In this document: positions 1 through 41,585 of the stretch, piece after piece | How positions within the stretch are numbered: position 1 is the first letter of the stretch | Layout of the letters: the number at the start of each line of letters is the position of its first letter | IMG/VR virus record: IMGVR_UViG_3300017991_000191 | Coordinates: 1 to 41,585 of that record | DNA from: a virus | Strand: one strand, 5' to 3' | Length of the DNA stretch: 41,585 bases | Notes under the pieces: model-generated | Told to the model about the DNA's origin: nothing | The model's input: only the letters and a program-made list of their open reading frames with translations | Databases searched by the model: none | Made by a program: the position numbers and the translations under genes

Positions 1-180
1 GCAGCCTCTCGATGCGCGGACCGGTCGTGGCAATCCACTGTCCGTGCTGCCCGGTTGCGACGTTGGCTATGAGTAGCCATACATCACCCCCGTTTCCAGG
101 ATGTTAGCGGGACTATACAGCCCGCATGCCTAACACCCGTCTAATTGTGTGGGGATTGCGCCGATAGATTTGACGTTCGT

Positions 181-211
181 CCCCGTTTGCTTTTGTGCCC
201 CGTTTGCTTTT
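181..211 (+). repeat. Tandem 14-bp direct repeat
   Basis: CCCCGTTTGCTTTT occurs at 181-194 and again at 198-211, separated by GTG (period 17). It lies downstream of the leftward promoter-like site at 259-287. Function is unknown; a protein-binding site is possible. Confidence 0.75.
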
Positions 212-258
212 GGCTTCCTGCCGATTTGGGCTTGTCGGCTTCCTTGATCGACACGTAA

Positions 259-287
259 AGTATAACACACGCTCCGCGCATACGCAA
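259..287 (-). promoter_or_regulatory. Leftward sigma-70-like promoter
   Basis: On the minus strand, TTGCGT (287-282) and TATACT (264-259) are separated by exactly 17 nt. Both hexamers are close to the bacterial -35/-10 consensus. Transcription would start near 252 and run left off the window edge. No certain gene lies downstream, only a short frame starting with ATG at 80 that stays open to the edge. Confidence 0.5.
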
Positions 288-360
288 GCGCAAAGTGCAT
301 TTCGCGTGCTATTTTTCCATAAGTCCTTGTGTAGCAAGGGTTTGCGCGCATGCCATTTCC

Positions 361-379
361 CAGGTTTTTCAATTACCTG
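361..379 (+). other. Short perfect hairpin
   Basis: CAGGT (361-365) and ACCTG (375-379) are inverted and separated by 9 nt. The hairpin lies between two members of the GCGCGCAA repeat family, and no T-tract follows, so it is not an obvious terminator. Confidence 0.35.
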
Positions 380-588
380 TAATTCCTACTGAAAAATAAT
401 AGATATAGCATGTCACTCTCGCGCGCAAAAGCAATCCCTTATGTGACAACGGTTTACAACACGTTTGTAGTTAATGTCACGCAGTAAGTGCGCGTGACTG
501 TCATACCGCGCGCAAAGACAATCCCTTATGTGGCAAGGGTTTGCGCGGCAAATGCTATCGTGCACGCTAGTTTTGCAAAACTCTTTTT

Positions 589-626
589 ATACACGTGTGC
601 GTGCGTGCGTGTGCGCGTGTGCGTAC
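589..626. other. Perfect 38-nt purine-pyrimidine alternation
   Basis: Every base from 589 to 626 alternates purine and pyrimidine; the tract is mostly GT/GC dinucleotides. Such tracts favour left-handed (Z) DNA under negative supercoiling and melt unusually. It sits inside the iteron-like region. Confidence 0.7.
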
Positions 627-774
627 TACTTCTCATTGTCGTTAAAGTCTTTTTGTAAAACAGCGCGCAAGATAGCAGTTAGCTTGTAAGTGTAGTAATG
701 ACAAGGCATTGGCTTTGCGCGCAGGTATGACACTCGCCGACACTACCTTACACTTGAGAAAAGGTCGGCTTGAA

Positions 775-825
775 CTACGGTAAAAACCGTAGATGGCGCA
801 TACGATTCACCCAATTCGTATGCGC
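775..825. other. Two tandem perfect hairpins
   Basis: The first stem is CTACGGT (775-781) with ACCGTAG (786-792), loop AAAA. The second is GCGCATACGA (796-805) with TCGTATGCGC (816-825), 10 bp with a 10-nt loop. Neither is followed by a T-tract on either strand, so classical terminators are unlikely. They may be protein-binding palindromes or replication structures. Confidence 0.65.
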
Positions 826-963
826 TTGTCATAACAATTCGTGTGCTTCGATCTGACTGGCTTTCTCGTAGGGGTGGCTGTTGTCATTCACCGATAGTAG
901 ATCGGCCAACACGGACGAATCTGGGGCGATCTGGGGCAAGGTAGACCGTAGTGTGGTGGGCGC

Positions 964-989
964 AAAAGAAAGGCCGGATAGACCGGCCT
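964..989 (-). terminator. Leftward rho-independent terminator of micro-operon
   Basis: Read on the minus strand, AGGCCGG (989-983), a 5-nt loop and CCGGCCT (977-971) form a perfect 7-bp stem followed by TTCTTTT (970-964). It lies just past the last small leftward gene, whose stop is at 1013, and so closes that transcription unit. No T-tract follows on the plus strand. Confidence 0.85.
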
Positions 990-1012
990 GTTGTGGGGAG
1001 GATTGTGGGGGG

Positions 1013-1132
1013 TTAGTGATTGCTGCCGTTGACTCTGCCGTAGACACGTGCCTGGGAACGCTCATAGGCGAATCGGTCAGTGTGTGTGTCCTTGCGTGTG
1101 TCCTTGCGTGTGCGTTTTACTGTGCGTTTCAT
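1013..1132 (-). CDS. Small basic protein with RKDT repeats (39 aa)
   Basis: This short leftward frame was read directly from the sequence. ATG at 1132 follows GGAGG with an 8-nt gap, inside a 30-bp leader identical to that of the gene at 1188-1352. The N-terminal half is very basic and repetitive (KRT, KRT, RKDT, RKDT), so the GT-rich DNA at 1081-1120 is coding here. The remainder is FAYERSQARVYGRVNGSNH. No domain is recognised. The basic repeats suggest nucleic-acid or protein binding, which is inference. It is the last gene of a three-gene leftward unit ending at the terminator 964-989. A competing minus-strand frame (829-1065) overlaps it but lacks a leader. Confidence 0.6.
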   Translation of the reverse strand: MKRTVKRTRKDTRKDTHTDRFAYERSQARVYGRVNGSNH

Positions 1133-1137
1133 TGTAC

Positions 1138-1167
1138 GTTCCTCCACTAAGGTTTACGAATTGCCCG
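1138..1167 (-). repeat. 30-bp gene-junction repeat, copy 1
   Basis: This copy is identical over 30 bp to 1358-1387. On the minus strand it encodes the end of a short peptide (RAIRKP then stop TAG), immediately followed by the GGAGG site of the next gene. Here the upstream reading frame (TILFIRAIRKP) has no normal start, so this copy looks like a duplicated junction whose leader peptide has been lost. Confidence 0.85.
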
Positions 1168-1187
1168 TATGAAAAGGATTGTGGGGG

Positions 1188-1352
1188 CTATAGCGGCCTG
1201 CGTTCGTATTGCCATTCGGCGCATGATTCAAACCCGTTGACATACTCGGCGTCAGTGATTCTTTCTTCGTTTGCGAGATCGAGAAGCACGTTCTGCACCC
1301 ACAATAGCGGGTTTAGTGTGTCTGGCTTTACAGATTCATATGCACTGTTCAT
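1188..1352 (-). CDS. Small acidic hypothetical protein (54 aa)
   Basis: This leftward frame starts with ATG at 1352, 8 nt after a perfect GGAGG (1365-1361), and ends TAG at 1188. The protein starts MNSAYESVKPDTLNP and has a predicted amphipathic middle (LLWVQNVLLDLANEERITDAEYV) and an acidic, aromatic end. Composition is that of a folded small protein, but no family is recognised. It follows the 24-residue membrane peptide across the 30-bp junction. Its stop is followed by CCCCCACAATCC, also found after the stop of the next gene, so the two genes look like cassettes with shared borders. Early host-directed function is plausible from the location but unproven. Confidence 0.65.
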   Translation of the reverse strand: MNSAYESVKPDTLNPLLWVQNVLLDLANEERITDAEYVNGFESCAEWQYERRPL

Positions 1353-1357
1353 TGCGT

Positions 1358-1387
1358 GTTCCTCCACTAAGGTTTACGAATTGCCCG
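1358..1387 (-). repeat. 30-bp gene-junction repeat, copy 2
   Basis: Identical to 1138-1167. On the minus strand it contains the last codons of the 24-residue membrane peptide, its TAG stop and the GGAGG of the 54-residue gene. Confidence 0.85.
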
Positions 1388-1441
1388 GATAATGAACAAC
1401 CAAGGCAGAACCCAGAGACATATACCGGCCATTAGACCCAT
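1367..1441 (-). CDS. Tiny hydrophobic membrane peptide (24 aa)
   Basis: ATG at 1441 is 8 nt after GGAG. The peptide is almost entirely one membrane-spanning stretch (GLMAGICLWVLPWLFII) with a basic tail (RAIRKP), the inside-positive orientation expected for an inner-membrane peptide. It is the first frame after the promoter 1456-1484, and its stop lies next to the ribosome-binding site of the following gene. It could be a small membrane effector, a toxin-like peptide or merely a leader that couples translation. Its shortness keeps confidence moderate. Confidence 0.5.
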   Translation of the reverse strand: MGLMAGICLWVLPWLFIIRAIRKP

Positions 1442-1455
1442 ACTACAGTCTCCGC

Positions 1456-1484
1456 ACTATACAGTACCAAACAAAGATGAGCAA
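1456..1484 (-). promoter_or_regulatory. Leftward promoter of micro-operon
   Basis: On the minus strand TTGCTC (1484-1479) and TATAGT (1461-1456) are 17 nt apart. TATAGT is also the -10 of the two long shared promoters (1863-1868 and near 41330). A start near 1449 would leave only a few bases before the GGAG of the 24-residue gene. Confidence 0.6.
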
Positions 1485-1840
1485 AGAGAACTCCATACGC
1501 ATAGTCTACTACATGTTTGTTGCTGACGCAAGCACAAAATGACAGATTATGCAACATAATCCGCCGTAGTCGTGTGGTAGGTGGCCAACCAATAGCCTCG
1601 CATGAAGCCTGCTGGCCGGTTTTATTGGACTGTGTGATCGGTCTGGCCGATGACCGGGGGTAGCACCCTGCGTGTGAGGGCGTGATGAGCGGGTCCCCAT
1701 ATATAGCCCCCCCAATCCATACCATTTTTTCCTCCATAGTATGACCCGCACAATCGTTATAACCGGACTTACTACTATGACCCGTAGTAGTTTTTGCGAT
1801 TTTTTGGAGGAAAAATGTTTCAGAAGGCGACTTAGGGGCC
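1485..1840. other. Intergenic region between divergent units
   Basis: No convincing gene is seen. Long minus-strand frames (1432-1965 and 1509-2021) run through it but look compositionally random. It has several short dyads, for example ACTACT/AGTAGT around 1769-1789 followed by TTTTT, a weak terminator-like structure that would insulate the rightward promoter. The direct repeat TA(G/C)TATGACCCG(C/T)A occurs at about 1737 and 1773. Confidence 0.4.
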
Positions 1841-1880
1841 GTTTTGGGTTGTATTGAGCCGGTATAGTAGAGGGGAGTGG
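1841..1880 (+). promoter_or_regulatory. Late-arm promoter, copy of 40-bp shared element
   Basis: The element contains GGTTGTATTGAGCCGG then TATAGT (1863-1868) then AGAGGGG. It matches 32 of 40 positions with the minus-strand element at 41316-41355. TATAGT is a good -10, but no normal -35 lies 16-18 nt upstream; the conserved part is the spacer. This suggests an activator-dependent or phage-specific promoter. It precedes the whole rightward structural arm. Confidence 0.6.
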
Positions 1881-1954
1881 TGAAGTTGGCCAGTTCCTTT
1901 TTAGAGGGCAAAAACGGGCGATTGAAACGAAACAAATAGCACGGGAGAAAGTAA

Positions 1955-2344
1955 ATGGGTGACATGTTTTTGAGCGATAATGTAGGCCGTCGTGTGCCTC
2001 CACATGTTCATGCGTGCGCACCTGTGGCTGCGAGTGGGGTCACGTTGACAGATGCGGCGACGGGTGGGGATCATACTCAGACAGTTGTGGGCGGTGCGAC
2101 GTATGCGTTTACCTGTCTGCCGAATATCGCGGATCAGGGGACGGAGATGGATGACACATTCGTTTTTGGACTGGCTGATGCGACGGCTGAGGCGAATCAG
2201 ATTTGGATTTGTCCGCCGTATCAGACCATCATCATTCAAGTGCCGGTAGGAACGACTTCGTTGCACTATCAGAGCCTCGCGAACGGCGGGTCTGGTAAAT
2301 TGAGACGGATTCATCAGTCGAATAATACATATGACACTCCGTAA
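1955..2344 (+). CDS. Hypothetical protein, first gene of late arm (129 aa)
   Basis: ATG at 1955 follows GGGAG with 7 nt spacing, and the stop overlaps the next start as TAATG. The protein is rich in Gly, Thr, Ala and beta-branched residues, with segments such as TYAFTCLPNIAD, FVFGLADATAEANQIWICPP and TIIIQVPVGTTSLHY. This looks like a small beta-rich, virion-type fold. No signal peptide or membrane segment is present. I do not recognise the family. Its place as the first late gene, ahead of the packaging genes, would suit a minor head or decoration protein, but this is inference. Confidence 0.75.
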   Translation: MGDMFLSDNVGRRVPPHVHACAPVAASGVTLTDAATGGDHTQTVVGGATYAFTCLPNIADQGTEMDDTFVFGLADATAEANQIWICPPYQTIIIQVPVGTTSLHYQSLANGGSGKLRRIHQSNNTYDTP

Positions 2345-2829
2345 TGGCGCGACGAAAAAAGGGGGAATTGACTAAGTGCTGTACAAAATGTGGCAAGGAA
2401 AAGCCATCAACAGCAGAATATTTTCCAAACAAATATAAGGATCACAAGGTTGTTGGCCTTCAAGCACATTGTAAAGAGTGTAAATCGGCCTATATGAAGG
2501 AGTATTGGGCACGAAATAAGGACAAATGGAAAAGATATAACAAAGAATGGGCGGAAAAAAATCCAGAACGGCACAGAAAAATAGAACGCAGGTCTCGATT
2601 GAAGTGCAGATATGGTATTACAGATAATGAATATCAAGAAATGTATGATGACCAAGAAGGCAAGTGTAAGATTTGTGGCAAGAAAATCTCACACGAAAAG
2701 TTATGCATAGACCATGACCACGAAACAGAGCGCGTACGTGGTTTACTCTGCTATTCATGCAATAATTTTGTTGGACACGTTGAACTAAATGGACATTTGT
2801 TGCCGTTAATTTTTGAGCACATAGAATAA
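2344..2829 (+). CDS. Endonuclease VII-like (HNH superfamily) nuclease
   Basis: The 161-residue protein has an N-terminal zinc knuckle pair (C13/C16 and C43/C46), a Lys/Trp/Glu-rich middle helix (about 50-90), then the recombination endonuclease VII signature: CKIC (108-111), IDHDHET (122-128) and CYSC (136-139). In this family the DHDH histidines and aspartates bind metal, and the enzyme cuts branched or specific DNA. The gene overlaps its neighbour upstream as TAATG and ends one base before the next ATG. It is clearly more AT-rich than the structural genes, and its first residues (RRKKGELTK) reappear at the start of the next gene with different codons. That pattern suggests acquisition as a free-standing homing endonuclease. 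Confidence 0.85.
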   Translation: MARRKKGELTKCCTKCGKEKPSTAEYFPNKYKDHKVVGLQAHCKECKSAYMKEYWARNKDKWKRYNKEWAEKNPERHRKIERRSRLKCRYGITDNEYQEMYDDQEGKCKICGKKISHEKLCIDHDHETERVRGLLCYSCNNFVGHVELNGHLLPLIFEHIE

Positions 2830-3264
2830 ATGGCGAAAAGAAGAAAAAAAGGCGAACTAACAAAATTAGGCGAACGAATTGACTTGTTATTGGCTAAATG
2901 GGTCAAGAAACGTGACAAATATACTTGTCTATGGTGTGGATCACATAACAATCTTCATGCAGCGCATATAATTCCAAAACGTGAAGGACATATATATCGG
3001 TGGAATAGCAACAATGTCATTACACTATGCCTTCGTTGTCATCTTGAACGTCTCCATAAAGACCCATTAGCTTTTGCTGAATGGTTCCACGAAGCGTTTC
3101 CGGGCCGATACCGGGCGTTGAAGCTCATCGGTAAGCGGCCCAAGAAGTATTCTGCCGATGAACGAAAGCGAATGATTGAGGAGTTGGAGGATAAGATTCG
3201 TGCCCGCGAAAACGCAAGATCAGGCGACTGCTGCACGCATGGCTCTGGCAGCGAAGAAGGGTAA
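2830..3264 (+). CDS. HNH endonuclease (144 aa)
   Basis: The protein has a classical HNH core: CLWC (33-36), HAAHIIPK (43-50), NNVITLC (61-67) and CLRCH (67-71). This is a zinc-stabilised ββα-metal nuclease fold. HNH proteins next to the terminase are known in many cos-type phages to be needed for end cleavage with the terminase, so a packaging role is plausible; a homing role is the alternative. The first two thirds are AT-rich like the preceding nuclease, and base composition shifts towards the phage average near 3070, suggesting a chimeric origin. The start MAKRRKKGELTK parallels that of the upstream gene. Its end overlaps the next gene by 65 nt. Confidence 0.85.
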   Translation: MAKRRKKGELTKLGERIDLLLAKWVKKRDKYTCLWCGSHNNLHAAHIIPKREGHIYRWNSNNVITLCLRCHLERLHKDPLAFAEWFHEAFPGRYRALKLIGKRPKKYSADERKRMIEELEDKIRARENARSGDCCTHGSGSEEG

Positions 3265-3376
3265 GATACCGGTGTCTAAGTTACAGGGTGCGGCACGATC
3301 TATGTATAAAAGCATGTCGGCGGGAAAGTTGAAGCATTTTACTCATAAAAGCCCATTCAAGGGAGCAAGGAAGTGA
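3200..3376 (+). CDS. Small DUF3008-like protein (58 aa)
   Basis: I place the start at GTG 3200, nine bases after GGAGG, which gives MPAKTQDQATAARMALAAK. An upstream in-frame ATG at 3176 lies deep in the nuclease gene and has no such site. The sequence PAK...Q..A..MALAAKKGKIPVSKLQGAARSMYKSMS resembles the small, Lys/Ala-rich DUF3008-type proteins found in bacteria and phages. Function of that family is unknown. The ending is basic (HKSPFKGARK). It overlaps both neighbours, so it is translated within the packaging-gene cluster. Confidence 0.7.
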   Translation: MPAKTQDQATAARMALAAKKGKIPVSKLQGAARSMYKSMSAGKLKHFTHKSPFKGARK

Positions 3377-3618
3377 AAGCGATAAAAAAGAAGTGGGGAG
3401 ACCCGATTGATCTTGAATGGGTGGATGCAATATCTGAGTCTGGTTGGAAATCATCATCAGAATTGGACAAAACACCGCCAGAATGTCTGTGCAAGACGCG
3501 CGGTTACTTTGTCGGAATGACGGAATGTATGATTATCGTGGCCCACACTATCAGCAGTGGCGAGGTTATTGGAGTGCAGTGGATACCTAAAGGAATGATA
3601 GTGCGGGAGATTACATAA
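3373..3618 (+). CDS. Conserved small phage protein, unknown function (81 aa)
   Basis: The start is GTG at 3373, overlapping the previous stop as GTGA, and the stop overlaps the next ATG as TAATG. The protein contains IDLEWVDAISESGWKS, a Cys pair (PPECLCKTRGYFVG) and a hydrophobic strand (CMIIVAHTI) followed by IGVQWIPKGMI. This pattern of W-D-A..S.GW...E.....C...GYF is familiar from small, uncharacterised phage proteins usually lying near terminase genes. No catalytic motif is visible. Confidence 0.7.
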   Translation: MKAIKKKWGDPIDLEWVDAISESGWKSSSELDKTPPECLCKTRGYFVGMTECMIIVAHTISSGEVIGVQWIPKGMIVREIT

Positions 3619-4016
3619 TGGCGAAGAAAAAGAAAAGCGCAGACAAACCAGATGTCCGACAGCTTGGTCAGAAGTCCAGGGCTGGCAGGATGATGAGTGA
3701 ATTCCTTCGGGCCATCGGTTCGGAAACTACGGAGACCATTCGCCATCCGATTACCGGCAAACGTGAGCTGGTGACGAAGGCTGAAGCAGTAGCCCGGAAG
3801 ATTTGGGAAAAGGCTCTTGGACGTGAGTGGGATTGGGACGAGAAGAAATACATCGAGACTGAAGTTTCATTAAGCTGGATGAAGCTGCTCCTGGAACGGG
3901 TTGAAGGAAAAGCGGGGGGAGAGGAAGCGAGCAATGATACGGCGGTTGTGGATCGGATAAGTGATATTAATCGAGACAGGTTGAATGCGCTGGCTGAAGG
4001 AGATGAGAACGAGTGA
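3618..4016 (+). CDS. Putative terminase small subunit
   Basis: The 132-residue protein lies directly before the large terminase gene and overlaps it by 4 bases. It begins with a basic stretch (MAKKKKSADKPD), then ITGKRELVTKAEAVARKIWEKALG, a helix-rich segment, and an acidic end (LAEGDENE). Small terminase subunits are short DNA-recognition proteins encoded just upstream of the large subunit, and this size and position fit. No HTH is certain by eye, so the assignment rests mainly on context. Confidence 0.55.
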   Translation: MAKKKKSADKPDVRQLGQKSRAGRMMSEFLRAIGSETTETIRHPITGKRELVTKAEAVARKIWEKALGREWDWDEKKYIETEVSLSWMKLLLERVEGKAGGEEASNDTAVVDRISDINRDRLNALAEGDENE

Positions 4017-5923
4017 TCGGAAAGGGACTTACACAGCACCCTAAACTCGCGGAACCTTTTCCTTCCAGTCGTCGGTTCTGGACGTGCCCAAAAACAGGTC
4101 TCAAAGTCCCGAAACGAAAAGACGAGAATCTGCAATGGCGCGAGAGGACGCTGCGAGCAGCGGACAAAGACCCTATTCTTCGTGCCGACCTCTTGGCCGC
4201 GAGTCGGGATAGCAGCCTCTTTTGGTTGAATCTGTTCGCCTGGACGTACTGGCAGTTTGAGACCGATCCAGAAACCGGCAAGCAAAGACCGGCTCAACAA
4301 ACTCATCAGCCGTTTATTCCTTGGGAATGTCAGGATGAGGCGTGGGAAGCATTCGAGTACGCTTTTGAAAACGGTGAGGATATTCTGGTTGCAAAAAGTC
4401 GAGATATGGGGGCATCTTGGCTGTGTGCATTATTTTGTCATCATAAATGGTTATTTCGGCCCGATTGTCAGATACGCGAGATGTCGCGTAAGGAATTTTA
4501 TGTCGATGGGCCGACATCAGATAGTCTGTTTTGGAAGCATGATTATCTCAATACTTGGTTGCCTTCATGGATGCGGCCCCCTGGTGTGACAGAACGGGGC
4601 ACGAAGAATCGAACAAAATTGCGCATTCATAACGAACTGAACGGTGCGACGATAGCCGGTGAAACGACGGCTAAGCACGCTATGTCCGGTGGTCGGTGTC
4701 AGTTGCTTTTGCTGGATGAGTTCGCCAAGGTTGATAATGGCGAAGAAATTCGAACGGCTACGGCTGATGTGACGCCGTGCCGGATTGTAAATTCAACGCC
4801 TGCGGGCGCTGGTACAGAGTATAGCCGGTGGAAGAACAGCGGCCAGATCACGGTGGTTCCGTTGATGTTCTGGGAGCATCCGGAAAAGGGTTCTGGCCGA
4901 TTTGTGATTCAAGAACAAGATACGAAAAAATATCAGATCAGCTCGCCCTGGCTTGAGAATCAGAAGAAGCGACGGACGCCTAAAGAGATCGCTCAGGAAT
5001 GTTACGCAGAAGATTTAGAGGCTGGTGACACATTCTTCGATACGAGTGAGTTGGATAAGTACATAGCTCTGTACTCAAAAGAGCCAGGTGCACGATTCAA
5101 TATCAAGGTGAAAGACAAGATTGCCGATGCTGATATACCCAACGTCATCAAACGACGGGACCAGAGCTTCTTTAGCATCCGTAAGGCGTCGAATGGCAAT
5201 CTCGAAGTCTGGGTTGATCTCATTGATGGACGACCGGATCAGGTCAACACCTACATTTTCGGAATTGACACTTCAACAGGTCGAGGAGCTTCTGAATCGG
5301 TCGTGTCGATCAAATGCAAGCAGACCGGCGAAATCATAGCGAAGTGGAAATCGCGGACAACGAGGCCGGATCAGTTTGCTAAGATAATCATCGCTCTGGC
5401 CGTTTGGTGCGGAGGGTCAAACGGTCAGAAATTGCCGTTTTTGAAGTGGGAGAAGAATGGTCCTGGATTGGACTTGGGTAAGCGACTGGTTAAGGAGCTG
5501 AAATATCCTTATTATTATAAGTCTGAACAAGAAGGGATCGTAGGCGAGAAGAAAACGGATAAATATGGTTGGCATTCGAGCCGCGATAGTAAAGAACTAT
5601 TGTTGCGGGCGTATGAGCGAGCGTTGTATCAAGGACGGATCATCAATCACGATAAACGTGGTCTGGAACAGGCGAAATACTATATTTATTATCCAGGTGG
5701 CGGGGTAGGACCGGCTGAATTGCAGGATAAAAAGGCAGCCGAGATGCTTCTCCACGGTGACATTGTGATTGCCGATGCTCTTACGGTAGATGACAGAGAT
5801 GTAGCGAGGCCAAAGAAAGTCGGGGTGAAAGCGCCCTGGAATAGCTGGGGGGCGAGATATGAGGATTGGAAGCGGAAGAAACAACGAACAAAAGGTTGGC
5901 GAAAAAAATACGATTTTCGTTGA
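4013..5923 (+). CDS. terL: Terminase large subunit (packaging ATPase-nuclease)
   Basis: The start is GTG at 4013, overlapping the previous TGA. This 636-residue protein has the expected two-domain plan. The ATPase domain carries a degenerate Walker A, VAKSRDMGAS (126-135), and Walker B, LLLLDEF (231-237). Motif III is probably VNSTPAGAG (259-267). The C-terminal RNase H-like nuclease starts at YIFGIDTSTGRGASE (D419), with further acidic residues near DIVIADALTVDD. Size is normal for the family. It pumps DNA into the prohead through the portal encoded next, and cuts the concatemer. The C-terminus is basic (RKKQRTKGWRKKYDFR). Confidence 0.95.
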   Translation: MIGKGLTQHPKLAEPFPSSRRFWTCPKTGLKVPKRKDENLQWRERTLRAADKDPILRADLLAASRDSSLFWLNLFAWTYWQFETDPETGKQRPAQQTHQPFIPWECQDEAWEAFEYAFENGEDILVAKSRDMGASWLCALFCHHKWLFRPDCQIREMSRKEFYVDGPTSDSLFWKHDYLNTWLPSWMRPPGVTERGTKNRTKLRIHNELNGATIAGETTAKHAMSGGRCQLLLLDEFAKVDNGEEIRTATADVTPCRIVNSTPAGAGTEYSRWKNSGQITVVPLMFWEHPEKGSGRFVIQEQDTKKYQISSPWLENQKKRRTPKEIAQECYAEDLEAGDTFFDTSELDKYIALYSKEPGARFNIKVKDKIADADIPNVIKRRDQSFFSIRKASNGNLEVWVDLIDGRPDQVNTYIFGIDTSTGRGASESVVSIKCKQTGEIIAKWKSRTTRPDQFAKIIIALAVWCGGSNGQKLPFLKWEKNGPGLDLGKRLVKELKYPYYYKSEQEGIVGEKKTDKYGWHSSRDSKELLLRAYERALYQGRIINHDKRGLEQAKYYIYYPGGGVGPAELQDKKAAEMLLHGDIVIADALTVDDRDVARPKKVGVKAPWNSWGARYEDWKRKKQRTKGWRKKYDFR

Positions 5924-5930
5924 GAGATAA

Positions 5931-7751
5931 ATGACAACAGAATTGACAGCGAAAACCCTTAGTGCCGCCGTTAAGGAAGGTTTTGAACGCATGGGTTCGT
6001 ACCGCAAGGCGCGAGCGCGTTTCATCAAAGATTATGTCGGCACATATATGAGCAAAACCCACGGCATTACTGGTGAGGCCCCGATCAATTTAGTGTTCCT
6101 CGCCATACATGCTTTGGTCCCCAACCTCGTCCAAAAGGAAGGCATGAATAAGGTTGTGACCGATTTCTTGGCTCATAAGGACTACGCAGAATTGTTGGGT
6201 CTTGGACTGAACAAGTTGCAGAAGCAGATGAAGCTGCGCAAAGTTCTACGAGCTGGTCTTGTGGACATGTGTTTTGGGTTTGCAGTCTGGAAAACTTCGA
6301 TAGCCGCCGATGGTATGCTCCTACAAACGGGAGAGGATGAGGACATACCACTCGGCTCTATCTATACCGATTTGGTTAGTCTGGATGATTTTACTTTTGA
6401 CCCCACTACTACTGCTTTTGACAAATCAGCGTTTATGGGTCATCGGATTCGAGTACCGAGACAGATGTTGCTTGACTATGGGTGGAGCAAAAAATCTGTA
6501 GAGAAATTGCCGTCTGCGTCTGAACATCCACATGAAAAACAGTGGGCCAAATCATTGACACAAGAGGCGGCTAAAGCAGACCGGATGTATGATCTTCAGG
6601 ACTATGTATATGTAATAGAAGTGTGCGTTCCAGAAGCTGGGGCTGTAGTTTATATCCCCGATCCCTATCAGCAGACGTTTGAAGATTTCGTACATATTCA
6701 AGAGTATGTGGGTCCGGATGAGGGACCATATACGATTTGTTCGTTGACTCAGCCAGTGCCCGACAATCCGCTCCCTATCGCCCCGGTTGGCGTGTGGCGT
6801 GACTTGAACGATATGGCGAACGAGATTTTCAAGAAGTTTATGAATCAGGCTGAGCGGCAGAAAGATGTGTTGTTGTACCCGCCTGAGTTATCCGACGTGG
6901 CTGAGGCCATACGAACGGCGGCTGATGGGGAATGTATTGCTTGCCCCGATCCCAAGAACATCAATGTTGCGTCATTTGGCGGGCAGAATCCGGACAATGA
7001 GCGCATGATTGATCAATTACGTAGTTGGTTCAATTATATGGCTGGAAATCCGGATCAACTCATGGGCATTGCCACCAGCCAAGCAGATACGGCGACCGAG
7101 TTCCAAGGGCTACAGGCGAATGCGACAGTGCGTATTCAAGACATGCGAGACATGATTGCCGATGCTCATGCGGAGATCAGCGGCAAGCAGGCGTGGTTTT
7201 TGCATACCGATCCTTTGATGTTTAACATGGGGCAGCCAGGCATACCTTTGTTGAAGCGCATTACAGGTGGACAAGAGGTACAAGTGTGGTTGACCCCGGA
7301 ACAGCGAAGAGGCGATTGGCTGGACTATAATTTCGAGATCGTCAAGCGGTCGATGACTGTACTGGAACCGAATGTGCGGGCCAAGCGACTGATGGAATTT
7401 TGCACCAATGTCATTCCATCCGTTACGCAGTCTGCAATGGTGTCGGCTCAGATGGGCATACCGATGAATGTGCCACGAATTCTAATGCAGATAGCGGAGG
7501 AAATGGGCATTGAAGATTCATTACAAGAAGTATTTCAAGACCCGACCTTCGAGAAACGGATGCAGTGGATGATGATGATGGGTCCGCAAGACCAGGGTAA
7601 GGGGCAGTTGGCGGGTGTGATTCAGAATCAGGGGTCTCCGAGTCGAGCCAACATTATGACCCCGCAACAAGACGTGAACCAAACGCAACAGGAACCAGCT
7701 GCAATAGCTCAATCGGCAGCGGGGTTCGGTGGAATGAACTGGCTGAGTTAG
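5931..7751 (+). CDS. Portal protein
   Basis: This 606-residue protein follows terL by 7 nt. It has features typical of podovirus-type portals: an N-terminal helical part (KARARFIKDYVGTYM), a mid region with DDFTFDPTTTAFDKSAFMGHRI, a clip/stem-like segment with PIAPVGVWRDLNDMANEIFKKFMNQ, and DTATEFQGLQANATVRIQDM near the end of the wing. The C-terminal tail is Gln/Met-rich and probably disordered (QGKGQLAGVIQNQG and beyond). Portals form the dodecameric DNA entry channel and bind the terminase. Position between terL and the scaffold/capsid genes supports the call. Confidence 0.9.
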   Translation: MTTELTAKTLSAAVKEGFERMGSYRKARARFIKDYVGTYMSKTHGITGEAPINLVFLAIHALVPNLVQKEGMNKVVTDFLAHKDYAELLGLGLNKLQKQMKLRKVLRAGLVDMCFGFAVWKTSIAADGMLLQTGEDEDIPLGSIYTDLVSLDDFTFDPTTTAFDKSAFMGHRIRVPRQMLLDYGWSKKSVEKLPSASEHPHEKQWAKSLTQEAAKADRMYDLQDYVYVIEVCVPEAGAVVYIPDPYQQTFEDFVHIQEYVGPDEGPYTICSLTQPVPDNPLPIAPVGVWRDLNDMANEIFKKFMNQAERQKDVLLYPPELSDVAEAIRTAADGECIACPDPKNINVASFGGQNPDNERMIDQLRSWFNYMAGNPDQLMGIATSQADTATEFQGLQANATVRIQDMRDMIADAHAEISGKQAWFLHTDPLMFNMGQPGIPLLKRITGGQEVQVWLTPEQRRGDWLDYNFEIVKRSMTVLEPNVRAKRLMEFCTNVIPSVTQSAMVSAQMGIPMNVPRILMQIAEEMGIEDSLQEVFQDPTFEKRMQWMMMMGPQDQGKGQLAGVIQNQGSPSRANIMTPQQDVNQTQQEPAAIAQSAAGFGGMNWLS

Positions 7752-7759
7752 GAGATAGC

Positions 7760-8017
7760 ATGGCGAGCAAAAGTGCTGATGAGATCAAAAATGAATATAT
7801 GCGATATTACCGTTTTGAGCAGGCTCAAGGTACGGACCCAAAGAATATTTTGCCGTTTGGCCGATGGGCAAACGCCAAGTATCCGGGATATAAAGAGCCG
7901 AAGTATGAAAAAGCCAAGAACAAAGCACCTGTAGCTGCGATCAAGCGACAACGCAAAGGCCAGGCATCGGCATTAAAAGGTGCTCTAACAGAAAAAGAAA
8001 TCAAGAAGTACAAGTAG
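7760..8017 (+). CDS. Hypothetical small basic protein (85 aa)
   Basis: ATG at 7760 lies 9 nt after the portal stop with GGAG upstream. The protein contains SADEIKNEYMRYYRFEQAQG, ILPFGRWANAKYPGY and a strongly basic tail (KAKNKAPVAAIKRQRKGQASALKG). I recognise no family. The location among head genes suggests a virion or assembly accessory protein. Confidence 0.75.
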   Translation: MASKSADEIKNEYMRYYRFEQAQGTDPKNILPFGRWANAKYPGYKEPKYEKAKNKAPVAAIKRQRKGQASALKGALTEKEIKKYK

Positions 8018-8028
8018 GGGGATAATGA

Positions 8029-8274
8029 GTGAGAGCGCGTAAGAAACCGGTAGAAATTGAATTCATTCGGTGGACGGGTGAAAACTATGAAGAACTACAG
8101 GATTTTCTTAAATCCGATCTTGAGTGTGTGCATCTTGATCGTGCCGTTTCGATTCGAACGTTAGAAGGATTCATACATGTCTGTGCAGGAGATTATATAA
8201 TTCGCGGAGTACATGGCGAACATTATCCTTGCAAACTAGATATCTTTGAAAAGACATACGATATTCTGGATTAA
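8029..8274 (+). CDS. Conserved phage protein, RKKPVEIE family (81 aa)
   Basis: The start is GTG at 8029, seven bases after GGGGG. An ATG four bases earlier reads only five codons. The protein follows a pattern common in phage genomes: RKKPVEIEFIRWTGEN at the N-terminus, then RTLEGFIHVCAGDYIIRG, and a C-terminus HYPCKLDIFEKTY. This family is widespread, small and of unknown function. The sequence is complete and conventional. Confidence 0.85.
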   Translation: MRARKKPVEIEFIRWTGENYEELQDFLKSDLECVHLDRAVSIRTLEGFIHVCAGDYIIRGVHGEHYPCKLDIFEKTYDILD

Positions 8275-8276
8275 AC

Positions 8277-8651
8277 ATGCCGACATATTGTTTCTTTTGC
8301 AAGGAATGCGGACACTACACGGAGGAGCTTTTAGCGGCAACGGCTGACAAACGTTGCACCTGTGAATGCGGCAATGAGATGACGCGAGACTTTGGGGCAG
8401 AGCGGGCCAATATTGGAGATTGCGATTATCGCAAACCGATTCACAGTGATGCGCTGGCGATAAATCCAGAGCAGATTCCAGAACATCGAAGATTGTTCCC
8501 GGACATCAACGTTGACAAAGAGGGGCGTCCAATTTTCGATTCATACAAGAAGCATGATTCGTATTTGCAGAAAATTGGGGCGGTAAAACACAAGGGCAAA
8601 CCGAAGCGTCGGGGGCGAAAGATAGAGACAACTCGGACGAAAAAGAAGTAG
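8277..8651 (+). CDS. FmdB-like zinc-ribbon protein (124 aa)
   Basis: The N-terminus is a zinc ribbon: CFFCKECG (5-12) then CTCECG about 18 residues on, the pattern of FmdB-type putative regulatory proteins. It is followed by MTRDFGAERANIGDCDYRKPIHSDALAINPEQIPEH, typical of the phage version, and a basic Lys/Arg-rich end (KPKRRGRKIETTRTKKK). It lies between portal and scaffold genes, where such proteins are common. The role is unknown. Confidence 0.8.
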   Translation: MPTYCFFCKECGHYTEELLAATADKRCTCECGNEMTRDFGAERANIGDCDYRKPIHSDALAINPEQIPEHRRLFPDINVDKEGRPIFDSYKKHDSYLQKIGAVKHKGKPKRRGRKIETTRTKKK

Positions 8652-8658
8652 TCCGGCT

Positions 8659-8685
8659 TACCTCGACTATCTATTATTGGAGGTA
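8659..8685 (+). promoter_or_regulatory. Hairpin that can mask the scaffold ribosome-binding site
   Basis: TACCTC (8659-8664) is the exact complement of GAGGTA (8680-8685), which contains the ribosome-binding site of the scaffold ATG at 8688. A similar arrangement precedes the capsid gene. Translational control is inference. Confidence 0.4.
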
Positions 8686-8687
8686 TC

Positions 8688-9788
8688 ATGGGAGATCGTC
8701 AAGACATGCGCGCTGATAAAAATGCGTATGAATCAAAAGAACTTGAGGACAAAATCGGGGAGCACCTGAGCAAATTTATTGGAGATGGTGATGCGTCTCC
8801 TGCCCCGGAACCTGAGGACAATCACGACTTGGAGACCGATGACACATCTACCCCTGATGAAGATGAAGGTCAGGCAGATGATGATTCGCTTAGCCAAGAC
8901 GATGATGGCGGTGAGGATGATAATTCCACCGATGACTCGGAACCGGAAGCAGACGAAAAACCAGCCATTCCAGATAACGTGTATCGGTCATTGATGCACG
9001 CAGAGTACACTCCGGAAGAGATTTCGGAGTTCTATGAGTCCAATCCAAAAGCGGCTCTGAAGTTGTTTAACAAGGTCCACAAGGACGTGAACAACATGAG
9101 CAAGCAGTTTGCCGAGTTGGGGCGAACGAGGATTGAACTTGAGCGGCAGGAACAAACTACACAGGAGTCGGAAACGACCAAGCAAACGCCTAATCCGGTT
9201 GCCGAAGCGTTGAAAGCTGCTAAAGAGGATGATCCTGATAATCCGCTCATTCCGGTCTTGCAGGCCATTGGAGAGAACCTGCGGACCAATGTGGGCCAGC
9301 CAGCACAACCTGCCAAGCAACAAGTCAATACGCAGGATGATTTGACTCTGGCGACTCAGATTATGGGATTTCTTGGGTCCGATGACATGAAGGACTACAA
9401 GGATTTCTACGGACCAGCCAGGGACGCTAACAACATGCCGACATTCGGTGGGCAGGATTGCACCATGCAACAGCTCACGAATCGACAGGAGTTGGTGAAC
9501 AAAGCTGATGAAATCTGGGTCGGCGCAAAGATGCACGGACGAGAGTTGGCGGTTGGTGAAGCGCTGGAATTGGCACACATGATTTTGACTGAGCCGATTC
9601 GAGAAAAAAAGGTTCGGGAAAGTCTGGTAAAGAATGTGAAGAAGAGGTCAAAGGGCATGACTATTCGACCGGCTGAGAGTAAGACTCTCAAGGCGTCAGA
9701 CGAAGAAGGCAAGCCGTTGACCGAGGAAGAATTGGAAGCAAAAACGGAGGCGAGACTTAAAAAACTGCGATTGAAAGCAGGAGGGTAA
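8688..9788 (+). CDS. Capsid assembly scaffolding protein
   Basis: The 366-residue protein has a very acidic, low-complexity N-terminal third (runs of D/E with S/T/P, about residues 30-85), followed by helical coiled-coil-like regions with Gln/Glu/Lys, and a basic C-terminus (LTEEELEAKTEARLKKLRLKAGG). Acidic-helical composition with a short basic C-terminal helix is typical of podovirus scaffolding proteins. The basic end contacts the capsid protein in known examples. It lies immediately before the major capsid gene, as expected. Confidence 0.85.
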   Translation: MGDRQDMRADKNAYESKELEDKIGEHLSKFIGDGDASPAPEPEDNHDLETDDTSTPDEDEGQADDDSLSQDDDGGEDDNSTDDSEPEADEKPAIPDNVYRSLMHAEYTPEEISEFYESNPKAALKLFNKVHKDVNNMSKQFAELGRTRIELERQEQTTQESETTKQTPNPVAEALKAAKEDDPDNPLIPVLQAIGENLRTNVGQPAQPAKQQVNTQDDLTLATQIMGFLGSDDMKDYKDFYGPARDANNMPTFGGQDCTMQQLTNRQELVNKADEIWVGAKMHGRELAVGEALELAHMILTEPIREKKVRESLVKNVKKRSKGMTIRPAESKTLKASDEEGKPLTEEELEAKTEARLKKLRLKAGG

Positions 9789-9794
9789 GCGCCG

Positions 9795-9812
9795 CCTCCC
9801 TGGAAAAGGAGG
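9795..9812 (+). promoter_or_regulatory. Hairpin masking the capsid gene ribosome-binding site
   Basis: CCTCC (9795-9799) pairs perfectly with GGAGG (9808-9812), the ribosome-binding site 6 nt before GTG 9819, with an 8-nt loop. A G-T pair extends the stem. This could tune capsid translation against the scaffold; it is not followed by a T-tract. Confidence 0.45.
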
Positions 9813-9818
9813 TAGGAA

Positions 9819-10925
9819 GTGGCTGGATATGCAGCGAGTGACTTGCTTGATCTTATTGAAACCACGTTAAATGATCTGCCGGATCAGAAGTTCGAGGTTC
9901 TGTGGGACAATCAAGATTATGAGGCAAGTAGAATCTATCAGAACGACCGAATGGTAATTGACGGTGGCGAGAAGATTCAGCGATTCGTCATGCTGGACAA
10001 CACTGGTAATGCGAGATACCGCAATTACTATGATACGGATGACCCCGCTGTCAGCAATCAGATGGACAGCATCGAGGTTCCCTGGACGCAGCTCGGCACG
10101 AATTATTCGTGGGATCGTCTTGAGATTCAGCATCAGATGAACTCGAAGAAGGGTTTCATTCGGCTGATGAAGGAGCGGCGAGTAGACGGTTTGTGGTCTT
10201 TGGCGGACCTCATTGAGGAACGATTCTGGAAAACTCCGAATACGGCAACTGACACGTTGTACCCTTATGGCGTGCCGTATTACTTGAACATGGTCGATGC
10301 CGATTCGACTACCGACGGTTTTGTGGGTGGTACGATTCGGTATCAAGATGGTAATACTGGAACCAGTTGTGCTGGGATTGATACGGCTACCGTCAGCAAA
10401 TGGAAGAATTACGCCTTTACGTATACTGACATCAACCGGGCGTTTCTGAAGAAAGTTCGGCTGGCGTTTATGTACACGCGATTCAAGGCCCCGTATTTCA
10501 TCAATGATCCCAGCGATAAGCGGGCCATGCAGAAGCGGTTCTATTGCGACTATGACATGGTAGCAGAGCTGATGGATTTTGCCGATGCCAAGGATGATAA
10601 TCACAGTGGCAAAGAAGTACTCGGCAAGATGATTGTGGATGATGGCGCTAATGTTTATCTGAATCGTTTGCCGGTTGTCCCAATTCCGCAGCTTGAGGGT
10701 GACACCGATCCTGAGACCGGTGACGAAACTGATCCATTGTACTGTGTTGATTTCAGTCATTTCATTCCGGTCATACATGACGGCTACTGGATGGAAGAGT
10801 CTGAGCCAATGAGGGACAAGGGACAGCATACGTCGTTTACCGTGTTCCTGGATGGTGCACATAACAACCTGTGTACGAATCGGCGTAAGGCCGGTTTTGT
10901 TGGTCACAAAGCTTTGACGAGCTAA
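9819..10925 (+). CDS. Major capsid protein
   Basis: The start is GTG at 9819 with a strong GGAGG. The 368-residue protein begins MAGYAASDLLDLIETTLNDL and continues with KFEVLWDNQDYEASRIYQNDR, WTQLGTNYSWDRLEIQHQMN and a C-terminal GQHTSFTVFLDGAHNNLC. Size, position directly after the scaffold, and the arrangement of an N-terminal helical arm, long central beta-rich region and conserved end fit an HK97-fold capsid protein of podovirus type. It should be the most abundant virion protein. Its stop is followed by a GC hairpin, which may protect the message. Confidence 0.9.
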   Translation: MAGYAASDLLDLIETTLNDLPDQKFEVLWDNQDYEASRIYQNDRMVIDGGEKIQRFVMLDNTGNARYRNYYDTDDPAVSNQMDSIEVPWTQLGTNYSWDRLEIQHQMNSKKGFIRLMKERRVDGLWSLADLIEERFWKTPNTATDTLYPYGVPYYLNMVDADSTTDGFVGGTIRYQDGNTGTSCAGIDTATVSKWKNYAFTYTDINRAFLKKVRLAFMYTRFKAPYFINDPSDKRAMQKRFYCDYDMVAELMDFADAKDDNHSGKEVLGKMIVDDGANVYLNRLPVVPIPQLEGDTDPETGDETDPLYCVDFSHFIPVIHDGYWMEESEPMRDKGQHTSFTVFLDGAHNNLCTNRRKAGFVGHKALTS

Positions 10926-10937
10926 GAATGATGGTCC

Positions 10938-10954
10938 GGGGGATTTTACCCCCC
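10938..10954 (+). terminator. GC hairpin after the capsid gene, weak terminator or processing site
   Basis: GGGGG (10938-10942), loop ATTTTA, and CCCCC (10949-10953) form a stem directly after the capsid stop. Only two T follow, so termination would be weak; mRNA 3'-end protection is equally possible. Confidence 0.4.
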
Positions 10955-10974
10955 TTGTGATAAGGAGGAAATAA

Positions 10975-11841
10975 ATGGGTGCTGGAATGGTGAGAATGGG
11001 AGCAACTTCGGGTGCCAATTCGCGGGGTCCGAGTCCTATTATCTGGCGCGACTGTCGGGTTTCGACGTTCATTGAGAATCCGGATACTGGGTTCCATAAA
11101 TTTGATGACTTCAAGAACAGCGCGCTGAATCTAAACGCTGCTGGTGCAACTGATTTTGCAACTGGCGTCGGTGATTTGTCCAGTGACATTAACTGGTATA
11201 TCTATTGTGAGTCTGACAAGGTGGCTGATGTCGCTCTGCAACAGGACGATGACGGCGTGTTGCTGCTTCAGACCGATGGTACTGATGCCGATGTGATTGC
11301 TATTACATCTGGCAACAATGCTCAGGGCGTTATTAAGACTCCGGCTGAGGGCAGCCCTGCTAAGAAACTCTGGTTTGAATGTCGAGTAAAGACGAACACT
11401 ATTACCGATGATGACGGTGGTTTCTTTGTTGGTTTGACCCAACCCGGCGAAGCCAAAGATGCTGGTGGTGCTATGGCGGCTGGCGGTGCGTCTCTTAGTG
11501 ACGTGGACTACATCGGCTTTGCCCGATTGTCCGGCGACGGTGATGCATTGAAGTATGCCTATAATGAAGCTACCAGCGGTACGGCTCAGTCAGGTGCGGC
11601 TAAGACGATTGCTGCGGATACGTGGTATCGCCTTGGTTTCTGTGTGCGGGATAACGAGATTCGCTGGTATGTGGATGGCGTAGATGTTGGTGACAGCGCA
11701 GCTATCGACATTTCTCAGTCCAACGCTAATTATCCTGGTTCAACTGACATGGATGCGTTACTCGCATACGTAGCTGAGTCTGGTGCGGCTGATGCAGATG
11801 GTCTGTATATTGATTGGGTCCGCGTAGCCGTGGAGTACTAA
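10975..11841 (+). CDS. LamG/concanavalin A-like virion protein 1 (288 aa)
   Basis: ATG at 10975 follows a strong AAGGAGG. From about residue 40 to the end, the protein has the beta-sandwich pattern of a concanavalin A-like lectin domain: KLWFECRVKTNTITDDDGGFFVGLTQPG, YIGFARLSGDGD, TWYRLGFCVRDNEIRWYVDGVDVGD and YIDWVRVAVEY. The same blocks recur in the gene at 13327-14421, showing paralogy. It sits immediately after the capsid gene, the usual place for head-decoration proteins. A decoration role that binds glycans or capsid surface is the best guess. No catalytic residues of a glucanase are evident. Confidence 0.75.
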   Translation: MGAGMVRMGATSGANSRGPSPIIWRDCRVSTFIENPDTGFHKFDDFKNSALNLNAAGATDFATGVGDLSSDINWYIYCESDKVADVALQQDDDGVLLLQTDGTDADVIAITSGNNAQGVIKTPAEGSPAKKLWFECRVKTNTITDDDGGFFVGLTQPGEAKDAGGAMAAGGASLSDVDYIGFARLSGDGDALKYAYNEATSGTAQSGAAKTIAADTWYRLGFCVRDNEIRWYVDGVDVGDSAAIDISQSNANYPGSTDMDALLAYVAESGAADADGLYIDWVRVAVEY

Positions 11842-11853
11842 GAGTGATTTGAT

Positions 11854-11900
11854 CCCTGCCGGACAAGCTTATTGGCCTCCGGCAGGGTTCTGTTTTCTTT
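11854..11900 (+). terminator. Rho-independent terminator within the late arm
   Basis: CCCTGCCGG (11854-11862) and CCGGCAGGG (11879-11887) form a perfect 9-bp stem followed by TTCTGTTTTCTTT. It lies after the first LamG-like gene and should reduce, not abolish, transcription of downstream tail genes. Confidence 0.85.
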
Positions 11901-11910
11901 AGGGGGAACT

Positions 11911-12057
11911 ATGGTAGACGTCAAACAGGCACATAACACTCTGAGACAAGTTCTACGCAGTTTGAAATTGAATGCCGATGAACACGATGCGCTGCATCAG
12001 TGTCTCGAAGTTCTTTATGCGGCTGCTATGGAGCAGAAGGAAGAGGACAATGGCTGA
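11911..12057 (+). CDS. Small hypothetical protein (48 aa)
   Basis: ATG at 11911 follows AGGGGGA, so I prefer it to the in-frame start at 11872, which lies inside the terminator hairpin. The product begins MVDVKQAHNTLRQVLRSLKL and is almost entirely helical and charged, ending EQKEEDNG. Its last bases overlap the next gene (ATGGCTGA). It is unrecognised, and may be a small assembly chaperone-like or regulatory protein because of its location between decoration and connector genes. Confidence 0.65.
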   Translation: MVDVKQAHNTLRQVLRSLKLNADEHDALHQCLEVLYAAAMEQKEEDNG

Positions 12058-13315
12058 GCCGACATCGGCTTATACGGTACAGGATTTGATCCTGCGGGTA
12101 GCTAAGGCCGCTGGGGTTGCCTATTACGGCAGTTCTGGTACGGGCATAGCCGCCGTGCCAGTAGACGAGCATGACTTAGAACGCTGCTTGGATTGCGTGA
12201 ATGACGGCATCAAGATGTTCATTTCTTCCGCTCCAAAAAACGGTTGGCGGTGGATGCAGCGACTGCAAGAAATAACATTTGGCACAGTTCAAACAACTGG
12301 CACATGTGATTCTGCCGGGGACGCTACGTCACTAATCGACAGCAGCCTTGCCAGCACATATGACACCGATGACGAGATTGTGGGTTACTATGTCTACGAT
12401 ACAACGCAGGAAATTTATGCGGCGGTGACGGCCTATACAGCGGCTACTGGTGATATTACGGTATCGGAATGGCTGGATTATGATGACAATTCTAGTTCAC
12501 TGACTCCGGCCAGCGGTGACAGTTATTCCATCACGGACGTTCAGACCGTTGATGGGGACAAGGCGCGTTATCCGTTGAACCAAGATTTCTTTGGTGAAGT
12601 GTGCGGTGACATTACCTATGTGCCGGACAGCAGTCGGGTTCGAATCTACTGGGTTGGCGAGGATCACATTCGCAGGTTACAAGAAGTCACCGTACTGGAC
12701 AGCTATCCGAACATGGCGGCTGTGCGGCCCTGGCAAAATCGGCGTTGGGAATTGGTAGTCAATCCGTCTCCGAACAGCGCGGATACTGTGACCTTTCATT
12801 ACAAGAAGGGTTTTGCAGCGATGCAGGCAGTGACCGGCGAAGCATCTGCCGGTGACGCTACTTCAATTACGTGCTCGGATATCGCCGACCTTTACCCCGA
12901 CAACTATTTCAATGGCTGGACAGTTTACATTATCGGTGGGACAGGCCGCAAAAGTTATGCTGAAGTGACAGACTATGACGGCGGCACAGGGGCCTTTACT
13001 GTGGCTGATTGGCTGTCGGTCGATGGCTCAGCGGGCGGAACTGATCCGGATGCTACGTCTGAGTTTTTCGTGACCGATGGCACAAGACATCCTGCCGGAC
13101 AACAATTCGATGAGGCCATTCTGTCAGCCTGTCTTGCAAAAGCAGAACTGGAATTTGAGGATTTGCAGGTCGGCTACATGCAGAAATTCCTGCAAGTTGA
13201 TCTGCCGCGTGCCTGGGACATTGATGCGAGAAGTGCCCCTAAGAAATTGGGAAAAATGATGCCCGGTAAGCGCGAGCATCTTGAACGAACGTGGAACGAT
13301 GTTACAATTAGTTAA
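12050..13315 (+). CDS. Head-tail connector/tail adaptor-like protein (421 aa)
   Basis: I place the start at ATG 12050, preceded by GAAGAGG and overlapping the 48-residue gene. The longer frame from 11972 reads through that gene and lacks a site. The N-terminus (AYTVQDLILRVAKAAGV... DLERCLDCVNDGIKMFIS) and the C-terminus (FDEAILSACLAKAELEFEDL, then a helical end) are helical and flank beta-rich insertions that carry two similar units (GTCDSAGDATSLIDSS... and GEASAGDATSITCSD...). This helical/beta arrangement and its gene position suggest a podovirus adaptor such as a tail tubular protein A analogue. The assignment is from architecture, not a clear motif. Confidence 0.55.
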   Translation: MAEPTSAYTVQDLILRVAKAAGVAYYGSSGTGIAAVPVDEHDLERCLDCVNDGIKMFISSAPKNGWRWMQRLQEITFGTVQTTGTCDSAGDATSLIDSSLASTYDTDDEIVGYYVYDTTQEIYAAVTAYTAATGDITVSEWLDYDDNSSSLTPASGDSYSITDVQTVDGDKARYPLNQDFFGEVCGDITYVPDSSRVRIYWVGEDHIRRLQEVTVLDSYPNMAAVRPWQNRRWELVVNPSPNSADTVTFHYKKGFAAMQAVTGEASAGDATSITCSDIADLYPDNYFNGWTVYIIGGTGRKSYAEVTDYDGGTGAFTVADWLSVDGSAGGTDPDATSEFFVTDGTRHPAGQQFDEAILSACLAKAELEFEDLQVGYMQKFLQVDLPRAWDIDARSAPKKLGKMMPGKREHLERTWNDVTIS

Positions 13316-13326
13316 AGGGAGAGACA

Positions 13327-14421
13327 ATGGGATTTCATTCTCACGATCACAAGTTTATGATTGCCGCTCCTGCCGGGGAAGCAGCTCCTCAGACTATCTA
13401 CAAGACTGAGGACGGGATCGTTCTTGCATATGGCACTACGGTTCCGACCGATGCTACGACTGGTTATGCGGAAGGTTGTATTTTTATTCATGTAGATGGA
13501 ACTACTGGAACAGCGGTATATATCAATGAAGGTTCGGACACTTCATGTGATTTTAATGCCGTCATCACCAATGAAAACCTCACTACTATCGTTTCCGGTA
13601 GCAATCTTGTTAGTGAGATCGAATCAACTGAATTGGCTGATACTGCTGCTGGCGCGAGTCCGAGTCCGAACATCTGGAATGCTTGTCCGTGGTTACAGTA
13701 TGCGTTGGGTGCTGACAACGGTCTGACATATTGGAACCATTTTGACGGCAATTACGTCTTGGCTAATAATCAGGCGGCTACGGACCTCGGATTCGGCGTG
13801 GCCGGTTTTACTGGTGCAACCGCTGGTCAAACGATTGCAATGGAGACGGATGAACCTACTGGTGCCATTGTTTTGAATAGTTCAAATGACAATGAAACAA
13901 CTGGTATTTCCATTGGAGGCGGTTTGAACACAGCCGGTCAGTATGTCATTAAGAGCGGCAAGAAGTTTTGGATGGAATGTCGGCTCAAGATGGCGAACAT
14001 TACAGATGCTAAAGCCGGTGTATTTGTCGGTCTGGCTGAAGAGGCTTTGTTGTCTGAAGGCGGGATCATTGCTGATGGCGGCACTCTCACAGACAAAGAC
14101 CTTGTTGGGTTCTGGCGTCTGGAAGGTGACGGTGATAAGATGGACACTTATCACAATACTGCTGGTGGTGGCGAAACTACTGAGATCAAAGCTGACGCCG
14201 TGACATTAGAAGCCGATACGTATATCAAACTCGGCATGTACTTCGACGGCACTACACTGACATTTTATGCCGACGGCGTTGCACTGGCTGATACCGTTGA
14301 CTATGACGCCACTAATTTTCCTAATGGAGAAGAAGCAGCATTCTACATTGTAATCGGTGACGCATCTGATGATGATTTCAGCGTTACCGTTGATTGGGTT
14401 CGTATCGCCCAAGAGATTTAA
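13327..14421 (+). CDS. LamG/concanavalin A-like virion protein 2 (364 aa)
   Basis: ATG at 13327 follows GGGAGAG. The N-terminal third (about 1-95) is a separate beta domain with GYAEGCIFIHVDGTTGTAVYI and NEGSDTSCDFNAVI. The C-terminal two thirds resemble the protein at 10975-11841: KKFWMECRLKMANITDAKAGVFVGL, LVGFWRLEGDGD, TYIKLGMYFDGTTLTFYADG and VTVDWVRIAQEI. The gene is therefore a paralogue with an added N-terminal module, likely another head or tail surface protein. A strong terminator follows its stop. Confidence 0.75.
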   Translation: MGFHSHDHKFMIAAPAGEAAPQTIYKTEDGIVLAYGTTVPTDATTGYAEGCIFIHVDGTTGTAVYINEGSDTSCDFNAVITNENLTTIVSGSNLVSEIESTELADTAAGASPSPNIWNACPWLQYALGADNGLTYWNHFDGNYVLANNQAATDLGFGVAGFTGATAGQTIAMETDEPTGAIVLNSSNDNETTGISIGGGLNTAGQYVIKSGKKFWMECRLKMANITDAKAGVFVGLAEEALLSEGGIIADGGTLTDKDLVGFWRLEGDGDKMDTYHNTAGGGETTEIKADAVTLEADTYIKLGMYFDGTTLTFYADGVALADTVDYDATNFPNGEEAAFYIVIGDASDDDFSVTVDWVRIAQEI

Positions 14422-14459
14422 GACCCCCTACGCAGCGTTGTTTTCCGCTGTGGTTTATA

Positions 14460-14501
14460 GCCGGAGAGAGCGCGGAGGACGTTCTCTTCGGCTTTATTTT
14501 T
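14460..14501 (+). terminator. Rho-independent terminator within the late arm
   Basis: GCCGGAGAGA (14460-14469) pairs along all 10 positions (one G-T) with TCTCTTCGGC (14483-14492), followed by TTTATTTTT. It separates the second LamG-like gene from the tail genes. Confidence 0.85.
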
Positions 14502-14510
14502 GGAGTAGAT

Positions 14511-14717
14511 ATGGAGATTTTGTTTCCGTTTCGCGGGTTGAATAAGGGCATTCCTTCGAGCAAGCAACCGATAGATACAGCGCGTGACTTGCAGAATGTG
14601 CGCCCGTTCAAGGATGGGCGTCTGCGCGGAGGGCAGAGACCGGGGTTGAAGAAAGCGAGTGCTACGGAGATGGCCGGGCCAGTGGTGGAGATTGTGACAG
14701 TGACGGTGATTGACTGA
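14511..14717 (+). CDS. N-terminal fragment of a tail protein (68 aa)
   Basis: ATG at 14511 is preceded by TGGAG. The product begins MEILFPFRGLNKGIPSSKQP and continues DTARDLQNVRPFKDGRLRGGQRPGLKK. The FPFRGLNKG and VRP...GRLRGGQRPGL blocks are, from memory of phage proteins, the beginning of a much longer tail protein, not a stand-alone product. The frame ends after VEIVTVTVID with TGATG overlapping the next gene, which begins with a LamG domain. I infer that one ancestral tail gene was split by insertion of the LamG segment and that both parts are still co-translated. Confidence 0.6.
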   Translation: MEILFPFRGLNKGIPSSKQPIDTARDLQNVRPFKDGRLRGGQRPGLKKASATEMAGPVVEIVTVTVID

Positions 14718-16993
14718 TGGCTATTATATTAAACGGGACATCACAGTATCTTAGCCAGACTGCTGTGTTTGGCGCTGGAACTGACCTAAGTGGTTACCCA
14801 TTTACTGTATCTGCCTGGATAAAACCGGCCAATTTAACGGCCAGTCATCCGGTATGCTCAATAGAACGCAGTGATGCCTCCTTCTTTATCGCTATGTTTG
14901 CCCGTGGGTCTGCGGCTGGCGATCCCGCTGCGATTTGGGGATACAATTCTGGCGGATCAAATGGATGGGCGGAAACTTCGTCCGGCTATTCTGCCGGTGT
15001 GTGGCAACATGTTTGCATGGTGTGTGAGAGTGATTCCAAACGCACCATCTACCTAAACGGTGGTTCATCTGGTGAGGATACCACCGATATAGATTATCCT
15101 ATAACCGCTGCACAAGATGGATTTGAAGTTGGGATATGGTCTGCTGATGGTGGGCCAAACGGCTACTTTGAAGGTCGTATCGCTCAGCTTGCCACTTGGG
15201 ATGTGGCACTTTCCGGAGCCAGTATAGCACGTTTAGCTAATGGCGCGGCTCCTACCGTAGTCGAAGATTCCAATTTGCAGAATTATTGGGATTTCGTTTC
15301 TGACGCAACTGATAGTATCGGCGGAGATGATTTAACTCCGACGGGTTCGCCCACTTATGATGATACTGATGAACCAGGCCCGGTTGATACAGCTCCGTCA
15401 GAAAAAATCTCTACGAAGCATATCGTATGTTTTGGTGGTCACAATGTTTACAAAGGCAGTACTCTGGCCGGGTTAGCCGTTGTATCTGATGCGTCCGGGG
15501 ACATGGATACGACGAAGCGATTAGATGCGTTTGATGCCGAACAAAAGGTATTCATTGCCAATCGAGAATATCTCCGAGTCTTGGATTGCGCCAACACGAA
15601 ACTTACGACTGCTGACATCGGGGCCAATCCCCCGGATCGTGGGAACACACTGACCGGGGGGACGAGCGGGGCAACGATGGTGGTGGATTACATCGACGCC
15701 TTGATGGGGGCAACTACGGTCTATGGCTATCGCACTTCAACGGCCACGTTTGTTAATACTGAGACCGTCACTGGAACGGACGACGACAGCAACGCCATAT
15801 CGTTTACATTGAACGCTGATGAAGATGCGCCGGACCATTGGTACACCTGGACAGAATATGGCGGCAGCACAACTAATATGCCAGATCGGGCAACCATCGC
15901 GGCTCATTGGCGAGGTAGGGCGGTTCTGGCGGGGAATAGCTACAACCCAACACAGTTTTGGATGAGTCGGGTGAACAATCCCTGGGACTTTGATGCCGAC
16001 ACTCCGACCAGCAGCGATGCTCTTCGTCCGATTTACGGGGCATTGGGCGATACTGGACGACCGGGGGACGTTATCAAGGCTATCATACCGTTCAACGACA
16101 CCTATCTTATTTGGGCCTGTGGTTCCACCATATATCTCACTGTCGGCGATCCAGCAGCCGGTGGGCAAACAGGCGACATCAAAGGTGTGGGCGGCATCAT
16201 CGACAGCCGTGCCTGGACGTGGGACGATAAGGGCAATCTCTGGATGCTCACTGAGTTTGGTCTGATGCGTGTGCCAAAGGGATTTGGTTCCTTCGAGAAC
16301 ATGACCGAGGACACTTATCCTGATCTCATTGACGATATTGATTTTGATGCAAGTACAGACCGAATCGTCATGCAGTATGACAGCGTGCATCATGGTATTG
16401 TAATCGCCGTTTCGGATGTTAGCAGCGTGGCGAATACCGCAAACTACTTCTATGACCCACGAACAGGCGGACTGTTCAAAGATGCGTGGCCGGATGTGCA
16501 GACTATCTATTCCAGTTGTTACTACGGGTCTGATACCCCTGCGGATCGGCTGACAGTGTTCGGTTGTAGTGATGGCTACCTGCGAACATTCGACGCCGAT
16601 ACCAAGAACGATGACGGCACGGCCATCAACAGCTATGTTGATTATGGACCGATTCCGTTGGGGGACGGGCAGGATCGAGAGGGCATTATCCACGCCATCA
16701 AGGCGGAGTTGGGCGGCGGATCATCTGGCGGCTCTGAAACCGACTCTGACGATTTGTCCTACAAAATATGGGTTGGTTCGTCTGCCGATGGGGTGGTGGA
16801 AAAATTATACGCCAACACGACGCCAAACATTGCCGGGACATTCAGTTCTCCGGGCAGGCGTAGAGGCGGAGCGAACAAACGGAAGGCAAAGGGGTTGTAC
16901 GGGGGCGTGAAAGTCTACAACACAACTTCAGGTGAAGCGTGGTCACTGGAAAAGATGCTGGTCGATGTGCGACTGGCGGGGAGACGTAAGTAA
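14717..16993 (+). CDS. Tail protein with N-terminal LamG domain (758 aa)
   Basis: ATG at 14717 shares its A with the previous stop. Residues 1-200 form a LamG/pentraxin-like domain: ILNGTSQYLSQT, FTVSAWIKP, GVWQHVCMV, RTIYLNGGSSG, GYFEGRIAQLATWDVALS and LQNYWDF. After a short linker, the rest changes character: HIVCFGGHNVYKGSTLAGLAVV, RVLDCANTKL, DRATIAAHWRGRAVLAGNSYNPTQFWMSR, FNDTYLIWACGSTIYL and DDKGNLWMLTEFGLMRVP, a repeat-rich beta structure suggestive of a propeller. This is a large tail component; the LamG part could bind host glycans. The end is Gly/Arg/Lys-rich. Confidence 0.75.
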   Translation: MAIILNGTSQYLSQTAVFGAGTDLSGYPFTVSAWIKPANLTASHPVCSIERSDASFFIAMFARGSAAGDPAAIWGYNSGGSNGWAETSSGYSAGVWQHVCMVCESDSKRTIYLNGGSSGEDTTDIDYPITAAQDGFEVGIWSADGGPNGYFEGRIAQLATWDVALSGASIARLANGAAPTVVEDSNLQNYWDFVSDATDSIGGDDLTPTGSPTYDDTDEPGPVDTAPSEKISTKHIVCFGGHNVYKGSTLAGLAVVSDASGDMDTTKRLDAFDAEQKVFIANREYLRVLDCANTKLTTADIGANPPDRGNTLTGGTSGATMVVDYIDALMGATTVYGYRTSTATFVNTETVTGTDDDSNAISFTLNADEDAPDHWYTWTEYGGSTTNMPDRATIAAHWRGRAVLAGNSYNPTQFWMSRVNNPWDFDADTPTSSDALRPIYGALGDTGRPGDVIKAIIPFNDTYLIWACGSTIYLTVGDPAAGGQTGDIKGVGGIIDSRAWTWDDKGNLWMLTEFGLMRVPKGFGSFENMTEDTYPDLIDDIDFDASTDRIVMQYDSVHHGIVIAVSDVSSVANTANYFYDPRTGGLFKDAWPDVQTIYSSCYYGSDTPADRLTVFGCSDGYLRTFDADTKNDDGTAINSYVDYGPIPLGDGQDREGIIHAIKAELGGGSSGGSETDSDDLSYKIWVGSSADGVVEKLYANTTPNIAGTFSSPGRRRGGANKRKAKGLYGGVKVYNTTSGEAWSLEKMLVDVRLAGRRK

Positions 16994-17979
16994 TGGCAAA
17001 AGCAAAACCGAACATCACAGGTCTATACGCCAATCTGTACGATGAATATCAGGCAGGCCGAGAGACCGGACGCGGGCTATTCGGAACCGGTCTGCAATCG
17101 CTTCAGCAAGCGGCTGATTTGTTCGCTCCTGGCGGGGCGTTTGAAAAATCGGCTATGGAACAATACGAGACCGGCAAGCGCAAAGCTCTGTCAAGTGGGA
17201 TGCAGAACTTGATAAGTTCCGGTCTCGCCAAGACAAGCACGCCTGCGGCTTTGGAGCGTGGGTATGAGCAAGAGGTTGGCACGCCGTTTCGCACGGCTGT
17301 CGCGGCTGAGGGACAGGGGCGATTGGCGTCGGCCTTGCAGAATATAGCAAATTACGGCCTTCAATATCAGAATCTATATCCGTCCGCTGGCACATTGAGT
17401 TATCTGGCTACCGGTGGATTTGGGGCGCTGTCATCGGAAGATGCGAGACAGCAGGCATTGACCGCATCTCAGCCGAGTGTGACAGAGCGGTTGGCAGCTC
17501 TGCGTGGTGGGGGCGGATTTAGCGCCGGTTCAAGTCCGTTTGGTGGGGCTGGTTCTTGGTTCGGCGGAGGCGGTTCATCTGGCAAGCAAACTTCTGGTTC
17601 CGGTGGACAACGAACACTGACTACTTACGGCCCCCAAAGTGGGGCGGAATCGACAAGTGCGCCTGCTGAAATGATGATGGGGGCCGATCCTGGATGGAAC
17701 GCAAGTTATTGGGCAGGTCGAGTTCCATCTACTACTGAGGCTCTGGCTTCGGGGGGAATGATGAGCGATGTATATGAGAGATCACTTGGCATGAGTCCTG
17801 GTAGTAGCGGAACAACCGTACCGATTACTGTTCAGCATTACACTAAACGAGGAACGGGTGATACCAAGACTATCCAAGTTCCTCAAGATGCTCTTGGCGG
17901 CGGGCCGGGGGGATTTGTAAACACTGCGATGTACCAACAATACATACCGTCGGGCTATGAAATCTATAACAAAGGGTAA
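16993..17979 (+). CDS. Putative tail or internal virion protein (328 aa)
   Basis: The start overlaps the previous stop as TAATG. The N-terminal half is helical and alanine-rich (GLYANLYDEYQAGRETGRGLFGTGLQSLQQAADLF ... SGMQNLISSGLAKTSTPAALERGYEQ), and the middle (about 175-215) is Gly/Ser-rich and probably disordered. I recognise the GLYANLYDEYQAG type of N-terminus only loosely from phage structural regions. There is no signal peptide or catalytic motif. Position between tail and fibre genes supports a virion role. Confidence 0.65.
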   Translation: MAKAKPNITGLYANLYDEYQAGRETGRGLFGTGLQSLQQAADLFAPGGAFEKSAMEQYETGKRKALSSGMQNLISSGLAKTSTPAALERGYEQEVGTPFRTAVAAEGQGRLASALQNIANYGLQYQNLYPSAGTLSYLATGGFGALSSEDARQQALTASQPSVTERLAALRGGGGFSAGSSPFGGAGSWFGGGGSSGKQTSGSGGQRTLTTYGPQSGAESTSAPAEMMMGADPGWNASYWAGRVPSTTEALASGGMMSDVYERSLGMSPGSSGTTVPITVQHYTKRGTGDTKTIQVPQDALGGGPGGFVNTAMYQQYIPSGYEIYNKG

Positions 17980-17982
17980 AAA

Positions 17983-19797
17983 ATGCTTGTACCGGTCCCC
18001 AACCCCCAGAGCAATGACCAGCAGTTCAAGTTTGAAGTCAGCCGGGCTATCGCTGCGCTCGCATCGAACAAGTTGGGTGAGAGTGCGTCCCCTACATTCG
18101 GAGGACTTACTGTGTCCGGAACTACTACTTTGAGTAGCTTGACTGCCAGCCGACTTGTTCAGACGAACGTAAGTAAGGCACTGGCGTCTGTATCCGATCT
18201 AACAAGTTGGATAGGTGGAACCAGCGGCATCCTTTCTGCGACCGATAATGGGGACGGAACGATCACACTGAATATCTCTGATCTATCCGACCCCAGCGCT
18301 GACCGAATACCGTTCTGGGACGAGACGGACAACAAAATCAAGTGGGCATCGGTTATCGGAAACGGACTAACACTCTCCGGTACGACGCTGTATTGGGCTT
18401 GGCTCAACATGGAATCTCTGAGTGAAACTCCTGCCGATGATAGTATGATGGTGTATGAGAATGTCTCTGGCGGGATGACGTGGGAGAGCGGATCAACCCT
18501 GCGCACTACACTTGGGCTGGCTATCGGTTCTGACGTGCAAGCCTGGGATGATGACTTGGATGATATTGCGGCGCTGACTCCGACCGATGGGAACTTCATG
18601 GTTGGGGATGGAAGTGATTGGATAACGGAATCGGGGAATACCGCTCGCACTTCTCTGGGATTGGGAACAGGGGATACGCCGCAGTTTACTCGGTTGGGCA
18701 TTGGAGCCGCCGCTTCTTCTGGTTTTGGTGTTCGCAATATCTTCAATACTTCTAATACGGCGGTTGCTACTGAATATGCTGTTTATTCTCAAATGGTGTG
18801 CGAACCTGCTGCTAATTCCGGAACGTATTTCCGGGGTGGCCAATTTGAAGTTGAGACTAAAAGTGCTAATAATTTCACTGGATATGTTCAGGGAACTTTA
18901 TATTTAGTAGAGCATGAAGGTACTGGAACATTAGCGCAGCAAATTGGTTTGGACATCAGACCACAAAATTCTTCTACCGGCACGGTATCAGACCAACGTG
19001 CTTTGAATATCTTCTCTTCCAATGAGGCTGCCGGGGGTACTGTATCACAATACTATGGCATCTATCACAACTATTCCAATGTTGGAACTTTAACTGCCAG
19101 TTATTTCATCTATGACTTATCGGATATGGATAGTTACTTTTCTGGTAAGTGCGGGTTTGGAGACAGCAATCCACAAGAAGATGTTCATGCTAATGATACT
19201 GTGCGGGCAGACGTTGCGTTTAACTTAAATGGAACAGATATAATCACTTCTGCCTTGGCGTCTTTTGCAGATGTTCATACTTCTACCGGCGGGGCAAATT
19301 TAGCTGGTTCATATACCGCTATCAGACCGACAAACAGTACGGATTTAGTTGAAGCTATTCGACTTGGTAGGTATGGCAATGACATACGGTATCACTCCAT
19401 CTATCAAAAATGTGGTTCTACCACGAATAGTTATCTGGAATTTCGTATCCATGATGGTGGGGGGAGTCCATATACCGGGCAAACTACACTGTTGCGACTC
19501 GAAGGCAGTACCCCGGAAGTCAAAATACTTGGACATACGCATATAGATACAGCAACAGATTTGGGGACAGAAGCTCTTAAGATTCAACAGGATGATGACG
19601 ACCAAGCCTTCATTGATTTTGATGGCACTTCTGCTGCCGATTCATCCAAGAACATCTCTACGCAAAACGGCGATGGCAGCGTAGAGGGGCCAAAGAATTA
19701 CAGTGCGGCGAATGGCTGGGCCTTTGAGGGCATGGTAAAAGTAGAAGTAAATGGAGCGGCACGATGGATGCCGTATTACTCTGAGGACACAGCATAA
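17983..19797 (+). CDS. Tail fibre protein (604 aa)
   Basis: ATG at 17983 is 4 nt after the previous stop. The N-terminus contains FEVSRAIAALASNKLG followed by SPTFGGLTVSGTTTLSSLTASRLVQTNVSKALASVS, a pattern I associate with phage tail fibres. Asn/Gly/Thr-rich triple-beta sequence follows (NGDGTITLNISDLSD, TSLGLGTGDTPQFTRLGIG). The distal half is serine/threonine/tyrosine-rich and ends GWAFEGMVKVEVNGAARWMPYYS. It should be the receptor-binding part of the virion. No chaperone domain or depolymerase motif is evident. Confidence 0.8.
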   Translation: MLVPVPNPQSNDQQFKFEVSRAIAALASNKLGESASPTFGGLTVSGTTTLSSLTASRLVQTNVSKALASVSDLTSWIGGTSGILSATDNGDGTITLNISDLSDPSADRIPFWDETDNKIKWASVIGNGLTLSGTTLYWAWLNMESLSETPADDSMMVYENVSGGMTWESGSTLRTTLGLAIGSDVQAWDDDLDDIAALTPTDGNFMVGDGSDWITESGNTARTSLGLGTGDTPQFTRLGIGAAASSGFGVRNIFNTSNTAVATEYAVYSQMVCEPAANSGTYFRGGQFEVETKSANNFTGYVQGTLYLVEHEGTGTLAQQIGLDIRPQNSSTGTVSDQRALNIFSSNEAAGGTVSQYYGIYHNYSNVGTLTASYFIYDLSDMDSYFSGKCGFGDSNPQEDVHANDTVRADVAFNLNGTDIITSALASFADVHTSTGGANLAGSYTAIRPTNSTDLVEAIRLGRYGNDIRYHSIYQKCGSTTNSYLEFRIHDGGGSPYTGQTTLLRLEGSTPEVKILGHTHIDTATDLGTEALKIQQDDDDQAFIDFDGTSAADSSKNISTQNGDGSVEGPKNYSAANGWAFEGMVKVEVNGAARWMPYYSEDTA

Positions 19798-20765
19798 TGG
19801 ATAACATTGATCCGATCAAGATACTCCAAGACCAATTCGAGCGCAAACAGACGTTGCTGGATCAACAAATTGGTCAACAGGAACAAGAGATTGACCGAAC
19901 TTGGCAGCAACAATATGGAAACCTGGAACAGCAATACAACATCGAGCGCAAGTATCTTGAACAGAGTCCAGGTGAGATGGAGCAGAAGAAGAAAGCGCTG
20001 CTCAGTCTCAACAAGAAATATGAGATGAAGCTGAACGATCTGCGCACCAAGATACAGCCACATGTGGAACAGCTTAAGAGCCAGCGGGCAACAGCAGAGG
20101 CCAAGCTTGGGGAGCAATTGACTCAGGCGCAGATGGAGCTGAATGTCATCGACCGGTTGGCTGAACAGGGCGTGATCTCTGATCCAAGGGCTATCATGCA
20201 GCAGAAGTTGCAGGCTGTTGGGATTGATATACCTTATGCACAGATGAGACAGCCAAAGCCAGAGGATAAAGTTCGCAAAATCGAGAGTGAGTTATCACGA
20301 ATAAATAATGCGTTGAAACGCTTTGAACCAGGAAGAGATGAACCTGGATGGAAGAACGTTATTGGCGCATTTGCACTCGGAAAGTGGGGTGAAGATGTCC
20401 CACTCGGATATAAGGATCGTGATCCAGTAACCGGCGAAGAAGTGTCATATGACGCCACAGAAGAACAAATTGGAACATTTAAGGCGCTATTGGACAAACG
20501 CCAAGAATTAGAACGTCAACGCAACCAGCTTTTACTCACCGGCCAACCTGGGGCAGAATTAGTACACCACATGGGCGGCGCATTAAATCGAGTGGCACAG
20601 AATCGAAATCCATTAGCAGTTCAGATAGAAGGATTGAAGAAACAAACCAGCAAATCAAAGGGCAAGTTGACCGACCCGGCCATCGCACAGCAATTTCTAC
20701 AACGAGCGCAGGGTGATCCAAATAAGGCCAGAGCATTAGCACAACAAGCGGGATGGGAGTTGTAA
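19797..20765 (+). CDS. Coiled-coil internal virion protein (322 aa)
   Basis: The start overlaps the fibre stop as TAATG. Residues 1-115 are a long Gln/Glu/Lys-rich coiled coil with almost no glycine (QEQEIDRTWQQQYGNLEQQY and KKKALLSLNKKYEMKLNDL). A Pro/charged middle follows (PKPEDKVRKIESELSRINNALKRF), and the end IAQQFLQRAQGDPNKARALAQQAG repeats a motif seen in phage structural proteins that lie next to the large ejection protein. It is probably an internal core or ejection protein working with the next gene. Confidence 0.65.
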   Translation: MDNIDPIKILQDQFERKQTLLDQQIGQQEQEIDRTWQQQYGNLEQQYNIERKYLEQSPGEMEQKKKALLSLNKKYEMKLNDLRTKIQPHVEQLKSQRATAEAKLGEQLTQAQMELNVIDRLAEQGVISDPRAIMQQKLQAVGIDIPYAQMRQPKPEDKVRKIESELSRINNALKRFEPGRDEPGWKNVIGAFALGKWGEDVPLGYKDRDPVTGEEVSYDATEEQIGTFKALLDKRQELERQRNQLLLTGQPGAELVHHMGGALNRVAQNRNPLAVQIEGLKKQTSKSKGKLTDPAIAQQFLQRAQGDPNKARALAQQAGWEL

Positions 20766-23700
20766 TGCCTGATATATTTGACACGATTTCATCCGGTGAC
20801 ATATTTGATAAGATCGAGCCAGAAACAAAACCAGCTATGGTATACGGGTGGGGTCCGTCTGGATTTGAAGCTATTCCAACGAGAGTGTCCACAAAAAAGG
20901 GGGAGACAGAAAAAGGTCTGGTGTCGGGCAGTTTGAACGTAGCCAGCGGAGCATATGGAACAGCCGCCTTTGCTCAACGGGCCGGTCTTGAATCTCCTTG
21001 GGGATTTTATGGTAATTACCTTCGTAATCGTCCGGCCATTAGAAAAATGGTGGAAAAGAGCGCGGCTAAACAAGACGCCAAAGCACAAGAACTATGGGAA
21101 GCTGCTCGTATTCCTGAATTGGCTTATGATCCTGAGTCTGGCTTTTCTGGTTTCGTTGGCTACACAGTTGGTCAAACGCTACCGTTCATGACCGCCGCTA
21201 CAGGCGCAGGTCTAATAGCTGGTCCGGCAGCATCGTTCTTGGTAGGCGCTTCAGTAGAAGGCGATAACGCTTATCGTGAAGCCATAGCTAACGGAGCGAC
21301 AGAGGAACAAGCCAATGCTGAGCGCGTCATTGTGGGTACGATAAACGGTGCCATAGAGATGATGCAGGCAGGCAAGGCTATTGACTTTGCTAAGGGAAAA
21401 TCTGACATCGTTGCAAAGATGGCTACTCGGATAGCAAAGAATAAAGTAGTTCAAAACCCAGGAACTCGTCTAACTGCCGATTGGCTGGCGACAGTGGCTC
21501 AGGAATCGCTCGAAGAGGCTGCGCAGGAAGCTGTTCAGATGGGGGCAGCTAAGATAGGACACGCCCAGGAGTTTAAGCCGGGCGAGGTCAAAGAACGAAT
21601 TGGGCAAGCAGCGCTCGGTGGGGCTATCGGTGGTGGTGTCCTGGCTGGTGGCGGGCGTATAGCTGGCAAGGCGTATCAAGCGGTCAAGGAAGATTTACTT
21701 GAGCCGATTGACTATGCAGAATTAGAGGGGGAAGAACGGCCTGAAGAGATGACCGGTTGGTTTGTTCCTGAACCGAGGATCATGCCGACTGCTGATGTGC
21801 CGGAAGGAACAGCGGAAGCTCAGACAGCCCTGGCATCGGAATGGAGACCGGGGCCGAGAAAGCCAAAGACGGTGACACCGGAAGAGCAGGCTGTTCTGGA
21901 TCGGCTGGAAGAGGAAGAACCGGCATTACCGCAAGAAGCGGCTGATGTTGGTGACAAGACAGAACCGGTCAAACCGAACATGTATATCGGCAATGTCACG
22001 AAACGGGCGAAAAAGGTATGGTCAGATATTTTCAATCGGGCGCGACAAATAGAGGGTTTGGCTGGTGAAGTGACACCGGAAGATGTGAGCCCGCATATGG
22101 AAGGGGCGTTTCCGACTAAGCGAACGCAGGTTGAAATGTCTGCGGCTGAGGCACAAGAGACGTTGGCTCAGCTTGAAGAGACGATGGATGAAATGTTGGC
22201 AAGCGGGGAATCAAGAACTTCGCCAGAGTTGGCTATGATGAAGGCCATGTGGGGGGACATCCGTGAACTACGTGAGGTTCTTGGGAAACCCAAAGGTCAA
22301 ATGCCGTTTCGTGTGGTGCATGGTGATGAGCATCTGACGCTTGAAGTTCCGAATCCGACTGAACGCATATACACCGCTATCAAAGGGCCGTCCAAGAAGC
22401 AGCTTGCTCAGTACAGCCACAAAGACCTTGTGACGCAAGGTGAAGCTTTAAAGGCCAAATTCAAAGCTGTAGCAAGAGCGGCAAGCAAGGCGTACCGGCA
22501 GGGAAACAAAGAGGGCGTGGAGAAACTACGCCGTCACTTGCGGGCGTTGAAGGCTAAGCAACGGACACTGCGCATGGTGCGCCAGTACCGCAAGAAGCTG
22601 GTCCAGCGAATCACTAAGCCGGTAAGCGAAGGTGTTGATCCGTTATACCGACAGGCGATTAAGATCATGGCCGGTGCCCTGGACCCAACGGCACGGACAG
22701 CAAAGACCAGGAAAGAATTAGCCGGTCTGGAACGGGCGTTGAAAGCGGACCCGGAAATTGCGCTCCGCATGAAATCATCTAAGAGTTTGAATAAGTTGCG
22801 GCGGCTCTATCAAACACCGATTGAACAAGTGAGCACAGAACAACTCCAAGATTTGGCAGAAGAGCGCGTACGGCTGGAAAAATCTGGCAGGCTTGAAACG
22901 CGACAGATGCACCGCAGGCAGCGGGCTAAAGAAATTGATGAGCAGTTAAAAGCGGCTCTGAAGCAAAAGCCAGAGAAGGCGGGTCTGCAAGGAATGGGGC
23001 GGTATGGTGCCACCAAGACGCAGAAATTGCGAGATTGGATGCGCAAAAAAGGATCATACTATGGTTTGGGGCAGTACCGTATTGAACGGTGGATGGAAAA
23101 CCTGGATGGGTTTACGAGGGGGGCATGGACACAATTTGTATGGGAGCCAATGAAGCGACTGGCTACTGTGTCCAGTATGCGGCGAAATCAGCGAATAAAG
23201 GAATACTATGAATTTTTGAAGAGTGGAGGGATTGACCCAGCTCTGTTCATGGGACACAAACAAGATATTATTCTTGAAGATGGTAAGGTAATTAAGCTCA
23301 GTCCGTTTGAACAGATGGGTATTTATGCGTTTTCTCAAGAAGAAACGGCTCGGTCACATCTTGCTGACATGCAGCTCAGTGACAAGGACATCGGCAACAT
23401 CGCTGAGAAAGTTGCTGCCGATTCTCAGATGAAGGAAGTGGCAGATTGGATGCTTGGAAAGCTCGACCGGCAATGGGAACAGATTTTGCATGTGGCTCAT
23501 GAAATAGGCATTGATCCTACTAAATTGGTCAAGGTAGCAAAATACCTGCCGTTATTGGTCCGCAATGTAGATTACATGGAACAAGATGATTTGCTTCGTA
23601 GAGCATTGGGCGAGTTCATACCGGAGGACTACCAGGCCGAACGTAAGTTTTTGGAAGAACGGAAGCCAAAAGCTAAGGGGGACGTAGAAATTGATATTCA

Positions 23701-25000
23701 GATGCTCTATCTTCACAGCATAAATGAAGTCGAGCATTTCTTGACAATGGCGCCAATGTTAAGTCGGCTTAGTCATATCATGGCCGACGACGAGTTTCGC
23801 AAGCTATTAGACAGCCGCACTTATGGACACGGCTCTGAGATTCTGGCTAAATGGGTGGTTGATACGGCTCGCGGTAGAGTGGTGCGTGAACATTCACACT
23901 GGTCCAGGCTGATGCACAAGTTGAATAGGCATGGCATCGTATATGCTTTGGGTTATAACATACCGGTTGTTTTACGACAGAGTATATCGTCATTGAATGC
24001 TATGTCTTACAATCCGAGAATGATTCCACGATTCATTCAATCCGTTATGATGAGTAGCGCCAGCCGTGAAGCGTTTGACGCTCTGCGTGAAGATGTATTC
24101 GCAAAATCAAACGTTGTGCGTGAGCGAGATATGGAACATTACATGGCTGACTTGTGGAACAAAAAGCACATTAAGAAGATGGTGTACCGACAATTTGGTC
24201 ATAGGTTCAAAGGATTGGAACTGTCCAAGAAGGCTACATCTTGGATACGATTCGTTGATATGTGGACTGTAGTGAATAGCTGGAAATCCGCATATGATGT
24301 GGCACTTGAGGAAGGAGCTTCAGAAAAAGCAGCGGTGCGATATGCCGACCGAGTGATCCAACGCACACAGCCGATGGCTCGACCAGAAGATTTGCCCCAT
24401 TTCTTTAGGGGCGGAATCATTGACCAATGGCTTGCGCTGTTCAACAATCAGGTAAACCAAAATTTGAACTTTTGGGTGCATGATGTAGGCATGTATCGCA
24501 AGCAAGGTAAGATTAACAATACCCAGCTCATGTATCGGATAATGATGTCTTACACATTACCTGCGATTGTGTTCGGAATGATCTCGCGTGGGTTTCGACC
24601 GCCGGATGAAAAACAACTTGCCAAGGATTTGTTCATGTATCTCGGTGGAGCACCGTTTTTCTTTGGCCGTGTATTGACATCGGCTATTATGGGATGGGGA
24701 AACAGTCTGGGACTGGCGAGTATGCTGTTGGAAGGTCCGACAGAAATTATGACTGGCATCAAAGATCAAGATGCTTCGGATGTTTTGAAGGGGGCAGCTA
24801 AGACACTGGCAATGTTATCTCCTGGATTTATAACTGCCCAAATGATGAGGTCCGGAGAGGGATTAGTTGAAATGAACGCCGGAGACATTGATGATCCCAG
24901 GCGTCTTATTTGGAGTGAATGGGCCTTAAAACAAGGCCAAGAGAAAGAATCAAAAACAAAGACTACGAGACGTAGGAAAAGGAGGAGAAGGAGACGATGA
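20765..25000 (+). CDS. Large internal virion / DNA-ejection protein (1411 aa)
   Basis: I choose ATG 20765 (GGGAG at 20755-20759, TAATG overlap) over the in-frame ATG 20753. The N-terminus has DIFDTISSGDIFDKI, a short acidic repeat. A glycine/alanine-rich hydrophobic region (about 125-165, TVGQTLPFMTAATGAGLIAG) and a second one (GGAIGGGVLAGGGRIAG) could insert in membranes. The middle is very long, helical and charged. The C-terminal 350 residues include WIRFVDMWTVVNSWKSAYDVALEEGASEKAAVRYADRVI and FFRGGIIDQWLALFNNQVNQ, similar to large polyvalent proteins of phages. The last 15 residues are nearly all basic. By size and position it is a core/ejection protein. No lysozyme motif was found in it. 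Confidence 0.75.
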   Translation: MPDIFDTISSGDIFDKIEPETKPAMVYGWGPSGFEAIPTRVSTKKGETEKGLVSGSLNVASGAYGTAAFAQRAGLESPWGFYGNYLRNRPAIRKMVEKSAAKQDAKAQELWEAARIPELAYDPESGFSGFVGYTVGQTLPFMTAATGAGLIAGPAASFLVGASVEGDNAYREAIANGATEEQANAERVIVGTINGAIEMMQAGKAIDFAKGKSDIVAKMATRIAKNKVVQNPGTRLTADWLATVAQESLEEAAQEAVQMGAAKIGHAQEFKPGEVKERIGQAALGGAIGGGVLAGGGRIAGKAYQAVKEDLLEPIDYAELEGEERPEEMTGWFVPEPRIMPTADVPEGTAEAQTALASEWRPGPRKPKTVTPEEQAVLDRLEEEEPALPQEAADVGDKTEPVKPNMYIGNVTKRAKKVWSDIFNRARQIEGLAGEVTPEDVSPHMEGAFPTKRTQVEMSAAEAQETLAQLEETMDEMLASGESRTSPELAMMKAMWGDIRELREVLGKPKGQMPFRVVHGDEHLTLEVPNPTERIYTAIKGPSKKQLAQYSHKDLVTQGEALKAKFKAVARAASKAYRQGNKEGVEKLRRHLRALKAKQRTLRMVRQYRKKLVQRITKPVSEGVDPLYRQAIKIMAGALDPTARTAKTRKELAGLERALKADPEIALRMKSSKSLNKLRRLYQTPIEQVSTEQLQDLAEERVRLEKSGRLETRQMHRRQRAKEIDEQLKAALKQKPEKAGLQGMGRYGATKTQKLRDWMRKKGSYYGLGQYRIERWMENLDGFTRGAWTQFVWEPMKRLATVSSMRRNQRIKEYYEFLKSGGIDPALFMGHKQDIILEDGKVIKLSPFEQMGIYAFSQEETARSHLADMQLSDKDIGNIAEKVAADSQMKEVADWMLGKLDRQWEQILHVAHEIGIDPTKLVKVAKYLPLLVRNVDYMEQDDLLRRALGEFIPEDYQAERKFLEERKPKAKGDVEIDIQMLYLHSINEVEHFLTMAPMLSRLSHIMADDEFRKLLDSRTYGHGSEILAKWVVDTARGRVVREHSHWSRLMHKLNRHGIVYALGYNIPVVLRQSISSLNAMSYNPRMIPRFIQSVMMSSASREAFDALREDVFAKSNVVRERDMEHYMADLWNKKHIKKMVYRQFGHRFKGLELSKKATSWIRFVDMWTVVNSWKSAYDVALEEGASEKAAVRYADRVIQRTQPMARPEDLPHFFRGGIIDQWLALFNNQVNQNLNFWVHDVGMYRKQGKINNTQLMYRIMMSYTLPAIVFGMISRGFRPPDEKQLAKDLFMYLGGAPFFFGRVLTSAIMGWGNSLGLASMLLEGPTEIMTGIKDQDASDVLKGAAKTLAMLSPGFITAQMMRSGEGLVEMNAGDIDDPRRLIWSEWALKQGQEKESKTKTTRRRKRRRRRR

Positions 25001-25185
25001 CGCCAACAGACCATGATCTATTGATTGAACTGTGCCAGAAGGTTGACCTGATTTACGTGTTGCTCACGAATCACTTGGAGCATCATTTTTGGTATAACAT
25101 GACACTGCTTGGCGGATTTATTGCCACCGTTACGTCTGTGATTCTGTACTGGTGGGGGAAGAGGCGACAGAAACCAACTTCTTAG
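24997..25185 (+). CDS. Holin-like single-membrane-span protein (62 aa)
   Basis: The start overlaps the previous stop (ATGA). An N-terminal amphipathic helix (DHDLLIELCQKVDLIYVLL) is followed by one membrane segment (MTLLGGFIATVTSVILYWWG, about 38-56) and a basic tail (KRRQKPTS). This layout is found in small holins and in haemolysin XhlA-like proteins. It is the last gene of the rightward arm, before the terminator. Holin is a plausible but unproven role; two other small membrane proteins on the opposite strand compete for it. Confidence 0.6.
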   Translation: MTPTDHDLLIELCQKVDLIYVLLTNHLEHHFWYNMTLLGGFIATVTSVILYWWGKRRQKPTS

Positions 25186-25227
25186 CCGCGTCAAAAGTTA
25201 GTTCAACGACAGCAGACCAATCAAAAC

Positions 25228-25265
25228 AAAAAGGCCGGAGCGTATGTTCAAGCCCGGCCTTTTTT
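25228..25265. terminator. Bidirectional terminator between convergent arms
   Basis: AAAAAGGCCGG (25228-25238) and CCGGCCTTTTT (25255-25265) form an 11-bp symmetrical stem with a 16-nt loop, with A-tract on the left and T-tract on the right. It can end both the rightward late transcript and the leftward transcript. It argues against the frames that read through it (25130-25465 minus and 25152-25616 plus). Confidence 0.9.
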
Positions 25266-25358
25266 ATTTGCCTGCGAACGGCAACGGCATTGGCGACTCT
25301 CTCTACCGGTATCAGGCCAATCAACCCGGCATTGTCCCACAAGATCGGGGCCGGTTGC

Positions 25359-25649
25359 TCAATCAGTTCCATCTCGATTGCCGCGCTTGGAAACAAGATG
25401 TTTGTACGTTCGGTCTTTATCTTTATCAAGTTCACGTCTTGGATGTCTCCTAATGAAGTTGTCAACGATCTGCTTGGTGGTGTATCGTTTGTGCTTCCGG
25501 TTGGGCAGACTAAATGTTTCGATCAAACCGGCACGAATCCAGCCGTGTACTTGATTGTGCGTCACAGTTGCGCCGGTGCGCTTATAGACATGTGCTGGGA
25601 TTTCAGGAATACTTAGAAAAATGTTCGGTCCAGATCGTGTAGAAGTCAT
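25359..25649 (-). CDS. HTH (MerR/excisionase-like) protein (96 aa)
   Basis: I use ATG 25649; the longer frame begins with TTG at 25688 inside another gene. The core IPEIPAHVYKRTGATVTHNQVHGWIRAGLIETFSLPNRKHKRYTTKQIVDNFIRR has the pattern of a winged helix-turn-helix in which VHGWIRAGLI is the recognition part and RRYTTxxxVDxFI the wing. MerR-like, excisionase-like and helix-turn-helix 17-type proteins look like this. The C-terminus is highly charged. It is the last gene of the leftward arm, and may be a DNA-binding regulator. Confidence 0.65.
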   Translation of the reverse strand: MTSTRSGPNIFLSIPEIPAHVYKRTGATVTHNQVHGWIRAGLIETFSLPNRKHKRYTTKQIVDNFIRRHPRRELDKDKDRTYKHLVSKRGNRDGTD

Positions 25650-25776
25650 AGGGCGGTATACTATAATATGCTTTACAGAAATTTTCAAGTTGTTTCAAAG
25701 TTTCAACACCGGCGTCTTTTAGACATTCCATAAAGCACCATTGTTTCCATTTTCTTACGTTATTTGGATTCCACAT
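25603..25776 (-). CDS. Small hypothetical protein, MWNP-type start (57 aa)
   Basis: This frame was read directly. ATG at 25776 lies within the end of the upstream gene. The product begins MWNPNNVRKWKQWCFMECLK and ends FYTIWTEHFSKYS, aromatic-rich and compact. It overlaps the upstream gene by 17 nt and the HTH gene downstream by 47 nt. The first bases (GATGTGGAATCCAA) match those of the gene starting at 26133, so the two junctions share sequence. Function unknown. Confidence 0.6.
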   Translation of the reverse strand: MWNPNNVRKWKQWCFMECLKDAGVETLKQLENFCKAYYSIPPYDFYTIWTEHFSKYS

Positions 25777-25933
25777 CTTCTTTCTCCAACACCATGTTGA
25801 CTAACAAATCAGCGGCCCCCTCCATCAAAGATTGAAACAACACTTTTCGGGCATCAGACATGTAATGTTGAGGGTGCGCCCGCTCTGCCACTTTATGAAA
25901 TCTAATTTCGAGTTGGTCTAAAAAATATCGCAT
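25760..25933 (-). CDS. Small hypothetical helical protein (57 aa)
   Basis: ATG at 25933 overlaps the end of the upstream gene by 16 nt. The product MRYFLDQLEIRFHKVAERAHP... is mostly amphipathic helix, with MSDARKVLFQSLMEGAADLLVNMVLEK, and ends EDVESK. It was found by reading the minus strand between larger genes. The tight overlaps and normal composition support it. No family is recognised. Confidence 0.6.
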   Translation of the reverse strand: MRYFLDQLEIRFHKVAERAHPQHYMSDARKVLFQSLMEGAADLLVNMVLEKEDVESK

Positions 25934-26133
25934 GGGTCATCTTTCCATCTGAAGAACTGTTTGATCCTGCCCCATCGACTCAGGTGAGGTGAAGTGTGTT
26001 CTCCGCACCAAAAGGATTTGTGGTCAAGCGGAGCCGCAGTGTTAATACCAATGTCGGGATCAGGTGTTCTTTGCGGCCATACCTGCCATTTGGCAACAGC
26101 TCGATTCTGTATATAGCTACTTGGGTTCCACAT
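25918..26133 (-). CDS. Hypothetical protein (71 aa), MWNP-type start
   Basis: I prefer ATG 26133, nine bases after AAAGG, to the in-frame GTG 26142. The product begins MWNPSSYIQNRAVAKWQVWP and ends WGRIKQFFRWKDDPCDIF, rich in Trp and Pro. Its first bases lie inside the last codons of the upstream gene. The pattern RGRIK..FRW is reminiscent of short phage proteins but gives no function. Confidence 0.55.
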   Translation of the reverse strand: MWNPSSYIQNRAVAKWQVWPQRTPDPDIGINTAAPLDHKSFWCGEHTSPHLSRWGRIKQFFRWKDDPCDIF

Positions 26134-26464
26134 CTGGCGCACCTTTCAATTCTGCATATAGCTCAGGTCGATCCCCTTGGGCCAACCGATCTCCGACGTC
26201 ACCCATCCATCGACTCCATTCTACTCTGGGTGCCCGGAACCAATAGAATCGGCCCAACTGATCTCGTCGTTGAGCAATAGCTATATAATGTACTCGGCCC
26301 GTCCCTGATGTCACCTGTATCAACCATCCAGGATTGGAGGAAGCTGGGAGGGGGTCGAACCCCCCCAGAACTTCCAGGTCGCCACTGTTCATAGCCAACA
26401 AGATCAGACAGTCATCAACGTTTTCATAGAGCCAGTCGATTAGTTGTTGGCGTGTGTGGATCAC
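26117..26464 (-). CDS. Hypothetical protein (115 aa)
   Basis: The start is GTG at 26464, overlapping the previous stop as GTGA, with GGAAAG upstream. The sequence has MIHTRQQLIDWLYENVDDCLILL, GWLIQVTSGTGRVHYIAIAQ and GRFYWFRAPRVEWSRWMGDVGD, a mixed alpha/beta pattern of a small globular domain. It ends DVEPK, the same kind of ending as the 25760-25933 gene. It lies in the microprotein cluster next to the membrane proteins. I recognise no enzyme motif, and it does not look like an endolysin. Confidence 0.7.
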   Translation of the reverse strand: MIHTRQQLIDWLYENVDDCLILLAMNSGDLEVLGGFDPLPASSNPGWLIQVTSGTGRVHYIAIAQRRDQLGRFYWFRAPRVEWSRWMGDVGDRLAQGDRPELYAELKGAPDVEPK

Positions 26465-26610
26465 TTATCTTTCCTTGAACGATCTGCGTTAAAGTTGTAT
26501 TCGTTGATCCGCGACACAGTGAGCATAGTTTGTGCAAAAAGGTATGTTGCAACGGATGCTGTGATCACTAATGTGGCTATTTCAATTACAACAGACATAT
26601 TACCAGACAT
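26461..26610 (-). CDS. Single-span membrane microprotein (49 aa)
   Basis: This frame was read directly from the minus strand. ATG at 26610 is preceded by GGAGG only 4 nt away; a second in-frame ATG 12 nt further on has more room. The protein has one membrane segment (VVIEIATLVITASVATYLFAQ, about 7-27) and a charged C-terminus (INEYNFNADRSRKDK). It lies between other tiny membrane genes and upstream of the GTG-starting gene with overlap GTGA. Together with 26664-26834 and the lipoprotein it may form a lysis group; the exact role is unknown. Confidence 0.6.
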   Translation of the reverse strand: MSGNMSVVIEIATLVITASVATYLFAQTMLTVSRINEYNFNADRSRKDK

Positions 26611-26663
26611 ATTACCTCCGATCAATTAGTTGTTGATGTGTGTGTGTATGGGTCACTTACCTT

Positions 26664-26834
26664 TTACCCCCAGTATATCAGCGCGGTTGCGGCTGATAAC
26701 AATCCAGCGGCCATTCCAGTTCGTGGCTTGCCGTGCGTGAGATCGTAGATGCATAGGCACACATATGGCAAACACATTCCAACGACAAAAAATTTACGGA
26801 TCAACGTATCACCACAATTTCTATGTCGCGACAT
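26664..26834 (-). CDS. Two-span membrane microprotein, holin candidate (56 aa)
   Basis: Two hydrophobic stretches (FFVVGMCLPYVCLCIYDL and GMAAGLLSAATALIYWG) flank a short basic loop (THGKPRTG), as in class II-like holins. The start is uncertain: ATG 26834 would overlap the upstream gene by 34 nt, while TTG 26804 would overlap its stop as TTGA, the style used elsewhere in this arm. The end IYWG is at the membrane. A holin role would fit the adjacent lipoprotein. Confidence 0.55.
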   Translation of the reverse strand: MSRHRNCGDTLIRKFFVVGMCLPYVCLCIYDLTHGKPRTGMAAGLLSAATALIYWG

Positions 26835-26950
26835 TTGCGCAGTTCTAACTTGTTCACACGCAAAGACCAACCAAGTTCCACATCTTCATACTCTACCTTT
26901 AAATCCGGGTTAAACCGCGAAAGCTGATCCATCAATTCTTTGACTGTCAT
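26801..26950 (-). CDS. Small MTVKEL-type protein (49 aa)
   Basis: ATG at 26950 overlaps the lipoprotein stop as ATGA, and AAGGAG lies upstream. The product begins MTVKELMDQLSRFNPDLKVE and ends CRDIEIVVIR. The MTVKEL..L..FNPD..V pattern is common in very small phage proteins of unknown role. A second copy of this type lies at 37468-37593. It was read directly from the sequence. Confidence 0.65.
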   Translation of the reverse strand: MTVKELMDQLSRFNPDLKVEYEDVELGWSLRVNKLELRKCRDIEIVVIR

Positions 26951-27414
26951 CCGTTCTCCTTTACCTTAGCCTTTTCAACTTCAACTTCTTCCGGCGTATA
27001 ATCGCCAGGACGCCTGAAGAACGACCGGCCAACCAGACCGCCGGTGAGCATGAACAGCAGGCCAGAGACACTGAGCGGGTTATTGTCATCGCCAACGATC
27101 TTCTCTTTGAACGTCTCAGCCTCTTTGATGGCTACGTCTATGAAGCCAATAGCATCCTGATAGGCGTATTTATCATCCTCAGCCAGTCGCTTAAGATCAA
27201 TCTGATTGACTCGATGAGTGATGAGAATATCATCTTGCATGATCTTCAGATCGTGCAGACTGTAAATGTCCTGCGGCTCTCCGCCGACATAGGCCGGTGC
27301 GTACTGTGGAACGGAAGCCGGGGTTAATCGGTCCATGACGCTATCGCAGCCTACGCAAGCAAGTAGAATCACGCACAGTAGAATAATGGTAGTGTTTAGA
27401 ATTTTACTCTTCAT
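26947..27414 (-). CDS. Lipoprotein with C-terminal membrane segment, spanin candidate
   Basis: The 155-residue protein starts with a lipoprotein signal: basic MKSK, a hydrophobic stretch, and lipobox LLAC at 17-20 (a second Cys at 23). The periplasmic part (about 35-110) is helical and charged (YSLHDLKIMQDDILITHRVNQIDLKRLAEDDKYAYQDAIGFIDVAIKEAETFKEKI). A weaker membrane segment (113-129, PLSVSGLLFMLTGGLVG) is followed by a charged tail. An N-terminal lipid anchor plus a C-terminal inner-membrane span is the layout of a unimolecular spanin such as T1 gp11, which fuses outer and inner membranes at lysis. The second span is only moderately hydrophobic, so a plain lipoprotein is the alternative. 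Confidence 0.6.
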   Translation of the reverse strand: MKSKILNTTIILLCVILLACVGCDSVMDRLTPASVPQYAPAYVGGEPQDIYSLHDLKIMQDDILITHRVNQIDLKRLAEDDKYAYQDAIGFIDVAIKEAETFKEKIVGDDNNPLSVSGLLFMLTGGLVGRSFFRRPGDYTPEEVEVEKAKVKENG

Positions 27415-27566
27415 TCTGCCTCCTCATTAAAAGCATTTAATGAATCAACTGCGTCACGAAGCCATTGAATCTCAGTAGTTGCGTGTGGTTCGGTTTCTTC
27501 TATGTGCTTCGCCAATCGTTCACAGATATGAGCGGCGCTCAACAACTCTTCTCGACACGGTATCAT
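27411..27566 (-). CDS. Small hypothetical helical protein (51 aa)
   Basis: ATG at 27566 follows a perfect GAGGAGG and overlaps the upstream stop as ATGA; its own stop overlaps the lipoprotein start as ATGA. The product begins MIPCREELLSAAHICERLAK and ends AVDSLNAFNEEAE, acidic and helical. It was read directly, as it is too short to stand out. Function unknown. Confidence 0.7.
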   Translation of the reverse strand: MIPCREELLSAAHICERLAKHIEETEPHATTEIQWLRDAVDSLNAFNEEAE

Positions 27567-27736
27567 TTTACCTCCTCAATGTTAACTTTAACTACTGTTT
27601 CATCTATGCACGCATATTGTTTTGCTGATTCACAAGTAGGGTAAAGAGTGGCGATTTTTAACTTACCATAGATGTCATTGCCGAAAAATCCAGATAGATA
27701 TTGTCCTTTGCTGTTCTTAATTACCCATGCTTTCAT
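27563..27736 (-). CDS. Small conserved-looking protein (57 aa)
   Basis: I place the start at ATG 27736, which overlaps the stop of the primase gene as TAATG, instead of the longer frame inside that gene. The product has MKAWVIKNSKGQYLSGFFG, then YPTCESAKQYACIDETVVKVNIEEV, a beta-alpha-beta-like miniature domain. It is translationally coupled both upstream and downstream. No function is recognised. Confidence 0.65.
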   Translation of the reverse strand: MKAWVIKNSKGQYLSGFFGNDIYGKLKIATLYPTCESAKQYACIDETVVKVNIEEVK

Positions 27737-29931
27737 TACACAGCTCCTAAATACTGTTGCTTCGATCTCTCTTTGATTTTTACACCGGCCCAAACCGGAA
27801 CAACCCTGCCCCCTACAGAACGTCTTTTACGAATCAGCTTAGGGAACACCGATTTGAAGCGCACTCGAAACAATGCGGACCCCATCGGCTTCAAACCCCA
27901 CTCTTCGTACACGGCTTTATGGAGATCAAACATCCAGTGAATCGGAATAAAAAATTCACTGGAATCTCCAAATTGGCAATGCTGCTTTACCATTGTAGAA
28001 AGTGGACTGGACAGCTCGCAATAATCGGCTAGATGTTCCTTGGTGGCGGCAGGGCGAGTAAACTCACCATTTGCCAACAACCGTTGTAGACCTTCTAACG
28101 CCCAATTAGCAATGCCAGGAATTTCCTGAATTAACTTGTCGGGCAACCGACGGTCTATCTTTCCCTCTTCCTGGGTGTAATCATTGGGGTAATAGAGCAG
28201 ATTAAATCGCCGCAGGAATGCACCTTGATCGTCGTGAAACCTTGGTAATTCGTTTCCAACGTAAGTGAATCGACAAAACAGTTGAGCGTCAAATGGGTCT
28301 CTGTATTTCCGTTCGAGCTTGACTGTATCTTCTCCAATGATCTTTTTGAGTTGCTGCACCAACTTCTCTGAATCGACGTGGTTGGTTGTTCGATCCTCCG
28401 ATATGATCGCCGCGTATTTTCCAAACAAATCATATGGGCCGAAGCGGTCCTTGAACTTGTCAAAAGAGAACGAGCTGACACGCTCCGGCCCAAGAAGGGC
28501 CTGCAATACCCTGGCTGTCGTGCTCTTGCCGCTGTTCCGCACGCCATAAAGCATCATCATTTGCTGCATCCGATTGGACGCTATCATGTTATAGCCTGCC
28601 CATTCTTGCAGCAGGTCGTGACTTTGTTCATCGGCATTGAAAATGTCACGGACAAAGCCGCGAGTAAGCGGACACTTAGCGCGGGGATTGTAGTCATATG
28701 GCAGCGTGCTGGTTACAAAAATATCCGGATGGAACGGTCTTAACGTCATGGTGTCAATGTCGAGTATGCCGTTGCGAAACACGACCAGCTTTTCTACATC
28801 GAGTTGTTCTCTATTTTCAATGTGGAACGGCTCGAAGATTCCGTTCGGCACTCCGACATGACACAAAGACGCCAGAGAGAATTTCACATCCTCAATGAAC
28901 TTGCGGGTTGGATTCAGCCGGTCACAGCGAACATCGTTTTGCGTGTGCCGCAGAACAGAAAACGTATTGAAGTATTTGAACAGGTCATTATTGAGCCACT
29001 GATCTTTTCTTCCGTCCGTTCTCTCATAGTATGAACCGTTGTAGTGATACCAATCGTCGTGTACTTGATGGAAGGTGCGATAGTCATCATCCATCCAGTT
29101 GTCGTCAATGTATCGCTGTGCCAGTTCATACTGATTGACTTCCTCGATCACACGGCTTTCATCACTGCGTTCAGCCTTTTGTTCTAACCACAATTCAAAC
29201 TCTTCAGCCGTCGGATGCCATGCTCGGAGGTCTTTGTGTTTGGCCGGGGGCAAGATTTTCTGTACCGATTTGCAGGTTTCACCCAACAAGCGATACATTT
29301 TCTCCATGCCCTTGCGACCAGCATCATCGTTTTCTCCGATGATTATGACATCTCGGCCTTTAAGCAGTTCACGGAGTATCTTTGCCCCACCTTCAGCGGA
29401 GGGACGACCAATAGCGACATAGCCCATGTCCATTGCCGCAAGAGTGTCAGTAGCCCCTTCGACTACAATGATGGGTTTGTCAGTATCAGGCAACGGACAT
29501 TCATAGATCAGGCCGCGTTTGCCGCCTTTCTCCATGTGCTTCGTGCCCTTGTTCGTCCGCTTTAGAACACCGATGATCTTGCCCCGTTCGTCGCGTTCGG
29601 GGAAAGTCCACAGATGACCGAACGGCCAAAAACCCACTTCTAATCGGCGAATAGATTCGACCGACACACCGAGTAATTCAGAGACAATTTCATCAATTCC
29701 CTCGATGAGATTCCGGTTATACCGAAAGTGCCATTGTTCCATTTCAGACATCTTGAATCCGGCATTCCGTTCCGGGTCCAGAATGTGTAACCAACCACCA
29801 GATTCCCCTACACTGCGGTCGCTTGGCTGTTTGGTGCAGACAATCGCTGATCCGTTTGCGTTGGTCATGCACCATTTCTCACGACCACACAACGGACAAG
29901 GATTGTCCTTGGTGACTCTAATCCATCCCAA
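27736..29931 (-). CDS. Primase-helicase: zinc finger, Toprim and SF3 (D5-like) helicase
   Basis: I prefer TTG 29931, six bases after AGGAGGT, to the GTG at 29979 without a site. From that start (731 aa) the order is: zinc finger C12/C15/C21/C32; Toprim-like domain with VVEGATDTL (E158) and GENDDAGRKG (D202/D203); a linker; a D5-N-like region (LPYDYNPRAKCPLTRGFVRDIF); Walker A YGVRNSGKSTTA (462-473); Walker B-like AAIISEDRTTN; and a winged C-terminal part. Toprim and SF3 domains joined in one chain make primer synthesis or priming-linked unwinding at the fork likely. The hairpin ATGGTC/GACCAT at 29955-29972 lies in the leader. Confidence 0.9.
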   Translation of the reverse strand: MGWIRVTKDNPCPLCGREKWCMTNANGSAIVCTKQPSDRSVGESGGWLHILDPERNAGFKMSEMEQWHFRYNRNLIEGIDEIVSELLGVSVESIRRLEVGFWPFGHLWTFPERDERGKIIGVLKRTNKGTKHMEKGGKRGLIYECPLPDTDKPIIVVEGATDTLAAMDMGYVAIGRPSAEGGAKILRELLKGRDVIIIGENDDAGRKGMEKMYRLLGETCKSVQKILPPAKHKDLRAWHPTAEEFELWLEQKAERSDESRVIEEVNQYELAQRYIDDNWMDDDYRTFHQVHDDWYHYNGSYYERTDGRKDQWLNNDLFKYFNTFSVLRHTQNDVRCDRLNPTRKFIEDVKFSLASLCHVGVPNGIFEPFHIENREQLDVEKLVVFRNGILDIDTMTLRPFHPDIFVTSTLPYDYNPRAKCPLTRGFVRDIFNADEQSHDLLQEWAGYNMIASNRMQQMMMLYGVRNSGKSTTARVLQALLGPERVSSFSFDKFKDRFGPYDLFGKYAAIISEDRTTNHVDSEKLVQQLKKIIGEDTVKLERKYRDPFDAQLFCRFTYVGNELPRFHDDQGAFLRRFNLLYYPNDYTQEEGKIDRRLPDKLIQEIPGIANWALEGLQRLLANGEFTRPAATKEHLADYCELSSPLSTMVKQHCQFGDSSEFFIPIHWMFDLHKAVYEEWGLKPMGSALFRVRFKSVFPKLIRKRRSVGGRVVPVWAGVKIKERSKQQYLGAV

Positions 29932-30024
29932 GCGATACCTCCTGAAAAAAGATGATGGTCCTCCGTGACCATGTGTCACTCCGTTTGTAGAAAGAAAGGA
30001 GCACTATGATGGGGCAGTTTTTGT

Positions 30025-30849
30025 TTACTTAGTCCCTAACGTCTCCAACACAATGTCACGAACTCTGGCCCAGCCGCCATCCTTGTCCAACTCTCCGGCA
30101 CCGCCCATATCTTCAACGGTGCTGATCCAGACTTCCGTAACTTGGTCGTCAGTCACACCGTCTACAATGTGCGTTTCAACCTGTTCCCACGCCTCATCCT
30201 CAGTTGCGGTTTCGGGCAAATCAAGTGTTTCTACACCGACCGGTTCACCCTTTTTCGGGGCATCCTTTTCCTTCGATTTGTTGTCCGCTTTTCGGGGCGG
30301 CTTCTTTTTAGATGACTTCTTAGTGGTTTTCTTTTCCGCCGCTGGCGTCTCAGGTTTGCCCACTGACTTCGGCTTGGGTCCGCCGAAAAGATTCTGGAAC
30401 TTCTTGTTCATCTTAGCGGCGACAGTTTTGACCTGCGCGCTGTCCAACTTTTGTAGGCTACGAGTAGGATCGGCATCAGCGTGGTCAATGCGAACGACCT
30501 TTAGGTTCGTCTTACCCTCATAGGTCTCTTCCTGTACACGGAATTGAACAATAGTATCACTAAAATCACCATCCAATTCACTGACATCGCCGCTCCAACC
30601 GAGCGCCCGATTCAGGGCTTCGGCCTGAAACTTGATTGGGTTCTCGGACTTGTCGGAGATGCAGAAATAGCCGGTAATCTCCGTCTCATCCCAATGAGAG
30701 CAATCTTGCCACTCTTCAGCGTCCTCATTGTAAATTTGCGTTGCTTGGAAACGGGCCACAAACTGCATGGCCTTACTCTTGCTACTCTGGACGAGGCCGT
30801 TTTCTACGATGTAGCCTCTGAAGGTTCCCTCACAAGTAATTTGACTCAT
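30025..30849 (-). CDS. SSB-like DNA-binding protein with Lys-rich linker (274 aa)
   Basis: The N-terminal 150 residues read like the conserved phage protein found next to Sak4-type ATPases: MSQITCEGTFRGYIVENGLVQSS, MQFVARFQATQIYN, ITGYFCISDKSENP and ALNRALGWSGD, a beta-rich, OB-like pattern. A low-complexity Lys/Pro/Ala linker follows (about 155-205, KKTTKKSSKKKPPRKADNKS), then an acidic helical C-terminal domain (VETLDLPETATEDEAWEQVE). The neighbours are primase and recombinase genes, so a single-strand DNA-binding role is reasonable. It is inferred from architecture and context, not from a diagnostic motif. Confidence 0.55.
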   Translation of the reverse strand: MSQITCEGTFRGYIVENGLVQSSKSKAMQFVARFQATQIYNEDAEEWQDCSHWDETEITGYFCISDKSENPIKFQAEALNRALGWSGDVSELDGDFSDTIVQFRVQEETYEGKTNLKVVRIDHADADPTRSLQKLDSAQVKTVAAKMNKKFQNLFGGPKPKSVGKPETPAAEKKTTKKSSKKKPPRKADNKSKEKDAPKKGEPVGVETLDLPETATEDEAWEQVETHIVDGVTDDQVTEVWISTVEDMGGAGELDKDGGWARVRDIVLETLGTK

Positions 30850-30857
30850 GCACTCTC

Positions 30858-31064
30858 CTACGATTTGATTTCGTTAATCTGAACGTTTACGGTTCTGCCT
30901 TCCTCATCATCAAACGGGATTATTTCAAACGAACCGGCATCTTTACCGGTAAGTTGTTGGTATCCCTCTTCATTATCACGCATGAAAATATTCCTATCTC
31001 CTTTCATTTTGAAACATGTCCCAGGTTTCATGCTTCCTACACTTTGATATTTATCCTTCGCCAC
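30858..31064 (-). CDS. Small hypothetical protein (68 aa)
   Basis: GTG at 31064 lies six bases after GGAGG; the longer frame from 31184 lies inside the upstream gene and is unlikely. The product begins MAKDKYQSVGSMKPGTCFKM and has PFDDEEGRTVNVQINEIKS at the end. It looks like a small beta-sheet protein with a KPGTCFKMKGDRNIFMRDN hairpin. Function unknown; it overlaps the SEC-C gene by 14 nt. Confidence 0.65.
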   Translation of the reverse strand: MAKDKYQSVGSMKPGTCFKMKGDRNIFMRDNEEGYQQLTGKDAGSFEIIPFDDEEGRTVNVQINEIKS

Positions 31065-31410
31065 CTTGTTCCTCCATTTTAGACTTTGTTTTGCTGATGT
31101 CTGTATTATTACACTCTGGACACATCGGCATACCGGGTGAAATCGTGCTCTTCTTGGGTTTCTTAAATCCCTTACCGCAACCATTACAAATGAACGGGAA
31201 CGGAATAATGCCCTTCCTCATCCGTTCGTCCTGAATGAGATTTAGCATCAATCGCGCGGCAAACTGCTGAACAGCTTGAACCTTAGCCTGGTCTCCGTGA
31301 CAGTGTTTATACTTGAGGCCGCTGTTACAGGGGCAAGGTTCATTGCGCACGGGCTGTCGCCCTCCTCGGATGGTGCGGGTGGCTTCTACTTGTTGGACTT
31401 CATCAATCAT
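31051..31410 (-). CDS. SEC-C motif zinc-binding protein (119 aa)
   Basis: ATG at 31410 is preferred; it overlaps the previous stop by 8 nt. The SEC-C zinc motif is clear: RNEPCPCNSGLKYKHCHG (about 20-37). A second zinc finger follows (FICNGCGKGFKK then MPMCPECNN). The SEC-C motif is a small zinc-binding, protein- or metal-interaction module seen in SecA and many uncharacterised proteins. It is located between a conserved phage gene and the SSB-like gene. A role in replication or transcription is possible but undemonstrated. Confidence 0.75.
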   Translation of the reverse strand: MIDEVQQVEATRTIRGGRQPVRNEPCPCNSGLKYKHCHGDQAKVQAVQQFAARLMLNLIQDERMRKGIIPFPFICNGCGKGFKKPKKSTISPGMPMCPECNNTDISKTKSKMEEQGGEG

Positions 31411-31642
31411 TGTATGCCATCTTTCCGCCGAATCTTTCCACCAATTTATCGTGAAACGATAAAGCATCCTCAGCAATGATACATGGGTTTGTACTTGCCC
31501 AAGTACCCTTTCCATCAAGTCCAAGGCCTACCCATGCATCTCCAAATACAAATTTCTTACGCCCAATTACAATAGCGGGTCGCCCAATTGAACAGACACA
31601 TATTTTACCTACAAGATTTTCATCCTTAGTTGGCATTCTCAT
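31403..31642 (-). CDS. Conserved phage protein (79 aa)
   Basis: ATG at 31642 follows GGAGG with 10 nt spacing. The product contains GKICVCSIGRPAIVIGRKKFVFGDAWVGLGLDGKGTWASTNPCIIAEDALSFHDKLVERFGGKM, which I recognise as a conserved small phage protein of unknown function, including the ICVCSIGRPAIV and GLGLDGKGTWAS blocks. It is beta-rich and compact. No catalytic motif is apparent. Confidence 0.8.
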   Translation of the reverse strand: MRMPTKDENLVGKICVCSIGRPAIVIGRKKFVFGDAWVGLGLDGKGTWASTNPCIIAEDALSFHDKLVERFGGKMAYND

Positions 31643-31769
31643 TGAACATTAACCTCCAAATTGAATCATCCTCTTCTTCACAATATTGACACGGACCATA
31701 CTCACCGCACATACCAATTTCGTGTAAAGTGAGAGCATCTAATTCCATTTCAGTAATGTAATCAGCCAT
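31626..31769 (-). CDS. Acidic microprotein ending like Sak4 (47 aa)
   Basis: ATG at 31769 lies 1 nt after the Sak4 gene stop; the frame was read directly. The product begins MADYITEMELDALTLHEIGM, has CGEYGPCQYC (a possible metal-binding Cys set), and ends EEEDDSIWRLMFNENAN. The block EDDSIWRLMF nearly repeats EDDSVWRLVF at the Sak4 C-terminus, and the underlying DNA is 26/29 identical. This suggests duplication of a tail that may contact a shared partner. It overlaps the next gene by 17 nt. Confidence 0.65.
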   Translation of the reverse strand: MADYITEMELDALTLHEIGMCGEYGPCQYCEEEDDSIWRLMFNENAN

Positions 31770-31770
31770 A

Positions 31771-32619
31771 TCACCCACCAAACACTAACCTCCAAACCGA
31801 ATCATCCTCCGGTTTTTCAAACTGTACCACGTCATACTCTATCGGAATTGTCCGACTTTTGGCCTCGAAATGTGCTTCTGGCTGAACATAGACTGCTCGC
31901 ATACCACCACCGGAAATCTTACGATCACTGTCAACGACCGTTCCAGCATAGTCCATTCGTAGCACATGATCGGCCCAGGCAATGTAAGCATCGAGGATGG
32001 AAATGTCCTTGCTGTTGTAGAGATCAGGAGTATCCATCAAGTAATCTTCACCGCCGGGATTGGCCTTCTTGCGAGTAGCCCGCTGAGCCAGCATGAGAAT
32101 GTTACGACCAGCCCGGACATGCCTGTCACAATCTGACAGTATCAGGCGAGTCGTGTCATACCAATGCCGGTAGCCCTTGCCGTAGCCGTAATCCTCAATG
32201 TTCTGAGCGGTTGAACCCTTTGGTCCACTGACACGATTGAAGGTTCCCTGCAAAGCAAGAGATTGTAACTCTGTTATCGTGTCTATGATGATAGTCTCAA
32301 AGTCATTCAACACGTTAGACTGAAGAACGGCCCGCACATCTTCGAATGTTTCAACCTCCGGCACGCGCTTGAGCGGTTTGCCGGTTTTAGGATTTCGAAT
32401 CTTGCGACCGCCATCATCCAAACCGATGATTACTGGGTTTGGGGCCATCGAAGCCAGCGTAGTCTTGCCAATGCCGGAGCGACCATAGAGAATGATCTTT
32501 TCGCCTTCATCGGCACCGGTCCAGGATTCTACAGTGAATGTCTTATTGGTTACTACTTTGTCTCGCACAGGCGGAGCGGCTCGCTTAGCCGGGGGTTTAG
32601 GTCTTGGGGCTTTACTCAA
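31771..32619 (-). CDS. Sak4-like RecA-fold ATPase, single-strand annealing recombinase
   Basis: The start is TTG at 32619, overlapping the previous stop as TTGA, with GGAGG seven bases before. After a Pro/Lys/Ala-rich N-terminal tail (1-28), the AAA/RecA-type core has Walker A YGRSGIGKTTLA (45-56) and Walker B ETIIIDTITEL (108-118). Further phage-typical parts are GYRHWYDTTRLILSDCD and GRNILMLAQRATRKK. The nucleotide-binding phage family with GRSGIGKTT includes Sak4, which promotes recombination with an SSB partner. Its neighbours (SSB-like protein, RecB-like nuclease) support this role. The C-terminus EDDSVWRLVFGG is acidic then hydrophobic. Confidence 0.85.
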   Translation of the reverse strand: MSKAPRPKPPAKRAAPPVRDKVVTNKTFTVESWTGADEGEKIILYGRSGIGKTTLASMAPNPVIIGLDDGGRKIRNPKTGKPLKRVPEVETFEDVRAVLQSNVLNDFETIIIDTITELQSLALQGTFNRVSGPKGSTAQNIEDYGYGKGYRHWYDTTRLILSDCDRHVRAGRNILMLAQRATRKKANPGGEDYLMDTPDLYNSKDISILDAYIAWADHVLRMDYAGTVVDSDRKISGGGMRAVYVQPEAHFEAKSRTIPIEYDVVQFEKPEDDSVWRLVFGG

Positions 32620-32903
32620 TCAATGTCCTCCATTTCAATAGTCATATTTTTGACCCTGCCGATGACTTTTGCTTGTCGCAAGCTATCCTCGCTAAACGCG
32701 CCGTCCACAGCAGCCATCTCAAATTCACAATCGCCATTTAACAAAAGAATCCGCCGGTTTAACGGGCCGTCCATGTCAGCTATTACTACTCCTTTTAGAT
32801 CAAAAACAAACTTAATTATGGTCCCTACATCCATGTTTTGAATATCATCCTTTGTTAATCCTCTTGACGGTTTGGGTTTAGGAGATACGAATCCTACACG
32901 CAT
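32616..32903 (-). CDS. Hypothetical beta-rich protein (95 aa)
   Basis: ATG at 32903 (MRVGFVSPKPKPSRGLTKDD). The protein then has TIIKFVFDLKGVVIADMDG, NRRILLLNGDCEFEMAAVDG and VIGRVKNMTIEMEDID, alternating hydrophobic strands typical of a small beta barrel. Its stop overlaps the Sak4 TTG start, so the two are coupled. Unrecognised. Confidence 0.7.
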   Translation of the reverse strand: MRVGFVSPKPKPSRGLTKDDIQNMDVGTIIKFVFDLKGVVIADMDGPLNRRILLLNGDCEFEMAAVDGAFSEDSLRQAKVIGRVKNMTIEMEDID

Positions 32904-32906
32904 TTG

Positions 32907-34127
32907 TCATCGTCCTTTCTTGAATCCGTCAGGCACGTCATTCGGCCCAACACCAATGTGATTGTAACAAATATTGCGAAAGTCGCACCAAAAAGGCGAC
33001 TCACATGATCGACAATTCTTTGTCCACAGGTCATTTCGCCGAAATGATTTTGCAGCCTGAGCAATCCGATACAGATCGGTCTCAAACTCTTCAAGCTGTT
33101 CATCACTTCGGGGTATCTCTCTCTGAGCAAAGTAGTGTTCAGGCCGTTCTGCGATGTCCGCCATAAGACGAGCACCATACATCTCCGGGGTTTCATGAAT
33201 GGCGAAGCCGCGTTTGCCGGGAATGACAAGTGAATCTACACCGTTCACAATTACCATTATGCGCTTCTCACCAACTTCTTCATTGTCCGGATTTCGGATT
33301 ACTTCAAATCTTTCACCACAATATTCACCGGTCTCAATAAATGCTGCTGTGTCCTTCTGGCTCAGAGCTTTGGGCTTAATGTCCGGTTTATGCCAAACAT
33401 CATACCAGATGCCGTGAATCAAGGGGTCGTCAGGCTTAATACCGTAACATTGCAGTTTACCAAGAAGCTGAGCAATGCGAAGCTCATAGAGATACGTCGT
33501 CACCTGAACATCCAATTCCAATCGGCCCCAATAAGAAGCGTCGTCCAGGCTCTTACTCGTTGACTTCCGTTCGCCGATGTAGTATAAGCCGGTTTCTCTA
33601 TGTTGAAGAATATGATCTACCTTGCCGACGATGTGGGCCGACGTCATTTCACGTTTAGACCTAGGGTTTACGATCTGATTATCAAACCATACTTCAGACG
33701 CGGCGTTGTCGAATTCGCCGTCCCCATAGTACCAACGATAGCCAATGAAAGAATAGAGCACTCGAATACGCTCCGTTTCCCATTCATCGGCTGTCTTACT
33801 ATCTGGTACTTCGGCATAGATGTGGTTGATGTAACGAGTCACAGCATCCATGAGATCGGCAGGAAGAATTCCTGTTCCATCACACAGATAACAGTCGTCT
33901 CGAAGCTCGCCGCGCTTACAACATTTAGGACACTTACTCTGTGGCACCATGCGAATAATTTCATGGCAACCGTGCCATGCGGTACCGATGCGTTGACTAT
34001 CCTTTTCCTCATCAGGACGAAGGCCATAGATGTAGCGGTACAAAAAACGAGTCTTGCATTCCTCCCAATCTTGGAGGGCGGTTGCGGACAATCTTAAACT
34101 ATTCAGCTCGTTTTCCTTTCTCTTCAC
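32907..34127 (-). CDS. PD-(D/E)XK (RecB/Cas4-like) nuclease
   Basis: The N-terminus has LRLSATALQDWEECKTRFLYRYIYGL, the entry motif of PDDEXK_1 nucleases. A zinc-like insertion follows (CPKCCKRGELRDDCYLC). The core includes AHIVGKVDHIL (motif II Asp) and YIGERKSTSKS (E-x-K). The C-terminal Cys set CRSCESPFWCDFRNIC resembles the iron-sulphur-type cluster of Cas4/AddB nucleases, with a further Cys in the N-terminal half. The start is uncertain: GTG 34127 is used, the frame opens at 34160, and a later TTG at 34091 is possible. Placement beside Sak4 and SSB suggests the exonuclease of a recombination module. Confidence 0.85.
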   Translation of the reverse strand: MKRKENELNSLRLSATALQDWEECKTRFLYRYIYGLRPDEEKDSQRIGTAWHGCHEIIRMVPQSKCPKCCKRGELRDDCYLCDGTGILPADLMDAVTRYINHIYAEVPDSKTADEWETERIRVLYSFIGYRWYYGDGEFDNAASEVWFDNQIVNPRSKREMTSAHIVGKVDHILQHRETGLYYIGERKSTSKSLDDASYWGRLELDVQVTTYLYELRIAQLLGKLQCYGIKPDDPLIHGIWYDVWHKPDIKPKALSQKDTAAFIETGEYCGERFEVIRNPDNEEVGEKRIMVIVNGVDSLVIPGKRGFAIHETPEMYGARLMADIAERPEHYFAQREIPRSDEQLEEFETDLYRIAQAAKSFRRNDLWTKNCRSCESPFWCDFRNICYNHIGVGPNDVPDGFKKGR

Positions 34128-34326
34128 TACACAAAAAATCTTCAACAACGGCACTACCATGATTTATGCTCACAAAACTTTCACATGCGCGACATGTGAA
34201 CAATAGCGGCTCGTATGGATCACTCCAACTGCGCGTGTCACCATATATGTGAAGTTCTTGTTGCCCACAATATGGACAATACAGAAGGACTTTTTTGCCA
34301 TCGTTCGTTTCTTGAGCTGTCATCAT
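34099..34326 (-). CDS. Zinc-ribbon protein (75 aa)
   Basis: ATG at 34326 overlaps the polymerase stop as ATGA. The protein has CPYCGQQELHIYG and, about 28 residues later, CRACESFVSIN, a four-cysteine zinc ribbon of the DNA/RNA-binding or protein-binding type. The product ends SEEKGKRAE. It is encoded between polymerase and recombination nuclease genes, so it may be a small replication or transcription accessory factor. Confidence 0.7.
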   Translation of the reverse strand: MMTAQETNDGKKVLLYCPYCGQQELHIYGDTRSWSDPYEPLLFTCRACESFVSINHGSAVVEDFLCSEEKGKRAE

Positions 34327-37223
34327 TTACAATACCTTTCAGCTAATTTCCCCTCAGCTTCCAGCGGGAACCCTTTGGCCCACGGCGGTACAATCGTCAT
34401 CAACTCGCCCATTTCTTTCAGCCGATCCTCAGCATTGTGCTCTTGCAAGAATGTCACGATTTCATCGTGAACGGTGAGCACGCACCAGAAACCATGCTCC
34501 TGTAAACGAAGTAACGATTCAGCAATGAAGTCACGGCAAAAAGCTTGGACCACATTTTCCGTCAATGCCCCACCCCACAAATGTCCCCAGTGATAGCGGA
34601 GATTTCCGTTTGATCTATCTACTTGAGCGTGTGGGTATCGGAGAATACGACCAGATGGCAATCGAATAAAAGTTGCCCCACTCTGATTCCAAAATTCAAG
34701 ACCACACTCTTTCAGCATCCGATGTTCGCCTGGATATTTCGTAGCAAACCGCCAAGCGTTTTCCAGCTTTTTCCAATAAGCCGGAATCCGAGAATACTTT
34801 GTCCTGTAAGTTTTGATTACCTTTTCAACGAACAATACATCGAACGTGCCGTCATCAAATTTGGGGCGTAGTTCGGGATTAGTGTAGCAGCGGCCATAAA
34901 ACTTGGCTGCGCCCATGCCATAGCCTGCGCCAAGAATGGCGTCTTTACCAAAACCTCGCATGATAACAAGCTCTTTAGCTTCTTCATCCGATTCTTCACC
35001 AGTTGGTTTGTGAACCTTCTTGCCAAAAAGCTGAGAAGCAAGATCGGAGTACACATCGACACCGGTCGCAAAGCCTCGTAACAAATCTGATTGCCCGGCC
35101 TGCCATGCTACTCCGACTGCTTCTACTTTGCTATAGTCCTGGATGCCCAGCACGTACCCTTTAGGAGGTAGGAACATGTTCCGTACCTGTTGGATGAGTT
35201 TGTGCGTGCCTTGTCCTCCACGACCAGCACCCCCCAGGTTTTGCAAATTGATTGAGTTGCCTGTAACAGACACGCAACCATTGTGGCGAACTATCCATGC
35301 CCCACTCGGAACCGTAGGACAATATACGTTTCCAGAAAACGTCTCTCTGCTCCAATTGTCACAACGGCTCATGCTTAACTTATCTCGTTCTGAAAAATTT
35401 AGCCTATAGTGTTTATTTCTATCGCCAACAATGTACTCTGTTAGTTTTACACACAAACCTAAGCCGGATGTTATTGCTAAAATCTGAACTTGATCAGCTA
35501 ACTTTTTTGATGCCGTTGTCCAAACGAATCTGTTATTTTTTGTGTGACTTCCATCCCAATATGGCAGCTCGTCAAAAAAGGCAATAAGGTTAAGGCCGTC
35601 CGGGAACTGCTTTTTAATTTTTGGCGACAGCCATATTGGAATTTTTGTTCCAAGATTGAAGTTTGTGCCGCGCTCATAATAACATTGAGTTGTATATTCA
35701 ATTTTGAGTCTTTTTAGGAGCGACTCAAATCGTTTGATCTTTCTGTCTTTCTTAAAACGAAACTGTAAATATGGCGTCCCGGCAGACGTATGCTGGAACC
35801 ATCCATCAGCTTGTGTCGCCACTATAAGTCTCGTTTGATCCTCAGTAAATGTGGGCTTGTCTCTTTGTAATCTGCCGTTACATGGTACATATCCACTGGG
35901 GCGATCAACAGCCAAACACTCACCCCAATTGCCCTTGGATGACCACCTTAGAATCCTGTGTTCAGGAGTACATTTAAGTGACAGCGATGCTCCACATAGA
36001 TGTAGTAATGTCCCGGAATAAGCGTGCGTATTTTTAATAGCACGAACAAATGTTATTCGCCCGTCATTCCATTGTGCTATTCTATCTGTCTCATTCCAAT
36101 TTTGTATCGATACCCACCCATTTTCAGATAACACTTCATGGTCTTCGGTAACGCATTCGCATCCAGACCATCGCCCCGTATGGGCTCCATGATAACCAAG
36201 AGGCGTGCCGATACGCCCATCTTGGCACTTGGCTTGCTGCATGATGTTTCGGACCTTCTTGATGTGCAACGGCCAAGATTGAATTGCCTGACGAGCTTTA
36301 GCCAGGAGACGGACAGTTTTGTTTTCGTGGTGTAACAGCCAATGCATTCCCTCATCATCTTTAGCAAGAGCCGGGATCATTTTATTTTTGCCCTGCTTCA
36401 TAGGAACGGACTGACCTTCTGGGAGGTTCTCTTTGAGCAGCGCGACAAAACTCTTATCGCCACTAATCTTCTCAGCCGTCACTCTAAGACCTCGGACATT
36501 GAGCCGTTTCACAGCGTTATTCCGTTCCGCTTCCATACCATCAAGAATCTGTTGGCCCAACTCCATGTCGATGCGAAAAGTTGGTTTCAGAAACATCTGA
36601 TGAGTGAGATTAGCAATTGGTAACTCAATTTCAGGGCGGGAAACAACGATAGGCAACATCTTCTTGAATAGCCATGCTTCAATGTCCGCATCGTTCTTGG
36701 CATACTCGGCCCATAACAATCTTTGTGTGCGGGTCATGTCATCCCAATGCAGCCCCTTAGATTGAACCGTATCTCCTTTTTGAGCGGGGGCCTTCCATCG
36801 CTTTGCCATATCAGCAAGATGATGTCTTGCTCTTGCGTCCCACATCTTGTCCAAATCTATTGTGTCTACGATGTACTTGGGAGTAATGCCAAAGTGATGA
36901 CATAGGATAAGACAATCGAAGTTGGCATTTTGGCAGACTACTGTGACATTTTCCAGGTCATCTCCATATAGCTTCCTCAAGGTGCGACCTACTGGACGGA
37001 GTAAGCGTTTGTTATCGCCGTCCATCGGTTCCTCGAACCACGTACCATCAGTTTGTAAACTGTGGCAGGCCAATCCCGTAAACGCGAACCGCTTATCGGT
37101 TACATACTCAATGGTGGACATTTTGGATAAGGTGTAGTCCTTATCCCAGAATGTTTCGAAGTCAAGTACAAGGGCCTTAGTTGGAAAACCGGCAGAGTGG
37201 AGGACTTGCTGCCAGTCCTGCAT
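34323..37223 (-). CDS. DNA polymerase I family (A), interrupted by an intein
   Basis: The 966-residue precursor carries a 3'-5' exonuclease (LDFETFW with D21/E23; NANFDCL near 100; YAKNDAD near 175-180), the polymerase entry HTGRWSG (348-354), motif A IQDYSKVEA (D696), motif B RGFGKDAILGAGYG (R756, K760, L764) and motif C LTVHDE (H919-D920-E921). An intein from C357 to N656 interrupts the conserved HTGRWSG...NLQN block; splicing would give a 666-residue enzyme beginning MQDWQQVLHSAGFPTK. The position equivalent to E. coli Phe762 is Leu764. It lies in the early/middle arm with primase, nuclease and ATPase. Confidence 0.95.
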   Translation of the reverse strand: MQDWQQVLHSAGFPTKALVLDFETFWDKDYTLSKMSTIEYVTDKRFAFTGLACHSLQTDGTWFEEPMDGDNKRLLRPVGRTLRKLYGDDLENVTVVCQNANFDCLILCHHFGITPKYIVDTIDLDKMWDARARHHLADMAKRWKAPAQKGDTVQSKGLHWDDMTRTQRLLWAEYAKNDADIEAWLFKKMLPIVVSRPEIELPIANLTHQMFLKPTFRIDMELGQQILDGMEAERNNAVKRLNVRGLRVTAEKISGDKSFVALLKENLPEGQSVPMKQGKNKMIPALAKDDEGMHWLLHHENKTVRLLAKARQAIQSWPLHIKKVRNIMQQAKCQDGRIGTPLGYHGAHTGRWSGCECVTEDHEVLSENGWVSIQNWNETDRIAQWNDGRITFVRAIKNTHAYSGTLLHLCGASLSLKCTPEHRILRWSSKGNWGECLAVDRPSGYVPCNGRLQRDKPTFTEDQTRLIVATQADGWFQHTSAGTPYLQFRFKKDRKIKRFESLLKRLKIEYTTQCYYERGTNFNLGTKIPIWLSPKIKKQFPDGLNLIAFFDELPYWDGSHTKNNRFVWTTASKKLADQVQILAITSGLGLCVKLTEYIVGDRNKHYRLNFSERDKLSMSRCDNWSRETFSGNVYCPTVPSGAWIVRHNGCVSVTGNSINLQNLGGAGRGGQGTHKLIQQVRNMFLPPKGYVLGIQDYSKVEAVGVAWQAGQSDLLRGFATGVDVYSDLASQLFGKKVHKPTGEESDEEAKELVIMRGFGKDAILGAGYGMGAAKFYGRCYTNPELRPKFDDGTFDVLFVEKVIKTYRTKYSRIPAYWKKLENAWRFATKYPGEHRMLKECGLEFWNQSGATFIRLPSGRILRYPHAQVDRSNGNLRYHWGHLWGGALTENVVQAFCRDFIAESLLRLQEHGFWCVLTVHDEIVTFLQEHNAEDRLKEMGELMTIVPPWAKGFPLEAEGKLAERYCK
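35256..36155 (-). other. Intein with LAGLIDADG-type endonuclease domain in DNA polymerase
   Basis: The coordinates cover polymerase residues 357-656 (300 aa). Block A is CVTEDHEVLSENGW; block B is LKCTPEHRIL with the conserved T and H; the C-terminal blocks are VYCPTVPSGAWIVRHNG and CVSVTGN followed by extein Ser657. The penultimate residue is Gly rather than His, a variation seen in many phage inteins. The central part has two LAGLIDADG-like helices: TRLIVATQADGW (D473) and LIAFFDELPYWDGS (D557), the acidic catalytic positions. The insert sits at a block essential for polymerisation, so splicing must be efficient. It is a probable active homing intein. Confidence 0.93.
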
Positions 37224-37468
37224 TATCCGTCCTCTTCATTACACACATCAAGGATAAAGCGGATAGCCATAGCAGCAACCTGGATCGCCTCTTCTTTCTG
37301 CCTTAAAGTGTTTCTGTTACACAGCGGTTGTTTAACTTCATTCCACAACTCGTCCACCTCCTCTAACAATATGGCATATCCTTCATGTGGTGATGTCATG
37401 GCAGGGTAACAACGCTCTGCTGAGTGAAGCTCGCTACGCACCATGTTAAAAACTTGTGATTCAGTCAT
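37223..37468 (-). CDS. MazG-like nucleotide pyrophosphohydrolase (81 aa)
   Basis: ATG at 37468 overlaps the previous stop as TAATG; its own stop overlaps the polymerase ATG. The product contains HEGYAILLEEVDELWNEVKQP and KEEAIQVAAMAIRFILD, the EExxE...Exx(D/A) metal-binding pattern of all-alpha NTP pyrophosphatases of the MazG family. These hydrolyse (d)NTPs or related signal nucleotides to monophosphates. The protein is short compared with full-length MazG, but normal for phage members. It is translationally coupled to the polymerase, suggesting control of nucleotide supply. Confidence 0.75.
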   Translation of the reverse strand: MTESQVFNMVRSELHSAERCYPAMTSPHEGYAILLEEVDELWNEVKQPLCNRNTLRQKEEAIQVAAMAIRFILDVCNEEDG

Positions 37469-37593
37469 TAGTTAACCTCCACTACCGATTCATCATCGTA
37501 TGTGTCTACTCTTGTGATCGGTCCAAGTGAATCCTCTACCTCATAATCAGGTGGGCACTCACTCAACTTTTCAATTAGTTCTTCAACTGTCAT
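37468..37593 (-). CDS. Small MTVEEL-type protein (41 aa)
   Basis: This frame was read directly: ATG at 37593 to TAA at 37468, which overlaps the MazG-like start. The product begins MTVEELIEKLSECPPDYEVE and is the second member of the MTV(K/E)EL family in the window (compare 26801-26950). Such phage microproteins have no known function. Confidence 0.6.
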   Translation of the reverse strand: MTVEELIEKLSECPPDYEVEDSLGPITRVDTYDDESVVEVN

Positions 37594-38482
37594 TGTCAAG
37601 TTCCTCCAATCGACGACGTATTAACTCGATCTGCGACTCTCGAACATCTATTGCCACATAGTTCCGCCCAAGTTTCTTTGCTGCCGCCGCCGTAGTACCC
37701 GAACCAGCGAAGGGGTCAAGTACTACCCCATCGGGTGGGCAAAAGGAGCGGATCATAAATTCGGCCAGGGCTTCAGGAAACGGAGCCTCATTCTCATGGG
37801 CGATCTTAGAACCTAAGTGACCGCCACTACACCGGATGACGTTGCCGGGGTTTGCCACTTTAGGGGGCTTGTAGATAGAACCGTTTTTGCGTGTAATGGT
37901 TCCGTCTGCGTTTAGTGTCCCTGATCTTCCACCGTGTGATGCGTGAGGCATGTCGTCCTTTGCACCACTCAGCTTTCCGGACACACGGACACGCTTGCCG
38001 TCTTTCTTTCGATGAGTAGGATCGCCACCTGGACCAAACTTAGGCTCATCGCCCATAGCTGTGTTGTCTGACCACGGCAGTCGTCCACCATTGGTGGCAG
38101 ATACAATGTACTCAAGATCGTGCCGCAGCCAATCAGGGCCACCACTGCCAGGAATACCGGATCGGTGATAATATGGTCCTTCGCGGACACAGACACCGGC
38201 CCGGTGTAAATCGGCCATGAGCAAGGCGGGTGTACAAGACCACTGATACTTTCGTGTTCGGCCTTGGACCACGAATGCCACCAACCCCCTGCAAACACGC
38301 AGACTCGCTTTGTAGACTTCGACCATCCAGTCAACCCAATCTTGTCCCTTTAAGTTGAAGTCTATGCCATATGTGCGGGCGTCTTCATAAGGCGGACTGC
38401 CAAAAATAAGATCAACAGAACGAGGTGGTAAACGATGAAGTTCCTCCAGAACATCACCGCAAATTACACGGTTGTCTAACAC
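37583..38482 (-). CDS. DNA methyltransferase, SPPY-type, beta-class order (299 aa)
   Basis: Motif IV is SPPY (29-32) after ICGDVLEELHRLPPRSVDLIFG, and motif I is LDPFAGSGTT (255-264) near the C-terminus, followed by GRNYVAIDV. The order IV-X-I is the beta-class arrangement of amino-methyltransferases. SPPY (not DPPY) suggests N4-cytosine methylation, though N6-adenine cannot be excluded. The central variable segment (about 90-215, HRSGIPGSGGPDWLRHDLEYIV... and NADGTITRKNGSIYKPP) would read the target. With no restriction gene nearby it is probably an orphan enzyme protecting phage DNA. Confidence 0.9.
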   Translation of the reverse strand: MLDNRVICGDVLEELHRLPPRSVDLIFGSPPYEDARTYGIDFNLKGQDWVDWMVEVYKASLRVCRGLVAFVVQGRTRKYQWSCTPALLMADLHRAGVCVREGPYYHRSGIPGSGGPDWLRHDLEYIVSATNGGRLPWSDNTAMGDEPKFGPGGDPTHRKKDGKRVRVSGKLSGAKDDMPHASHGGRSGTLNADGTITRKNGSIYKPPKVANPGNVIRCSGGHLGSKIAHENEAPFPEALAEFMIRSFCPPDGVVLDPFAGSGTTAAAAKKLGRNYVAIDVRESQIELIRRRLEELDNDS

Positions 38483-38898
38483 GACAAGGTGTACCCATTG
38501 GCTTCATCCCCGGCCACCTTGTACTTCTTGAGTCCGTTCTTAAGGATCGCCCGCGCTTCATCCAACAGCTCTCTCACCTTCGATTCACCGCTTCCGCTCA
38601 GCTTGAACTGCCAATATGCCGCAATCAAATTGTTCAGTAGAGCGAACACACATTCGATCTTTCTTTTGGACTTGGCTTTGTCATTCCGTCCGATGTACGG
38701 CAACCGACCTTCGTCAATGAAGCTGCCGGGTTGAATGACGTTGGCATAGGAGATCATTGTGTTGCGATCTCCGCCTTTTGGAGTGAAACCGCGAAGATTG
38801 ATCACCGTTTCACGTATCTCTTTGTACAAGTCTTTCTTAGTTGCATGAACATCTGGATCAGGAAATTCTGGTTTGCGGGTTTTAGGTGGTCTGCTCAA
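38476..38898 (-). CDS. Hypothetical protein (140 aa)
   Basis: The start is TTG at 38898, overlapping the previous stop as TTGA, behind GGGGG. The N-terminal tail is proline/charged (MSRPPKTRKPEFPDPDV); the body is helical (KKDLYKEIRETVINLRGFTPK, IECVFALLNNLIAAYWQFKLSG and SKVRELLDEARAILKNGLKKYK). No enzyme motif is visible. It overlaps the methyltransferase by 7 nt. Confidence 0.65.
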   Translation of the reverse strand: MSRPPKTRKPEFPDPDVHATKKDLYKEIRETVINLRGFTPKGGDRNTMISYANVIQPGSFIDEGRLPYIGRNDKAKSKRKIECVFALLNNLIAAYWQFKLSGSGESKVRELLDEARAILKNGLKKYKVAGDEANGYTLSC

Positions 38899-39143
38899 TG
38901 AAGCCCCCCTATGACAATAAGTTCGTCTTGAAATTCATCCATGAAAGATTTAAGTTTGTCCCTTGCTTCTTGGCGTGATTTGAATGTATATTCATTTTCT
39001 ATACACATGTCGGCACTCGTAAAGCCTTCAAATTCATTTACTGAAAGCACGTCCCCGGCCTGTTCATAAGAATTGGACCACACCACTTCTACAATCCATC
39101 CTTTACCTTGCTTGCGCGTCTTAACTCTCATCTTATCCATCAT
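38895..39143 (-). CDS. Hypothetical protein (82 aa)
   Basis: The start near 39143 (ATG ATG) overlaps the metallophosphoesterase stop. The protein (MDKMRVKTRKQGKGWIVEVVW...) combines a short beta segment with an acidic helical end (FKSRQEARDKLKSFMDEFQDELIVIGG), reminiscent of small single-domain proteins with a beta-beta-alpha plan. It is unrecognised. Confidence 0.65.
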   Translation of the reverse strand: MMDKMRVKTRKQGKGWIVEVVWSNSYEQAGDVLSVNEFEGFTSADMCIENEYTFKSRQEARDKLKSFMDEFQDELIVIGGLH

Positions 39144-39853
39144 TTTCTCCTCTTACGCTTCTTGAACTTAGACCGATGGTATTTTTCTCTACGCCCACAT
39201 GGCATGACAAAATGTTGTGGCATACCATCAATCACTACACCGGCTGCCAAAATTGGGCGCTCTTTGATATGCTTGCCGTAGGCAAATTGATATGCTCTAA
39301 CGTCTATCCCACAGCCTGCGTCCATGCCAAAGATGCGTTTGAACGGATTGGCTTTCCAGTTGACCCCTGCCCTGGCGTGATTATGCCCCATGACCGTTGA
39401 CATGAGCACCTTATCACGGACATTAGCTGCCGGATATTTTCCTCCATTGCCTGTGCCGTGGAAATAGTAGACTTCATCAATAGTTTCGTCATATTTCCAA
39501 ATCCAGTCCGGCGTGTTCCATACCTCAGCATGGTTACGTAGAAACATCTTTGGGATGGCGTTGTCCTCAGCTATCCGAATAACACGTTCATCGTGATTAC
39601 CGATTGTCACTGTCGCCTTTGGGAACGCCCTATGCCATTTGGCAATAGCAAGCTTAGTTAATTCAGCTTCGTCCTTTGGACCGGGACATTCGGGATGAGC
39701 CTTGTGAAAACTGATGGCCGTAAAATCGGCGATGTCACCCAACATAACTACCGCATCGCAATCGAATTTTGCGTAGAGGTCTTTGCAAAAGGAGAGATAG
39801 CCAGGGTGGCATACTGGTTCGTGTTGATCACCGATTGCAAGAACACGACTCAT
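39140..39853 (-). CDS. Calcineurin-like metallophosphoesterase (237 aa)
   Basis: I prefer ATG 39853, which overlaps the upstream stop as ATGA, over the frame at 39880. The motif set is complete: GDQH (8-11), GDIADF (39-44), GNHDE (85-89) and GHNHA (156-160). These bind two metal ions in the calcineurin-like phosphoesterase fold. Phage members act as nucleases, phosphatases or nucleotide hydrolases. The C-terminus is very basic (YHRSKFKKRKRRK), suggesting nucleic-acid contact. It neighbours the 5'-deoxyribonucleotidase, so a role in nucleotide or nucleic-acid turnover is likely. Confidence 0.85.
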   Translation of the reverse strand: MSRVLAIGDQHEPVCHPGYLSFCKDLYAKFDCDAVVMLGDIADFTAISFHKAHPECPGPKDEAELTKLAIAKWHRAFPKATVTIGNHDERVIRIAEDNAIPKMFLRNHAEVWNTPDWIWKYDETIDEVYYFHGTGNGGKYPAANVRDKVLMSTVMGHNHARAGVNWKANPFKRIFGMDAGCGIDVRAYQFAYGKHIKERPILAAGVVIDGMPQHFVMPCGRREKYHRSKFKKRKRRK

Positions 39854-40422
39854 GCTGCACCAACGGCAAAATCCAACCAATCAGTAACAGCTTCCAGTGT
39901 TGTGTCGCGCCTATCAAACGCCCTATTCCACGGCCTCGGAACAGGAATAGGATATCCGCAGCCTATTGCATACCAATCGGTAACGTTCTTATCTCTGTCG
40001 TCTATCAACAATCGGCCTCCGTCAGCAAGTAAGTGTTTTGGTGCCCTGGTAATGATGGTGCGATCTACAAAATCTGGCAGGTGTTTTTCCACCCACATCA
40101 TTTTGCCGGATGCTGATCCTGTATTGGGCATCGGTGTAGTTAAGAGATAGATGTCTTTTGGATCAAACCGCTCCAAAATAGCCCGCCAAATATCGTGCCC
40201 GTCGTGCATCCATTCGAGGTTGGCCCAAAAATCAGCGGTACAAACGCCGTTGATGATGCTGAACGGCAGCTTAAAGTTCTTGAATCCACCCATATCAGTA
40301 AGCATGTTCCATTTACCAAGAGTGTAAGGATAATGGTCATAGTCGTAGGGCAGACCAAGTGCTTTGTGCAAGCCGCCCAGAAAATTGACCAGAACCCCGT
40401 CCATATCACAGAATATTTTCAT
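39850..40422 (-). CDS. 5'(3')-deoxyribonucleotidase-like HAD phosphatase (190 aa)
   Basis: The HAD motif I is FCDMDGVLVNF (D6 nucleophile, D8). Motif II lies at IYLLTTPMP; the later LLIDDRDKNV (motif IV Asp pair) and an intervening Lys complete the HAD set. Size and the DMDGVLVNF start match the NT5C (deoxyribonucleotidase) family, which dephosphorylates dNMPs. In phages this could adjust the nucleotide pool or redirect host nucleotides. It overlaps its neighbours by 4 nt on either side. Confidence 0.85.
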   Translation of the reverse strand: MKIFCDMDGVLVNFLGGLHKALGLPYDYDHYPYTLGKWNMLTDMGGFKNFKLPFSIINGVCTADFWANLEWMHDGHDIWRAILERFDPKDIYLLTTPMPNTGSASGKMMWVEKHLPDFVDRTIITRAPKHLLADGGRLLIDDRDKNVTDWYAIGCGYPIPVPRPWNRAFDRRDTTLEAVTDWLDFAVGAA

Positions 40423-40760
40423 TCAACACTCCCATCTTTTAGAATCTCAAACAAATATCCCATTGTGTTAAACAATTCAGCACATAACGATTCTTCAATG
40501 TCGTCATTAATAGCCACCTCAGGATACCCCCGATGAATGAGCCACGTATCCATAAAATGACGACATTTGGATTTCATATACGTAGTAGCAGGAATGCCTT
40601 TCTGCCAATTATCTGAATCTCGCATTTTTCCATCGGCTTGCTCACGATGTTTATGGAGATATTCGGCATATCGTTTCAGGACGACCGGACTAATGAAACC
40701 TTCAAAGTCCAATTTATCAGCATCATCATCCCTCGTTGCACCGGTACTAAATTTTCTCAT
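40419..40760 (-). CDS. dATP/dGTP diphosphohydrolase-like protein (DUF5664 type, 113 aa)
   Basis: The sequence has the signature KFSTGATRD..D.DKLDFEGFISPVVLKRYAEYLHKHR then DSDNWQKGIP and YMKSKCRHFMDTW, followed by EESLCAELFNTMGYLFEIL. This is the phage domain known as dATP/dGTP diphosphohydrolase N-terminal (DUF5664), related to all-alpha NTP pyrophosphatases. It is a complete single-domain version. Its role is likely selective (d)purine nucleotide hydrolysis. It is followed by the deoxyribonucleotidase gene, with which it overlaps. Confidence 0.8.
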   Translation of the reverse strand: MRKFSTGATRDDDADKLDFEGFISPVVLKRYAEYLHKHREQADGKMRDSDNWQKGIPATTYMKSKCRHFMDTWLIHRGYPEVAINDDIEESLCAELFNTMGYLFEILKDGSVE

Positions 40761-40951
40761 TATGGTCCTTTCAACGTTCGTCCACTGCGTATGATTTTGC
40801 CTTCTTTTAAGAGCTGGTTATACCGCTTTTCAAACTGACAGAATGTTATATGGCCGGACGCCAAAGCCCAACGCAAATCCTCTTCTTCGCGGCCAATCTG
40901 ACTGGGTCTGCGTTGATCTCCTTTGCCAGCCCCGTTAGAATCTTGTACCAT
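40760..40951 (-). CDS. Conserved small phage protein, GKGDxRRP type (63 aa)
   Basis: I use ATG 40951 behind GGGAG rather than the longer frame at 40975. The product starts MVQDSNGAGKGDQRRPSQIG and has REEEDLRWALASGHITFCQFEKRYNQLLKEGKI. I recognise this GKGDxRRP...EEEDLRWALAxGxITFxxFExRY pattern as a common small phage protein of unknown function. The stop overlaps the next start as TAATG. Confidence 0.8.
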   Translation of the reverse strand: MVQDSNGAGKGDQRRPSQIGREEEDLRWALASGHITFCQFEKRYNQLLKEGKIIRSGRTLKGP

Positions 40952-41288
40952 GACGCATCTCCCGGCCTTCGTCATTTGTCTCAGTGATTACTTGATGGTC
41001 ATGCTCCTTAGGATCGTATCTGAGCATCTTTTCTGGCCCGATGTGGGACATTATGTGAGGCCATTTCAGGTGAACGTGTGCGATACATTTGGATACGGCT
41101 TGCTGTGTTACGCTTAATTCATCGGCAATTTCCCGATGTGTCATACCAGCAGCCCAATTTATAAAGCATAGAACTTGGTGTTTGGTTAAACAGTGATGCT
41201 CCATGAAAAGAGGTAGTTTTCTGGCTTCGTCTTTGCCAAAGAGATGAGCTGCGTGTAGACAGAAATCATCCCAGGTGCGCAAAAGCAT
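40935..41288 (-). CDS. Sigma-region-4-like HTH regulator (117 aa)
   Basis: ATG at 41288 is five bases after GGAGGA; the longer frame starting at 41345 runs through the promoter. The middle (about 36-75) reads LTKHQVLCFINWAAGMTHREIADELSVTQQAVSKCIAHVHLKWPHI, a helix-turn-helix of the sigma-70 region-4/LuxR-like kind (MTHREIADELSVTQQAVSK). It is the first gene after the shared promoter element, so it may regulate early or late transcription, possibly at that same element. It is too short for a whole sigma factor. Confidence 0.8.
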   Translation of the reverse strand: MLLRTWDDFCLHAAHLFGKDEARKLPLFMEHHCLTKHQVLCFINWAAGMTHREIADELSVTQQAVSKCIAHVHLKWPHIMSHIGPEKMLRYDPKEHDHQVITETNDEGREMRHGTRF

Positions 41289-41315
41289 GGGGTTCCTCCG
41301 AAAAAGAAATGTGTC

Positions 41316-41355
41316 CTGCACCCCTCCACTATACCGGCTGAACACAACCTAAAAT
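41316..41355 (-). promoter_or_regulatory. Early-arm promoter, copy of 40-bp shared element
   Basis: On the minus strand it contains GGTTGTGTTCAGCCGG, TATAGT, then GGAGGGG, matching 32 of 40 positions with 1841-1880. It lies 28 nt before the sigma-like HTH start. The conserved block upstream of TATAGT is not a normal -35 hexamer, which suggests a specific activator. Gene 41288 follows. Confidence 0.6.
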
Positions 41356-41424
41356 CGCCACTACTTGAGGGGTTTCAGGATTTTTGGTGAGAAAAAGTGG
41401 CGCGTGACTGGTCAGTCTGTAGGG

Positions 41425-41430
41425 ATTATA
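41425..41430 (-). promoter_or_regulatory. Second leftward -10-like box
   Basis: Perfect TATAAT on the minus strand; the hexamer 17 nt upstream (TTCATT) is a poor -35. It lies between the partial HTH gene and the shared promoter, and could be a weak extra promoter. Confidence 0.3.
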
Positions 41431-41445
41431 AGAAACAAAATACTT

Positions 41446-41585
41446 TTAATGAATATGCTTCCAACGTTTATCATTTTTTATCCTGCTTATCGCGCTTTGC
41501 GATACACCATATAATTGTGATATGGTTTTTTGTGTTTGACCAGAAACCAATAAAAACTTGATACCACGAATTTCGCCGTTTTTTA
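41446..41585 (-). CDS. HTH protein, N-terminus beyond window edge (45+ aa)
   Basis: From the right edge leftward, the frame reads KNGEIRGIKFLLVSGQTQKTISQLYGVSQSAISRIKNDKRWKHIH then stop TAA at 41446. QTQKTISQLYGVSQSAISRIKN is a strong helix-turn-helix, and the ending W-K-H-I is typical of the small DNA-binding repeats found in phage and homing-endonuclease proteins. The start lies beyond the edge, so only the C-terminal part is visible. Joining the two window ends continues this frame into positions 1-103 without a stop, but no ATG/GTG/TTG start is found there. Confidence 0.75.
   Translation of the reverse strand, partial: KNGEIRGIKFLLVSGQTQKTISQLYGVSQSAISRIKNDKRWKHIH

Follow-up and report, generated by a model that had tools for sequence, protein, structure and literature searches.

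Matched promoter-like elements head both arms of an uncultured phage genome, one beside a putative HTH regulator gene, and recur with different sequences in related phages

Two copies of a 40-bp element, one before each arm of an uncultured phage genome, are well supported as a real regulatory pair, and related phages carry matched pairs of a different sequence at the same two places. In the window (the whole IMG/VR virus record analyzed here, 41,585 bp), the late-arm copy lies at 1841..1880 (+), with GGTTGTATTGAGCCGG at 1847-1862, TATAGT at 1863-1868 and GAGGGG at 1870-1875. The early-arm copy lies at 41316..41355 (-), with GGTTGTGTTCAGCCGG at 41349-41334, TATAGT at 41333-41328 and GAGGGG at 41326-41321. 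The original prediction had reported this element from 32/40 identities between the two places, and we obtained the same ungapped count; the best-placed 40-mer reaches 33/40, compared with a best 40-mer of 28 among 400 dinucleotide-shuffle pairs of the two leader regions and of 25 among mononucleotide shuffles (n=50). Within a 29-bp core, GGTTGTrTTsAGCCGGTATAGTrGAGGGG, the two copies differ at only 3 positions, and a pattern search of the window that allowed up to 3 mismatches returned exactly two places, both of them the known copies, with none in 100 shuffles. TATAGT is preserved in both copies as predicted, but conservation does not peak in GGTTGT-n-TT-n-AGCCGG alone. The strongest run is AGCCGGTATAGT plus GAGGGG, and the conserved unit in the window is the whole of GGTTGTrTTsAGCCGG-TATAGT-r-GAGGGG, extending beyond the upstream block. 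The two copies are oriented alike with respect to their arms, each pointing into the one that it heads. The early copy ends 32 bp before the start codon of an HTH gene (40935..41288, -), and the start codon of the first late-arm gene (1955..2344, +) is 79 bp past the late copy.

The names early and late are taken from the gene content of the arms only. The late arm (1955..25000, +) contains terminase (4013-5923, +) and portal (5931-7751, +), together with structural and tail genes, in an order that is homologous in relatives. Its first gene encodes 129 aa with no assigned function and has homologs near the late-arm start in many relatives. The early or replication arm (26947..41288, -) runs from primase (27736-29979) through Sak4 (31771-32619), exonuclease (32907-34160), PolA (34323-37223), methyltransferase (37583-38482), phosphoesterase (39140-39880) and NT5C (39850-40422), all on the minus strand, to the HTH gene. 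The record is probably less than the whole genome, since a gene fragment is cut by its right end (41446..41585, -; the translation was identified by eye as an HNH-endonuclease-like C-terminus, and it reads toward the early arm) and since the gap between the two element copies is 2.1 kb with the ends joined, shorter than the 5.6-10.5 kb in relatives. The nearest INPHARED phages show terminase matches of only ~22% identity and no match to the HTH protein. A relative is present on one MAG contig labelled Pseudomonadota, which may however be a mis-binned phage contig. As an observation apart from the element, PolA of the window is probably interrupted by an intein, because at 966 aa it is longer than the PolA of relatives (~650-690 aa) and has matches, at residues ~444-658, to LAGLIDADG and to further families in which inteins are known.

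The first gene after the early copy had been described as encoding a sigma-region-4-like HTH protein, and this identification holds: the 117-aa product (sigma70 region 4 / LuxR-type) matches phrog_3282, a sigma factor family, at 4.6e-5, with Pfam matches to sigma region 4 and LuxR HTH models only below cut-off. A search with this single protein gave no matches and a two-sequence profile matched only two related contigs (G004/G005, in our numbering), while a family HMM has members in about 20 related phages. Among these HTH relatives, those of G034, G030 and G039 are over the Pfam cut-offs for Sigma70_r4 or r4_2, that of G052 is over the TIGR02937 (sigma70-ECF) cut-off (47.6 vs 42.9), and in several the match is to the part of the sigma70-ECF model that covers region 4. 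PRK06930 ("positive control sigma-like factor") is also among their matches, and the G039 protein matches phrog_836, "late transcriptional activator", at 6e-4. No RinA, ArpU or Ltr model is among the matches listed for 10 HTH relatives. An AF2 model of the window protein (pLDDT 80) is a compact helical domain with a GerE/KorA-like HTH, and Foldseek searches with this model yielded short HTH alignments only (GerE, KorA, LiaR), none of them at E<=0.001. Sigma region 2, which binds core polymerase and the -10 element, is absent from the 117-aa window protein, which has the HTH only; therefore it is not a sigma factor by itself. Many of the HTH relatives have two tandem HTHs. Nearly all family members also share a near-invariant C-terminal tail, (M)D-x-x-[IV]-x-x-[KR]F, that ends at the last residue (e.g., window 40935-41288, L166:5986-6366 and L161:17439-17864), with an insertion before the final RF in the window protein. 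Judged by its sequence, this tail looks like a docking peptide.

It had been expected that related phages would carry the same element next to the same HTH gene. As far as the sequence goes this was contradicted, as an exact search of IMG/VR did not find the window element in any relative, because the relatives use other sequences; what does recur is a matched pair at the same two places. Relatives were gathered by terminase searches (8, then 80 related contigs), and the two-arm layout is common to those contigs that are long enough. In G004, whose terminase is 73% identical to that of the window, and in its near-twin G005, a different element found de novo, AAAATCCGrGGTTTGAACTTATAT, has exactly two copies, one of them 27 bp upstream of the gene for the HTH homolog and the other at the late-arm head. 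A blind search of the divergent region for inverted matched 32-mers gave pairs in G017 (GACCCCATGATTGCGGGGAACTATAGArGG), G024 (ACCCCCCATACCATACCGGGTTAGTGAGG), G034 (39/40 identical), G032 and G020. For every HTH homolog, we also scanned the preceding 110 bp against the whole of its own genome using 26-mer scores. The best match was on the opposite strand at the late-arm head, with 22-26/26, in the window and in G004, G017, G024, G030, G034, G050, G051 and G056, compared with a median best score of 19-20 for all genes; G037 and G048 have weaker opposite-strand late-arm matches (20/26). An opposite-strand pair with one copy immediately upstream of the HTH homolog and the other ahead of the late arm is thus seen in 8 relatives plus the weaker cases, with G005 and G053, near-copies of G004 and G050, not counted separately.

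Local alignment adds a pair in G054 and suggestive ones in G014 and G039, and a pair in G049 is suggested by eye only. The weak pairs of G032 and G048 (25-26/40) would not stand alone, and in G032 the HTH gene is the second after the early copy. For its matched sites, G020 has sigma70-consensus promoters (TTGACT-17-TATAAT), present as three close copies, and its HTH gene is further away. High scores in G052 (4948) and G054 (27799) arise from same-strand matches that look like coding duplications. Since a sizeable minority of HTH-bearing relatives (G008, G019, G023 and G041) shows no clear pair, the arrangement is common, not universal. A third copy above 29/40 is present in no genome. The late copy of G024 (L117:9804-9876, equal to G024 29804-29876) is accompanied by a third, inverted partial copy at 29/40, which forms a long palindrome.

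Alignment of the copies across genomes was anchored on TATA by eye, and the conservation of TATA is thus partly by construction and the core inflated, the following G and purines being less affected. Identity within pairs, averaged over 12 genomes, is concentrated at -34..+6. The upstream box of ~25 bp is nearly identical within a genome and different between genomes, with no common sequence, and the core TATAG[A/T]GRGG is common across phages, with G at position 0 in 18/22 copies and a purine-rich +2..+6. The form of the -10 varies, TATAGT in the window being a 5/6 match to TATAAT, with A at position 2 and T at position 6, and many relatives having TATAGA or GTTAGT. The conserved block had been judged not to be a usual -35 box, in agreement with a best combined sigma70 score of 7/12 for both window copies. 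A TTGACA-like -35 at 16-18 bp upstream is absent in all 24 aligned copies, which have combined scores of 6-8/12; G020, which does have a -35, was left out of this set. Canonical sigma70 promoters (at least 10/12; TTGACA-17-TATAcT/TATAAT-type) are found in the stretch between the copies in 11/11 other aligned genomes, and those scoring at least 11 are mostly oriented to the early arm. The corresponding stretch of the window, short and probably truncated, has no canonical sigma70 promoter. In G017, G034 and others, the purine run after TATA contains the sole evident ribosome-binding site that the HTH gene has. A sigma70-type start 6-8 nt after TATAGA would thus exclude this site from the mRNA, and initiation at the G of TATAG would retain it in the transcript.

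Boxes that match within genomes and differ between them are expected if one diffusible, changing reader holds both sites, and because of its position the HTH gene is the obvious candidate for this reader. The pattern suggests that the box, as a cis-element, could be evolving together with a trans-factor that the phage encodes. Related boxes, TTAG-NN-CYAAT or CTAAT, are found in one clade whose HTHs are related (G049, G050, G052 and G054), and the boxes of other clades are different; the likeness within that clade could also come from an upstream region inherited from a common ancestor. Across all 66 pairs, box similarity and HTH similarity are not significantly correlated (Spearman 0.18, p 0.14). 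The idea that an HTH reader coordinates both arms gains partial support from the same-polarity element before both arms, the position of the sigma-region-4/LuxR-type HTH gene right behind the early copy, the recurrence of this arrangement beside HTH homologs and the matching of the box within each phage.

We lean slightly toward a model in which host polymerase makes the HTH protein first and putative binding of this protein to the box then activates its own promoter and the late promoter. Binding by the HTH protein, activation rather than repression, the use of host polymerase and the timing are what we infer from sequence comparison. The two copies would be the phage's own promoter class, one heading each arm, and each promoter would consist of a private recognition box (about -34 to -8, counted from the base that follows TATA) and a general start core, TATAG[A/T]GRGG. 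Sigma70 promoters between the copies would allow host polymerase to transcribe immediate-early genes and produce the first HTH protein; this immediate-early stretch is seen in relatives and would be mostly missing from the window. The HTH protein would most likely bind the private box and recruit host RNA polymerase in place of the -35 contact. Acting at both promoters, it would amplify its own arm and switch on the structural arm.

The same pair and the same reader could also operate through repression, with the HTH protein repressing its own gene and the late promoter silent until replication titrates the protein. This is an unlikely reading, although the conserved unit covers the whole start region in the way of promoters blocked at an operator, the repressor KorA is among the closest folds, and some boxes are near-palindromic (e.g., TTAG-NN-CTAA in G054/G052). 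The matched sites of G020, being strong sigma70 promoters, would need repression. Outside G020 the sites lack a -35 and their -10 is irregular, so there would be little promoter to repress without an activator, and repression alone leaves one common core with private boxes unexplained. Promoters used by host polymerase only, alike through recent duplication or recombination and with the HTH gene an incidental neighbor, seem improbable. In such a case the similarity should look like a copied segment, but it ends at about -34/+6, and the ~20 bp upstream of the core are conserved within genomes and not between them, with no -35. Adjacency to the HTH gene recurs in about ten phages, and sigma70 promoters of ordinary anatomy exist nearby in relatives. 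The 5/6 match of the window TATAGT to a -10 and the plain sigma70 promoters of G020 are the points in its favor.

The TATAG-purine start core with a variable upstream recognition block resembles T7/SP6-type promoters. A phage-encoded single-subunit (T7-like) RNA polymerase would place TATA at -4..-1 and start at the following G, a register in which the HTH mRNA retains its ribosome-binding site, and it would fit that the upstream part diverges rapidly while the start core stays constant. We nevertheless regard this as highly improbable, as there is no match over cut-off to PF00940 in 16 records; the record of the window may be incomplete, but the 48-51 kb relatives are also without one. No such polymerase is among the large frames examined, which are PolA, primase, virion proteins or, by inspection, a RecG-like helicase. 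The identity footprint of -34..+6 also reaches further upstream than a T7 promoter, and there are normally two copies per genome. It is more improbable again that the elements are not promoters and represent paired recombination, replication or packaging sites, or an RNA element in two leaders. The inverted pair does flank a segment, and in G004 an integrase-like frame (by inspection) lies between the copies, but fixed polarity, the short distance to the HTH start codon and the TATA plus purine core speak against such sites. An RNA element was rejected because Rfam has no match in the window and the position relative to the start codon differs between early and late copies; several late copies have no start codon at ribosome-binding distance, thus there is no common translational role. 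N4-type hairpin promoters were likewise rejected, by eye, as some boxes can form short hairpins and most cannot.

Under the activator model, the present system would work like T4 MotA, Ltr/RinA and SigO-RsoA. MotA of T4 binds a box 12+/-1 bp from a good -10 and replaces the -35 contact (PMC2988021), and the likeness to MotA/AsiA would consist of a phage activator box in the -35 place, upstream of a -10-like element for host polymerase. The middle promoters of T4 number dozens (58 in the consensus), their -10 is excellent and their MotA box short (PMC2988021), whereas here there are usually exactly two sites with a longer private box, an irregular -10 and an HTH of sigma-region-4/LuxR type. Neither MotA nor AsiA appears in the Pfam/PHROG scans of the listed early-arm proteins. 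In staphylococcal phages, Ltr/RinA activate the late promoter via repeats upstream of a TATA box, and the resemblance is in a small regulator, encoded at the early-region edge, by which packaging and structural genes are turned on through TATA and upstream sites (PMC13123087). Ltr uses several repeats, and its promoter is directly after the regulator gene (PMC13123087), whereas we find a single site before the regulator and one before the opposite arm. Bacillus has two-part sigma factors with a separate region-4 partner, SigO-RsoA (PMC10141391). The region-4 match of several HTH relatives recalls such free-standing or partial sigma-like factors, including Xpf of PBSX, but here region 2 is lacking, many proteins have tandem HTHs and the tail MDxx[IV]xxKF is conserved. 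What sets the present system apart from all of these is that a phage usually has two sites, each in single copy and with a sequence private to that phage; one is self-directed and the other stands at the opposite arm. No description of this two-site arrangement was found among the papers searched, which were open-access only.

A broader and more doubtful reading is that of a phage lineage with private promoter codes, in which a detached sigma-region-4-like protein with a docking tail might redirect host polymerase. It is with the same reserve that we consider usually two matched non-sigma70 promoters per genome whose box and protein would co-diverge between phages. If this is true, these phages would provide a natural set of mutually orthogonal activator-promoter pairs. 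If the proposed regulation is right, one small protein and two matched sites would form a developmental switch in a widespread uncultured phage group. The sites could be read from genomes by comparing the two arm heads, giving regulator targets without cultures, and the diverged regulator-promoter pairs could be used to ask how protein-DNA specificity shifts without breaking a circuit.

Several further observations concern the divergent region and the neighboring genes. In the window, the non-coding divergent region at 290-740 has direct and inverted repeats (CGCGCGCAAA..CAATCCCTTATGTG.CAAGGGTTTGCGCG and mirror copies), a candidate replication origin or regulatory array. Two 43-bp leaders at 1128-1170 and 1348-1390 (-), 91% identical, precede small frames that read toward the early arm. 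They end in CCTTAGTGGAGGAAC, which resembles the element core with a different upstream box, and they are possibly a second promoter class for early genes. In a relative (L003, 300-860), several leader copies containing GCACTATCGCCTA were seen by eye before small early-direction frames, forming a further family of repeated leaders. By inspection, RecG-type helicase-like frames lie beside primase in G017 (L104:13984-15939, +) and G024 (L116:2175-3833, +); alongside Sak4 and PolA, these are unusual phage cargo.

Follow-up and report, generated by a model that had tools for sequence, protein, structure and literature searches.

The described systems closest to the locus analyzed here are inteins of phage genes and a group I intron. 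Phage APSE-1 carries an intein in its family A DNA polymerase, but this lies far downstream at the site GGKS^CENI, has an HNH gene annotated within it and ends in HN. A homologous intein ending in GN is present in the family A polymerase of Escherichia phage Mangalyan, although at the site GDAH^CNNA; identity of the position described below with that of either phage was rejected, since the sites differ. In Mangalyan (L186, 488-5077) an HNH gene comes after the intein-bearing polymerase gene, as does a distinct piece with the annotation DNA polymerase A, and the polymerase gene looks to have been broken up by several elements. Phage SPO1 bears a mobile element in the same conserved polymerase block as the one interrupted here, but it is an RNA-level group I intron about two codons downstream of the present site, at a boundary that corresponds to Asn675/Leu676 of E. 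coli Pol I (PMC2814812). The RDF intein of mycobacteriophage Bethlehem is a class 1 phage intein with a penultimate Gly that splices to completion (PMC5050341), but it resides in another host gene and is likened here by description rather than by alignment.

The stretch of DNA analyzed, hereafter the window, is the entire virus record IMGVR_UViG_3300017991_000191 (41,585 bases), in which the polymerase ORF is present once. This ORF (34323..37223, minus strand) is a single open frame encoding a 966 aa precursor of a family A phage DNA polymerase that contains an intein. Pfam detects both DNA_pol_A (51.2 bits, cut-off 34.3; E 1.2e-13) and the 3'-5' exonuclease domain DNA_pol_A_exo1 (42.2 bits, cut-off 23.6; E 1e-10), PHROGs assigns it to phrog_17 DNA polymerase (E 1.7e-73), and a profile of the extein family matches Klenow (E 3.5e-31). 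Membership in the family A polymerases with a 3'-5' exonuclease is also apparent from the motifs DFETF, DYS, RGFGK...GYG and HDE, which are visible in the sequence. As delimited by Pfam and sequence, the N-extein (36156..37223, minus; 356 aa) contains the exonuclease domain and has HTGRWSGCE at its C-terminus, and the C-extein (34323..35255, minus; 310 aa plus stop) begins with SINLQN. Aligned to Klenow, the interrupted block reads TGRLSSTDPNLQN. The TGRW..NLQN block of family A polymerases adjoins the primer-template DNA. Elsewhere the record encodes an Endonuclease VII (2344-2829, plus), a primase with D5 and DUF5906 domains (27736-29979, minus), a Sak4-like annealing protein (31771-32619, minus) and a DNA methyltransferase (37583-38482, minus), and PHROGs gave no match at E 0.001 for any of the seven large ORFs examined in the interval 8688-19797 (plus).

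The intein itself (35256..36155, minus) is a 300 aa element in which homology, structural modeling and motifs identify a Hint splicing domain with an inserted two-motif LAGLIDADG endonuclease. It spans residues 357-656 of the precursor, from C357 (CVTEDHEV) to N656 (VSVTGN), in the context HTGRWSGCE^...^SINLQN, and its excision leaves a polymerase of 666 aa. That the interruption of the polymerase by an intein is real and not a chance occurrence is confirmed, because a tblastn search with the intein alone against 50,697 phage records gave matches in 315 records at E<=0.01, and in 175 of these the match covered 80% or more of the intein. The aligned phage inteins extend across query residues 1-300 and reside, by annotation, in nicotinamide phosphoribosyltransferases, ribonucleotide reductases, primases, helicases and DNA polymerases. 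A single place accounts for 80% or more of the spliced polymerase in 128 of the 1533 phage records that it matched, and of the 966 aa precursor in none of 1682. A start at C355 (CECVTED) instead of C357 was rejected, since homologous inteins begin with Cys-x-x-x-x-x-Glu, like CVTEDHE, and empty alleles need the residues CE. In G+C content the intein (41.8%) is lower than its exteins (48.2%), ranking 7 of 814 among 900-base windows.

Removal of the intein restores the conserved protein in frame: when the 666 aa product was compared with inteinless relatives, no gap was found within 14 residues around the join in any of 81. These 81 comprise the best 80 of at least 581 confirmed loci, including the viral contig L022, together with L002, APSE-1 being deliberately excluded; the ranking favors uninterrupted genes and thus demonstrates that empty alleles exist, not how frequent they are. 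Under a stricter rule that the join be spanned, 81 of 82 aligned loci, now including APSE-1, qualified; the exception was L022, where the contig ends upstream, although it too is empty and reads TGRFSGAGGINLQNLGG. This contig end (1-120) falls inside the TGR block, at most eight residues from the insertion site, which may reflect chance or an assembly break. The nearest empty relatives among the best loci, L014 and L015, are 50-51% identical and read HTGRWGGTEGINLQNLGG, and the junction of phage phiA008 reads GGTESINMQN. Hence, the exact ends and the joined 666 aa product given by the first-pass annotation, and its placement of the insertion in a conserved polymerase block, are borne out, and the inteinless alleles that it had proposed to seek among relatives do exist.

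The residues expected of a class 1 intein are all in register on the minus strand, as judged from the sequence and an alignment of 69 inteins from which duplicates had been merged and seven members dropped as too short (L344, L369, L370, L375, L376, L379 and L386). The first nucleophile, Cys1 (36153..36155), is Cys in 69/69; the TPEH motif of the TxxH type (35958..35969), which we take to be block B, has its His conserved in 69/69; the terminal Asn, N300, closes the VTGN sequence (35256..35267); and the second nucleophile is Ser+1 of the C-extein (35253..35255). Both acids of the LAGLIDADG endonuclease are retained, as had been noted from the sequence at the outset: D117 lies in motif 1 (ATQADG, 35802..35819), where the alignment has Asp in 42/69 and Glu in 25/69, and D201 in motif 2 (PYWDGS, 35547..35564), where Asp is invariant (69/69). 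A block F Cys, C279 (35319..35321), is shared by 66/69. Assignment to class 3 was rejected, since Cys1 is present, whereas that class requires the absence of a nucleophile at position 1; of the class 3 Trp-Cys-Thr motif (B12, F4, G5), the Cys and Thr are present and no Trp was seen at B12, presumably Ile68 here by numbering.

At the sequence level, LAGLIDADG_3 is the only Pfam model reaching its cut-off on the intein (24 bits against 22.5), and it falls below the cut-off when the entire 966 aa ORF is scanned. None of the Pfam splicing-domain models reached threshold on the intein, NCBIfam returned nothing above cut-off for it, and phmmer against the PDB gave one weak match, AceL NrdHF-1-1 (E 0.45). 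Among 44 homologues at E<=0.01, Intein_splicing matches six and LAGLIDADG_3 matches 25. The fold class is established by an AlphaFold2 model built from 44 inteins (that of the window and 43 from IMG/VR), which has a mean pLDDT of 93.6 and a pTM of 0.91, and displays a Hint fold together with a LAGLIDADG endonuclease. Structural comparisons with Foldseek and VIA-align 2 rank endonuclease-bearing inteins first: the top solved match is TliVMA (Z 23.2, 288 residues, rmsd 4.8), with PI-PfuI at Z 22.2 and PI-SceI at Z about 19, and Foldseek matches the LAGLIDADG part to I-DmoI. The Hint part resembles that of many inteins and of hedgehog, most tightly that of the class 3 AceL NrdHF intein (6zgq; rmsd 1.7 over 138 residues).

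The first-pass annotation had singled out the terminal dipeptide, GN rather than HN; the GN is indeed present, with Gly in place of the usual but not required penultimate His, but it is not remarkable. In the 69-intein alignment 62 end in GN (61 if L322, a 389 aa sequence scored as GN only through an extraction overrun, is dropped), and Gly is penultimate in 64. Four of the seven others (L327, L346, L350 and L343) were shortened by extraction, and L326, L331 and L371 end in QN, CN and SN respectively. Class 1 inteins of mycobacteriophages keep the penultimate His inconsistently, and replacement of Gly by His slows splicing of the RDF intein (PMC5050341). Because most of its relatives end in GN and the RDF intein with this ending splices, the GN end neither counts against splicing nor sets the present intein apart, and the idea that it is unusual was rejected in favor of its being the norm of the group.

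Taken together, the element is very probably a class 1 intein of full length that carries a LAGLIDADG endonuclease of the homing type, inserted in a phage family A polymerase that would be spliced to 666 aa. It is a complete intein of a known kind and probably an active one. Established intein chemistry applied to this anatomy predicts that Cys1 would undergo an acyl shift, attacking the bond after Glu356, that Ser+1 would then receive the N-extein, and that the terminal Asn would cyclize without the aid of a penultimate His, setting free the contiguous 666 aa polymerase. The endonuclease domain, in turn, would be expected to cut the intein-free site in polymerase genes of other phages, whereupon repair would copy the intein in. 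With 300 residues lodged in a conserved block, the unspliced precursor is likely to be inactive, and the dependence of the polymerase on splicing can be soundly inferred.

Among the 81 empty relatives the residue at +1 is Lys in 58, Ser in 10, Gly in nine, Asn in two, and Gln and Glu in one each; thus, a splicing nucleophile already stands at +1 only in the 10 with Ser, and 71 lack Ser, Thr or Cys. A comparable situation is described for the haloarchaeal MCM-d intein (PMC10643990), where +1 is always Ser in invaded alleles and mostly Pro in empty ones, and where Pro at +1 blocks splicing yet leaves the site recognizable to the endonuclease. By analogy, a similar +1 limit may lie behind the apparent rarity with which the present site is filled.

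This composition of the +1 position also bears on whether the intein still moves. It could instead be a splicing-competent element whose endonuclease is no longer homing, and which persists only since its removal must be exact. This reading, which we regard as unlikely though deserving of serious consideration, is favored by the lack of a suitable +1 residue in most empty relatives, by closest inteins that are merely 32-33% identical, and by the absence of a second occupant of the insertion site in searches of the HTGRW context; against it stands the retention of both acids and of a complete endonuclease fold. The proposal of recent or active homing, which had been drawn from those acids, is nonetheless not sustained: distant relatives retain them as well (position 201 is Asp in 69/69, position 117 Asp or Glu in 67/69), these searches revealed neither a close intein relative nor another occupant of the site, and the lower G+C content of the intein suits a foreign origin but gives no date. 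Its G+C rank among the 900-base windows would also fit an assembly artefact joining the intein of another phage into this polymerase; however, the frame runs continuously over both junctions, both exteins fit the same relatives exactly, and Cys1, the terminal Asn and Ser+1 are in register, which makes an artefact extremely improbable.

Two alternatives concern the function of the intein rather than its mobility. Its placement in a conserved part of the polymerase, close to the core, might suggest a switch that delays the polymerase until conditions allow splicing, and a non-His penultimate residue tunes the splicing speed of a phage intein (PMC5050341); yet 81 of 81 relatives do without an intein, and we consider such a switch highly improbable. 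A class 3-like route, in which C279 of block F attacks first and Cys1 is dispensable, is highly improbable: the near-universal presence of this Cys, the Thr preceding the terminal GN and the tight match to the AceL NrdHF intein would accord with it, but Cys1 is itself invariant, and class 3 inteins lack a position-1 nucleophile and have a block B Trp (PMC5050341), a residue not seen at the presumed equivalent place of the window intein. The preferred reading thus remains that of a class 1 intein of the homing type.

The insertion position appears to be new, in that no other occupant was found in searches that covered the HTGRW context and inteins related to this one. The pattern HTGRWxGxx^C, which sees this context only and recovers the window itself, retrieved 25 stretches in IMG/VR, none of them in a polymerase, and at least 119 in genome_contigs, none in a polymerase among the matches listed; a single-protein search of viral_contigs with the intein yielded no relative, and the literature covered, which leaves out most subscription papers, yielded no description of an intein in this position. 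The element itself is an ordinary selfish element of a familiar kind.

A scan of IMG/VR with a three-intein alignment gave 80 loci out of 100 confirmed, and a family A polymerase profile, applied to the hosts after joining, identified 10 of the 80 as such polymerases. In one, the environmental phage locus L308 (3001-3909), the intein is inserted at TGRW^SGKKVQFQN, four codons upstream of the window site counted from TGRW and three counted from NLQN, the L308 block being one residue shorter. In L348 and L349 (3001-4002) it lies at TGRWGAEDPM^CQNWP, between the counterparts of the N and the L in NLQN, the codon boundary at which the SPO1 group I intron is also inserted. The other seven (L322, L323, L327, L342, L344, L346 and L350) were read as carrying inteins near the motif B helix, the score of L342 being weak (E 5e-5); four of these inteins (L322, L327, L346 and L350) apparently have Gln rather than Asn as their last residue, with Thr or Cys following.

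A further scan with the pattern GAxTGRW^C recovered, among at least 120 stretches, a second W^S intein of an environmental phage polymerase (L500, on its minus strand) and the L308 contig again (L451). The L308 and L500 inteins, 55.9% identical to each other, are, among those found, the closest to the window intein by sequence (32.5% and 33.4% identical respectively), and resemble it in gene family and block, in being class 1 with GN, and in length (303 aa); they differ in their insertion 3-4 codons upstream and in polymerases only 27-30% identical to that of the window. FastTree groups L308 with L500 (1.0) and both with the window intein (0.954), and trees built without L500 unite the window intein with L308 (IQ-TREE ultrafast bootstrap 100; FastTree 0.926), with weak nodes next deeper (FastTree 0.03-0.37, IQ-TREE 36-61). 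Given the long branches, this grouping could be a sampling effect. We tentatively entertain, at somewhat less than even chances, that these inteins share one ancestor in the polymerase block, whose insertion point moved 3-4 codons between polymerase subfamilies. If so, intein sites could slide inside a conserved block, a behavior not predicted by exact-site homing, and, with L348 and L349 included, a span of about seven codons in the TGRW..NLQN block would contain three or more intein sites.

This cluster of neighboring sites, in which 3-4 codons separate related inteins, lies outside the original finding and is the part of most specialist interest. Beyond adding an intein position in a phage replicative polymerase, it reveals a single conserved stretch of codons in which the insertion points of inteins and of a group I intron are clustered. 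Nature thereby provides a test of the way in which LAGLIDADG inteins switch targets and of how the +1 residue limits their spread. The splitting of family A polymerase genes by inteins is also relevant to users of this gene as a viral marker. On a plasmid of Stanieria cyanosphaera (L188, 901-1836), the sole plasmid match among 72,556 records, a homologous intein resides in a DUF5906 protein.
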